This document shows positions 1-43,082 of a DNA stretch of 43,082 nt, piece after piece. The notes beneath the pieces are model-generated. The model saw only the letters and a list, made by a program, of their open reading frames with translations, searched no databases and was not told where the DNA came from. Numbering within the stretch: the first letter of the stretch is position 1; each line of letters starts with the position of its first letter. A program made the translations under genes and the position numbers. The DNA is taken from positions 1 through 43,082 of the IMG/VR virus record IMGVR_UViG_3300018428_000052. One strand, written 5' to 3'. This DNA comes from a virus.

Positions 1-419
1 CAAACCCTATCAAAAGCAATCTCGAAAGTTTTAAGGTTAGTATTTTCTTTATAGTCAGCTTCATATGCTTGTTGTAATTGTTCGTCAGTATAGATAATGC
101 TTTTGAAAGTACGGTCACTGACTGCATTTTTACCCATATCTTCCATCTTCCAGCAATACTCACACTCTCGAGGACGCTCACCGTTTTGCATCATACGGCG
201 CATTTCTTTTTTGTGTTCTGTATTATGAATAGCTGTAAAATTTTCCTGTACTTCTACTAGCGGAATTTGATGTGCAGGTGGATGGTGACAACTTGCAGTT
301 GTACCACTACCTAACCAAGTAGTAGCATTGTACCACTTTGCTCCGCAAAAACTTTTACTTTTACTGTTAAGTACCCTATCTCGATACTGTTGTAAATTTT
401 CTTCAGGCTTCTTTGGCAT
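1..419 (-). CDS. Radical-SAM 'twitch' protein, partial (C-terminus outside window)
   Basis: An open frame runs from an ATG at 419 to the window edge with no stop, giving 139 residues. AGAGGA lies about 5 bases before the ATG, and the start overlaps the end of the upstream gene by 17 bases. The piece is clearly paralogous to the next gene: SFCxAKW (C25), SCHHPxxH (C44) and CEYCW (C86, C89) fall at the same positions in both. It ends in FEIAFDRV, which aligns with the strand just before the CxxxCxxC cluster of the full-length neighbour, so the radical-SAM cluster itself should lie just outside the window. The extra N-terminal cysteines suggest an auxiliary iron-sulfur site. Substrate unknown; the context points to surface or glycan modification. 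Confidence 0.85.
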   Translation of the reverse strand, partial: MPKKPEENLQQYRDRVLNSKSKSFCGAKWYNATTWLGSGTTASCHHPPAHQIPLVEVQENFTAIHNTEHKKEMRRMMQNGERPRECEYCWKMEDMGKNAVSDRTFKSIIYTDEQLQQAYEADYKENTNLKTFEIAFDRV

Positions 420-1785
420 CCCATTCCTCTAACATTTCTATATATTGTGGAAATACTTCTACAAAATTTTTATTTCTTCTTTTATCATATGCATGTATGT
501 ATCGTACAAAGTCAGCTCTGTGTTCCACTGCTGGCTCCGTTGACCTCAAATAATCACAAAGTCTTTGTATTTGATCAAATTCTTCTAGATATATTCTAGC
601 ATATTTTTCTTTAGTATAATATTTTAACCATTGTTCACAAACTTTTTCAATAGTATTTGCAATACTTGTTCGATATTCTTTATCTAATAAAGTGCATTGT
701 AAGTGAGGTGGCCAACGCATAATATTAATACTTAACGGTATACGATTAATTTCAAATGTTTTATTGTATTCTTTACGAAAGTCCATAATTAACATTATAA
801 AATCAATAAAACTAGGAAGACTTAACATGTTAACTGTAGTCATTATAGCAACAGATGATTTAGTTTCTTTTAGTAATCTATCTACATTTATTAACCACTT
901 GCTGTAAACTAGCCCGTCTCTTACATATTCTGCTTGTGCGCCTGTGCTTTCAAGGCTAGTATAAACATCAACTTTAACACCAACACTATTTAATGCATTG
1001 ATTTTTTCTATTAGTTTATCTATTAATTTATTTTCAACACAGGCATTTGTATTGATAGCAACGTCTAACCCTTGACGAGGATTTTCAATTAGATAATCTA
1101 GCAACTTCCATGTGTCTTTTGACATTGTAGGTTCGCCGCCTGTAATGCGTAATACTTTTAAATAAGGCAATGCATCAGGAAACCATTTCCAAAATGCAGT
1201 AACATATGGATTATCATCACTATGACGATAAGGCATTTTGCCTGTTTTTTCTAAATAATCTAAATGATGAGCACCATGCTTAGTAGGATAAGGTCCATTT
1301 TGTTTTACATCTTCCATCCACTTTGAACTAATTTCAGGAGAACAGTACGCACAAGCAAAGTTACATGCATTTGAAAATGATACTTCTAAGTAACTAGGAT
1401 AAACATTTTCTCCAGGGTCACTGGTTGCTATTTCTTCAAATCTATCCCATGCCCAAGTATCTGCTGTTTTGTAATGACGATCACTAAAATAGTCTTTGCC
1501 TAAATCTTCTATCTTCCAACAATATTCGCATTCTTTAGGCCTGTTACCTAAAATCATATCAAGTCTTTGTTGTTTTTTATATTGACTGTTATGCAGTGCA
1601 GCAGGGTCTTTTTCAATTTCTTCTAAAGGAATTTTATGCGGTGCTGGATGGTGGCAACTGTGATTGTATCCATTTTGTAATAGCAGTGTAGTTTGCAGCC
1701 ATTTAGCCGTACAGAAGCTACAACTAACATTGTTAATTTTTTCACGCTTTTCTTCTAGTATTTTTATACGCTGTTCGTTACTCAT
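403..1785 (-). CDS. Radical-SAM protein with cysteine-rich N-terminal 'twitch'-type region
   Basis: This 460-residue protein carries the radical-SAM cluster CNFACAYC (C141, C145, C148), preceded by a beta strand (YLEVSFSN) and followed by the GGEPT motif typical of the family. Such enzymes bind a 4Fe-4S cluster and cleave S-adenosylmethionine to start radical chemistry. Further conserved cysteines and histidines lie N-terminal (C22, C25, C44-H45-H46, C86, C89) and could hold an auxiliary cluster. The ATG overlaps the stop of the upstream glycosyltransferase (ATGA), and no strong ribosome site is seen, so translation is probably coupled. A second copy follows directly. The family assignment is firm; the substrate is unknown, and a role in modifying a sugar, lipid or peptide made by the neighbouring genes is inference. 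Confidence 0.9.
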   Translation of the reverse strand: MSNEQRIKILEEKREKINNVSCSFCTAKWLQTTLLLQNGYNHSCHHPAPHKIPLEEIEKDPAALHNSQYKKQQRLDMILGNRPKECEYCWKIEDLGKDYFSDRHYKTADTWAWDRFEEIATSDPGENVYPSYLEVSFSNACNFACAYCSPEISSKWMEDVKQNGPYPTKHGAHHLDYLEKTGKMPYRHSDDNPYVTAFWKWFPDALPYLKVLRITGGEPTMSKDTWKLLDYLIENPRQGLDVAINTNACVENKLIDKLIEKINALNSVGVKVDVYTSLESTGAQAEYVRDGLVYSKWLINVDRLLKETKSSVAIMTTVNMLSLPSFIDFIMLIMDFRKEYNKTFEINRIPLSINIMRWPPHLQCTLLDKEYRTSIANTIEKVCEQWLKYYTKEKYARIYLEEFDQIQRLCDYLRSTEPAVEHRADFVRYIHAYDKRRNKNFVEVFPQYIEMLEEWDAKEA

Positions 1786-2675
1786 CTAGATCTAATAATC
1801 CTTGGTGTATTTTGATATACTGCCTTAAAGAACTTGCTTTGTTCTGCATCTAACGGTTTAGTAGACATATCAACACCTGTGCCTTTTAGTATTTCAAATC
1901 CTAAACGTTCTGCTTCTTCTTCTGGGTTTAGATTTTTTACATCACTTTCCCAAAAGTTGTTTAGCCATTCAAAGTCACGCACATTAGCATAATCCCAATC
2001 TGTACAGTTTGTCATATAACAGCCTTGTCGTGCGCCTAATATACTCCATATGCCGTTTTTTACATCTGCTCCAACTTGACTCCATATAAGTAATCGTTGA
2101 TAGTTTTGCCACCATACCTTACGCAAGTCATTTACTTTTGCGCCTTGATCTAAACTCATTTTAACACCTTCACGGAAGCCTGCTCTCCAAGACTGCCACG
2201 GTGTAGCATTAGTATATGAAACGCTGTAGTTCTCGTTAAATTGATAATACTTGTCGTCAAAGCAAAATTCAACTTTTCCACGTTCGTCGCCTTCTTCACT
2301 GTGTTCATGTGTTTTCATATTGTGAACAAATTTGCGTGTCCACATTTTAAGTCCACCGTTGCCGTACATAAGTCCGTTAACGTGTACTTTACCACACCAA
2401 CTAAAAACATGTTCAGGCGTTAACCCTAATTCTTCATAATCTACTTCAACATTTAAAAATTCTTGATCTATAATATTATCTGCATCTACAGTAATAAAAT
2501 ATTCTGTTTCAGCTAAGTCTGCACACGCCTTATGTGCTGCATCGCTACCATGTACTCCATGTACACGTTTAGCCCAAGGCACTTTCTGACATAAGTCAGC
2601 ATAGTTCTTTTCTGCGTTTGGTTCGTCGTATGACAAAAAGATAATATCTTGATCTACTATTTTAATAGTACTCAT
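1782..2675 (-). CDS. Glycosyltransferase, GT-A/GT2-like
   Basis: This 297-residue protein begins with a Rossmann-like strand (DIIFLSYDEPN). It has AHKACADLAETEYFITVDADN near residues 47-67, where DAD (64-66) fits the metal- and nucleotide-sugar-binding DxD motif of GT-A transferases. It would transfer a sugar from a nucleotide donor in the cytoplasm. The acceptor is unknown: virion protein, host glycan or modified DNA are all possible. AGGAGA lies 5 bases before the ATG, and the start overlaps the upstream stop as ATGA. It is coupled to a radical-SAM gene downstream and to GT8-like genes upstream. Fold confident, specificity not. Confidence 0.8.
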   Translation of the reverse strand: MSTIKIVDQDIIFLSYDEPNAEKNYADLCQKVPWAKRVHGVHGSDAAHKACADLAETEYFITVDADNIIDQEFLNVEVDYEELGLTPEHVFSWCGKVHVNGLMYGNGGLKMWTRKFVHNMKTHEHSEEGDERGKVEFCFDDKYYQFNENYSVSYTNATPWQSWRAGFREGVKMSLDQGAKVNDLRKVWWQNYQRLLIWSQVGADVKNGIWSILGARQGCYMTNCTDWDYANVRDFEWLNNFWESDVKNLNPEEEAERLGFEILKGTGVDMSTKPLDAEQSKFFKAVYQNTPRIIRSR

Positions 2676-3250
2676 TCTGTCTCCTGAATGTGAAAATAAT
2701 TTTCAAATGCTTTTCCGCAATATAAACTTACTTTAGGATTTTTAGCAACATCTATATCTTGATCTTTCATTTCAAAACTATCTGTATATAATACATTATA
2801 CATTTTAATATCAAGTGTGTCTAGTAATACAGCAGGATTATCTTTTTGTGTAACATATACTACTTGATTTTTATCTTTATAATAAAGTGTACTCGATAAT
2901 AACTCTCTTAGTTCTTCTGTTAAACTAATAGTCCACGTAGCAGTTTTTAAATTTTGTTTAATTAAAAATGCATTATTTGTATCTATAGTATCAACTATAG
3001 GTAATCTGTGAACACTTTTATCAACATCAAATTCAGATAAATCTTTATGTTTAAATTTAATCTCATATTTTAATGTTTTATCGCTAGACGGAACAACCAT
3101 ATAATCATCCATCTTTTTTCTTTCTTCAGCAAAGTCTAACATTGTTTCGCGATCAATTTCAATATAAGGCGTTGAAGTATCTAACTCGTTAGTTAGCTTC
3201 CATATATTTCCTGTGTCTTCTCTAAAATTAAGATAAAAGTGTTTTTCCAT
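2672..3250 (-). CDS. Unknown protein in glycosyltransferase cluster
   Basis: This 192-residue protein has no recognised motif, signal peptide or membrane segment. It is acidic and lysine-rich, with alternating hydrophobic stretches (WTISLTEEL, VVYVTQ) suggesting a mostly beta fold. It starts inside the end of the preceding GT8-like gene (23-base overlap), with a weak AGAGA about 9 bases upstream, and overlaps the next glycosyltransferase by 4 bases. The tight coupling implies it is made in step with these enzymes and may serve the same modification, perhaps as an acceptor or virion component. That is inference from position only. Confidence 0.7.
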   Translation of the reverse strand: MEKHFYLNFREDTGNIWKLTNELDTSTPYIEIDRETMLDFAEERKKMDDYMVVPSSDKTLKYEIKFKHKDLSEFDVDKSVHRLPIVDTIDTNNAFLIKQNLKTATWTISLTEELRELLSSTLYYKDKNQVVYVTQKDNPAVLLDTLDIKMYNVLYTDSFEMKDQDIDVAKNPKVSLYCGKAFENYFHIQETE

Positions 3251-4070
3251 GTTTTAATTTCTCTATTAATTCATCTGTTAAGAAACTATCTTCTACATAA
3301 TGTAGTACTCTAGTTTGTAAATAATTTCCTAAAAACAAATTACCTTCATCAGTAAAATATTTTCCAAGAACTTTAGTCCATTTTTGAGGTTTATTATACC
3401 ATCCTTGTATTAGCGGCTTCATATGTGTAAATGTGATAAAACTGCTAGGGTTAGTAATTTCAGTTTCATTGCCTAATATTTTACTTGCAATAGCTGCTGA
3501 TAAATCAATACTACACCATTTTTGATATTCGTTTGGAGCATACTTAGAATAAAATAATGCCCAGTTATTCACAATAATTTCAAGTAAATTATAAAATTCT
3601 TTTGCAGTTTTACCTTTCTTAAAATAATGTAACGCACTATACAAATTAGGAAGTTCGTTAGCATCAAATGTTTTTCTATAAAATCTGTTAGTTACTAATT
3701 CATCTCGATAAGTTCTTACATTGCTTACAAAAAATAAATCATGTTTTCCTAATTCGTTCCACCAATGAGTAATATCACTAGTAATAAGCATGTCAGCTTC
3801 TAATACAATAGTTTCTTCATATGGACTAGCATGATAAACTTTCCATCTGTTTTCAATTTTCCATTCGCTATCTTCTGCACTATCAGTCCAAGGTATAGGA
3901 ATAATTTGATCAAATACACTTTGCCATTCTTTGGGCACAATATCATTAGTAATTAAACTAATCTTTTGATCTTTGTTATAAAGATGCAAACTTAGTGCAA
4001 GAGCATATGCTTGACGTACATAATCTGTTTTAGAATTATTTTGTGCCAGCAAACAAAATCCTCTATTCAT
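3228..4070 (-). CDS. GT8-like glycosyltransferase (paralogue 1)
   Basis: This 280-residue protein has the layout of GT8-type (glycogenin/LgtC-like) GT-A transferases. An N-terminal strand (GFCLLAQNN) and a YVRQAYALALSL helix are followed by ETIVLEADMLIT, where EAD (91-93) sits at the DxD metal-binding position, although the first Asp is Glu. It is a tandem paralogue of the next gene upstream: FAQNN/LAQNN, D-Y-(V/I)-(R/K)-Q-A and the ETIV-(L/M)-(D/E)-x-D motifs coincide. GGAG lies about 8 bases before the ATG, inside the end of the upstream gene (8-base overlap). The donor and acceptor sugars cannot be told. The Glu variant may alter metal use. Confidence 0.75.
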   Translation of the reverse strand: MNRGFCLLAQNNSKTDYVRQAYALALSLHLYNKDQKISLITNDIVPKEWQSVFDQIIPIPWTDSAEDSEWKIENRWKVYHASPYEETIVLEADMLITSDITHWWNELGKHDLFFVSNVRTYRDELVTNRFYRKTFDANELPNLYSALHYFKKGKTAKEFYNLLEIIVNNWALFYSKYAPNEYQKWCSIDLSAAIASKILGNETEITNPSSFITFTHMKPLIQGWYNKPQKWTKVLGKYFTDEGNLFLGNYLQTRVLHYVEDSFLTDELIEKLKHGKTLLS

Positions 4071-4923
4071 TTGCTAACTCCTCTGTAATAAATCTATCCA
4101 ATGCAAATTTATTCATAATATGAATGTTTACATTTTCTGCCTTTCCTACATGGTAGTGTCCTACCCAATGTTTTTTATCTAATAGAAATGTATAACTTTC
4201 ATCTTCAAGTTTAACTAACACATCTGCATCACTAGTAAACCATAACCTGCCAGGTAAGACTTTTGGCCAATTTGTTCTTTGAAATCCATTTAGTATATGT
4301 ATGGCTATACTAAATGCAAAATCATTACGATATGTTTTATTTGCAATTTGATATGTAAGTCTATAAAAATTCCAGTTTTCTTTAATATGTGTTATGAGAT
4401 CAAAAAACAATCTCATACTTTCTGTTTTTTTAAAATAAAAAACAGTTGCCCAATACATATCAACACTTCGGTCGCTAATTTTATTAAATCTATATTCGTC
4501 AGGCCTGTCCATATTTAGATCTGTTATGTGTCTAAATATTAAAAAATCTTGATCAGTATCAAATGCATTTAATAAACTATCATTACCAATAATAAAATCG
4601 GTATCCATAACAATAGTTTCATCAAATGGCGTAATATCATACGCTGTTACACGATCATGATTGCGCCATTCTAAATCTCTAGTACTCATAGTGCCATCAC
4701 GATATGTACGCTTTTGCTTACATTCGTACCAGTTTAACTCTAGAACATGATCAATATATCTTTCGTAATAAGGAAATGTGTTTTTAAGATAGTCTGCATT
4801 ATCCGTAGCAAGAGCTACGGGAAGATTTAGATGTTTTTTAATTTTCTTTGCACAAAATATTGCTTGTTTAATGTAATCAATTGAGTGATTGTTTTGTGCA
4901 AACAGTAGTACACCTTTGCTCAT
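4063..4923 (-). CDS. GT8-like glycosyltransferase (paralogue 2)
   Basis: This 286-residue protein is a GT-A-type transferase with VLLFAQNN at the N-terminus and FDETIVMDTDFII at about 100-112, where DTD (107-109) is the canonical DxD metal and nucleotide-sugar site. Near the C-terminus VGHYHVGK resembles the HxxGxxK motif that binds diphosphate in GT8 enzymes. This supports a retaining GT8-like enzyme, although family-level proof needs a profile search. The ATG overlaps the TGA of the upstream small gene (ATGA), so the two are translationally coupled. It is paralogous to the next gene downstream; the pair probably acts in sequence on one acceptor, which is inference. Confidence 0.8.
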   Translation of the reverse strand: MSKGVLLFAQNNHSIDYIKQAIFCAKKIKKHLNLPVALATDNADYLKNTFPYYERYIDHVLELNWYECKQKRTYRDGTMSTRDLEWRNHDRVTAYDITPFDETIVMDTDFIIGNDSLLNAFDTDQDFLIFRHITDLNMDRPDEYRFNKISDRSVDMYWATVFYFKKTESMRLFFDLITHIKENWNFYRLTYQIANKTYRNDFAFSIAIHILNGFQRTNWPKVLPGRLWFTSDADVLVKLEDESYTFLLDKKHWVGHYHVGKAENVNIHIMNKFALDRFITEELANE

Positions 4924-5267
4924 AAATCAACAAGACCTTCCACAGTTCTGTTTTTCTTAATCTCGTTGTGTTTGTCAAGATATTCGTAAGAAGTTGTAAA
5001 ATAAATATCTAATATATCATCTAAAAATTTTTGTAAATCTTCTACATTAACTGGAGTATTGTTATCATCAATAATCACTGCGCTAGTTTGATCGCACTTT
5101 ATTAATGTGTGACAAAACGTTATAAGATCTCTGTTAACAGAAAATTTACCACCGTTAAGATAGTGTACACAGCTTTCTATAAACTGTTCATGAATAATTC
5201 TTCGTTGATTATTCAACGTAACCATATAGTTTGAAAAATCTAATGCTTTTTCTAATCTTTCGTCCAT
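4920..5267 (-). CDS. Unknown small protein, first gene of the glycosyltransferase cluster
   Basis: A 115-residue protein is read from the ATG at 5267. A TTG 12 bases further upstream (5279) is in frame, but GGAGGA overlaps that TTG and stands 4 bases before the ATG, so the ATG is the better start. The sequence is mainly charged and helical (RLEKALDFSNYM; VEDLQKFLDDILDIYF) with no recognised domain. It is the first gene after the sigma70-type promoter at 5290-5318, and its stop overlaps the start of the GT8-like gene. Function unknown; a chaperone or regulatory partner of the cluster is possible but unsupported. Confidence 0.75.
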   Translation of the reverse strand: MDERLEKALDFSNYMVTLNNQRRIIHEQFIESCVHYLNGGKFSVNRDLITFCHTLIKCDQTSAVIIDDNNTPVNVEDLQKFLDDILDIYFTTSYEYLDKHNEIKKNRTVEGLVDL

Positions 5268-5271
5268 AAAT

Positions 5272-5277
5272 TCCTCC
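5272..5277 (-). promoter_or_regulatory. Ribosome binding site fixing the start at 5267
   Basis: GGAGGA on the minus strand is followed after 4 bases by ATG at 5267. It overlaps the upstream in-frame TTG at 5279-5277, which therefore cannot use it. This decides for the shorter 115-residue product. Confidence 0.8.
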
Positions 5278-5289
5278 AATTATACTAGT

Positions 5290-5318
5290 AGTATATAGTC
5301 AGAAGGAATATTTGTCAA
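5290..5318 (-). promoter_or_regulatory. Sigma70-type promoter of the glycosyltransferase/radical-SAM cluster
   Basis: On the minus strand, TTGACA (5318-5313) and TATACT (5295-5290) are separated by exactly 17 bases, 22 bases upstream of the start at 5267. It lies just after the stop codon of the virion gene at 5322. The -35 box is perfect and the -10 box has one mismatch, so host RNA polymerase should read this cluster independently of the structural genes upstream. Confidence 0.8.
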
Positions 5319-5321
5319 GTA

Positions 5322-6434
5322 TTATGTGAGACGAAGTTCGGTAACTGTTGCAAAGACTGGCTCAGGAACATTAACATCAGCTGTTTGATTTGGTCGTTTT
5401 AGGTCTATTCCAGCGGCCATACTGCCACCGTTTTGGAATACCGGTTCATCAACAGGTGGGCCAATACCTGTTTGGTCACCGCTATCAATGTCGTGAAATT
5501 CAAACAAAAATGTAATTGTATTTTGTGAACTATTTCTTTTAGCATAAATGGCAACGTAGTTTTCTGCATATTCTGATTGAGAGCCGTTTTTTTGAAATAT
5601 AAGTTGGTAGCCCGTAGTTAATTGATAATTACCTAACGCACTTTCAATTCCGCCTGCTCCGTCAACATCGGTGCTTCCGTCTCTAGCTCTGCCTGAACCA
5701 CTTGGCGACAATGTTGTTGCATTTTTACCAAAAATAACTTGGTCCATGTTACCTAACATTGTTCCCCAGTCTGTATCCTTTGCTGTAGAACCACTAAGTG
5801 TTGCACTCAAACGTATTTCACCACCAGCATTAAAAAAATGACGTCTGTGATCGGCACCAGATGCAGTAGTACTAGTTCCATTAGTAGCAGTAGTTGAATA
5901 GCCACCATCAAATGTTACACTCATTTCGGTATATATCATAGGGTTAACAGTGTTAACACCCCATTGTGTTGTTCTAGATGAATTTCCAAAAACTCTTCCT
6001 GTTGTTAATGAAAATTGTCCACTAGCTATGTTATTAGCATTTGTTTCTATAGAACTAATTGCTGATTCAAAGTCGTTTACACCTTCGTCGTTATCAGGTG
6101 AAACAATTGAAAATGTATCTCCTGTAATTCTAGTAACACTAGTTCCAGTTGCGTTTGCACCAATAATATGTGTTGAAGCAATGGTACTGATTCCAGAATT
6201 AGAAGAACTTTGATGTTGAGTACATCTGTTAATGTCAAGTCTTAATGCATTCCATTCGTTTCGTGAAATGTTAACAGTACTACCACCAGATATTGCAGTT
6301 TTGTATGTTTCAGCCGAAGCAACTACTTGACCATAGCCATTTTGTCCACTGCCGTTTCCCATAACAGCGGTTAATCTATCTATTAGACCAATATAATCGT
6401 CATGATCAACTATATCGCCAACTGATACTGCCAT
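5322..6434 (-). CDS. Putative virion structural protein (paralogue A)
   Basis: This 370-residue protein is rich in Ser, Thr, Gly and Asn, as is typical of fibrous phage surface proteins. It shares two blocks with the next gene upstream: an N-terminal NGYGQ...RNEWNALRLDINR...HQ region (about residues 33-75) and a central DHRRHFFNAGGEIRLSATL block (about 195-215). These fit duplication of one ancestral virion gene. AAGGAG stands about 9 bases before the ATG, and only 3 bases separate the gene from its paralogue, so they are co-transcribed. The position at the end of the tail-fibre run suggests a tail-fibre or fibre-associated protein. No enzymatic motif is visible, and the exact role is unknown. 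Confidence 0.7.
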   Translation of the reverse strand: MAVSVGDIVDHDDYIGLIDRLTAVMGNGSGQNGYGQVVASAETYKTAISGGSTVNISRNEWNALRLDINRCTQHQSSSNSGISTIASTHIIGANATGTSVTRITGDTFSIVSPDNDEGVNDFESAISSIETNANNIASGQFSLTTGRVFGNSSRTTQWGVNTVNPMIYTEMSVTFDGGYSTTATNGTSTTASGADHRRHFFNAGGEIRLSATLSGSTAKDTDWGTMLGNMDQVIFGKNATTLSPSGSGRARDGSTDVDGAGGIESALGNYQLTTGYQLIFQKNGSQSEYAENYVAIYAKRNSSQNTITFLFEFHDIDSGDQTGIGPPVDEPVFQNGGSMAAGIDLKRPNQTADVNVPEPVFATVTELRLT

Positions 6435-6437
6435 AAA

Positions 6438-7367
6438 TTAATCTCCTTCTGATATATCAGATTGTGTACTATATGCAGGAGATTTAACGGATACAAATGA
6501 TCCTGTAGGTCTTAGTTGTTTAATAATACTAGTTAGTGTTCCTCTAATGAGTTCGTCATCGTTTGGATCACCTACATCGTTATCTTCAAACTCAATACTA
6601 AATTGTATTGCTCGGTTGCTTACTTCTTTTGCATAGATAAAGAATCTGTTTTCTGCATAATAATCAGCTTGACCTCTACGTTCAAAGATTTTTTGATAGC
6701 TAGTTGTTAAGTCATAGTTTCCAATTGGCTGTAAAAGACCAGCACTTCCAGTCTTTTCAGTTGTATTTGCGCTAAATTTAATTGTTCCCATATTTGTTAA
6801 AATGGTCTGCCAATCTGCGCCTTTTTGTGTATTGTCGCCTTCAAGAGTTGCACTTATTTGAATTTGGCCGCCGGCATTAAAAAATGCACGTCTGTGATCA
6901 GCATCATCAAAAGTAGCTGTAAAACTATGTACTACAGTACCATTCCATGCTGCAAAACGTGTACTAGTAGTTGCAGTTTCGAGTGTTACTTGAGTTCCGT
7001 CAACTACATCTTTGTTAGCTTCTAAAATATTAACAACTGCAACAAATTGATTAAAACCTTTATCAACTACACCTGCAATGTCATTAGCACCAACAGTTTC
7101 TCCAGGTTCAAGTTCTAATAAAGAACTAAGACTTCCTGTTTGATGAACTTGAATTCTATTGATATCATCTCTAATTAAATTCATATGTTCAGCTCTAACA
7201 ATATCATTTGCTAATAATGCCGAACTAACAAGGTCTTGTCCGTAACCTGTATTGGCGAATCCAACACCTAAGATATCTGCAACAGTTTTTTGCAAATCAT
7301 TATAGTTAGCTGCTGTAATTCTTGACGCTCCGTTTGGATCGTCGGCTCCTCGGACTAAACTTGCCAT
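6438..7367 (-). CDS. Putative virion structural protein (paralogue B)
   Basis: This 309-residue protein is related to its downstream neighbour. It shares TGYGQ, (L)IRDDINRIQVHQ (residues about 42-75) and DHRRAFFNAGGQIQISATLEG (about 157-178), followed in both by similar TT(G/S)YQ(L/K)IF...YAEN...IYAK segments. The matched order of blocks shows they are full-length paralogues. AGGAAG lies about 8 bases before the ATG. A late-type TATAAATA (7397-7404) stands 29 bases before the start, which fits a structural gene switched on late. Likely a fibre or decoration protein of the virion; specific function unknown. Confidence 0.7.
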   Translation of the reverse strand: MASLVRGADDPNGASRITAANYNDLQKTVADILGVGFANTGYGQDLVSSALLANDIVRAEHMNLIRDDINRIQVHQTGSLSSLLELEPGETVGANDIAGVVDKGFNQFVAVVNILEANKDVVDGTQVTLETATTSTRFAAWNGTVVHSFTATFDDADHRRAFFNAGGQIQISATLEGDNTQKGADWQTILTNMGTIKFSANTTEKTGSAGLLQPIGNYDLTTSYQKIFERRGQADYYAENRFFIYAKEVSNRAIQFSIEFEDNDVGDPNDDELIRGTLTSIIKQLRPTGSFVSVKSPAYSTQSDISEGD

Positions 7368-7396
7368 GTTATCTTCTTCCTATTAAGTGCTACTAT

Positions 7397-7404
7397 TATT
7401 TATA
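7397..7404 (-). promoter_or_regulatory. T4-type late promoter element TATAAATA
   Basis: TATAAATA on the minus strand, 29 bases before the ATG at 7367, overlaps the stop codon of the upstream tail-fibre gene. It matches the T4 late -10 consensus recognised by gp55, and gp55 is encoded in this window. Confidence 0.7.
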
Positions 7405-8983
7405 CTTTCAAAACACACTCGATTAATTTTTCTGCTTCATCGTCACTAGTTTCTAGTGCAATACCTACCATGCATCCTCCGTTAATTGCTGTGCTTGCAC
7501 AACCGTTATCGTCAACATAAACTGCATCGCCTTTTTTAACTGCACCAATTACACGAACAGGAACACGCCCTTTAAGACCAATAGCTTGGCCGCCTTCTAG
7601 TCCTTTATTCATTAAGTAGGCAGGTTCTAATGAAATAACACCGATTGCAATACTGCCTCTATTTGCTGATCTTGTTTCTGCTTCACCTTGTGTTGCTACT
7701 GCCATAACTGTTCCTACTGGATAGTCTGCATCTGTAGTATATTTTTCTGCAAGGTCAGCATATAATGCTTCTGTTGCAATGCCTTGAAAATAGTTTGCAT
7801 AAATGTCACTATCTTGATCTCTTACAACAACAGTATTTGGAGCAGCTGATTTGCTTGGCTTTCTTAGTAAAGTTGCAGGTGGCTCTAAACCGTTAGTAAA
7901 ATCAAATACATAACTGTCAACATCATCTTCTAATATTAAGCCTCTAGATGCTGTTCCTAAACCAATATATTCTTTAGCAAATATTGATTCCCATGGATAC
8001 TGTTCTGTACCTAAAGTAGTATTAGTTGGTGATGGTTTATTTTGTGTTTCAGTGCCGTTAGTAAATCCAGGAATAACAGAATTTGACAATACTTGTAAAG
8101 AGTTAACAACAACGCCTGAGTTGTTTTTTGCTTTAAATGCAATAGTACCGCCAGTTTCGTTAGATATAACAGGTCTTTCTACTTGTGTACCATTGCCTGT
8201 AATAATTTCTTGTTTAATTTTTAAATCGTTAGAATCGCCAATTGCAATACCTAAATCTGAAAAACGAGCTAATTGACTAAAATTAGCATCTGTTTTAACT
8301 ACATATTCAGATGCTGACTTTCCTCCAAGTTTTTCAGAGTTAGTAGAAGTACCAACTAATCTCCAATCACCTGAAGTAATGCCGCCGCTTCCATCTAATG
8401 TATTTTTTAGGGTAATACCTTGACGTATTCTATCAAATCCTGGAATATTTGAATCAACATCTTGGCTATCAATAGTAAAATCAAATGAGCTAACAGTAAA
8501 TACTACTTCATCGTTAACAACAGCGGTAATAATACCTCTACTTGTTCCGCCAGTGTCGCGAACTGAACGGCTTACAATTTGGGTTTGTCCTGAGCCTGCA
8601 CTTTGGGGTCCTATAAGTACAAAGTCTCCGCCGTTATATGTATAAAGTTGTTCGTTGTCTTGATCCCACCAAAAATCACCTTCTTTAAGGCCTGTTGGAA
8701 CTGTAGAACTAACTTCTGCGCCACCTGTTGTACGCCATTTAATACCATCAAAGAATTTTAGTTTACTGTTTCCGCTATCAAACCAAAGTTGACCTGTTAG
8801 TTTGCGTGGCGGTTCTGTTTGTCCTGCAAAGTTTTCAAGTAAAAATACCATATTTTCATTTTGTATTTCACCATACCCTGCAAAGTTTTTACCTACTAAT
8901 TTTAAATCAGTAGTTTGATCAACAGTACCATCTTCAATTTTCCATGATTTACTGTTACTATATGTATCTATTGTATATGCCAT
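7400..8983 (-). CDS. Tail-fibre-like protein with shared N-terminal module and beta-barrel C-terminus
   Basis: In this 527-residue protein, residues about 1-125 form a module shared with the two genes upstream (GKNFAGYGE..NENMVFLLENFA, LTGQLWFDSGNSKLKFFDG, GDFWWDQDNEQLY, LIGPQ). This is probably the virion-attachment end. The C-terminal ~100 residues (YPVGTVMAVATQG, PAYLMNKGLEGG, GLKGRVPVRVIGAVKKGDAVYV) form a beta-barrel-like domain often seen at the ends of marine T4-like fibre proteins. AGGGG stands about 8 bases before the ATG. A GATAAATA element (9008-9015) lies 24 bases upstream. Probably a receptor-contacting or structural fibre; the target is unknown. Confidence 0.75.
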   Translation of the reverse strand: MAYTIDTYSNSKSWKIEDGTVDQTTDLKLVGKNFAGYGEIQNENMVFLLENFAGQTEPPRKLTGQLWFDSGNSKLKFFDGIKWRTTGGAEVSSTVPTGLKEGDFWWDQDNEQLYTYNGGDFVLIGPQSAGSGQTQIVSRSVRDTGGTSRGIITAVVNDEVVFTVSSFDFTIDSQDVDSNIPGFDRIRQGITLKNTLDGSGGITSGDWRLVGTSTNSEKLGGKSASEYVVKTDANFSQLARFSDLGIAIGDSNDLKIKQEIITGNGTQVERPVISNETGGTIAFKAKNNSGVVVNSLQVLSNSVIPGFTNGTETQNKPSPTNTTLGTEQYPWESIFAKEYIGLGTASRGLILEDDVDSYVFDFTNGLEPPATLLRKPSKSAAPNTVVVRDQDSDIYANYFQGIATEALYADLAEKYTTDADYPVGTVMAVATQGEAETRSANRGSIAIGVISLEPAYLMNKGLEGGQAIGLKGRVPVRVIGAVKKGDAVYVDDNGCASTAINGGCMVGIALETSDDEAEKLIECVLKV

Positions 8984-9007
8984 TTATAAACCCCTATTGC
9001 GACTTAG

Positions 9008-9015
9008 TATTTATC
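9008..9015 (-). promoter_or_regulatory. Late-promoter-like element GATAAATA
   Basis: GATAAATAC on the minus strand, 24 bases before the ATG at 8983 in the 39-base gap after the 642-aa gene. It differs from T4 TATAAATA only in the first base, and the same variant recurs at 13672-13679. Confidence 0.55.
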
Positions 9016-9022
9016 TGTTTTG

Positions 9023-10951
9023 TTAAACTGGCGTGGTTCGCTGCCACTGCCATACTCCGCCCACTACTGTAAAATCTATTTTTGCTCTTTCCGGAGACAA
9101 GTTTGCATTACCTGCAACCGGACTAAATGAAATGTCTTTTAACACACTATCAAACTCAGGTGTAGTACTATCATCAGGATCAACGTATACATTAACTGTA
9201 GATTTAGTTATTGCGGCATTAATATCAATGCCTGTTACAGATGCAGAAACATAGCTTGATGCAAATATCCTTGCGTCTGTTCCGTTTTCTTTTTGCGAAG
9301 CAGGATACAGATACTCTAATGCATCTTTAATATCTTGGTGTGGTCCTACATTGTCAGAAAATACTGGTGAAGGATTTGAAAATCCTGTAGTATCCATTGT
9401 TAAGACTACAGGTTCTGCACTAATTTCTTGATCAACATAGCCCTTTGTTGCTACGCTGTTATTACTATCTTCTACGCCGCCAGTATTTCCAGCAACACGC
9501 TGACTAATTGGAGTAGTAACTCCTTGAATTAATTGATTATTAACTGTTATTGTGCCATTACTATTAATATTAAGTGGATTACTAGAAATTAGATTTTGAT
9601 CAATAGTAACATCACCTACCACAGTTAAGTTTGATAAACTACCTACTTGTATTAAACCTTCTGCATATAATACATCGTCATGCAACCTATTTGCTGATAA
9701 CAAGGTTCTATTATTAATTTTATATGTATGACCAGTTTCTAAATCCCAATCTTCACTTGACGTCCAGTTTCCGGTTTCTATTTCCCATGTTATTGTTTTA
9801 TCACTATCAGATGATCTAATAATTAAACCTGCACCATCAACAACTGTGTCATCGCCAATTGAACTATCGTTTAACATTCCAAGTTCAATGTTTTTATCTT
9901 CTACACGCAAAGTAGAAACATTTAAATATGTAGTTTCGCCTTGAACTATTAAATTACCTTCAACTTCAAGATCTCCTGTAACTCTTGCATCGCCATTAAC
10001 ATCAAAATCAACTGTTGGTGTTGTTGTATAAATCCCTACACGTTTGTTTGTTGAATCTGCATAAAATGCATTGTCAAATAAGTTTCCTCGGCGTGTTCTA
10101 ATAGTAAAGTCTCTATCTAAACGTTGTGTTTCTAGTGTAGTAATGTAATCTGTGTCAATTCTTAATGCAGCATAAACAGTATCGCTTACTCCGACTGTTA
10201 GTCCGCCTGAGTTTTTAACTGCAAGACTACCAGTTGTACTAGTATCTCTATCAGTTTTCATAAAGTTAGCTTCACTAAACTCTTCGCCTGCATCACTAAT
10301 TAAGCCTCTTGAGCTTGTAGCTGTTCCTCTATACCAAAAACTTTCACTTGCAGGATTAAACCCAATGCGAATTAGTTGACGTTTTGGTACTCGGTTATCA
10401 TCAGGATCTACAGGAAAACCTACAATATTCACTTGAGGTCTAAATTCAGTTCTAGAATAAATTCCCGTTAGCTGACCGTTAATATACATATACAACACCG
10501 TTTGGTCTTGTCCGTTTGCATCTAATATAGTAAATGCTTCTACACCTGTCTTTCCTTGAGATGCAGTAAATTGAGGGCCAACTAATACTATGTCACTTCC
10601 GTCAAAAAAGTAAAGTCTATTATTTAAACTATCAATCCAAAGATCGCCTGCTACTAAATTAGGTTGTGTTTGGCTGACTACTGCTCCTGCAGCCGACCTA
10701 AATGTCTCTCCTGTATAAATTTTCAAACGCTGTTCCGCAGTGTCATACCATAACTGTCCAACTAGTGGTGCGCCTGGAGGGCTTGTTTTAGCAAAATTTT
10801 CAAGCATTTTAATAAAGTTTTCATTAAATGCTTCGCCGTAGCCTTTGTAGTTTCTGCCAACTAGTGACACATCAGTGCTAGTAGTATCAATCTGTCCGTC
10901 AACTAGATCTACTAATAATTCGCCGTTAGTTTTGTTTAATTTATAACTCAT
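9023..10951 (-). CDS. Tail-fibre-like protein with shared N-terminal module
   Basis: This 642-residue protein has the same N-terminal module as its neighbours (GRNYKGYGEAFNENFIKMLENFA, LVGQLWYDTAEQRLKIY, GDLWIDSLNNRLYFFDG, LVGPQF; residues about 1-130). At about 320-360 it carries VTGDLEVEGNLIVQGETTYL followed by STLRVEDKNIELGM, a beta-strand repeat typical of trimeric phage fibre shafts. The end (after about 540) is unrelated to the other two and may be the host-specific tip. GAGGG stands about 7 bases before the ATG, and only 2 bases separate it from the upstream gene. It has no late element of its own, so it is probably read through with the 693-aa gene. Confidence 0.75.
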   Translation of the reverse strand: MSYKLNKTNGELLVDLVDGQIDTTSTDVSLVGRNYKGYGEAFNENFIKMLENFAKTSPPGAPLVGQLWYDTAEQRLKIYTGETFRSAAGAVVSQTQPNLVAGDLWIDSLNNRLYFFDGSDIVLVGPQFTASQGKTGVEAFTILDANGQDQTVLYMYINGQLTGIYSRTEFRPQVNIVGFPVDPDDNRVPKRQLIRIGFNPASESFWYRGTATSSRGLISDAGEEFSEANFMKTDRDTSTTGSLAVKNSGGLTVGVSDTVYAALRIDTDYITTLETQRLDRDFTIRTRRGNLFDNAFYADSTNKRVGIYTTTPTVDFDVNGDARVTGDLEVEGNLIVQGETTYLNVSTLRVEDKNIELGMLNDSSIGDDTVVDGAGLIIRSSDSDKTITWEIETGNWTSSEDWDLETGHTYKINNRTLLSANRLHDDVLYAEGLIQVGSLSNLTVVGDVTIDQNLISSNPLNINSNGTITVNNQLIQGVTTPISQRVAGNTGGVEDSNNSVATKGYVDQEISAEPVVLTMDTTGFSNPSPVFSDNVGPHQDIKDALEYLYPASQKENGTDARIFASSYVSASVTGIDINAAITKSTVNVYVDPDDSTTPEFDSVLKDISFSPVAGNANLSPERAKIDFTVVGGVWQWQRTTPV

Positions 10952-10953
10952 TG

Positions 10954-13035
10954 TTACCCTCTTCCAGAATATATAATATAATTCATTGTCACTGTTGGAG
11001 GCATAATATTAAATTCTTGTCCTACAGGGTTAGAACTAATAATATTACCGCTATTTGATAATTTTTGGCCGCCGTTAGTAGCAGTTGGTCCGTCAATTCC
11101 TGTAACATTGCTGTCAGTTGACGGATCTTGTCTATCTTGAATAGCATAAAATTGGTTTCTATCTGTATCTTGTAAGTTGTGTTGGTGTTCTGGTAAGTTA
11201 GTAACGTCAATAAGTTTTGTTTCGCTACCATCTAAAGCACCAACAATATCTGCTGCTGTGGCCTCTACAACATTAGCACTTGTGCCTCCCATGTTATCAG
11301 CACCCATTGGCAATCTACCTCGCATATCAGGAACAGCAAAACTGTTGTTACCTACTTGCGATTCTGGTTTAAATTTATAACCAATAACTTGGAATAATGC
11401 TTGATAATCAGTTTTATCAAGCTCTCTGCCATCACATAAAATCCAATCATCGTTTGGAGGAACATCTCCGCCAAATGGTAATATAACACCTGCAGGTGTT
11501 CTTGGTATAGTTTTTAAGAAATTTTCTTTAGTAACACTTTTAAGTCCAGGTGAAGCACCTTCTACATCATCAAATAAAATTAAATCATCGTCTGAAACAT
11601 CAGATTGTAATTCTTTACCTTGAATAAAGTTATTTGAAATTTCAGTTCTAAATTTCTTTGTTAACGGAACTTCACCAACTGCGTTACCTTCGCCGTTATC
11701 AAACTGTGGATCTTGATATGCTCCGTCAAACACTACAGGAACAATAGTACTAACATCGCCTTCCATAATAAATGTTGTTTTATCAATCAGTGCAGCAGAT
11801 TTTGTAGATGGTCCGTTAACTTTACCGTTAACTGTGCCTTCTAGTGTTCCATAAAAATTAGTTGAATATGTATTTCTGTAAGATCTAGTTGATGAACCCA
11901 AGTCGCGAATATTGTTATCATCTGGAACTATATTTGTTGACGTCATTAGTCCTAATAGTTTAGTCTCGCCGCCAACATTTAAATTTTGTCTAATTCCTGC
12001 GCCGCCTCTAACTTGCAATGCACCATTATTGATTGTTGTACTTTGTGTAGTATCATTAATAATAGCACTTCCAGATGACTGAATATTACCTACTACATCA
12101 AGTGCTTCCTCCGGAGCTTCTGTATTAATGCCAACACGTAAGCTAGAATCAACACGTATAACTGTTTTAGCAACATCATTGTTCCTAACACGCATGTCAA
12201 TATTAGATCCGCCAATATTATGCTGTATAACACCTGCATTACCTTCTACACCAATTGAAAGTTCAGCATTTACTCCGTAGTTAATACCTTGGTTGTTTTG
12301 AATGTTGAGTGGAAATAGTGTAGTACTTGTAGTATTACCTCTTAAGAAATTTCCAGCAGCAACAATTTCATTATTAACAATTAGATTTTCTGCTTTTTCA
12401 GCAGTACCAAAAAATTTATAATTACTTAATCCGTCATTGTCAGTATCTTTATTAATTAAATTAAAACCCGGATTAATTTGAGAGAAGCCTGCAATCGTTG
12501 ACTTAGGAACAAAAGAAGTATCTGATCCGCTAATAACGCCAACAGTTTGTCCCGATACTTCAATTCTTAAAATATTATATAAAACATTATCTTGACCAGT
12601 AATCTGATCTGCTTTTGCACCTGTTGCTAAACCTTCTGAAAAACTAGGACCTACTAAGATCCAGCCGCCGCCTGTAAACAAATATAGTTGTTGGTTGTCT
12701 GTATCTACCCATAAGTCGCCTAATTGTGCGATTGCCGGAGTGTTAATTGATTTTGTAATACCGCTTGCAGGAACCCAGTTAGTATCATTATACACCATTA
12801 ACTTTTCTTCAGTTAAGGTATTATCATACCATAATTGTCCTTCAACTGGATTATCAGGAGGAATATTTGATGCAAAATTTTCTAATAAATGTAAAAAGTT
12901 TTCTGCAATCGTTGCACCATACGCTGTTGAATTACGTCCTGGAAAACCTAGTGTAGTTTCACGGTTAATTACACCGTCTTCTACTGTAATAGTTCCTTTG
13001 TTTGCAACATCTGTGTAATTAATAGTATATGGCAT
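10954..13035 (-). CDS. Tail fibre with C-terminal tail-collar (gp12-like) domain
   Basis: This 693-residue protein opens with the attachment module of its two downstream paralogues (AYGATIAENFLHLLENFA, VEGQLWYDN, GDLWVDTDNQQLYLF, LVGPSF). Its middle is a beta-rich shaft with a strand repeat at about 290-345. Residues about 508 onward are a clear phage tail-collar domain: GVILPFGG, DDWILCDGREL, YQALFQVIG, FAVPDMRGRLPMGAD and LPEHQHN. The last of these has the His residues that bind metal in T4 gp12. Such domains form receptor-binding tips, so this is a strong candidate for the main adhesin in the window. GAGGGG lies before the ATG, and 3 bases separate it from the 204-aa gene. Confidence 0.85.
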   Translation of the reverse strand: MPYTINYTDVANKGTITVEDGVINRETTLGFPGRNSTAYGATIAENFLHLLENFASNIPPDNPVEGQLWYDNTLTEEKLMVYNDTNWVPASGITKSINTPAIAQLGDLWVDTDNQQLYLFTGGGWILVGPSFSEGLATGAKADQITGQDNVLYNILRIEVSGQTVGVISGSDTSFVPKSTIAGFSQINPGFNLINKDTDNDGLSNYKFFGTAEKAENLIVNNEIVAAGNFLRGNTTSTTLFPLNIQNNQGINYGVNAELSIGVEGNAGVIQHNIGGSNIDMRVRNNDVAKTVIRVDSSLRVGINTEAPEEALDVVGNIQSSGSAIINDTTQSTTINNGALQVRGGAGIRQNLNVGGETKLLGLMTSTNIVPDDNNIRDLGSSTRSYRNTYSTNFYGTLEGTVNGKVNGPSTKSAALIDKTTFIMEGDVSTIVPVVFDGAYQDPQFDNGEGNAVGEVPLTKKFRTEISNNFIQGKELQSDVSDDDLILFDDVEGASPGLKSVTKENFLKTIPRTPAGVILPFGGDVPPNDDWILCDGRELDKTDYQALFQVIGYKFKPESQVGNNSFAVPDMRGRLPMGADNMGGTSANVVEATAADIVGALDGSETKLIDVTNLPEHQHNLQDTDRNQFYAIQDRQDPSTDSNVTGIDGPTATNGGQKLSNSGNIISSNPVGQEFNIMPPTVTMNYIIYSGRG

Positions 13036-13038
13036 TTA

Positions 13039-13653
13039 TTACCCCTCGTTGAAACCAGTTAATGATTGTACTCTTACAGTGTAATCAATTTGTATAAGTC
13101 TGTTTAATGACTTTTGTATAGGATGGAAAATTACATGTGTCAGCAAACGACCTTGACCATCTGGATCATAACCTCTTAAACCAAGTTCGTCAAACACATA
13201 TAAACTTTCAGTACTACTAGCAGTATCAAATGCGTCTTGTCCATTAGGCTCACCGTAGTCTAATAAACAAGATACTAATATGTCTGTATAGTTTGTACCA
13301 CTAACATGACGAATATCAATTTTATTACGTGCCGGATCTATGTTATTAACACTTCTATCGTCAACAACTTTAGTAAAAGTTTGGTTATACAAACTTGCAT
13401 TTGTTCCTGTGCTGTTTGGTGTTAGGTAAGTAATAATTCCTGTTGGATCTAAACTAGTTCCGCCGTTACCAAAGCTCATTTCATGTACCCAGCCCTGGCC
13501 TGCATTACTTAAACTTTCTGCAAGAGCAATACTCATATTTTCATAATGTATTGCATTACGCTTATTAAGTAGTATTTCTCCAGAATCTGGATCATGAATT
13601 TTTACATGACCTTCTAAAAATATACCTTGTTTATCAAAAAAATTGTCTGCCAT
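13039..13653 (-). CDS. Putative virion/baseplate protein
   Basis: This 204-residue protein has no domain that I can name. It has a mixed beta-type composition, with HVKIHDPDSGEILLNKRNAIHYENMS near the N-terminus and a C-terminal VIFHPIQKSLNRLIQIDYTVRVQ. It lies between the giant baseplate protein and the tail fibres, so a connector or fibre-attachment role (the place of T4 gp8-gp11) is plausible but not shown. AGGA stands 8 bases before the ATG, and a GATAAATA element 18 bases upstream gives it and the fibre run their own late start site. Start choice is secure. Confidence 0.7.
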   Translation of the reverse strand: MADNFFDKQGIFLEGHVKIHDPDSGEILLNKRNAIHYENMSIALAESLSNAGQGWVHEMSFGNGGTSLDPTGIITYLTPNSTGTNASLYNQTFTKVVDDRSVNNIDPARNKIDIRHVSGTNYTDILVSCLLDYGEPNGQDAFDTASSTESLYVFDELGLRGYDPDGQGRLLTHVIFHPIQKSLNRLIQIDYTVRVQSLTGFNEG

Positions 13654-13671
13654 TTTGTTTTCCTGTCAATG

Positions 13672-13679
13672 TATTTATC
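13672..13679 (-). promoter_or_regulatory. Late-promoter-like element GATAAATA
   Basis: GATAAATAC on the minus strand, 18 bases before the ATG at 13653 and overlapping the stop of the giant gene. It is the same variant as at 9008-9015. It would start late transcription of the 204-aa gene and the tail fibres. Confidence 0.55.
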
Positions 13680-16600
13680 GCGGTAATTCAATACTCTTTC
13701 CACGTAAGAAAGTTGCTACTTCTGTATTAGACTGACCTAGTGGTTTATACGTTCCTGTTGTTTCGTCTATAATTTCATTCCAAATTAAACCTTGATTTCT
13801 AACTATAGTTAGCACTGTATTTGGTTCTGGAGGTGCAGTTAGGCGTACATATGCTCCGACATTTTTGTTAACTGCATATTCTGCTTGTAACCAAACATCG
13901 CCATCTGGGCTAAACTGACCTTCGTTTACATCGTAAACTTTAATTGGATTTTTACGAAGTCTACGACCATTTGCAAATACCTCAATATCTTGCGCCTCCC
14001 AATATACTTCTGGGATTCCTAAGTTTTCAAATGCATCCTTGTACCATCCTGTTTCAGTTGCTGGATCCCAAGCGCCTGAACTTGCAGGATTAGGATACGG
14101 AGCAAATGGTAACAATATTTGTACATATGGTAGATACTTAGTAACAACTAAAGTAGTTGAAGGTCTAAATATTGGATCTGTTTCTACTGGATTAATAATT
14201 ACTAAATCGTATGCTCCTACAGGTAATGCTGGAGTTACAAATTGTAACTGTGTTCCACTTATGTATGTTGTTTCACATTTAACATCTTGTACTAATACAG
14301 TTACTCCTTCACGGAACCCTTCTCCGTCTACTGTTGCAATTTGCCCACCTAACGGAAATACTGTATTATTATTAAAGTTATATGCAATACTTGTTACACT
14401 TATTTCAGGACTATTATCCGGATACACCAATGACATATCCTTATATTCTCCTGCAAGTGCTATTACTTCTTCTTGTCTGTCTTTATAAGGAATTGAACTA
14501 TCTACACTTTGATTATAGAATTTAGTACCTGCTTCATAAAGATCTTTAACGCCTGTACCTAAAGTTCCTCTACGTAATTGTTTTAATACATTACCTTCTC
14601 TTCTAAAGAATTCAATACGCTCTCCTTCAATAAAGATTACACCTGGAGTATTTCCTTTTGGATCTGGTGTTGGTAGATTTCCTTCTTGTTCAACTACAGT
14701 AATACTTCTATCATACCAATTTAATGGTTGTGCTAAAGTATATTGATCTTCACTATTTAAACGCTTGTAATGTGTACGATTTAACATATCTTTAAATTGT
14801 CTCCAACCAAACTTATTGGATATTGGAGGATTACTAAAGTGTATAATGTCAATAGAATCGCCATCATTTACTGGTGTAATAAACTCAATGTATTGTTTAT
14901 TTTCTAATAAAATATAATCAGCAGTTGGCGTTAACCATTTATTGTTTAGTGCTACCCAAACATAATCAACACCGACAGCTTCTTGTCTTAGTTTAATTAA
15001 ACCTCTTTTTAAACGTCTATAATCATAATATCCTTGTGATTGATATGTCATTTCAGTACGTTGTACTATATCATAATTTTCTCGTTCTATTCCTTGACCA
15101 TCATGATTGCTAAACTGGTATACCCTTATAATATCACCTTCTTCATAAGTAGCATCAAAATGAAGTACTGGAGTTATACTATCACTTCCTGATGTGTCAA
15201 CAAAAATATCATTTTCGTCCCAATAGCCAAATCTATATTCGCCGTCGTCCATAACATAAACTTTTAGTTCATCGCCGGCAGCAGCAACACCTCTATTAAG
15301 AATTACAGTACTACCTGGTTGTGCATCATCACTAATATTAGGATTAAATGCTGTTGCACCTTCAAATGTCCATTCTTGTAAAAATTCAAGTTCTCTGCCA
15401 TTTAAGAAAACTTTCATATGTGTTCCTGATAGTGTACCTACCGGAACTTGCCATACTTTCATTCTATATTCTAATACATCTTCAAGAACTGTAAACGACT
15501 CACTATATCCTGCATTTAGAAGTTTATCGTTAACTGTTACAATTATGTTAAATGAATCTGGTTCTTGATTAAATGGTGCTCTTGACAATTCGTAACTAGT
15601 GGAAGAGCCGTCTGCTATAATTTCATCTACTGTAACTTGGCTAAATGAATCAATTTCACCGTCAAATAATCCATATTGTATTAATCTATTTTCTTCTGGT
15701 GGTTGAACAAAACGTATAACACAGTTGCCTGGTACTTCGTATGTTTCGTCAGACTCAATTAAATCAAATGCTTGATATTCGCCATTAACTGTTACATACG
15801 CATGAGCTGTTTCACTATAAGCAATACCCGTTAAATAATCTTGTGTTACACCGTCAGCTGTAAATTCATCATAATCTAGAACATTCTCGCCGCCTATGCC
15901 CATACTAATTATTGCAATATTATCATTATCAGCTGGCGGTGTATAGAATATTACTTGATTATTATCATAATCAATTTTATACTTAGACTTGCCATATACA
16001 ATTTCATAGTTAATTTTAACAATAACACTTTCGTATGAGAATGGACGTTGTTTTAATGTAAAGGTAGTTGTTGAACCATCACCTTTAAACAGATAAGTTT
16101 GCATTAAACTAGATCCACTAACTGGACGTTCATACACTGTAATGTCTAGTGCATCAAGTACTTGTCCAGGAATAGTTTCTTCTGGACCTTTACTTGTTGT
16201 TGGTGTTACAAATCCATCACCATCAACATTAATTTCTTCTGCATTGATACCTAATGCTGTTGTATAAGCTAAGTCGCCGCCTTCTAAAGCAGTATCAAAA
16301 CTTTCTTCATTGGGTTTTAACGAACCGTCCGAAGTAGTTCTACGTATTGTTATAATTTCTTTTGGCGGATTATCTCTCCATCCAGGACTAAGATCATCTA
16401 AATATTTGTAATAACCTGTTTGGTTTTCAAAAGTAAAAGTATCAGTTATACCATCACCTATTACCGGAGCCATAAATGCTTTTTTGTTTGCTAGATTATC
16501 AGCACTTGTTGTTCCGTCCCAACCGTCGTCATCTACACGTTCACCATTAATGTAAACATTATATTTTACACCTTTTTGTAACGGAGAGCTTAATTCGAAT

Positions 16601-19600
16601 ACTAATGTACTACCGTCTGTTTCGAATGATTCTTCATCAAAACTTTCGTCAAATATATCCCAAGCTCCGGTATACCAATTGTCTGTATCCCAACCGGTAG
16701 GTCCAGCAAATTCAAATGATTTAACTTGTACGCCGCCATAGTCAACACCGTCCATTAACTGAGTAATATCTTTACCTATTTGTCCGCTAGTTGGATTATA
16801 GAATAAATTAATTCTATCTTGTGCATCTAACAACCTAACTGACTTTTTGTAGTTTACTTCAATTACTGAATTATTTTTTGGCGGATCGTTAAATATAACT
16901 TTCCCATAGTATTTGTCAAAGCCGCTTTCTGTATTGAGATAATTGTCGTAAGTATATTGACTATTAAGTACAAGTTCACCGTTAACAGTAACTTCAACTG
17001 TATTGGTTCTCATATCCATAGGCCAGCTAAGATCGTATTCTGTCTTAGATGCAGTTCCTAAAAACTGTTCTGTTTCATTTAATTGTGTAATAAAGAAAGT
17101 TCCGCTTACTCTATCAAACTTAACAGTGGTATGAGTTGTTCTAACTAAACTATCTCCTATCCTAGCTGAAACTCTTGCTGGATGTCCACCATCTTCAATA
17201 GAACCATTTAGTGTTACCTTTGGAGCAGTAATATATCCACTTCCTGGATTTGTAATAACTATACTAGAAATTTTACCACCTGGGCCTAAAGAGGCCTTTG
17301 CAGTAGCATCACCTTCAATTGTAACAATAGGCGCACTAGAATAACCTGCTCCTGCATCTGCTATAGAAATTTCAATAACTTTATAAGAAGCATTGTCTAC
17401 CCAAAACTTATTTGGGTATGAAGTGTAATTATCAAATGTTCCAGATAAGAATCCGTTAATAACTCTTATGTCACTAACTTCAATGTTGTTAGTTTCTCTT
17501 TCAAATCTTGGAGGATTATCAAAATCAGTAACAGTACTTTGTGAGCTTTCAACAGTTGTATAATCGGAAACATATTCTCTAATTTTAGTTTTATAAGGTT
17601 TAACTTCGTTAATATAATCCTCATAACTAGATAATGCATCATTTTTATATGTAACACGATTACTTAATTTTCCAACATTATGTCTTGCTTTAACAAAACT
17701 AGTTTTAAATGCCCAATCAACATAACCTTGCTCTGCAAATACATAACGTAAACTTGCAAAGAATAATTTATTATATTCGTCTGCTAAATCATTAACTAAG
17801 ATATCATCTCTTAATGCTTCTAAAATAATTCTTGTTTCTGCTATTGGTTGACTATCAAAGAATTGGGTATCAAATGTATTTGTATCAAAGCCAACTCTAC
17901 TTAAATTAAAGTTATACAAGTTATCACTTAATTTTATAGTTCCGTTTTGTTTACCAATTGTTTTATAGTTAACTGTATAGTCTATTGTATCTTGATTATC
18001 AATCTTTTCAAGCAATAACCAACCATCGCTGCCAACATTTAAAATTTTAACAACGTCACCAAATTGATCATTAATACTTTGTAGTCCATAACTTTGTTCA
18101 ATTACATGATCAATTTCTGTAAATTCGTTATAGCCAGTATCGTACCAGTCAATATAATTCCAATACTTGGTTACATCGTATGCTTGACTTCCAATTCTAT
18201 TCCATTCTCTTGCTTCAATATCTCTACTGTATAAAGCCCAATTACCTCTAATTTGACTGTCAGCATTAACAAGAACTGTAAATGGACGTACTTCTATTTC
18301 TGTATTTTCGTTATAATTGTATCCTGTGTTTAATACATTAACTTCAGTTATTTGACCAGCTGTATTAATTACTATATCAAATTCAGCATCTGCGCCAAGC
18401 CCTGTAATTTCATACGTAGGAGGAACTTTATAACCTCTACCCGAATTTAGAATATCAACACGAACCACTTTACCATCTTGTACAATAGGTAATAATTCTG
18501 CCGTAATTAATCTTGATACACCTACAAATTCTAAGTCAATTTCAGTGTCTACTTCAACATCATAATGCCTTGACACTAAAGTAGGAGCAGGGTCATAATC
18601 TAAAAATGCTGATATATTTTTTTCGTCAACTATTAAGTTGTCTTTAAGAACAATATTAACACGTTCAACTAACTGTTTAAGTGCTTCTACTTTATTAATA
18701 AACCAGCTCTGTCTTGGCTTATTAAGAATTCCGTATTTTTCTTTAACACTTAGGTTAGGATCAGGAACTGGTCTTATTTGTTTGTCGTATCCAATTAAAC
18801 TGTCAAACCATTTTTGTTCAATTTCTTTATACGGTTTACTTGTATCTAACCCTTCTGACAATATTTGATATTGATTGTGTATATTACTAAACTTATCGCT
18901 AAATGTCCAGTATTGAATATTTAATACAGTATCTTTATCTTTGATATATGCATCACAGTTGTGCAATGCAAAAGAATTATTGCCAAAGAAACTAATAAAT
19001 TTATATCCTTGTGCTCCTGGATCTTCAATTAATTTTGCAATAGTTTCTACACTAAGAGATCTATTTTCTACTGAAGGTATAGTTGTTTTATTCTTAACCC
19101 AGTAATAGTAATAAGATGTAAATGATTGTGCAATTTTATCATATACACGTTTTTCTACATAAACATCTTTTCCGTATTTTGTAGTACCAGTAACTCCTTT
19201 GCTTTCGCCTTCTGGCTGAGCAGACAATTCGTCCCACTTTTCAGGCTTTAATTTAGATTTTACCCATTCATACACATCAACTGATGCGCCTTCAAATAAA
19301 GTATTAAAATTATTACTTTTATAAACTATATTGTCTTCTATGTACGTATTTAAGAATTTGCTAGTTGTTAAATCCCACCATACTTGACCTACTTGTGCTT
19401 CTCCCCATGATTCAGTTTCATCAACATCAAGATCTGAAGTTCCTAAAGAATAAGTTGCTGGATCAAATATTGTTTTCCAGCGAATTTCTTGATCAGCTGG
19501 TCCTGCAATTTTTCCTTGCACTGGGTCAATGTAATCTAAATTTTCTAAGATAACATTTTTATTACTATCATAAAGCATTACACGTTTTATCTTATCCACA

Positions 19601-22600
19601 TCAACTGGTAATGCTGGTTTACGATATGTTTCCCAAACTCGAGTAGCATCTGATCGTCTATAATCAAGAATTAGACCAAGTTTATTGGTTGATACTCCGT
19701 CACTATCTTTATTATCATATGTTGGAAGACTAACATACATATGATTATTTTTAACACTAATATTACGTCCAAAATATCTTATATTTGGATCATTAAGATC
19801 AAGTGTTTGACCAAACACTAAACTATCTTCTATTCTATCATAAACATATACAACACCATTATTAGCAATAGTATTCTTAAATGATGTAAACCCACTGTCA
19901 AAGGTAGTAGCAGTTGTTCCTGCACTATTTGGATCTAATATATACTTTTTACCGTTAACATTACTTTCAGGAAATAAACGCTCTTGATAGGTATCAAATT
20001 GTGTCACATCATCGCTTGGTGCGCTAAATGCACTAACAAATAACATACGTCCATCAAAATCAATGTTTCCTCCAAATTGCTCTCCTCTAACTGGGTTAGA
20101 ACTTACAAGTGTTTGAGTTAATTCAAACTCTCTTACACCTATTGCAGGATTATATGTATAAACATATACTGTGCCTCTTTCTTCGCCATCTTCAGTATTC
20201 GAGTTTGGAGCAGAAACTGCTACCATAGTTCCGTCTTGACTTACACTAACTTGATTTCCAAATTCATCATTATCTTGAGTGGTTACAAATTCTTGATATT
20301 TTTGATAGTTGCCGTTAACATTTCTATATAGTATTACTTTGTTTGGTCCGTTATTATATTCTGCGGTAACTGCTAAAACTTCGCCGTCGTCACTTATATC
20401 AAAATCTTTACCAAATGATATTAAGCCGTCTTGTTCAAGTTTTAAACTAGAATCATTACCAGGAACATTATCAGTATTATTAGGAATAAATCCAACAAAA
20501 TCTACACTCCTAATACTATCGCTGGTAGACAAACTCCAGTCGAGTATATTAAACTTGTCTCCTGCTGCAATATTAGTTTGTGCAGTATAGAATTCACCAT
20601 CATTAAATATAATATCGTTTAGATAATAATCTCTATCTTCACTAAAGCTACCTTTATATCGCTTGTCTTTTGCAAGTTCCCAATTATAAGTTAGTCCTTC
20701 TTCGTCAGTACCGTTATTTAAGAAATAGATGCGCCCTGGGTTTTCTTCAGTACCATTTCCTTTACAGCCAATAAATGCTCTATAAAAATCGTTTTGTTTA
20801 GCAATCTTAATTTTAGAACCAATTTGTAATTCGTCAATTTGATCTGGAACAATAAAAGATCCTAAAGGTGTAAATGTGCTTACATTTTCTCTAACATATA
20901 TTGAATAAGACCCATAGTTGTTAAGAGGAAGTGCAACACCATTTGCATTTACAGGAACTCTAAAAACGTTTTTCCAGTTTAAGTTTACTGATGACGGTAT
21001 ATTTGGTTCAGTAGGCAATCCTAAAATTTCACTGTCTTTATAGATAATATATTCTGCCCCAATAATTGTATCGTTTACTGGAACTTCATCAATTTCTGTA
21101 TCAAGTTGGAATACGCAAAGACCGCCAATTCCTAAATTTTCTGAACCTAGTGAAACTGTCTTAATGTCGCCTAAAGGTCTTGTAACATTATAAATTGTTG
21201 AAGGATTGTTTGGAATCCTTAACATTTCAAGTATAGCAGGTTGTCCATTATCAGAACCTAATGACCAAGGATTTTCTCCAGCAACATTTTTAACAAAAAT
21301 AGTTGCTTCGGCACTATCTCTCTGATAAAAAGTTATTTGTGCAGTTGCACCTGTATTTTGATCTCTTACAAACTGTCCAACTAGAGGTTCAAATCTACGA
21401 CCAAAATCATCTGTTTCGTCTAATGCAAATTTAATGTATCCGTCCCATAAGTCATATAACGTATGAGTTTTATTAGTGTCAAAGTAATTTAATCCGGAGT
21501 CAGTAATGTCAACAAACGAACCATCATTTAAATTAGCAAAATTTAAAACTCTTAAACCAACTTTATCGTTATTTTCATCGCCTGGAGCAACTACGTCTAA
21601 AATATCTGTTAGACTCTTTGGAGCTCTAACTACAAACAGGTCACTTTTAATAATATCAAACTCGCCGTATGCTCCTGGTTCGCCTTCGGACGTTAATGTT
21701 CTAATATAACTGTTTTGATTATTATCGCCTGCAAATAATTCTGTATTATTATAATCCCATATATTTCCGCCAGCTGCGTCTACTGGATCTTTGCCTGCTG
21801 GAACAATGTTATATATTGCTAAGGCTCTACCTTCATCTTCGATAACGTCACCTGATAGTATTGGTTGTGGAGATGAAAACTCTTCAGGTCTATTAAATAG
21901 CCAATATCCACCTAGTTCGTCAGTTGTATCTACTTCTGCAAGTTCTTTAGGAGCATTACGAACATACTGTCCAAGGAACTCTCCTGTTTCTAAGAATACA
22001 GAATTAGTTTCCTGCCAAGTACCTACAGATCCAGTAACGTAAATTACTACACTAGGTCCTTCTTGATATGTATAAGCTACATAACCAAACACACCTTGTG
22101 ATTCTATCTGATCTCCAACATTAGGAATCTGAGAAAATGCATCTATATATAGCACAACATCGATTTTGTTTTGTATTACTAAACCGCTTTCTAAAAATTC
22201 TTCAGTTACCCAAGGTAGTCCTTCGCCGCCAAACGGCTGTCTAAATAAATTATTAGGATCTTGCTGTTGATTTGCAGAAGTTTCCGCATACCAATCTAAA
22301 TAAACAGTATCTCCAATGCCAGTAGCCCTATATTGATCTGCTCCTGCTCTTACTAAAATATGATCTGCTTCTGTATTTTTAAACGGATAGTTGCCTGCTA
22401 ATAAATTATTAAATTGTATTTCGCCAGAAGTAATATTATTGTCTACAATAACTTCAACCATTGCAGTAAAGCTACCAAATGGTTGAGATAAATTAGCACC
22501 TTGAATATCTACTATAGCTTCCCATAACTGTTCTTCATAAGATACAATTTCAGTATTTTGATAATCAGCTGTTGGATCATATTCACCTTTAAATTTAGTT

Positions 22601-25600
22601 TTTACATTTGAAGAGTTAGGCGAGCCAACAATCAAATACTTTCCGTCTGAACTAATATCAATACCTTTACCAAATCCTTTATTAAGATCTGATATTGTTG
22701 ATATAGGTTCAATTATTTGCGTAAATTGGAAGTTTTGATTATTCCCGCCTCTAGTGTATAAGAAAACTTTTCCGTCATTGCCAGCAGTTGGCGATGCTAC
22801 TGCTAATGTAACGTTTCTACTATCAACTGCTAAACTACTTGCAAAATTATTGTTAATGCCTAATTCTTCTCCTGGAATTCTTTGCAATAAGTTGTATGCC
22901 TGAGTATTTCTAAGAACTCGCCATTGATTTCTATCATCTGTGTCAACCCATAACAAATCATTTTTATTAATTCCTTCTTGTGCAATTTTGTTTGCATCGT
23001 TATATGTATTTGCCCTAACTGGGATAAACTTAGATACTATGCCTCTACATTGATTAATATCTGAAATTACTTTATCTGTCTCAATAATAATTTCATTTAC
23101 ACTAACTTTAAGAACTTTAAAGAATCCGTCAGTATCCGAAGAAGTTTGTTTTGCAATAGGATATGTACTATCTTGTGTTGCATAACTTGTCTCAATAAGA
23201 TCGTATATGCCAATAATGTCACCTGGTACAATATCAGTTGTTGATGTGTCAAGTGTAATTGTAAATTGATTTTTATCTGCGGCGCCAATACTAATTGCAG
23301 TTGCGTTACCTTTTATACTTGTAATAATATAAGAAGAGTTTACATGTTGATAAACTGACCAATCACCGTTTCTATTTCCTACCCAAACATATTCCTTATT
23401 TTTAACCTCAGTAAATGATTTATTTACAATATCATCATAGTTTGCTACTGTAATAGCAATATCTTCAATATGTGTATAACCTGCATCTCTAGTATATTGA
23501 GGTAAAGACTCTGTTACAGGAAATGGAGTATTATTATACTTTGCCGGTTTCTTAAATACACTGAAATCAGGAATTCTATATACTAAATCTGTTTCTTCGC
23601 CAGTAATATCATTAGTAAGCAAGAATGGCTGAGGATTAGATCTAATAAGTGATTCGTCTAGTTTAAATTCAACTTCATCAAATCCTTCGCTTGCGCCATA
23701 TTGACTTTGTTTAATTGCCCATTCTTCGTAAAAATCAATACTTTCTTTATCATTTTCACTTAAAACATCAAATAATTTATTAAGACTGTTTAGTGTGCCT
23801 TTTTCTTTAATCATTCCTTGATAGAATTTATATTGGCTTACATCGTCATTAATAATATTTGCTAGATAGTTTCTATTTTGATAACCTATTAAGTGTTGTG
23901 CATATTTTTGCTGCTCAATATCAAAGTTATCTGTATCTAGATCATAGAAATCTGCAAATTGATTAGTTTTATATTCAAAGTTTGTTAACAATCTACTTTC
24001 TGGTTTTTCAGATAGACGTGACCAATATTTGTCATCAAATAAAAGACTTCCTGGAACCTTTTCATTTGCACTATAAAAGAATTGTTTATGTTTAACTAAA
24101 TCGCCAATAGAATAGTCTTTCCAAGATTGCCATTCAGTAATTATTGCTTCATCGTATATAAACCCAGGGACATTTAAACTTCCGTCCCAATCAACGGTTC
24201 TATATCCTAGTGTACGAATTCTATCTTGACGATATCCAGTTGCTGGCTGATAGATAATATCTCCAAATACAGTAGTATTATCTAGTATTACTATATGCTC
24301 TTTTCTTATAATAGGAATTTGTACTGCATATACTCCATCGCCTGTTTGTTTAGGACGAATTTTAAACTTATTTGGTTCTTGTCTGCTAATGCGAGTAAAT
24401 TCTTCTACTAATTTTGTACCATCAGATTTAAGTAAACTATAACCATAGAAGTTATCAAAAATATTGTCAACTGTTGAATATTCAGTTTGGAAGTTTATTT
24501 CGTCTGCAACAGGACTCAACGCAATAAGTGCGCCTTCAGACCAATTCTGCGTAGTCCAGAACATAAACTCACGACAGCTATTTTTCCAATCTGATAGTAC
24601 TTTTTCCTCGCCGTCATAATATTCAAATCTAAAACCTTGTTCTATTAGCCACTGTTCGTAACCTAATAAAAAGTCTACAACGTCTTGAATTGTTCTTAAA
24701 TTAGTTCCGTAAGGTAAAATTTCTTCATCAAACTTATTAAATCTCACTTTAAAAGTTGCATCGGCTCCTCCAATTGTAGGAAGTTTTGGAAGTTTAGTAA
24801 ATTTTGAAGAATCAAAACTTAATGCTGCTGTATGTGTTTCTATTACACTAAAAAATGAATTTTGATGCTGTACTATCTTTCCTTTATTATAAAGTTGTCC
24901 AGCTTCCCATTTAGAAAAACTTTCTGAAATTCCTCCAACATTAATCGTTACATCTTTATTAGAACTAAACGGACGATACCATTTAAATACCGGATTCTCT
25001 TTATTATAACCTCTTATAATAAAACCAGACGGACGTTTTTCTACAATAACACCGCTATAATTAACTGTTTTTATTGGAGAACTAGTATGCAACGCTATAT
25101 TATAATTTTCTTCTGGAATGAACACATTGCCACTATTTAAAGGTGTTCTAGACTCTAAAATTAATTTAAACTTACTCTTATCTGTAAATCCACCTAATTT
25201 AAAAGCAAGACAGTTTTTAATAGATTTAAGTTTACGTTTATAATCATCAAAATTTGAAGTTACACTACTTGACATAAACGCTGAAATATAATTAACTAAT
25301 CCAGATGTAAGTACTTGTGTAGAATCTGCTGAGGTATTTGGAAATACTAAATCAGATAATTTTATATGGTCCATAGTTGGTTTATATACTAAATGACCAA
25401 GAGTATTTCTAATTTGCCTAGATCTATCAAATCCTGCTGATAGCAAAGAACTAGGAGAATTAATAATCCAACTTGTTAATAATGCAAAAGGAAATTCTGA
25501 ACTTTGTCTCCAAGCATTTTCAATAGGAGAATTATCTCCAAATACAAAAGAAGAATCTAAACCAACACTAGCAAATCGTTGAGTTGCGTTTGAGTCTGAC

Positions 25601-28600
25601 GGACTTAATAAGTTACCATCTCTGTCTACTGGTAAAAATTTAGTTAGTCCTGGACGAGCATACTTAGAATTGATTTTAAAGGGCTCTCCTGGTTTTCTAA
25701 TAATTCCTTTTTCTAGGTCTTCCCACATTAGTAAGTTTTCGCTAGTATAAGGAGCAGGGCCGTATTGTTCCTCCCACCATGTAGGTTTAATTGTATATCC
25801 TAGCATTTCCCAAGGTTGTGTATGAGGACGATCTGTATCAAATAGTTGACGATAAACTCCTCTCCACCAGCCTGCTAATTTTTCACCAGTTGGTGAATTC
25901 ATACTTGAATAATTCCAAGTAAAAGAATCTATTCTATCAAAATATCTATGTTCAGTATAATCTTCGTCTATTAACTCTAACCATTGAACAAAATCAGTAA
26001 TCATTGGACTATATACTTCTGTCCTAGAAAATTGTGTATTTCTAAAAGTACTTGGCAAATAATCGTGTATGTTTAAAATCTTAGGATCGTATTCAGTTTT
26101 TATATTATTAAAAATACGTTTTTCTAAATCTAAAATTAAATCATCTCTGTAATCATTAAATGCTTTAGTTAAACTTCCGTCGTGTCCTCTTATAATTAAT
26201 GGAGCATCGGCATATGTGTCATCAACAAAAATTTCAGGAACATATTTAGGAAAGAGTCCTAGTTTAGTAGGAGTAGACGGTATATATGTGCCATTAGTAT
26301 TTTCATATTCATTAATTTCTAATGTATCACCAAACTCCTTTTCAACTGTTACTTCTAAATATCCTTCACTATTAAAAATATAATCACGATTATGAAGTAA
26401 TTGAACACCGTTTAAATAAACTGTTACTGCACGAGTACTTAACTCAGTTAAATCAAATGGTGTAGTAAGTGCAAAAAATCTAGTATCTTTATCTTCAATC
26501 AAAATTTTAGTAGTAACTGCTGCGCCATAACCGATCATATCTGAAAAGTAAAATGGCATAGAATTAATTTTATCTTTAGTAATTTCTTCAATTATTTTAT
26601 CAACATGCCCTCTAACAGTTCCGCTATAACTAATAGATTCTGCTGCTTCTAAAAATAATCTTTTAAATTTACTATATTCCTTTTTAGAAAATCTTAGAGA
26701 TTTAACAATGTTTGATTCTTTATCTAAAGTTGAAAATAGTGCAAGATTTAAAGGTGCAGAATGTTTAATAAATTTTCTACCGTATGCACTTAGATTTTTT
26801 ATATCTCGTAAATTACTAACTCCAGGAAATACTCCGTTAAAATTAGGAGTATTTTGTGTAATACTACTTACATGGTCTGTAACTTCACCTAAAGTAAACG
26901 TTGAGATATTTTCATTTAGAGGATTTTTTTCTAAGTTTGGTGCAATATCATAATAACCGTTTTGATTTTTAGGAGTACTTGAACTTGTCTTAATTAGAAT
27001 ATTAGCATTCTGTTCAACACTGTTTAAAAATTTAATTGCTTTAATTTTATCTGCTGTATTAACTAATTCATAATCAGTACCTTCGTACACAATAACGTTG
27101 TCTACAAATACTTTAACTTTTAAGTCAGTTAAAAATGCACTGTTATTATAACAATCAATTGGATATTGTAATCTTGTACCGTCGTTTACATATTGTAATA
27201 TTACTTCTTGCTCACTAAGCGCATCTGTTTTAACATACGCTCCTAGTAATTCATATCCTAAATCAGGAATATATCTTCTTAGATATCCGTTACTAACATT
27301 AATATTATATAATTCATCATCAATTTGATATTGTACTATGTCAGTATTAAAATCAAAGTTAAAAACAATATCTCCAACATTATTAATACTTCTATATGCT
27401 ATTGGAAATCCTAAAACAGAATCGTTACTACCAGTTCCCTCTTTATAACTAAAAATTTTAGTTCCTCTAAAACTATTAGCAGGATAAACATTTGTATTTG
27501 AATAACTGTAGCCGTCTACATCAAAAATATCAAATACAGGAGGTTGATTTACTGCTGTTTTTTCTTGTGCTCTATTCCAATCTGTTCCGTCATAATACCA
27601 CATAGATCCAGCATAACTTTCACCCCTGGTAATTAAAATGTTTTCACCTGATTGAGGATCTGAATCAGCAGTTTCAACTAAACTAATTTGTCCGTCGGAT
27701 CCGCTTCCTGTAAACTTAATAAATCTAACTTCAAATATTTTACCTCTAACTAAAGGATCGGTATCTGCTAGAAATACAATTCTCATACCTTCTACAAGTT
27801 GTACACTGTCAATGTTATAACCTAGACTACCTTCTATAGTACTAAAAGCATCAGTAGTAAAATTGTCAAGTAAGTCAACTACTTGTTTTGTCTTTGTACC
27901 AAAATTATAAAGTTTTAATCCGTCTTTGAATTCAATAATTGGTCTGTTAGCACGTTGGCTTTGATCAATATCTAAAACTAAATTATTAATTTCTGCTGAT
28001 AACTCAATAACACTTCTATGAAACCATCTATTGTATCTAGACCAAAAATTTCCATCTGGGCTAGAACGGTTAATAGTAATATAATCTTTATCTCTAGGAT
28101 ATCCAGTTGCAGATCCAAATGGTAAACTATCAAATCCATCAACACCGTCATCAAAAGGTATTAATAAATCAATTCCTACTGGAAAAGAAACTTCTACGTC
28201 AATGTCAGAAACAAGTTTAATTGCATCGCCAACACCTTCTACATACCATTCACTATCAGCAAATTTTGAAGGAGTAACTTCGCCTGAAAATCTTACTTTA
28301 AGACCGTTTGTTAAACTCCATCCATCTCTAGTTTGATAATACTTTTTACCTAAAATTTCCGACTCAACATCAATAAAACTAGCTTCGTCTTGATTAGCAA
28401 CTTTAATTAGTCCACCAATATTAATATCGTTGTCTGCAACATACCATATTTCATTTGGTGTTCCTGGGCCAAGTAATAATTCGATTACTCCGTTTTCTAC
28501 TCCTTGTTGAGATACTTCGTCTACTAGTAAAAATTCATCTTCTAATGTTCTAGCAGATCTAAAAGTAAACGGCAGTCCGGGGGTGTTAATTTCAAATCTA

Positions 28601-29217
28601 TACTTTACACCTCTATACAATTTTAATGTAGGATTATTTGTTGCTCCATCAGGAGTAAACACATAAGAATAGTCTCCAAGAGCATTTTGTAATTCAACAG
28701 TATATGTACTTGTAATTTCTTTTGACTCTCCTGGAATAACAACAGTTTGTGGTCCTGTAGGAAGCCAATAATATTCACGGAAATTTGTAAGCATGTCCCA
28801 ATTGATATTAGGGTTCCAAGCATAGAATTCTTGTTTATTATTTCTACTATGATTTTTATTGTCGCCACCAAAATTCTCAATTTGGTGAATATAATCCATA
28901 TAGTCTCTTAAGAATTCTGTATTTCCTAAATTGTCCTTTACAATACTAACTGGTTCTAGTTGATAATTAGTTCTGTCAGCAGTTACATCTTCAAGATAAG
29001 AATCAGTAGTTGAGTTAAATGCCTTTGCACTTTTTCTTCCTACAAATGAATTAACTTTTTCTGATACTCCAGGTTGTAGTAATTGGTCTAACGTAGATTG
29101 TAAAAACTTAGTATTTTTCTCAGTTCTAAAATATTTGGGTAAGTGTCTAGCACTTTCTCTACGCTGTGGCACTTCACCTGGAAGTGGATATTCATTTTGC
29201 TTATTATCGTCAGCCAT
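13675..29217 (-). CDS. Giant 5180-residue modular baseplate protein (gp7 position)
   Basis: A single uninterrupted frame of 15.5 kb. It lies directly after gp6 (5-base gap), where T4 has gp7 (about 1,030 residues), so it may be an expanded wedge component. Visible modules: a unique N-terminus (1-700); FG-GAP-like propeller blades near 2119-2203 and 2934-3172 (FGKGIDISSDGKYLIVGSP, FGKDFDISDDGEVLAV, FGNQVSVSQDGTMVAVSAP), split by about 730 residues; GxGYxxxPxVxxxG repeats near 3590-3635 and 3950-4004; a run of short modules (FxLxxP..VxVNG..Y.....VxFxxPP) over about 4050-4780; and an IPT/TIG-like Ig domain near 4935-5022. There is no signal peptide. A host-contact or baseplate-periphery role is inferred. 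Coding is certain; the gp7 homology is a positional guess. Confidence 0.85.
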   Translation of the reverse strand: MADDNKQNEYPLPGEVPQRRESARHLPKYFRTEKNTKFLQSTLDQLLQPGVSEKVNSFVGRKSAKAFNSTTDSYLEDVTADRTNYQLEPVSIVKDNLGNTEFLRDYMDYIHQIENFGGDNKNHSRNNKQEFYAWNPNINWDMLTNFREYYWLPTGPQTVVIPGESKEITSTYTVELQNALGDYSYVFTPDGATNNPTLKLYRGVKYRFEINTPGLPFTFRSARTLEDEFLLVDEVSQQGVENGVIELLLGPGTPNEIWYVADNDINIGGLIKVANQDEASFIDVESEILGKKYYQTRDGWSLTNGLKVRFSGEVTPSKFADSEWYVEGVGDAIKLVSDIDVEVSFPVGIDLLIPFDDGVDGFDSLPFGSATGYPRDKDYITINRSSPDGNFWSRYNRWFHRSVIELSAEINNLVLDIDQSQRANRPIIEFKDGLKLYNFGTKTKQVVDLLDNFTTDAFSTIEGSLGYNIDSVQLVEGMRIVFLADTDPLVRGKIFEVRFIKFTGSGSDGQISLVETADSDPQSGENILITRGESYAGSMWYYDGTDWNRAQEKTAVNQPPVFDIFDVDGYSYSNTNVYPANSFRGTKIFSYKEGTGSNDSVLGFPIAYRSINNVGDIVFNFDFNTDIVQYQIDDELYNINVSNGYLRRYIPDLGYELLGAYVKTDALSEQEVILQYVNDGTRLQYPIDCYNNSAFLTDLKVKVFVDNVIVYEGTDYELVNTADKIKAIKFLNSVEQNANILIKTSSSTPKNQNGYYDIAPNLEKNPLNENISTFTLGEVTDHVSSITQNTPNFNGVFPGVSNLRDIKNLSAYGRKFIKHSAPLNLALFSTLDKESNIVKSLRFSKKEYSKFKRLFLEAAESISYSGTVRGHVDKIIEEITKDKINSMPFYFSDMIGYGAAVTTKILIEDKDTRFFALTTPFDLTELSTRAVTVYLNGVQLLHNRDYIFNSEGYLEVTVEKEFGDTLEINEYENTNGTYIPSTPTKLGLFPKYVPEIFVDDTYADAPLIIRGHDGSLTKAFNDYRDDLILDLEKRIFNNIKTEYDPKILNIHDYLPSTFRNTQFSRTEVYSPMITDFVQWLELIDEDYTEHRYFDRIDSFTWNYSSMNSPTGEKLAGWWRGVYRQLFDTDRPHTQPWEMLGYTIKPTWWEEQYGPAPYTSENLLMWEDLEKGIIRKPGEPFKINSKYARPGLTKFLPVDRDGNLLSPSDSNATQRFASVGLDSSFVFGDNSPIENAWRQSSEFPFALLTSWIINSPSSLLSAGFDRSRQIRNTLGHLVYKPTMDHIKLSDLVFPNTSADSTQVLTSGLVNYISAFMSSSVTSNFDDYKRKLKSIKNCLAFKLGGFTDKSKFKLILESRTPLNSGNVFIPEENYNIALHTSSPIKTVNYSGVIVEKRPSGFIIRGYNKENPVFKWYRPFSSNKDVTINVGGISESFSKWEAGQLYNKGKIVQHQNSFFSVIETHTAALSFDSSKFTKLPKLPTIGGADATFKVRFNKFDEEILPYGTNLRTIQDVVDFLLGYEQWLIEQGFRFEYYDGEEKVLSDWKNSCREFMFWTTQNWSEGALIALSPVADEINFQTEYSTVDNIFDNFYGYSLLKSDGTKLVEEFTRISRQEPNKFKIRPKQTGDGVYAVQIPIIRKEHIVILDNTTVFGDIIYQPATGYRQDRIRTLGYRTVDWDGSLNVPGFIYDEAIITEWQSWKDYSIGDLVKHKQFFYSANEKVPGSLLFDDKYWSRLSEKPESRLLTNFEYKTNQFADFYDLDTDNFDIEQQKYAQHLIGYQNRNYLANIINDDVSQYKFYQGMIKEKGTLNSLNKLFDVLSENDKESIDFYEEWAIKQSQYGASEGFDEVEFKLDESLIRSNPQPFLLTNDITGEETDLVYRIPDFSVFKKPAKYNNTPFPVTESLPQYTRDAGYTHIEDIAITVANYDDIVNKSFTEVKNKEYVWVGNRNGDWSVYQHVNSSYIITSIKGNATAISIGAADKNQFTITLDTSTTDIVPGDIIGIYDLIETSYATQDSTYPIAKQTSSDTDGFFKVLKVSVNEIIIETDKVISDINQCRGIVSKFIPVRANTYNDANKIAQEGINKNDLLWVDTDDRNQWRVLRNTQAYNLLQRIPGEELGINNNFASSLAVDSRNVTLAVASPTAGNDGKVFLYTRGGNNQNFQFTQIIEPISTISDLNKGFGKGIDISSDGKYLIVGSPNSSNVKTKFKGEYDPTADYQNTEIVSYEEQLWEAIVDIQGANLSQPFGSFTAMVEVIVDNNITSGEIQFNNLLAGNYPFKNTEADHILVRAGADQYRATGIGDTVYLDWYAETSANQQQDPNNLFRQPFGGEGLPWVTEEFLESGLVIQNKIDVVLYIDAFSQIPNVGDQIESQGVFGYVAYTYQEGPSVVIYVTGSVGTWQETNSVFLETGEFLGQYVRNAPKELAEVDTTDELGGYWLFNRPEEFSSPQPILSGDVIEDEGRALAIYNIVPAGKDPVDAAGGNIWDYNNTELFAGDNNQNSYIRTLTSEGEPGAYGEFDIIKSDLFVVRAPKSLTDILDVVAPGDENNDKVGLRVLNFANLNDGSFVDITDSGLNYFDTNKTHTLYDLWDGYIKFALDETDDFGRRFEPLVGQFVRDQNTGATAQITFYQRDSAEATIFVKNVAGENPWSLGSDNGQPAILEMLRIPNNPSTIYNVTRPLGDIKTVSLGSENLGIGGLCVFQLDTEIDEVPVNDTIIGAEYIIYKDSEILGLPTEPNIPSSVNLNWKNVFRVPVNANGVALPLNNYGSYSIYVRENVSTFTPLGSFIVPDQIDELQIGSKIKIAKQNDFYRAFIGCKGNGTEENPGRIYFLNNGTDEEGLTYNWELAKDKRYKGSFSEDRDYYLNDIIFNDGEFYTAQTNIAAGDKFNILDWSLSTSDSIRSVDFVGFIPNNTDNVPGNDSSLKLEQDGLISFGKDFDISDDGEVLAVTAEYNNGPNKVILYRNVNGNYQKYQEFVTTQDNDEFGNQVSVSQDGTMVAVSAPNSNTEDGEERGTVYVYTYNPAIGVREFELTQTLVSSNPVRGEQFGGNIDFDGRMLFVSAFSAPSDDVTQFDTYQERLFPESNVNGKKYILDPNSAGTTATTFDSGFTSFKNTIANNGVVYVYDRIEDSLVFGQTLDLNDPNIRYFGRNISVKNNHMYVSLPTYDNKDSDGVSTNKLGLILDYRRSDATRVWETYRKPALPVDVDKIKRVMLYDSNKNVILENLDYIDPVQGKIAGPADQEIRWKTIFDPATYSLGTSDLDVDETESWGEAQVGQVWWDLTTSKFLNTYIEDNIVYKSNNFNTLFEGASVDVYEWVKSKLKPEKWDELSAQPEGESKGVTGTTKYGKDVYVEKRVYDKIAQSFTSYYYYWVKNKTTIPSVENRSLSVETIAKLIEDPGAQGYKFISFFGNNSFALHNCDAYIKDKDTVLNIQYWTFSDKFSNIHNQYQILSEGLDTSKPYKEIEQKWFDSLIGYDKQIRPVPDPNLSVKEKYGILNKPRQSWFINKVEALKQLVERVNIVLKDNLIVDEKNISAFLDYDPAPTLVSRHYDVEVDTEIDLEFVGVSRLITAELLPIVQDGKVVRVDILNSGRGYKVPPTYEITGLGADAEFDIVINTAGQITEVNVLNTGYNYNENTEIEVRPFTVLVNADSQIRGNWALYSRDIEAREWNRIGSQAYDVTKYWNYIDWYDTGYNEFTEIDHVIEQSYGLQSINDQFGDVVKILNVGSDGWLLLEKIDNQDTIDYTVNYKTIGKQNGTIKLSDNLYNFNLSRVGFDTNTFDTQFFDSQPIAETRIILEALRDDILVNDLADEYNKLFFASLRYVFAEQGYVDWAFKTSFVKARHNVGKLSNRVTYKNDALSSYEDYINEVKPYKTKIREYVSDYTTVESSQSTVTDFDNPPRFERETNNIEVSDIRVINGFLSGTFDNYTSYPNKFWVDNASYKVIEISIADAGAGYSSAPIVTIEGDATAKASLGPGGKISSIVITNPGSGYITAPKVTLNGSIEDGGHPARVSARIGDSLVRTTHTTVKFDRVSGTFFITQLNETEQFLGTASKTEYDLSWPMDMRTNTVEVTVNGELVLNSQYTYDNYLNTESGFDKYYGKVIFNDPPKNNSVIEVNYKKSVRLLDAQDRINLFYNPTSGQIGKDITQLMDGVDYGGVQVKSFEFAGPTGWDTDNWYTGAWDIFDESFDEESFETDGSTLVFELSSPLQKGVKYNVYINGERVDDDGWDGTTSADNLANKKAFMAPVIGDGITDTFTFENQTGYYKYLDDLSPGWRDNPPKEIITIRRTTSDGSLKPNEESFDTALEGGDLAYTTALGINAEEINVDGDGFVTPTTSKGPEETIPGQVLDALDITVYERPVSGSSLMQTYLFKGDGSTTTFTLKQRPFSYESVIVKINYEIVYGKSKYKIDYDNNQVIFYTPPADNDNIAIISMGIGGENVLDYDEFTADGVTQDYLTGIAYSETAHAYVTVNGEYQAFDLIESDETYEVPGNCVIRFVQPPEENRLIQYGLFDGEIDSFSQVTVDEIIADGSSTSYELSRAPFNQEPDSFNIIVTVNDKLLNAGYSESFTVLEDVLEYRMKVWQVPVGTLSGTHMKVFLNGRELEFLQEWTFEGATAFNPNISDDAQPGSTVILNRGVAAAGDELKVYVMDDGEYRFGYWDENDIFVDTSGSDSITPVLHFDATYEEGDIIRVYQFSNHDGQGIERENYDIVQRTEMTYQSQGYYDYRRLKRGLIKLRQEAVGVDYVWVALNNKWLTPTADYILLENKQYIEFITPVNDGDSIDIIHFSNPPISNKFGWRQFKDMLNRTHYKRLNSEDQYTLAQPLNWYDRSITVVEQEGNLPTPDPKGNTPGVIFIEGERIEFFRREGNVLKQLRRGTLGTGVKDLYEAGTKFYNQSVDSSIPYKDRQEEVIALAGEYKDMSLVYPDNSPEISVTSIAYNFNNNTVFPLGGQIATVDGEGFREGVTVLVQDVKCETTYISGTQLQFVTPALPVGAYDLVIINPVETDPIFRPSTTLVVTKYLPYVQILLPFAPYPNPASSGAWDPATETGWYKDAFENLGIPEVYWEAQDIEVFANGRRLRKNPIKVYDVNEGQFSPDGDVWLQAEYAVNKNVGAYVRLTAPPEPNTVLTIVRNQGLIWNEIIDETTGTYKPLGQSNTEVATFLRGKSIELPR

Positions 29218-29222
29218 TAGTA

Positions 29223-32200
29223 TTAATACCCTTTATTAATTCGTGTTGCGTTATCTTCAAAGTTTGTACTTTGAATTCCAGCATTAACTGTTTTTGATTG
29301 TGTAACTACTTCGCCTGAGGCTTTTAATCTAGAAGCAGTAATTGCATCTATAATTTCAATATCGTCTACACTTGCACTGCTTATAAAAATTTCATCTGCT
29401 TCTGATTTAATTTCATACAAGCTACCAAATGATTGGTCTTCCTGTACAGGAACAATAATAAACGAAGATATATCAGGAGCAAGTTGATTAATGACAAATC
29501 CCGAAAGTTCTGAGAAGTAAAAAGTTTCGCCAAAGTCCCAGTTGTCTAATGCAAAAAACTGATTAATTGCTATAATTACTCTTGTTTTAATATCATTATC
29601 ATTTAGAACTTTATCTGCATTTTTTACAATCTTAAATTTAGCTTTCAATTCTGTATCTGCTTCTTTTCCAAATAGTATCTTATACTTAACAGGATGATAT
29701 ATAACTTCGTCTGTTAATGATTTAATCTTATTCAGTGCTGATCCGTACTCAATAAACAACTGATCACTACTCGACGGTAATGGTTTTTCAATTGATTGAT
29801 CTGTAAGCCATAATCTAAAATCATTATCATAATTTCTAGTTAGCAAATACATATCAATAATATTACTTGCACTAGGATCAATTCTTGATTCAGCACTTGC
29901 TGCATGAATATAACGGAATTTTAATTTATCTCTGCCAACCCTTGCTTTATAATCAGCAGTAATGTTTAATTTAAGAGTAGATTTGTCTAGAACTTCAAAG
30001 ACATCAGTGTCAATATAATAGAAAACCTGTCCATCGTTGTATGTACTAAAGGGCTCTACTTCTGTTTTAGAATTTAAAATAATAACTTCGTCATTATCGT
30101 TGTTAAAATAATTATAATCTTCTACGCCGTCATTTGTTACTATTCTTTCAAATATAATATACTTGTTAGTTGGATTTACTTCAGGAGCAATAATTTCTTC
30201 AAATAAATCTGCATCGTCAACAATGCCATCTTCGTCGTCGTCAAAATAGCTAATTTCTAATTTTTTACTATCTACATATCCTTCTACATCTCTATATGCA
30301 TCAACTATTTCCCAATCAAAATCTCTTGTGAATGGAGCAGGATTATCTGGTTGTGGATTAATGTTCAATACAGATATACTATCTTTAACAATTTTTCCTG
30401 TTTTATTATTATAAATTTTATCGTTTGAATCATAATAAAAACGAATTTCGTTATCACTTTCAAATACAAATCTCATTGAACGATATGTAATTGTATATCT
30501 TTCTCCATTAGTTTGAAAAAGTACTAACCAACTTGCGTCAAGATTTTGATTAGTTACATCTCCGGTTTTACCTGTACTAAATTCTGTGCCTAGTGAAAGA
30601 TTGTTTTCTGTAACTATTCTCCACTCAGCATCAATTTGATCAAACCTTAAACCAAATGTTTTATATGAAAATATTTGATCTATAATTTGTTGCTTAACAC
30701 CAGTTTCTAAATTATTAGCAAGAGGTGGCTTAATTTCATATAATATACCACCTGTTGGAATAACATCATTTAATATAACAGCGCCGCGACCATCATCTGT
30801 AGGTTCAAAGCCTGTACCGTTAATTCTAATAACTTTAACCCATTTGTAATAAGTGTCGCCTAGCAACTTAGCAGGTCCTGAAACTAGCTCACCTTTAGTA
30901 TTAAAATGATTAGTCGATGTATCTGCATCTTCTGGTGCTGATTTAGCTACATATCCAGGAGCAACTACTTTAATTAAAGATCCAACTGTAACTAGACTTA
31001 AAATTGAGCCAGTAAAGCTACCTAAGGTAGAAGGGACATCTTCAATATTTTTAAAATATCCAGTACATAAGTTAGTTTCTGAAGTTGTTTGTACCCAGTT
31101 AACTCCTAGGTCTCTAGTTATAATTTTATTAAATTTGTCAAAATAAAAGTTTCTAATTTTTTTATCATTTAAAATAGGTATAATAGTATTTTCTACAGCA
31201 CCTTCTACATCTGTTCTAGTAGTAAAATTAAATCCATCTTTCTTATGTTGATACTCTTTATATACAACACCGTCATTGCCGTATAAAGTTGTTTGACTAT
31301 ATTTGCTAGTAGCATCTATTAAATCAAAATAACGACTTATACCACTTGCAACTCTATTAACACTTTTAACTTTTACAATTTGTTGATTAATACCTAATGG
31401 TGCAATTTGATAATCTTCACCTGTAACCATTCTATTTTGGGTGTAGTAAGTAGTAGGTGCATTTTGTTTAATTGATCTTGTAGTTTCACTAACTGAACTA
31501 TTATCAACAGTGTACTTTAAGTTATAAGTTATAGTAAGAGTTTCTAGTTTATTACGCTTTGAAAGATAAGGAATAGTAATTGTTATTCCTCTAAAATCTT
31601 GTGGAGTAATAGTTACTCGTTGATTTAAACTTGTTCTAAAATATGCTTTAAATTGACCTTTTGGAATATTACCAAATACCCCGTCACTAAACAGCAAACT
31701 AACTCTGTCATCTACTCTAGTCAAAACTGAATAAAGATTTCTGTCATTTTTATCTAAACTATTATAGATAACATTGTTACCTTGTAATGCATCTACTTGA
31801 GTCCAAAGTTCTTTTTCGTTTCCTAAACTATCTAACTGATATAACCAAACATCTGAATTATTAATTAATGGTGTTTCGATAGCAACTGATTGATTAGATG
31901 CATAGTTGTTGATCGTAAACACGCCTATGTCTAAAGTTCCTTGACGGAAATGACTAAAAAATCCTGTATTTGAACTAGTAGGACCCTTCCCATCATCTCT
32001 ATATAACAAAGCAAAATTATTGCCAGGGAAAGGAGCTTCTTCAAGAATAGTATCAGTAATATCAGTTGATACTATTTCAAATCGTACTGCTCTACCGTCA
32101 ATTGTTTTATTAAATTGGAAAGTTGGTACATCAGTATTAGTACTATTAAATCTATATTGCTCAGTATCAACTCCTGATATAACTGTCTTTTTTGTAGGAC

Positions 32201-32714
32201 GGCCAAAAGTTCCATTAGTTGGAAGTGCAGTATTTAAAACTTTTATAAACTGTTCATACCAATCACTATTAGCAGGATCGTTCCAAGTAATTGTTTGTCC
32301 TGATAAGTTAACATTGTTACTATCGCGAACTTCTTCAGTAGTTCTAATATTTTGAATTTTAAGTAGTCCGTTAGCAGGCTGATTACGCTTAGGATTGTAA
32401 GATAATAAACGAGCTAAACGTAACACACTTTCACGACGCTCTGCTAGTTCTAAGTAGTTTTCTCGAGCATTTAGATCAATACGATAAGAAATATTTTGAC
32501 CAAGGAATGCAATAAGATCTATTAGCGCAAGGTATTCGCTAGATTCAACATAATCATTAAAATCCTCAGGATAGTTTTCCCTAAGGTATTGAATCATTGT
32601 TCGACGTAAATTGTCGAAATCATAACTTTGAAAATCTGCATTACGAAAAGACTGATAGACTCTCTTCCAATCTTCTGCTAATAATAATCTATTTTGTCTA
32701 TCTGTAGATGACAT
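29223..32714 (-). CDS. gp6: Baseplate wedge protein gp6 (enlarged)
   Basis: gp6 forms the continuous inner ring of the T4-type baseplate and controls its change of shape at sheath contraction. Here the N-terminal hallmark is present: LIDLIAFLGQNISYRIDLNARENYLELAERRESVLRLARLLSYNPKR at about 64-110. The C-terminal part (DNDIKTRVIIAINQFFALDNWDFGETFYFSELSGFVINQ, SFGSLYEIKSEADEIFI) is also of gp6/J type. At 1163 residues it is much longer than T4 gp6 (660), with the extra length in the middle. AAGGA lies before the ATG, and TATAAATA (32738-32745) stands 23 bases upstream. It is followed by the giant gene, consistent with one wedge operon. Confidence 0.9.
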   Translation of the reverse strand: MSSTDRQNRLLLAEDWKRVYQSFRNADFQSYDFDNLRRTMIQYLRENYPEDFNDYVESSEYLALIDLIAFLGQNISYRIDLNARENYLELAERRESVLRLARLLSYNPKRNQPANGLLKIQNIRTTEEVRDSNNVNLSGQTITWNDPANSDWYEQFIKVLNTALPTNGTFGRPTKKTVISGVDTEQYRFNSTNTDVPTFQFNKTIDGRAVRFEIVSTDITDTILEEAPFPGNNFALLYRDDGKGPTSSNTGFFSHFRQGTLDIGVFTINNYASNQSVAIETPLINNSDVWLYQLDSLGNEKELWTQVDALQGNNVIYNSLDKNDRNLYSVLTRVDDRVSLLFSDGVFGNIPKGQFKAYFRTSLNQRVTITPQDFRGITITIPYLSKRNKLETLTITYNLKYTVDNSSVSETTRSIKQNAPTTYYTQNRMVTGEDYQIAPLGINQQIVKVKSVNRVASGISRYFDLIDATSKYSQTTLYGNDGVVYKEYQHKKDGFNFTTRTDVEGAVENTIIPILNDKKIRNFYFDKFNKIITRDLGVNWVQTTSETNLCTGYFKNIEDVPSTLGSFTGSILSLVTVGSLIKVVAPGYVAKSAPEDADTSTNHFNTKGELVSGPAKLLGDTYYKWVKVIRINGTGFEPTDDGRGAVILNDVIPTGGILYEIKPPLANNLETGVKQQIIDQIFSYKTFGLRFDQIDAEWRIVTENNLSLGTEFSTGKTGDVTNQNLDASWLVLFQTNGERYTITYRSMRFVFESDNEIRFYYDSNDKIYNNKTGKIVKDSISVLNINPQPDNPAPFTRDFDWEIVDAYRDVEGYVDSKKLEISYFDDDEDGIVDDADLFEEIIAPEVNPTNKYIIFERIVTNDGVEDYNYFNNDNDEVIILNSKTEVEPFSTYNDGQVFYYIDTDVFEVLDKSTLKLNITADYKARVGRDKLKFRYIHAASAESRIDPSASNIIDMYLLTRNYDNDFRLWLTDQSIEKPLPSSSDQLFIEYGSALNKIKSLTDEVIYHPVKYKILFGKEADTELKAKFKIVKNADKVLNDNDIKTRVIIAINQFFALDNWDFGETFYFSELSGFVINQLAPDISSFIIVPVQEDQSFGSLYEIKSEADEIFISSASVDDIEIIDAITASRLKASGEVVTQSKTVNAGIQSTNFEDNATRINKGY

Positions 32715-32737
32715 TGGCTATTCCTTATCTATAGCAG

Positions 32738-32745
32738 TATTTATA
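32738..32745 (-). promoter_or_regulatory. T4-type late promoter element TATAAATA
   Basis: TATAAATAC on the minus strand, 23 bases before the gp6 start, in the 55-base gap after gp25. It is a full match to the T4 late consensus octamer and would drive gp6 and the giant gene. Confidence 0.75.
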
Positions 32746-32769
32746 TGAAAATAATAAGTGCGTATATAA

Positions 32770-33225
32770 TTACTGCGTCATAAACCCAGCGTTCTCATCA
32801 AATTTCAACTGCATTTTTTCTACTATAGAATAAGGAAGATAGGCAAGTTCGCACTCAACTTGTATGCCACTTTCGTAAGAATCTACAGTAATTTGATTAA
32901 CTTGAACACGCGGATCATAATTTACAATTCTTGAAACATTTTCAACTATTGCATTTTTAACAGTATCTGTTAACGGTTCAAAAAGTATGTCCCATATAAT
33001 TGTTCCAAACTCAGGATCACTAAGTTTTTCACCTTGACGAATGTGAAAATGATTTATAATATCCTGTTTTATAAGAGCAATATCATGTAATACATGCGAA
33101 CTAGCTTCAGGATTTACAGTACTAAATCCTCTATATGTAGCACTTTTTTCAGTAGTAACTCTATCTGAATTATTACTACCCTTTACTGATACTTGCTTAT
33201 ATAAGTTTTTTTCTAGTGTGCTCAT
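32770..33225 (-). CDS. gp25: Baseplate wedge protein gp25
   Basis: This 151-residue protein is of the gp25/TssE-like family. It carries IRQGEKLSDPEFGTIIWDILFEPLTD at about 78-103, the family core where the sheath initiator meets gp6/gp53, and the C-terminal NYDPRVQVNQITVD strand-turn unit. Length is close to T4 gp25 (132 residues). It lies between gp5 and gp6, as expected for a baseplate block. AAGG stands about 9 bases before the ATG, and 15 bases separate it from gp5. It acts in the core of the baseplate, where it templates sheath assembly. Confidence 0.92.
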   Translation of the reverse strand: MSTLEKNLYKQVSVKGSNNSDRVTTEKSATYRGFSTVNPEASSHVLHDIALIKQDIINHFHIRQGEKLSDPEFGTIIWDILFEPLTDTVKNAIVENVSRIVNYDPRVQVNQITVDSYESGIQVECELAYLPYSIVEKMQLKFDENAGFMTQ

Positions 33226-33240
33226 ACCGTATTTACCTTA

Positions 33241-34653
33241 TTATGTTGGACGCTTAAAAGTATCCGTAAGTGTTGGAAACTCTGGTGCTTCTTCTTGTGT
33301 AGAATTAACAAATGTTCCTACACGTTCGTTATCTGGTATTGATTCTGTTTTGTCAGGAACAAATGTTTTTGGATCTAAGTTTTCGTGATCTGGCCAAGGT
33401 TCGTGTGTAGGAATACGCACAGGTCTTGTTGCTGTACCAGCCGCTACTGCCGCAGGAGTTGAGTTCATAAAAATTCCGTCTTTTGCAGTTTCTCTATGTT
33501 CAGGTGCTGTAATATTAGTAGATACATCAGCACTTAATCTTCCTTCAGCATCTGCTTTAAGTTCATAATTTCCAATAGTGTGCAAAAAGAAATTTCCATC
33601 AGTACTTAAATTCATATTACGTTTTGCTTCAAAATTAATGTCTCTATCAGCATAAAAATTAATATCGTTTTCGGTTCTAAAACTAATACTATCTTTTGCA
33701 TAAACATCAATCTTACCATTACCAGTCATTTCAATCCAACTGTTTCCGCTGCCATGTGATATGTAGATAAAGTCTTCTGTATTGTGCATTACAATTTGAT
33801 GACCGGTTCTAGTTTTAATTCGTATTAAATCATTAGAAGGTAAAGTTTTGTCTCCATCAGATTCGCCTGCTTCAACACTAGCATAACTTGGTTTGTCTGC
33901 TTCGTCTCCGCTTGCAGGCTTTCTTCGAAGCAAACTCATGTCTCCGTCATCCATTACAAAACTTGAACCTCCAAGACGATTAAAAGGTTTTTGAATTTGT
34001 GCACCTGGTTTACCGTATGAGTACTTAGGTCCGTCTAAATCTTCTGGCCCTGGAGTACTCCAACCAAATACCATGCTTGGTGCTTCTCTTCTAGCACTTG
34101 AACTATTAATTCCTCTAGCCCAGTCTTCTTTAATACCTGCTAAATCAAGTCTATCAATTTCTAAATTGTTTCCTGGCTTTTCATATTTTGTATAATCGTT
34201 TCCTGAAGGATCAGTTTTTTTATTAAATTCGCCTGCTGGTAAAGATAGTCCGCTATCTACATCATTAAAGGTAGTAGCAGAATACCCAGGTGTCATAAAA
34301 TTCATTCCTAGATCAGGAACACAACCTATCCAATATGCTTGGCTATAATCTCCTTCAGGCATAACAACAATAACCATTGTACCTGGATCTGGTGGCACTG
34401 CCCAAAACCCATAACTTTTTTGTGTATATTCGTAACCTACGTTATTTGTTAAACCATCGTAAGGCGATTGTCCATAAAAAGGACTTGCATACTTACACTG
34501 TACATAGTTTTGTATTGCGCCGCCGTCAGTTCTTTTTACAATTTCAACTTCAAGGCCACCCATAAAAGTAGTATCTAAATGATTAATTACTTTTCCTAAA
34601 TAAATTCCTGAATTTAGATTATGTTTTCTAGGTGTGCGTGTTTCTGTTGCCAT
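33241..34653 (-). CDS. gp5: Central spike protein gp5, without lysozyme domain
   Basis: gp5 is the trimeric needle that pierces the outer membrane. Residues about 15-145 form the OB-fold (SGIYLGKVINHLDTTFMGGLEVEI, SYGFWAVPPDPGTMVIVVMPEGDYSQAYWIGCVPD). Residues about 260-375 form the VgrG-like beta helix (IRIKTRTGHQIVMHNTEDF, then short DINFYADRDINFEAKRNMNLSTDG repeats). The stretch between them is only about 115 residues and shows no T4-lysozyme-like catalytic pattern, so cell-wall cleavage must come from another protein. A Pro-rich tail of about 100 residues follows the helix. AAGGA lies before the ATG, and the gene is 3 bases downstream of the hub candidate. Confidence 0.88.
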   Translation of the reverse strand: MATETRTPRKHNLNSGIYLGKVINHLDTTFMGGLEVEIVKRTDGGAIQNYVQCKYASPFYGQSPYDGLTNNVGYEYTQKSYGFWAVPPDPGTMVIVVMPEGDYSQAYWIGCVPDLGMNFMTPGYSATTFNDVDSGLSLPAGEFNKKTDPSGNDYTKYEKPGNNLEIDRLDLAGIKEDWARGINSSSARREAPSMVFGWSTPGPEDLDGPKYSYGKPGAQIQKPFNRLGGSSFVMDDGDMSLLRRKPASGDEADKPSYASVEAGESDGDKTLPSNDLIRIKTRTGHQIVMHNTEDFIYISHGSGNSWIEMTGNGKIDVYAKDSISFRTENDINFYADRDINFEAKRNMNLSTDGNFFLHTIGNYELKADAEGRLSADVSTNITAPEHRETAKDGIFMNSTPAAVAAGTATRPVRIPTHEPWPDHENLDPKTFVPDKTESIPDNERVGTFVNSTQEEAPEFPTLTDTFKRPT

Positions 34654-34656
34654 TAA

Positions 34657-37119
34657 TTAAGATCCTTCAGTCTGTGTTTCGCCGCCCATTCTATTTTTCT
34701 CGCTGCCAAGACCAAATGCTTGTCCTACACTTGAACCTCCAATTGCACTAAGAATTGCATTACCAATTGCTTGTGGAGACAGATCATGATTTCTTAGTCT
34801 TGCTAACTGTAATGTTTGAGTAAATTTTCCATTTTTAAAATTATTTGTAACGTAAATAACCTTATATACTCCACTAAACATAGCTATTGGTAAAAATCCT
34901 CCTAATGGATATTTTACAAATCCATCTTTACCATTATAATCAATAGGTGTTCTAAAATTTAAAATTGTAGTGACCATGTTGTTAACTGGATTACAAGATC
35001 CTTCAATTGTTATTCCTTGATTTACTGGGTTAGGAATACCTAACCAATTACCTAATCCTGCATCAATTAACCAATAAGGGTCTCCATTAATTTCTAAATC
35101 TACTGTTATCATGTCATTTCTCGAATGTATGAGAGTTTCGTTCCATTGAGAAGCAACCGAAGAAGCAGTATCTCTGTTGCCGCCGCCGCCAGCAAGCTGC
35201 GGAGATTGATTCTGTGGATTATCTCTTGCTACACCAGAACCCGTTTCTTGACCCATAGTAACACCATTGGCGCTACCAGTATCAGTTGTAGTTGCAGTCT
35301 GTGTTTCGGGTGTAGAAGATGAGTTTTGTCCGCCTAAAATTTGACTTAAATTTCTTTGTGCTCTAGTAGCTTGTGCACCAGTATAAAATGACTGATTAAA
35401 ATGTAAATCAAAATTAATTATTTCGCTGTTTTCTCCAGTATAGATATAATTATATGCTTTTAATGCATTTGATTGTTGACCTAGTTTATCCCAAATACTA
35501 GATGATGTTGGAGCAGAAAACACTGTTGCCGGAACACGATAAGGTACTACACGATAAACATAAATTTTAGGAGATTGTCCAGTAACTAATCCTCCAAATA
35601 AACTAGAGCTATTATAAACATGAGTATGAATTCTAAACCACTCATAATCGCCCGTTTTATCTGCTTTTTGTTGAATTGCGTCTCTTCCCCAATTACTAGC
35701 TAGAACTACTTCTTCAATAATATCTGTTATTTTTGTAGCATTTTTAAAAGTAAATGTTTCTAAATCTTCACCTACTGTAATATTACCTCTAGTAAAAGTA
35801 CCTGGAGCATCTTCGTTTTCTACAAATGCTGCATCTTGAAAGCCTGGTGCAACAGCCGTTTGGGTTCCATACAAATTCATTTCTGAATTACCAATTGCGT
35901 TAATATCGATAGCAGCAGTTTGTTTTAGTTGATCTGCTAGTGGACTACCTAACACTTGTGCGCCGGGAAGTTCTGCTAATTTTTCTTGTAAGTCAGCTGG
36001 TATTTCTCCTGCATCACTACCTCGAATACTTTCCCATAATTTTTGAAACTGATCTGTTGCGCCGGCCGAAATCGTTGCTGTATTACCAATAGGCGGTCCT
36101 GATAAGCTGCCAATAATTGACTGATTTGGAAAACTGATAATATAAAAGTCTTCTGCAGGTTTTTGATCGGCACTAACTTGTTCACTTTGCAATGTATTAA
36201 TCTTAGAAGCTAAACTTTCTGCGCCAGTTTGTAATAATTCTGCAACTGTTCTGCCTTTAAGTTGGACGTCAGTTGTTACTGCATCAACTTGATCTATTAA
36301 GGCAGTTTCATTGTAAGGCACAGCTTTAACACTATAAACTGCACCAGATTCTGTAACATCCATATCACTCTTTACTAGTTTAATAGGAATGTGTCTTTTA
36401 CTAAAAAACGGCTCTTTAACATTTCCTTCATCATCATAGCCAATAAATTCTATACTAAGCAAAAATGGTGCTTGAAGATAGTTAGGATGCCCTGCAACTA
36501 ACGCCGCTGTTCTTAAGTTATGGAAAAATTGTCCCATACTATATGGTTCAATTACTTTAAAATCAATTGAAGTTGCATTGCTAAGGCGTGTACCAGGATT
36601 TGGTGCTAGGTGATTTTTTATTTCAACATCTTCAATAAAAAATTCTACCATGCCATCAACTTCATATATTGAAGGAACTTTATTCCCACCGGTACCTCCA
36701 CTTTTAATAATTTTAAGTAACGGTCCAACTGTTCTATAACTTAATGGAAAATTTAATTCTAAATTAGTTAATGCGCCTAACGTAAAAATATAGTTATAAC
36801 TTGCAAATTGATTTAGTTCATTTCTATAAGGAGGAAATCCTCTACCTAAAAGAGATAACGCACCGCCAAGACTAGGATTTTGAATTAGATCAACAACTTG
36901 TTTAGTTTTTTGTGCAACGTCAATTACAGGAGCAACTGCTTCTCCTATTGCTCCAGCAACTATTCCGCCGACTGCTCCGCCTACTTCTCCTACAATTACA
37001 TTTCCAGTATTAAGAGCGGCAGATCCTGCAGATTTTACTGCATTTGATGCAGTGGTAGTAATTGTATTTCCGCTTGGTGTAACTACAGGTTGTAAAAGTT
37101 CATTTAACTGTTCTGCCAT
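34657..37119 (-). CDS. Probable baseplate hub protein (gp27 position)
   Basis: This 820-residue virion protein begins with an unusual Gly/Ala/Val segment (NVIVGEVGGAVGGIVAGAIGEA, about 38-60) that looks like a glycine-zipper helix. GFPPYRNELNQFASYNYIFTLGAL then starts a beta-rich body. The C-terminal region (ITIEGSCNPVNNMVTTILNFRTP, MFSGVYKVIYVTNNFKNGKFTQTLQLARLRNHD) resembles the domain that ends tail-hub proteins of the gp27/VgrG/D type. A Thr/Ser/Gln-rich linker lies near 595-650. Its position just before the spike gene and after gp53 supports a hub role. It is twice the length of T4 gp27 (391), so homology is suggested, not shown. AGGAG lies before the ATG. Confidence 0.65.
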   Translation of the reverse strand: MAEQLNELLQPVVTPSGNTITTTASNAVKSAGSAALNTGNVIVGEVGGAVGGIVAGAIGEAVAPVIDVAQKTKQVVDLIQNPSLGGALSLLGRGFPPYRNELNQFASYNYIFTLGALTNLELNFPLSYRTVGPLLKIIKSGGTGGNKVPSIYEVDGMVEFFIEDVEIKNHLAPNPGTRLSNATSIDFKVIEPYSMGQFFHNLRTAALVAGHPNYLQAPFLLSIEFIGYDDEGNVKEPFFSKRHIPIKLVKSDMDVTESGAVYSVKAVPYNETALIDQVDAVTTDVQLKGRTVAELLQTGAESLASKINTLQSEQVSADQKPAEDFYIISFPNQSIIGSLSGPPIGNTATISAGATDQFQKLWESIRGSDAGEIPADLQEKLAELPGAQVLGSPLADQLKQTAAIDINAIGNSEMNLYGTQTAVAPGFQDAAFVENEDAPGTFTRGNITVGEDLETFTFKNATKITDIIEEVVLASNWGRDAIQQKADKTGDYEWFRIHTHVYNSSSLFGGLVTGQSPKIYVYRVVPYRVPATVFSAPTSSSIWDKLGQQSNALKAYNYIYTGENSEIINFDLHFNQSFYTGAQATRAQRNLSQILGGQNSSSTPETQTATTTDTGSANGVTMGQETGSGVARDNPQNQSPQLAGGGGNRDTASSVASQWNETLIHSRNDMITVDLEINGDPYWLIDAGLGNWLGIPNPVNQGITIEGSCNPVNNMVTTILNFRTPIDYNGKDGFVKYPLGGFLPIAMFSGVYKVIYVTNNFKNGKFTQTLQLARLRNHDLSPQAIGNAILSAIGGSSVGQAFGLGSEKNRMGGETQTEGS

Positions 37120-37120
37120 A

Positions 37121-37426
37121 TTAGGCTCCTAAATAAGATGTCAAGTTTGGTCCTTTAGGTAAAAATATTTTAACTCCAGGAACAAGATCATTAATTGGAT
37201 CTTTTAGTATATCCATATTTCTCTGTGAAAAAACCCACCATAGATCCTTTGTTCCGTACAAATCATATGCTAATAGATCTGGTCTAAAAGCATATTGAGG
37301 TTGCACAGTATATAATATGTCATCATCTTCAGCTGGAACAGGTCTGATACTTAGTATATCTAAATATTGATCATTAACTGTCATTGTTGTATGCCACGGA
37401 CTTGTAGATTTATATACTGCTGTCAT
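37121..37426 (-). CDS. gp53: Baseplate wedge protein gp53
   Basis: This 101-residue protein has the gp53 signature FRPDLLAYDLYGTKDLWWVFSQRNMDILKDPINDLVPGVKIFLP (about 47-91), a LysM-like wedge domain that clamps gp6 dimers and joins wedges. T4 gp53 is 196 residues, so this is the short form common in marine relatives. The ATG overlaps the stop of the preceding gene by one base (TAATG), with AAAGGA about 9 bases upstream, so it is translationally coupled. It neighbours the hub candidate with a 1-base gap. Confidence 0.88.
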   Translation of the reverse strand: MTAVYKSTSPWHTTMTVNDQYLDILSIRPVPAEDDDILYTVQPQYAFRPDLLAYDLYGTKDLWWVFSQRNMDILKDPINDLVPGVKIFLPKGPNLTSYLGA

Positions 37427-38235
37427 TAGATAAATCCTTTTCCATCAACAATATATTGTCCATTAACAAACGCATCTAAACTAAAATTAGTAACACTATT
37501 TCTGCTGTATGTAGGTTGTACAACTACTGATATAGAACTGCGAGTAGGTACCCAAGTACCATTTTCGCCTATTCCTACTTGAATATAATCAACATCGTTT
37601 GGAAGTTCAACTGTAAACATCTGAATAGTAACTGGAACATCTTTAAAAACAAAATCTCCATATCCGTTTAGTTTTACTACAGGTGGTGGAGACCCTTGAT
37701 TTGAACTAGCACCGTATGCCATTTTAGTAATCGATCTTAAGTAATGTGTTGCTGCAACCCAATACTGGCCTTCTAATTCATTTTCAATAAAAAAATCTCC
37801 TATGATTGTCATAGCATTCACTTGACTGTTCTGATATGCTGGAAAGGCATAATTACTATGAGTAGGATGTAAAGAATTGTAGTTAGCACTATGTTCCATA
37901 ATAATTTGAGGAGTATAAGGAAACATAAATCCGTCAGTTTCAAGTAGTGGTTGCAATACTGGACTTGTTTTGTATGAATTTGGCACAGATAATCTTACAC
38001 GCCAATCTAAGTCAACTTTTGAACCCCAATTTGCTGCTGTAAACCCAATGCCACCAGTAGGAACTGCTCCAGGTAATAAACCAAATGCTCTTAGAGCTTT
38101 GCCAAAGCCTGTATCAGAAATACTGTCAGTAACGGATTGAATAGGTTTTGTAATAACAGTATTGACGATACCTTCGCCTGCTTCTAATGCACTACCTACT
38201 AAGTTTTCTTGACTACTTGTTGGATCATTTGCCAT
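37426..38235 (-). CDS. Baseplate/tail-tube-type virion protein (gp48/gp54 position)
   Basis: This 269-residue protein has a helical N-terminal segment ending in GKALRAFGLLPGAVPTGG, then DLDWRVRLSVP, MFPYTPQIIMEHSANYNSLHPTHSNYAFPAYQNSQVNAMTIIGDFFIENE and QYWVAATHYLRSITKMAYG. This pattern recurs in baseplate blocks of marine T4-like phages next to gp53. The N-terminal helix and the LLPG/GFPP turn resemble those of the 820-aa hub candidate, suggesting the same localisation or a common origin. A tube-cap or tube-initiator role (as T4 gp48/gp54) is inferred from position only. AGGAGA lies before the ATG; it is the first gene of the minus-strand block, divergent from gp55. Confidence 0.6.
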   Translation of the reverse strand: MANDPTSSQENLVGSALEAGEGIVNTVITKPIQSVTDSISDTGFGKALRAFGLLPGAVPTGGIGFTAANWGSKVDLDWRVRLSVPNSYKTSPVLQPLLETDGFMFPYTPQIIMEHSANYNSLHPTHSNYAFPAYQNSQVNAMTIIGDFFIENELEGQYWVAATHYLRSITKMAYGASSNQGSPPPVVKLNGYGDFVFKDVPVTIQMFTVELPNDVDYIQVGIGENGTWVPTRSSISVVVQPTYSRNSVTNFSLDAFVNGQYIVDGKGFI

Positions 38236-38252
38236 GCTTGTCTCCTATAGTA

Positions 38253-38260
38253 TTATTTAG
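38253..38260 (-). promoter_or_regulatory. Possible degenerate late element CTAAATAA
   Basis: CTAAATAATAC on the minus strand, 17 bases before the ATG at 38235. It matches TATAAATA at six of eight positions and abuts the divergent gp55 promoter. No better late element is seen before this operon, so it is listed as a weak candidate. Confidence 0.3.
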
Positions 38261-38289
38261 TTGACAAAATTATCTACGTATATTATAAT
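38261..38289 (+). promoter_or_regulatory. Consensus sigma70 promoter of gp55
   Basis: TTGACA (38261-38266), 17 bases, TATAAT (38284-38289): a perfect match to the bacterial housekeeping consensus in both boxes and spacing. It stands 22 bases before the gp55 ATG, with AGGAGA at 38302-38307. This fits early expression of the late sigma factor by unmodified host polymerase. Confidence 0.88.
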
Positions 38290-38311
38290 GTAATGATTAA
38301 TAGGAGAAATT

Positions 38312-39148
38312 ATGAGGAAAGTAAATTATCTCAATAATAAAGACATTTTAAAAGAGATACACAAATCAAAATCAAAGTTTTCTAGCTTTGTTGATCCTGA
38401 GTATGCTCAATTTGATATTATTTTAGACGATATTGACAAAATTAACATTAGAACCATTGCTGAAGCAAAACGCAATAAAGCAAAACGACTAAGTGATGCT
38501 GATTATCAGGCTCGTAAACTAGCAGGCGAAAAAGTTAAACAAGCAGATTGCGAAGTAGACTATAAAAAGATTACAAAAGAAGAATTAATTTTTAGGATTA
38601 TGACATTTGAACATATTCCAGACGAGCCAGGACGTAAAAAAAATCCTAAAACTGTAGCGGATACAAAAATTAAACTAAATTTTCCACCTTTTCAACATTA
38701 TAAATTTAATGACGAAGGCGAATTAGTGCTTGTAGGCAAAAGTCATTGGGTTGGCGGCATGGATAACGGACATTTTAGTAAAAGTCATGCTCAAGCAACA
38801 GAAAAATTAGCTCGAATGTGGATGAAATTGTGCGATCGTTATGCAACACGCGGTAATGTTCGCGGATACACTTATAATGACGAGATGCGAGGACAAGCAA
38901 TCCTACAACTTGCACAGATAGGACTACAATTTGACGAATCTAAATCAAATAATCCGTTTGCTTACTATACTGCGGCAGTTACAAACTCGTTTGTTCGTGT
39001 AATCAACCTTGAAAAACGCAATCAAAACATTAGAGACGACATTTTAGAGATGAATGACATGAATCCTAGTTATACTAGACAACATAACGCAGAATGGGAC
39101 GCTGCTATGGCTAGAGAACAACAAGAAAATCCGAAAAAAACATCTTGA
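38312..39148 (+). CDS. gp55: Late-transcription sigma factor gp55
   Basis: This 278-residue protein belongs to the T4 gp55 family. The conserved C-terminal half has MWMKLCDRYATRGNVRGYTY, DEMRGQAILQLAQIGLQFDESKSNNPFAYYTAAVTNSFVRVINLEKRNQNIRDDILE: a sigma region 2-like core that recognises the TATAAATA late -10 element. It is longer than T4 gp55 (185) through an N-terminal lysine-rich extension of about 90-100 residues. AGGAGA lies 4 bases before the ATG. It has its own consensus sigma70 promoter and is divergent from the structural block it presumably activates; four late-type octamers lie in that block. Confidence 0.93.
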   Translation: MRKVNYLNNKDILKEIHKSKSKFSSFVDPEYAQFDIILDDIDKINIRTIAEAKRNKAKRLSDADYQARKLAGEKVKQADCEVDYKKITKEELIFRIMTFEHIPDEPGRKKNPKTVADTKIKLNFPPFQHYKFNDEGELVLVGKSHWVGGMDNGHFSKSHAQATEKLARMWMKLCDRYATRGNVRGYTYNDEMRGQAILQLAQIGLQFDESKSNNPFAYYTAAVTNSFVRVINLEKRNQNIRDDILEMNDMNPSYTRQHNAEWDAAMAREQQENPKKTS

Positions 39149-39173
39149 CAGTAATAATTTATGACGCTATACT
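39145..39173 (+). promoter_or_regulatory. Sigma70-type promoter of gp47
   Basis: TTGACA (39145-39150), 17 bases, TATACT (39168-39173). The -35 box overlaps the TGA stop of gp55. It is the same box and spacing pattern as at 5290-5318. It would drive gp47, gp46, hemC and following genes as one early or middle operon. Confidence 0.8.
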
Positions 39174-39190
39174 ATTAGTGTGATAATAAT

Positions 39191-39195
39191 GGAGA
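39191..39195 (+). promoter_or_regulatory. Ribosome binding site fixing the TTG start of gp47
   Basis: GGAGA lies 7 bases before TTG at 39203. No in-frame ATG is found near, and the product begins directly with the first phosphoesterase strand, so TTG is the likely start. Confidence 0.75.
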
Positions 39196-39202
39196 ACATA
39201 TT

Positions 39203-40213
39203 TTGTTTAAAAAAGCGGCTGTCTTTACAGACATACACTTTGGCTTAAAAGGCAACAGTAGAACACACAATGATGATTGCGAAGAGTTTGTTGACTGGTT
39301 TATCGAGCAAGCAAAAGCAAACGGATGCGAAACAGGCATTTTTTGCGGTGACTGGCACCATAATAGGAATAGTCTTAACCTTACTACTATGGATGCTACT
39401 ATTCGCAGTCTTGAAAAACTAGGCAAAGCGTTTGACAAATTTTATATGTTTGTTGGTAATCACGACTTGTATTACAAAGACAAGCGTGATGTAAGCTCAA
39501 CTATTTTTGGAAAACATATTGAAGGTATCACCTTAGTAGATGAAATCTACGAAGAAGAAGATGTTGCACTAGTTCCGTGGCTTGTAGGAGAAGAATGGAA
39601 GAAGATTGAAAAGATTAAAGCCAAATATATGTTTGGACACTTTGAACTTCCAAGTTTTTATATGAACGCTATGGTACAGATGCCAGATCACGGTGATTTA
39701 AAACCTAGTCACTTTAAAAATCAAGAGTATGTGTTTAGTGGTCATTTCCATAAACGTCAAGTGCAAGGCAAAATCCATTACATTGGCAATGCATTTCCGC
39801 ACAACTACGCAGATGCATGGGACGATGAACGTGGTATGATGATACTTGATAGAGAAAATAACAAAGAACCAGAATACATCAACTGGTGGAACTGTCCTAA
39901 ATATCGCACAACAACACTAAGCAAGTTACTAGATCCTAATGCAGACATTATTAAACCTAAAATGTACTTGCGTGTTACGATCGACTTACCTATCAGTTAC
40001 GAAGAAGCACAATTTATCAAAGAAACTTACATTTCTACACATGGTTGTAGAGAAATTACACTTATTCCGCAAAAACAAATTGAAGAAATTACAACAGACT
40101 TAGATATTTCAGCATTTGAAAGTGTTGACGAAATTGTATCTAAAGAAATTACTGCAATTGACAGTGACAATTTTAACAAAAAGATGTTACTAGACATCTA
40201 TAATGAGCTATAA
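39203..40213 (+). CDS. gp47: Recombination endonuclease subunit gp47 (Mre11/SbcD-like)
   Basis: This 336-residue metallophosphoesterase forms, with gp46, the complex that resects DNA ends for phage recombination-dependent replication. The metal-binding motifs are all visible in order: DIHFG (10-14), GDWHH (49-53), GNHD (85-88), GHF (145-147) and SGHFH (179-183). Length equals the T4 protein (339). Start is TTG with GGAGA 7 bases upstream. The stop is followed at once by the gp46 ATG, so the pair is coupled. The promoter at 39145 precedes it. High confidence. Confidence 0.95.
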   Translation: MFKKAAVFTDIHFGLKGNSRTHNDDCEEFVDWFIEQAKANGCETGIFCGDWHHNRNSLNLTTMDATIRSLEKLGKAFDKFYMFVGNHDLYYKDKRDVSSTIFGKHIEGITLVDEIYEEEDVALVPWLVGEEWKKIEKIKAKYMFGHFELPSFYMNAMVQMPDHGDLKPSHFKNQEYVFSGHFHKRQVQGKIHYIGNAFPHNYADAWDDERGMMILDRENNKEPEYINWWNCPKYRTTTLSKLLDPNADIIKPKMYLRVTIDLPISYEEAQFIKETYISTHGCREITLIPQKQIEEITTDLDISAFESVDEIVSKEITAIDSDNFNKKMLLDIYNEL

Positions 40214-41986
40214 ATGATTAAAGTAAAAGATCTTACAGTAAAAAACTTTATGAGCGTGGGCAATCAGACCCAAGCAGTAGATTTTAATAGAGAGAAGTTG
40301 ACGTTAGTGCTAGGCGAAAATCTAGACCAAGGAGGTGACGACAGCGGGTCTCGTAACGGAACAGGCAAGACAACAATTATTAATGCATTAAGTTACGCCC
40401 TCTATGGAACAGCACTAACTAACATTAAGAGAAACAATCTTATCAATAAAACTAATTCAAAAGGTATGGTAGTTTCACTTGATTTTGAAAAAGACGGTGT
40501 AAATTATCGTATCGAACGCGGTAGGTCACCAACTTTTTTAAAGTTTTTTGTTAATGATCAAGAACAAGAAGCAGAAGATGAGTCGCAAGGAGATAGTCGT
40601 AAAACACAAGAAGCAGTAAACGATTTATTAGGTATGTCGCACGACATGTTTAAGCATGTTGTAGCTCTTAATACATACTCAGAACCGTTTCTCGCAATGC
40701 GAACAAATGACCAACGTGCTATTATTGAACAGTTACTTGGTATTACTATACTGTCAGAGAAGGCAGAAAATCTTAAAGAGCAAATTCGTTCTACTAAAGA
40801 ATCTATTACAGCTGAAACATTAAGAATTGAAGCAATACAAACTGCAAATGAAAAAATTAGTGCTACTATTGTTAGTTTACAAAGTACTCAACGTGCATGG
40901 AATGCTAAAAAGCAGCAAGATCTTGCAAAATTACAGCAAGGATTAGACGAATTAGAACATTTAGACATTGAAGCAGAACTAGAAGCACATGAAAAATTAT
41001 CTAATTGGACCGAACATAACAACGCAATTACGGCTCTTAAAAAAGAATTAAGCACATTAGAGAGTGCATTACTACGTGCCGACAAGTCTGTTGAAAAGGC
41101 GGAAAAAGACATCGCAAATCTTGAAGATGCTACTTGTTATACGTGCGGACAAGCACTGCATGACGACAAAAAAACAGAAATTGAAACAAGAAAAACTAAA
41201 GAATTAAACGATGCATTAGCATATCAAACAGAAGTAAATGATAAAATTAGCGGCGTAATGAAAAGTCTTAAAGAAATTGGAGACATTAATGGGCGTCCGG
41301 TAACTTTTTATGAAAACTCAAAAGAAGCATATGATCATCGCACTAATGTTGACGGATTAAAGCAAGCTCTGCTTTCAAAAGAAAACGAAGAAGATCCTTA
41401 TCAATCTCAAATTGACGAATTGAATAATAGTGCAATGCAAGTTATTGAATGGGATCAAGTAAATGAACTTAATAATCTTAAAGATCATCAAGAGTTTTTA
41501 CTAAAACTGCTTACAAACAAAGATAGTTTTATCCGTAAAAAGATTATTGAGCAAAACCTTGCGTATCTAAACAATCGACTTACATATTATCTCGATAAGT
41601 TAGGTTTGCCGCATCAAGTTGTGTTCCAAAATGATTTAAATGTTGAAATTACTCAACTAGGACAAGATTTAGACTTTGATAACCTATCGAGAGGTGAGCG
41701 TAACAGACTTATACTAGGTATGAGCTTTGCATTCCGTGATGTTTGGGAAAGTTTGTATCAAAACATTAACTTGTTATTCATTGACGAGTTGATTGATAGC
41801 GGTATGGACACTGCTGGTGTTGAAAGTGCGTTAAGTGTCCTTAAAAAGATTGCACGTGAAAGAGAAAAGAATATTTTCTTAATCTCACATAAAGACGAGT
41901 TAGTTGGAAGAGTGAACACAATTCTCAAAGTTGTAAAGGAAAATGGATTTACAAGTTATGAGAATGATGTTGAAGTAGTAGAATGA
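40214..41986 (+). CDS. gp46: Recombination endonuclease subunit gp46 (Rad50/SbcC-like)
   Basis: This 590-residue ABC-type ATPase is the partner of gp47. Walker A is GSRNGTGKT (45-53). A long coiled coil (about 185-450) is broken by the zinc hook CYTC (C308, C311). The ABC signature is LSRGE (491-495), and Walker B is LLFIDE (520-525). Length is close to T4 gp46 (560). It begins directly after the gp47 stop without a strong ribosome site, and its TGA overlaps the hemC ATG (ATGA). All catalytic motifs are intact. Confidence 0.95.
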   Translation: MIKVKDLTVKNFMSVGNQTQAVDFNREKLTLVLGENLDQGGDDSGSRNGTGKTTIINALSYALYGTALTNIKRNNLINKTNSKGMVVSLDFEKDGVNYRIERGRSPTFLKFFVNDQEQEAEDESQGDSRKTQEAVNDLLGMSHDMFKHVVALNTYSEPFLAMRTNDQRAIIEQLLGITILSEKAENLKEQIRSTKESITAETLRIEAIQTANEKISATIVSLQSTQRAWNAKKQQDLAKLQQGLDELEHLDIEAELEAHEKLSNWTEHNNAITALKKELSTLESALLRADKSVEKAEKDIANLEDATCYTCGQALHDDKKTEIETRKTKELNDALAYQTEVNDKISGVMKSLKEIGDINGRPVTFYENSKEAYDHRTNVDGLKQALLSKENEEDPYQSQIDELNNSAMQVIEWDQVNELNNLKDHQEFLLKLLTNKDSFIRKKIIEQNLAYLNNRLTYYLDKLGLPHQVVFQNDLNVEITQLGQDLDFDNLSRGERNRLILGMSFAFRDVWESLYQNINLLFIDELIDSGMDTAGVESALSVLKKIAREREKNIFLISHKDELVGRVNTILKVVKENGFTSYENDVEVVE

Positions 41987-42729
41987 AAATACGTATAGGT
42001 ACTAGAGGTAGTAAATTAGGTATAGCATATGCAGAAAAAGTTTGCAAAGAGCTTCCGTATGACACTGAAATTATTACTATTAAAACAAAAGGTGATTTAA
42101 ATCCAGACACTCCTGTTTCAGAAATAGGAGGCAAAGGTATTTTTTGTAGTGCAATTGAAAAAGAATTGTTAAACGGAAATATTGATATTGCCGTACATAG
42201 TTTAAAGGACATGCCCGGAGACGTCGAAACACCGGGCTTAGTAGTAAATTCTGTTCTTAAAAGAAATAGCGCACATGATGTTATAGTTGGAAAAGTAAAT
42301 TTTGGATGTACAATTGGTACTAGTAGTCCTCGACGAATAGCTCAATTAAAAGACCTTTACAATAACCTAAATATTATTATCAAACCTATTAGAGGAAATA
42401 TTGATACTCGACTAGAAAAACTTGATAGCGGCGAATACGATGCTATTGTGTTAGCAGAAGCAGGATTACAGACACTTAATATTAATAGAACATGGATTAA
42501 AATTCCTATAGTACCTGCAATTGGTCAAGGTATTATTGCACTACAAACAAGAGAAGACGACGAAGTTATAAATGAAATTGTAAAGAAAGTTAATCATAAA
42601 ACTACATATGCGCAAGCCCAATTAGAACGAGCATTACTAAAAGGTATTGGTGGTGATTGTACTACAAAAGTAGCTGCACATGCGACTGGTAGTAATCCTA
42701 TTACCTTAAAGGCAATGTATTATGATTAA
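41983..42729 (+). CDS. hemC: Hydroxymethylbilane synthase (porphobilinogen deaminase), short form
   Basis: HemC joins four porphobilinogen units into hydroxymethylbilane, the linear precursor of haem, chlorophyll, bilins and cobalamin. Visible motifs: IGTRGSKLG (5-13), HSLKDMP with catalytic Asp76 (E. coli Asp84), GTSSPRR (112-118), RGNIDTRLEKLDSGEYDAIVLAEAGL (137-162), PAIGQG, and ERALLKGIGGDC, where Cys226 aligns with E. coli Cys242, which carries the dipyrromethane cofactor. The product is only 248 residues against about 310. Only 22 residues follow the Cys (71 in E. coli), so most of domain 3 is missing. The ATG overlaps the gp46 stop. Probably a host-derived auxiliary metabolic gene. Active residues are retained; activity is unproven. 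Confidence 0.92.
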   Translation: MKIRIGTRGSKLGIAYAEKVCKELPYDTEIITIKTKGDLNPDTPVSEIGGKGIFCSAIEKELLNGNIDIAVHSLKDMPGDVETPGLVVNSVLKRNSAHDVIVGKVNFGCTIGTSSPRRIAQLKDLYNNLNIIIKPIRGNIDTRLEKLDSGEYDAIVLAEAGLQTLNINRTWIKIPIVPAIGQGIIALQTREDDEVINEIVKKVNHKTTYAQAQLERALLKGIGGDCTTKVAAHATGSNPITLKAMYYD

Positions 42730-42925
42730 TGACGATACACATGACAAATTAACCAAAGCATACATGGAATACTTTAAGGCCAACGAAGCATTTGAATCAA
42801 GAAAGTCTCATCGTACCCATGCAGCAAGTAGAAGATTCCTAAGGCAAATTAGAGATTTGGCAAAAGAACGTATGGATGAAATTCATAAAACGTACCAAGC
42901 CAAAAAAGAGGCAGAGAAAAAATAG
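42722..42925 (+). CDS. Small charged helical protein, unknown
   Basis: This 67-residue protein is strongly basic and helical (KLTKAYMEYFKANEAFESRKSHRTHAASRRFLRQIRDLAKERMDEIHKTY), with a predicted amphipathic helix throughout and no recognised domain. Its ATG lies within the last codons of hemC (8-base overlap), so it is coupled to it. The Arg/Lys-rich middle could bind nucleic acid, but nothing more can be said. The coding call rests on the overlap, the absence of other frames and the following gene only 18 bases away. Confidence 0.65.
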   Translation: MINDDTHDKLTKAYMEYFKANEAFESRKSHRTHAASRRFLRQIRDLAKERMDEIHKTYQAKKEAEKK

Positions 42926-42943
42926 GCACAGGTAAGTAAGTTC

Positions 42944-43082
42944 ATGCAGTGGACTTACAAAGGCAAAGTAATAGATAAAATACCAGACGAGTATGAAGGC
43001 TTTGTATATCTCATAACCAATCTTAAAACTGGGCAAAAGTACGTAGGCAAAAAACTAGCAAAGTTCAAAACAACAAAACCTC
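42944..43082 (+). CDS. GIY-YIG-like nuclease, partial (N-terminus only)
   Basis: An open frame from ATG at 42944 to the window end gives 46 residues. FVYLITNLKTGQKYVGKK (20-37) fits the first strands of the GIY-YIG nuclease fold (the Y-L-I...Y-V-G pattern) with the usual spacing. The preceding MQWTYKGKVIDKIPDEYEG is a short lead often found in small stand-alone phage GIY-YIG proteins. The catalytic Arg and Glu would lie outside the window. The ribosome site is weak. It could be a free-standing homing endonuclease or a DNA-processing enzyme; the full gene is needed to tell. Confidence 0.7.
   Translation, partial: MQWTYKGKVIDKIPDEYEGFVYLITNLKTGQKYVGKKLAKFKTTKP

Follow-up and report, generated by a model that had tools for sequence, protein, structure and literature searches.

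The size of the baseplate protein BW3 is very plastic, from 242 amino acids in XM1 gp17 to 1,032 in T4 gp7 (PMC10457771), and in the contractile tails studied the RBP complex is generally carried on BW3, as in T4 gp7, A511 gp104, pyocin PA0619 and P2 gpI, with Milano as an exception (PMC10811340). As XM1 gp17 shows, a BW3 protein can manage without most of T4 gp7. Giant proteins in the gp7 slot are already known, at 3.3–4.4k amino acids in PHROG 10938 and at 4.0–6.7k in cyanophages (Kyanoviridae), the latter including those of S-B05 (4,024 amino acids, annotated as T4-like gp7), Syn19 (6,483) and S-WAM1 (6,737). PHROG 10938 comprises giant virion proteins from jumbo phages (RaK2-like phages, PA5oct and Atu_ph07), a family found by mass spectrometry in several of them, for which we found no assigned role in the papers and records consulted. 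PA5oct gp355 was detected in the virion by ESI-MS/MS, and phAPEC6 gp245 (381.9 kDa) was identified there by 17 unique peptides (PMC7247149). CBB_236, with 21 virion peptides (PMC5259590), is probably a further member, given its place next to the gp6 protein CBB_237. Here we describe a 5,180-residue member of this family from a marine jumbo phage, define its conserved core and insertions, and present profile comparisons suggesting that it is probably the gp7/BW3 equivalent of its phage.

The 43,082-nucleotide stretch of viral DNA analysed here (the window) encodes this protein at positions 13675..29217, on the minus strand, as are all features given below. The frame runs from ATG to stop through 5,180 codons with zero internal stops, and its product has a calculated mass of 585.6 kDa, a pI of 4.6 and 5.0 times the length of T4 gp7 (1,032 amino acids). 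The gene directly follows those of a gp25-type baseplate wedge protein (32770..33225; PHROG 261, 43 and 975) and a gp6-type baseplate wedge protein (29223..32714; PHROG 10646, E = 2.6e-294; T4-gp6 family PHROG 219, E = 1.4e-19), the expected binding partner of the giant. The initial annotation, which placed the protein in the gp7 slot of a baseplate cluster at about five times the length of T4 gp7, was thus correct on location and length, but the size that it treated as special is not so, as gp7-slot proteins of cyanophages reach 6.7k amino acids. A position next to gp6 is that expected of T4 gp7/BW3, and the order recurs in the PHROG 10938 family, in which the records of 121Q, PA5oct and Atu_ph07 annotate the neighbour as gp6-type; in 121Q, gp25 and gp6 are separated by an HNH endonuclease gene. 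The order 25-6-X is also that of cyanophages, where X is gp7, and counts in favour of a gp7/BW3 reading. Downstream of the giant lie a gene for a 204-residue protein in the gp8 slot (13039..13653; PHROG 11259, E = 5.2e-68), with a protein of comparable length and position in PA5oct (detected by MS) and another in SCTP-2, and genes for three fibre/spike proteins (7400..13035; PHROG tail-fibre matches and a Collar domain, PF07484), candidate ligands of the wedge protein. The three have in common an N-terminus of ~125 residues by alignment, and the location of their genes directly downstream of the wedge cluster likewise counts for gp7/BW3.

PHROG 10938 matches the giant piecewise (best match 1.4e-155), with a homologous core along most of the family length. 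Comparison with 121Q gp582, phAPEC6 gp245, PA5oct gp355, Atu_ph07 gp180 and SCTP-2 gp140 revealed a colinear core of ~2,700 residues, common to cultured jumbo phages by HMM and divided into two parts. The first part (residues ~15–1990; 23248..29175) was delineated by a marine-set HMM that matches the PA5oct, Atu_ph07, SCTP-2 and 121Q proteins colinearly. The second part (residues ~3190–3910; 17488..19647), linked by HMM to the four distant families, contains a GsGY domain (residues ~3573–3645) and matches PHROG 2885 and 701; these Gly-rich GsGY domains are common to the giant and the cyanophage PHROGs 2885/701. Identity to the PHROG 10938 relatives is 24–29% by tblastn and, across the core, about 30%. 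The relatives resemble the giant in this core, in a KGT motif that all four distant families, as far as 121Q, have retained, and in their slot after a gp6-type protein, whereas they lack the FG-GAP propeller where the insertion sits and carry other C-terminal arrays. The giant is a putative virion protein; that its homologues PA5oct gp355, phAPEC6 gp245 and probably CBB_236 occur in virions is a further point for gp7/BW3. A PDB sequence search with the N-terminal 1,000 residues and a Foldseek search of the PDB with a model of residues 3175–3930 yielded no match.

The core is interrupted by an insertion of ~1,200 residues (~1991–3190; 19648..23247), defined by the spacing between the core flanks in relatives. 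The same flanks are separated by ~93 residues in 121Q, ~316 in PA5oct, ~387 in SCTP-2 and ~1,510, without a propeller, in Atu_ph07, and by 258–1,649 residues across 132 proteins. By sequence, the insertion is predicted to form an integrin-type FG-GAP β-propeller of about seven blades, split by a nested insert of ~590 residues. Blades 1–2 (residues ~2115–2205; 22603..22875) were assigned from a motif scan, an integrin alpha-6 match and an HMM in relatives, and blades ~3–7 (residues ~2796–3190; 19648..20832) from a match to Pfam FG-GAP_2 (E = 8.3e-9), an integrin alpha-L match and motifs. Five copies of the FG-GAP motif lie at residues 2182, 2935, 2986, 3048 and 3149, two further blades were recognized by eye, and the integrin alpha-6 and alpha-L profile matches have E-values of 0.001–0.008. 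Within the second propeller half, a CBM-like stretch near residues 2855–2895 was assigned by eye, as was blade 3.

The nested insert (residues ~2206–2795; 20833..22602) was delineated by presence and absence among relatives: it occurs in 112 of the 113 with a long insertion and in none of the 15 with a propeller plus a short insertion. The propeller sits at a fixed point of the core with its nested insert, lost or swapped in some lineages. We considered 14 propeller proteins without the nested insert as ancestral intermediates, but the core tree places them inside a clade whose earliest branches carry it; we rejected that idea, since it is simpler to suppose that two or more clades have lost the insert. 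In the library of papers searched, none joined FG-GAP, phage and baseplate.

Smaller modules decorate both the core and the C-terminus. A CBM5/12-like module at residues 1437–1480 (24778..24909) is indicated by Pfam PF02839 (E = 5.2e-8 at ~1437–1464, above cut-off) and the chitinase A1 ChBD 1ed7 (E = 0.015). In a model of residues 977–1995, Foldseek aligned 46-residue chitin-binding domains at 1.7–2.5 Å with a probability of 1.00; overall, the ChiA1 chitin-binding fold was matched at probabilities of 0.97–1.00 and 1.7–2.7 Å for many domains, with E-values of 0.08 or weaker. The CBM assignment draws on both sequence motif and modelled fold. A second CBM5/12-like module (residues 1687–1740; 23998..24159), recognized by pattern and by HMM in marine relatives, is specific to the marine lineage and absent from the aligned PA5oct, Atu_ph07, SCTP-2 and 121Q proteins. 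The protein ends in a lineage-specific array (residues ~3911–5180; 13678..17487), delineated by searches of relatives and by a TIG/IPT Ig-like domain (residues ~4952–5009; window 14191–14364; Pfam TIG, E = 2.7e-7); among four stretches searched, only ~4616–4905 has a counterpart, in PA5oct, and a PDB sequence search with the array returned nothing credible. The mosaic of Ig-like, propeller-like and Gly-rich modules seen by the initial annotation can now be named as TIG/IPT, FG-GAP and GsGY domains.

CBM5/12 is known above all for binding chitin, and ligand binding is frequent among FG-GAP propellers, which speaks against a purely protein-docking role of these modules. The chance that they only dock proteins and make no host-surface contact falls just short of even: this small fold is also found in All3316, a baseplate protein of the Anabaena injection system (7b5h), and in the tail-binding module of the Milano tail spike gp124 (8fqc, 9rkv; residues 80–118; PMC10811340). 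This alternative concerns module function and is compatible with a gp7/BW3 identity of the whole protein.

That identity derives moderate support, at the level of sequence, from a putative gp7-like helical core-bundle motif at residues 1746–1825 (...YLANIINDDVSQYKFYQGMIKEKGTLNSLNKLFDVL...; 23743..23982), detected with a T4/cyanophage gp7 core profile and modelled as helical with low confidence. The best of 126 windows, residues 1681–1920, scored 30.4 (mean 12.4, s.d. 3.7), compared with 19.6 for the next independent region of the giant and 23.6 for the best of 11 column-shuffled gp7 profiles, all of which it exceeds. The profile–profile match, at residues 1748–1825 against T4 ~643–760, has an hhalign probability of ~38%, with no HMMER match and a low-confidence structure there. 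The retention of the KGT motif as far as 121Q is a further point for this segment. In hhalign sliding windows, domains V and VI of T4 gp7 and the stretch preceding its helical motif, all specific to T4-like gp7, gave background only; full-length or large slices of the giant against a T4-only gp7 alignment gave probabilities under 1%, the T4 gp7 HMM (HMMER) found no match in the giant family, and Foldseek against the PDB found no gp7 match for either model (977–1995 and 3175–3930), so that predicted structures gave no confirmation. A W...HxVG pattern near residue 3840, likened by eye to T4 'SRWKSDVIRFVHPVG', was dropped when sliding windows gave background only. The case for homology to T4 gp7 is one ~80-residue helical motif picked up by profile–profile comparison; no other T4 gp7 part was found. 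The giant resembles T4 gp7/BW3 in gene position, expected partner and, by profile comparison, one putative motif. It differs from T4 gp7 and XM1 gp17 in length (242–1,032 amino acids for these), and the other T4 gp7 parts tested were not found in it. The cyanophage giants resemble it in gp25–gp6–giant order, a gp7 core motif that is putative in the giant, GsGY domains (PHROG 2885/701) and size, with no overall sequence match beyond the GsGY domain, but in them the T4 gp7 motif is HMM-detectable (S-B05 187–218, E = 6e-7; Syn19 696–723, E = 5e-6; E-values for a 6-sequence search), twice in S-WAM1 (706–732 and 3570–3598).

We consider it probable, taken jointly, that the giant is the gp7/BW3 equivalent docked on gp6, with arms that would dock fibres and perhaps contact glycans; the plastic size of BW3 and its usual attachment to the RBP complex also speak for this reading. 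The ~2,700-residue core would be the structural part of the wedge protein, and its helical segment at ~1746–1825 would pack with two gp6 copies to form the core bundle of the wedge. The insertion at ~1990–3190, the CBM5/12-like modules and the C-terminal β array would form arms at the baseplate periphery that bind the fibre proteins of the adjacent downstream genes and may reach glycans on the surface. Via the core, such arms could then relay force to gp6, gp25 and the sheath, triggering contraction. By analogy with T4 and other contractile tails, one copy per wedge and six per virion would be expected. The shell around the baseplate or host-surface sensor envisaged by the initial annotation are possible roles.

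It is unlikely that the giant is instead a peripheral baseplate scaffold or fibre-network protein in the gp7 slot, its core an unrelated virion protein recruited beside gp6. The lack of HMMER and PDB fold matches and the recovery of just one short T4 gp7 motif would fit such a protein, and the PHROGs category of the family, 'head and packaging', counts against gp7. However, the profile match is confined to one position and scores above every shuffled profile, an HMM-detectable gp7 occupies the same slot in cyanophages, and the cluster showed no second candidate for gp7; a scaffold would place gp7 function in another, undetected protein. A tail whisker or decoration fibre, with long β arrays forming hair-like fibres along the tail as on CBB and phAPEC6, is improbable: small β modules make up the C-terminal 1,270 residues and these relatives bear whiskers or hairy fibres whose constituents are unassigned (CBB, PMC5259590; phAPEC6, PMC7247149), but the gene belongs to the baseplate wedge operon and what is conserved is a large core, not a fibre repeat. 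An assembly chimera joining several genes, the refuting possibility raised by the initial annotation, has no point in its favour and is excluded, as the giant gene has no tandem DNA repeats suggestive of an artefact, cultured relatives and all 41 further contigs carry the same frame, stop-free at the match (spanned at its full 5.0–5.5k length in about 30), and 20 full-length orthologues from other contigs (4,999–5,525 amino acids, 44–77% identity) are colinear with few gaps, establishing a real single protein with one unbroken frame.

We found no earlier account in the literature of the core and insertion anatomy, the propeller with its nested insert, the CBM5/12 placement or the location of the gp7 motif. 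Tying the family to gp7/BW3 through a located motif, with core separated from variable parts, gives a testable model of how jumbo phage and cyanophage baseplates grow, and the residue map tells structural biologists what to seek in cryo-EM maps, whether already available or yet to come. The protein is also an example of enlargement through insertions nested at fixed points, and some natural relatives lack the inner insert. More speculatively, and with the balance tilting against it, gp7 of large T4-related phages may have a plug-in zone after the gp6-binding motif, into which lineages insert different large modules; in that case the baseplate itself, and not fibres alone, would be diversifying, whether to contact the host or to dock fibres. 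Examples of such a zone would be the propeller and nested insert here, an unrelated ~1,500-residue block in Atu_ph07 and a ~2,800-residue block that separates the two T4-like segments in the S-WAM1 protein.

The frame at 13675-29217 (minus strand) runs from ATG to stop over 5,180 codons, confirming the unbroken giant frame described in the initial annotation, and encodes a product with a calculated mass of 585.6 kDa. The IMG/VR record is linear and 43 kb long, and no tandem DNA repeats were found in the window. The same frame, free of stops at the match, is present in all 41 longer contigs searched, and 20 full-length orthologues taken from these contigs (4,999–5,525 aa) align colinearly with the window protein, at 44–77% identity and with small indels. 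An assembly chimera, an artefact considered in the initial annotation, is ruled out by these stop-free frames and colinear copies; the window protein is a real, intact and very large protein. The proposed location in a baseplate cluster was also confirmed. The gene adjoins that of a gp6-type wedge protein (29223-32714, minus strand) on its upstream side (higher coordinates), where genes for a gp25-type wedge protein, a gp5-type hub/lysozyme, a virion structural protein and a gp53-type protein also lie. Downstream are genes for a 204-aa protein and three consecutive fibre/spike proteins (7400-13035, minus strand), which have a common N-terminus of ~125 residues (GQLWYD...GDLW.D...LVGP) and differ in their C-termini; one has a phage Collar domain. 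The gp6-type protein is itself enlarged (1,163 aa versus 660 in T4), and the SCTP-2 protein in this place (L004:6636-15926) has 3,096 aa. In 121Q, an intron-associated HNH endonuclease gene (L005:6261-7025) separates gp25 and gp6.

The window protein belongs to a family of giant virion proteins that was already known, and within it represents a marine lineage carrying additional nested modules. Pieces of it match PHROG 10938 ('virion structural protein'; profile length 3,324), and tblastn located the same gene, at 24–29% identity, in jumbo phages of the PA5oct-like (PA5oct gp355, 3,857 aa), Atu_ph07-like (Atu_ph07 gp180, 4,449 aa) and RaK2/121Q-like (121Q gp582, 3,323 aa) types and in SCTP-2 (gp140, 3,807 aa). 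Wherever a gp6-type protein is annotated in these four phages, the giant gene adjoins it. The PA5oct gp355 record carries an ESI-MS/MS note, indicating presence in the virion. Likewise, phAPEC6 gp245 (381.9 kDa, 17 unique peptides), listed directly after the wedge protein gp244 (PMC7247149), and the probable homologue CBB_236 (21 peptides), which adjoins the gp6 protein CBB_237 (PMC5259590), are virion proteins. Neither the PA5oct record nor these two papers give a function for the giant protein. Cyanophages with the order gp25–gp6–giant encode proteins of 4,024 aa (S-B05, annotated as T4-like gp7), 6,483 aa (Syn19) and 6,737 aa (S-WAM1), so the size is no record for this gene slot, and the initial view of it as exceptional is not borne out.

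We consider the window protein to be probably the equivalent of gp7/BW3. The T4 gp7 HMM finds the cyanophage giants through a helical KGT/KGI motif (T4 ~733-760) and yields no match in the jumbo-phage family. We built a gp7 core profile from T4 640-800 joined by segments of cyanophage and Stenotrophomonas phage origin, and ran it in hhalign against the family alignment, cut into 126 overlapping windows of 160 residues. The top windows all span residues 1748-1825, with a best score of 30.4 (mean 12.4, s.d. 3.7); the next independent region scores 19.6, and 11 column-shuffled profiles reach at most 23.6 on any window. The aligned motif, YL...KGT..S...LF..L, is kept in all four distant families. 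The match is suggestive, since its hhalign probability is only ~38%; other parts of T4 gp7 gave background scores against the family. Foldseek searches with either structure model returned no gp7 match, and a BFVD search matched mainly phage structural proteins, Atu_ph07 among them. XM1 gp17, called the T4 gp7 orthologue, has 242 residues and keeps the core-bundle helices (PMC10457771), an indication of how very plastic BW3 proteins are. In contractile tails, BW3 locks to two gp6-type chains, and in the phages cited the receptor-binding complex generally attaches to the outer part of BW3 (PMC10811340). In the simplest model, the core of the window protein would lock to two gp6-type chains, and its insertion and C-terminal arrays would extend binding of the receptor-binding complex. 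The common N-terminus of the three fibre proteins is as expected if all dock on one partner; the shell or sensor role put forward initially is hypothetical.

Alignment of an HMM of the marine proteins to the four distant proteins defined a common core (residues ~15-1990 and ~3190-3910), interrupted in the window protein by an insertion (~1990-3190). The same flanks enclose ~93 residues in 121Q, 316 in PA5oct, 387 in SCTP-2 and 1,510, with no propeller, in Atu_ph07, and the span between flank models ranges from 258 to 1,649 residues in 132 proteins. In the marine proteins, the inserted stretch is an FG-GAP propeller (Pfam, E = 8.3e-9), with profile matches to integrin alpha-6 and alpha-L (E = 0.001-0.008), five blade motifs recognized by pattern and two further blades assigned by eye. 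A nested insert of ~590 residues splits the propeller after blade 2. Of 113 proteins with a long insertion, all but that of Atu_ph07 (112) contain the nested insert, and none of 15 with a propeller and a short insertion does; some contigs are represented more than once in these counts. Dereplication left 80 proteins with core, propeller and nested insert, 14 with core and propeller, and 4 with the core only. The 14 might be taken for ancestral steps; in the core tree, however, they form two groups within the nested-insert clade, and so look like losses of the nested insert. In S-WAM1 (L135:7883-20078), the T4 gp7 HMM finds a second segment (T4 866-894) ~2,840 residues beyond the first (733-760), and this protein may therefore be a gp7 that carries a giant insertion in a similar position.

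In the same HMM comparison, the C-terminal 1,270 residues proved specific to the lineage; only one of the C-terminal stretches searched, ~4616-4905, has a counterpart, and that is in PA5oct. Two CBM5/12-like modules, together with the propeller, bear out the mosaic architecture noted initially. The first (residues ~1437-1480), supported at the sequence level by the chitinase A1 domain, is also in PA5oct and absent from 121Q; the second (~1687-1740) is confined to the marine lineage. On the structure model of residues 977-1995 (mean pLDDT 76.7), Foldseek superposes 46-residue chitin-binding domains at ~1.7 Å with probability 1.00 and E values of only 0.08 or weaker. Both the tail-binding module of the Milano tail spike and a baseplate protein of the Anabaena injection system contain this same small fold; the CBM-like and propeller modules may bind glycans or may have other virion proteins as their only partners. 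SCTP-2 (L004:18776-21973) has an extra core insertion of ~100 residues that by eye resembles two CBM5/12-like modules; the window protein lacks any at this site.

Elsewhere in the tail cluster, two neighbouring proteins (370 and 309 aa; 5322-7367, minus strand) are likely paralogues, judging from segments that they have in common by eye (for example, DHRR.FFNAGG.I..SATL and GNY.LTT.YQ.IF). Past the cluster lies a radical SAM protein gene (403-1785, minus strand); Atu_ph07 also has one directly after its tail cluster (L003:34187-35245).

Follow-up and report, generated by a model that had tools for sequence, protein, structure and literature searches.

Many related T4-like phages share a short form of hydroxymethylbilane synthase (HemC), often beside heme genes and without two conserved active-site residues, and we therefore regard this form as a real, probably working, rebuilt HemC rather than an error. 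We consider it probable that the protein is an active hydroxymethylbilane synthase of reduced structure within a mobile tetrapyrrole gene set of T4-superfamily phages, on the basis of family membership, predicted fold, purifying selection, retention of the cofactor-binding Cys and catalytic Asp, linkage to hemE and hemF, and co-occurrence with 5-aminolevulinic acid (5-ALA) synthase and heme oxygenase genes. The starting point was a T4-like contig (hereafter the window: the whole 43,082 nucleotides of IMG/VR record IMGVR_UViG_3300018428_000052) in which hemC, a host-type metabolic gene, lies between gp46 and a segE-like open reading frame (ORF):

39203..40213, + strand: gp47, SbcD-like recombination nuclease subunit (phrog_100, 7.7e-70)
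40214..41986, + strand: gp46, SbcC-like recombination nuclease subunit (phrog_77, 4.1e-102)
41983..42729, + strand: hemC, compact hydroxymethylbilane synthase of 248 amino acids (TIGR00212, AlphaFold and PDB matches)
41983..41986, + strand: ATGA overlap of the gp46 stop and the hemC start, seen in the sequence; probable translational coupling
42028..42030, + strand: Tyr16 codon, equivalent of E. coli Gln19 (alignment)
42208..42210, + strand: codon of catalytic Asp76, equivalent of E. coli Asp84 (alignment)
42472..42474, + strand: Thr164 codon, equivalent of E. coli Arg176 (alignment)
42658..42660, + strand: Cys226 codon, equivalent of cofactor-binding Cys242 (alignment)
42661..42726, + strand: 22-codon tail, in place of the 71 post-Cys residues of E. 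coli HemC
42722..42925, + strand: ORF of 67 amino acids overlapping the hemC end (no Pfam or PHROG match; syntenic, in gp46-context relatives)
42944..43081, + strand: segE-like GIY-YIG ORF, cut by the contig end (PF19835, 1.1e-09)

By family, the product of 41983–42729 is a real hydroxymethylbilane synthase, as the original prediction held: it scored 253.7 bits against TIGR00212 in a profile search (cut-off 164) and 207 bits against the Pfam domain 1–2 model, with the Pfam C-terminal model (PF03900) matched at positions 4–38 of 74, below its cut-off. The score against NF002202, a short hydroxymethylbilane synthase equivalog of 241 positions that we take to be the chlamydial short HemC, was 99.6 bits, below the cut-off of 251, and searches of PHROGs and BFVD with the window HemC returned no HemC match. 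Elsewhere in the window, gp46, gp47 and gp55 were nearest (44–52%) to those of Pseudomonas PA5oct-type phages and Sinorhizobium phage Phosso, a single ORF of 5180 amino acids (13675–29217, − strand) sits amid tail and baseplate genes, and a radical SAM protein of 460 amino acids (403–1785, − strand; PF04055) adjoins several ORFs without a Pfam match.

An AlphaFold model of the window HemC, built on a 42-row alignment, had a mean pLDDT of 93.3 and a pTM of 0.89, and its best PDB matches were all PBG deaminases (TM 0.89 to the E. coli structures 1PDA and 1AH5; VIA-align Z of 29.8–31.4 for the top four and 10.6 for the next fold). Domains 1 and 2 are complete in the model, which superposes on residues 4–265 of the 313 of E. 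coli HemC (EC 2.5.1.61). Since domain 3 of that enzyme spans residues 222–313 (PMC3945110), about half of domain 3 remains, as one helix and two strands; the earlier statement that most of it is missing thus overstated a genuine shortening. The fold of domains 1–2 and of the first half of domain 3 is accordingly common to the phage and E. coli enzymes, and bacterial HemC continues with a distal half of domain 3 that the phage enzyme lacks. One consequence counts against an active enzyme: the contact of E. coli K55 with E305/V306 cannot form in the compact protein.

The short C-terminus recurs well beyond the window. The 22 residues after Cys226 noted at the outset are plain in the sequence, and viral ORFs at the loci of our first two scans have 22–25, except for two interrupted or partial hemC copies (L079 and L102); complete cellular copies are longer overall (293–332 amino acids versus 248 in the phage), and, where a motif located the Cys, 53–74 residues followed it in nearly every case. 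When IMG/VR was scanned with a viral alignment, 224 of the 247 pattern matches encoded a relative (the best 80 were kept); hemC is thus widespread, although it was not at first counted among the common auxiliary genes of T4-like marine phages. A sequencing or assembly frameshift near 42660–42730 that hides a normal C-terminus, named beforehand as a potential pitfall, is contradicted by the tail itself, which recurs across many viral copies (among them independent contigs at 98% and 63–75% identity) and two gene contexts, and by a read-through that crosses stop codons and gains only 11 profile positions; its probability is practically negligible. A separately encoded domain 3 was also considered and rejected: the 67-amino-acid ORF downstream matches no family and is absent in the other gene context.

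Loss of half of domain 3 and of two active-site residues could instead mark an inactive or decaying gene in which the truncation is a loss of function. Against this, the median dN/dS was 0.098 over 550 viral hemC pairs (not independent, because the viral contigs are partly redundant), the last 25 codons are themselves constrained (mean pN 0.049 versus pS 0.46), the predicted fold is confident and the same form occurs over many viral contigs in two contexts. Given the recurrent short tail, the dN/dS of about 0.10 and the constraint on the tail, we exclude both frameshift and decay, the latter as very improbable. The expectation that loss of function is unlikely is therefore upheld, although not for the intact core on which it partly relied, as the equivalents of Arg176 and Gln19 have been replaced.

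These replacements emerged when 99 viral and 89 cellular HemC sequences were aligned with E. coli HemC. Common to both sets are Arg11, Ser13, Lys83, Asp84, Arg131, Arg132, Arg155, Gln198 and Cys242 (E. coli numbering), with Arg149 and Lys59 nearly invariant; the window HemC keeps Asp76, Lys75, Arg8, Ser10, Arg94, Arg117/118, Arg137, Arg143, Gln182, Arg216 and Cys226, and shares with E. coli HemC the cofactor Cys, the catalytic Asp and equivalents of Arg131/132/149/155/232. The link between the Asp and the Arg pair is shortened, as proposed (41 residues versus 47 in E. coli). The claim that all catalytic and cofactor residues are kept did not hold: the conserved chain-handling residues Arg176 and Gln19 are Thr164 and Tyr16 in the window HemC, and both positions are changed in 99/99 viral and 0/89 cellular copies (at position 176, Ala in 82 viral copies, Thr in 14, Glu in 2 and Val in 1, versus Arg in every cellular copy; at position 19, Tyr in all viral and Gln in all cellular copies). 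Virus-specific changes also occur nearby in the pocket, among them Glu or Gln in place of Val171 and a conserved Arg169. Arg176 and Gln19 are a feature of cellular enzymes rather than part of the curated TIGR00212 definition, and their loss lowers certainty about mechanism more than about HemC family membership.

Published data on Arg176 count against an active enzyme, with human Arg195 presumably the equivalent of E. coli Arg176. In E. coli, R176H is detrimental, affecting the transitions from ES to ES2 and from ES2 to ES3, and Gln19 touches the terminal ring in simulations (PMC3945110); human Arg195 forms a salt bridge to a pyrrole-chain propionate and is mutated in porphyria (PMC7907807). 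Because Arg176 and Gln19 are changed, an altered polymerising mechanism is possible. Specifically, phage HemC may have rebuilt its site without these residues before domain 3 was cut, so that chains would be extended or released by another mechanism, or end at another length, in a way suited to making tetrapyrroles in the infected cell, a scenario that we consider conceivable but unlikely. Quite unlikely, in our judgement, is neofunctionalization, in which the altered pocket (Arg176 and Gln19 lost, Val171 replaced by Glu/Gln) would yield another chain length or release, or mainly bind porphobilinogen, so that the product would not be normal hydroxymethylbilane. The universal presence of Arg176 and Gln19 in the cellular copies and their absence from every viral one, the effect of R176H on elongation and the further virus-specific changes in the pocket fit such a shift, but the enzymes encoded by the neighbouring hemE and hemF use substrates from the normal pathway, the remaining cofactor-binding and catalytic residues do not vary, and the basal viral form (L292) retains Gln19 and a nearly full domain 3.

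Transitional forms among the phages suggest, as their simplest reading, that Arg176 was lost first, Gln19 then became Tyr and domain 3 was truncated last. The divergent phage copy L292 keeps Gln19 but has Met at 176, with 55 residues after the Cys; L293 has Tyr at 19 and Cys at 176, with 56; in the L256 and L274 types position 19 is Tyr and position 176 Thr or Ala, with 49; and the short phage forms have 21–27. In trees, viral HemC forms a clade (support 100/99) with L292 basal, within which the short forms group together less firmly (96/75, the same node being unresolved with other taxa). Two genes upstream of this most basal hemC lies an ORF that looks, by eye, 5-ALA synthase-like (L292:1157-2365, 402 amino acids), with an oxygenase-like ORF between them.

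The tree proposed in the original prediction thus supported a viral clade but gave no donor, as no sampled cellular clade was sister to it. The nearest cellular HemC was at most 42% identical to the viral proteins and, although HemC is present in 235 of 289 alphaproteobacterial genomes, no complete short form was seen among the alphaproteobacterial matches listed. Two families of streamlined alphaproteobacteria were rejected as donors (not sister to the viral clade), as were the apparent HemC–HemD fusions of small alphaproteobacterial genomes, which are only about 32% identical and, by eye, keep the Arg. These fusions (L231-L234, L236, L240 and L242-L244) are about 490–510 amino acids long; their HemC part aligned only to about profile position 245–281 of 293, and the HemD part was assigned by eye. 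A SAR116 MAG contig (68%) is neither donor nor firm proof of host, because it is a T4-like phage contig (L194:1-12488) with nrdA, nrdB, glutaredoxin, tail proteins and a partial hemC; its binning is a possible host hint or a mis-binning. Matches to HemC, HemE and HemF in phage collections were left out because they appear to stem from host sequence caught up in phage assemblies; the one that we examined lies within a hemC–hemD operon beside bacterial genes.

Genomic neighbourhoods place viral hemC in a phage tetrapyrrole gene set. The predicted coupling to gp46 was borne out: the window's ATGA overlap has exact counterparts, with a bare 4-nt gp46/hemC overlap in 54 of the 79 loci holding both genes, and the same overlapping chain includes hemE between the two genes in 14 loci and both hemE and hemF in 4. 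In one locus a 92-amino-acid membrane-like protein (L085:4723-5001; TMEM65-like, PF10507) lies between gp46 and hemC, and L086-L088 have the same gp46–hemC spacing. A second context consists of cyanophage-type T4 genes; the NrdA adjoining one such hemC shares 70% identity with its counterpart in Synechococcus phage S-PM2. In a scan for viral HemF, hemC adjoined hemF at all 32 loci and a clear hemE was also present at 27 of them, in two gene orders. Phage HemF is short (about 261 amino acids, profile to 271 of 295, ending just past LMSLPP; L005:4219-5004, L026:4103-5005) and, as it stops short, may be a trimmed enzyme too. Among 27 hemC phage records, hits above cut-off were found for 5-ALA synthase in four and heme oxygenase in three, and hemE was present in four and hemF in two; one record (G007) combines hemC, hemE, 5-ALA synthase and heme oxygenase. 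The same records, which are incomplete fragments, held nothing above cut-off for hemB or hemD. Most gp46-context loci, although fragments, show no other heme gene, which counts against such a set. In the window, where 353 bases remain after hemC, neither hemE nor hemF adjoins it.

Hydroxymethylbilane is upstream of all tetrapyrroles, and hemC stands alone at many loci, as might be expected if it fed siroheme or cobalamin synthesis instead of heme; adjoining hemE and hemF, which commit flux to heme, and the heme oxygenase in three records make this highly doubtful. The earlier idea, that a minimal HemC increases tetrapyrrole flux during infection, is partly supported and remains the best-supported one, greatly strengthened by the clusters with hemE and hemF and by the co-occurring 5-ALA synthase and heme oxygenase; the activity, the cellular partners and the effect on infection are inferred. 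Most likely, the compact HemC would act with host HemB and HemD to raise heme flux. Cys226 would carry a dipyrromethane cofactor made from porphobilinogen, to which four further porphobilinogens would be joined before hydroxymethylbilane is released; host HemB would supply the porphobilinogen and host HemD would close the ring to uroporphyrinogen III (roles given to the host because neither gene was found in the hemC phage records examined), after which host or phage HemE and HemF would carry on towards heme. The enzyme would be smaller for lacking the distal half of domain 3, and we conjecture that this lack, like that of the Arg176 and Gln19 contacts, may be offset elsewhere in the pocket (for example, by viral Arg169, Lys134 and Tyr16). 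In the gp46 context, hemC is probably translated together with the gp47–gp46 recombination genes, and the phage might benefit in that respiratory cytochromes of the infected host, and other heme enzymes, would be supplied with heme.

Parts of this system were known before. A 2020 report on a pelagimyophage (putative deep ecotype) names porphobilinogen deaminase and coproporphyrinogen oxidase (PMC7029224), placing both functions in a T4-like marine phage as here, a likeness by function name only. Viral 5-ALA synthase, described with hemO-pcyA/X-valaS cassettes, complements an E. coli 5-ALA auxotroph (PMC11480375); these too are phage tetrapyrrole genes, and four of our hemC records carry 5-ALA synthase, but the cassettes concern other pathway steps and the names hemC and hemF are absent from the main text. 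Phage Vp16 peptide deformylase, an unrelated enzyme, is active without its usual C-terminal region (PMC5591237). Both are precedents for an active compact phage HemC. In the open-access literature that we searched, which leaves out most subscription journals, neither the reduced HemC nor hemE–hemF–hemC cassettes were found described.

HemC is highly conserved, its chain-elongation mechanism is still debated and defects in the human enzyme lead to acute intermittent porphyria; a large natural family without the elongation-linked arginine and half a domain therefore offers a direct test of which parts of HemC are needed. For the phages, the hemE–hemF–hemC cassettes, and the 5-ALA synthase and heme oxygenase that some of them encode at other sites, suggest intervention in heme metabolism at multiple points, with HemB and HemD seemingly left to the host.
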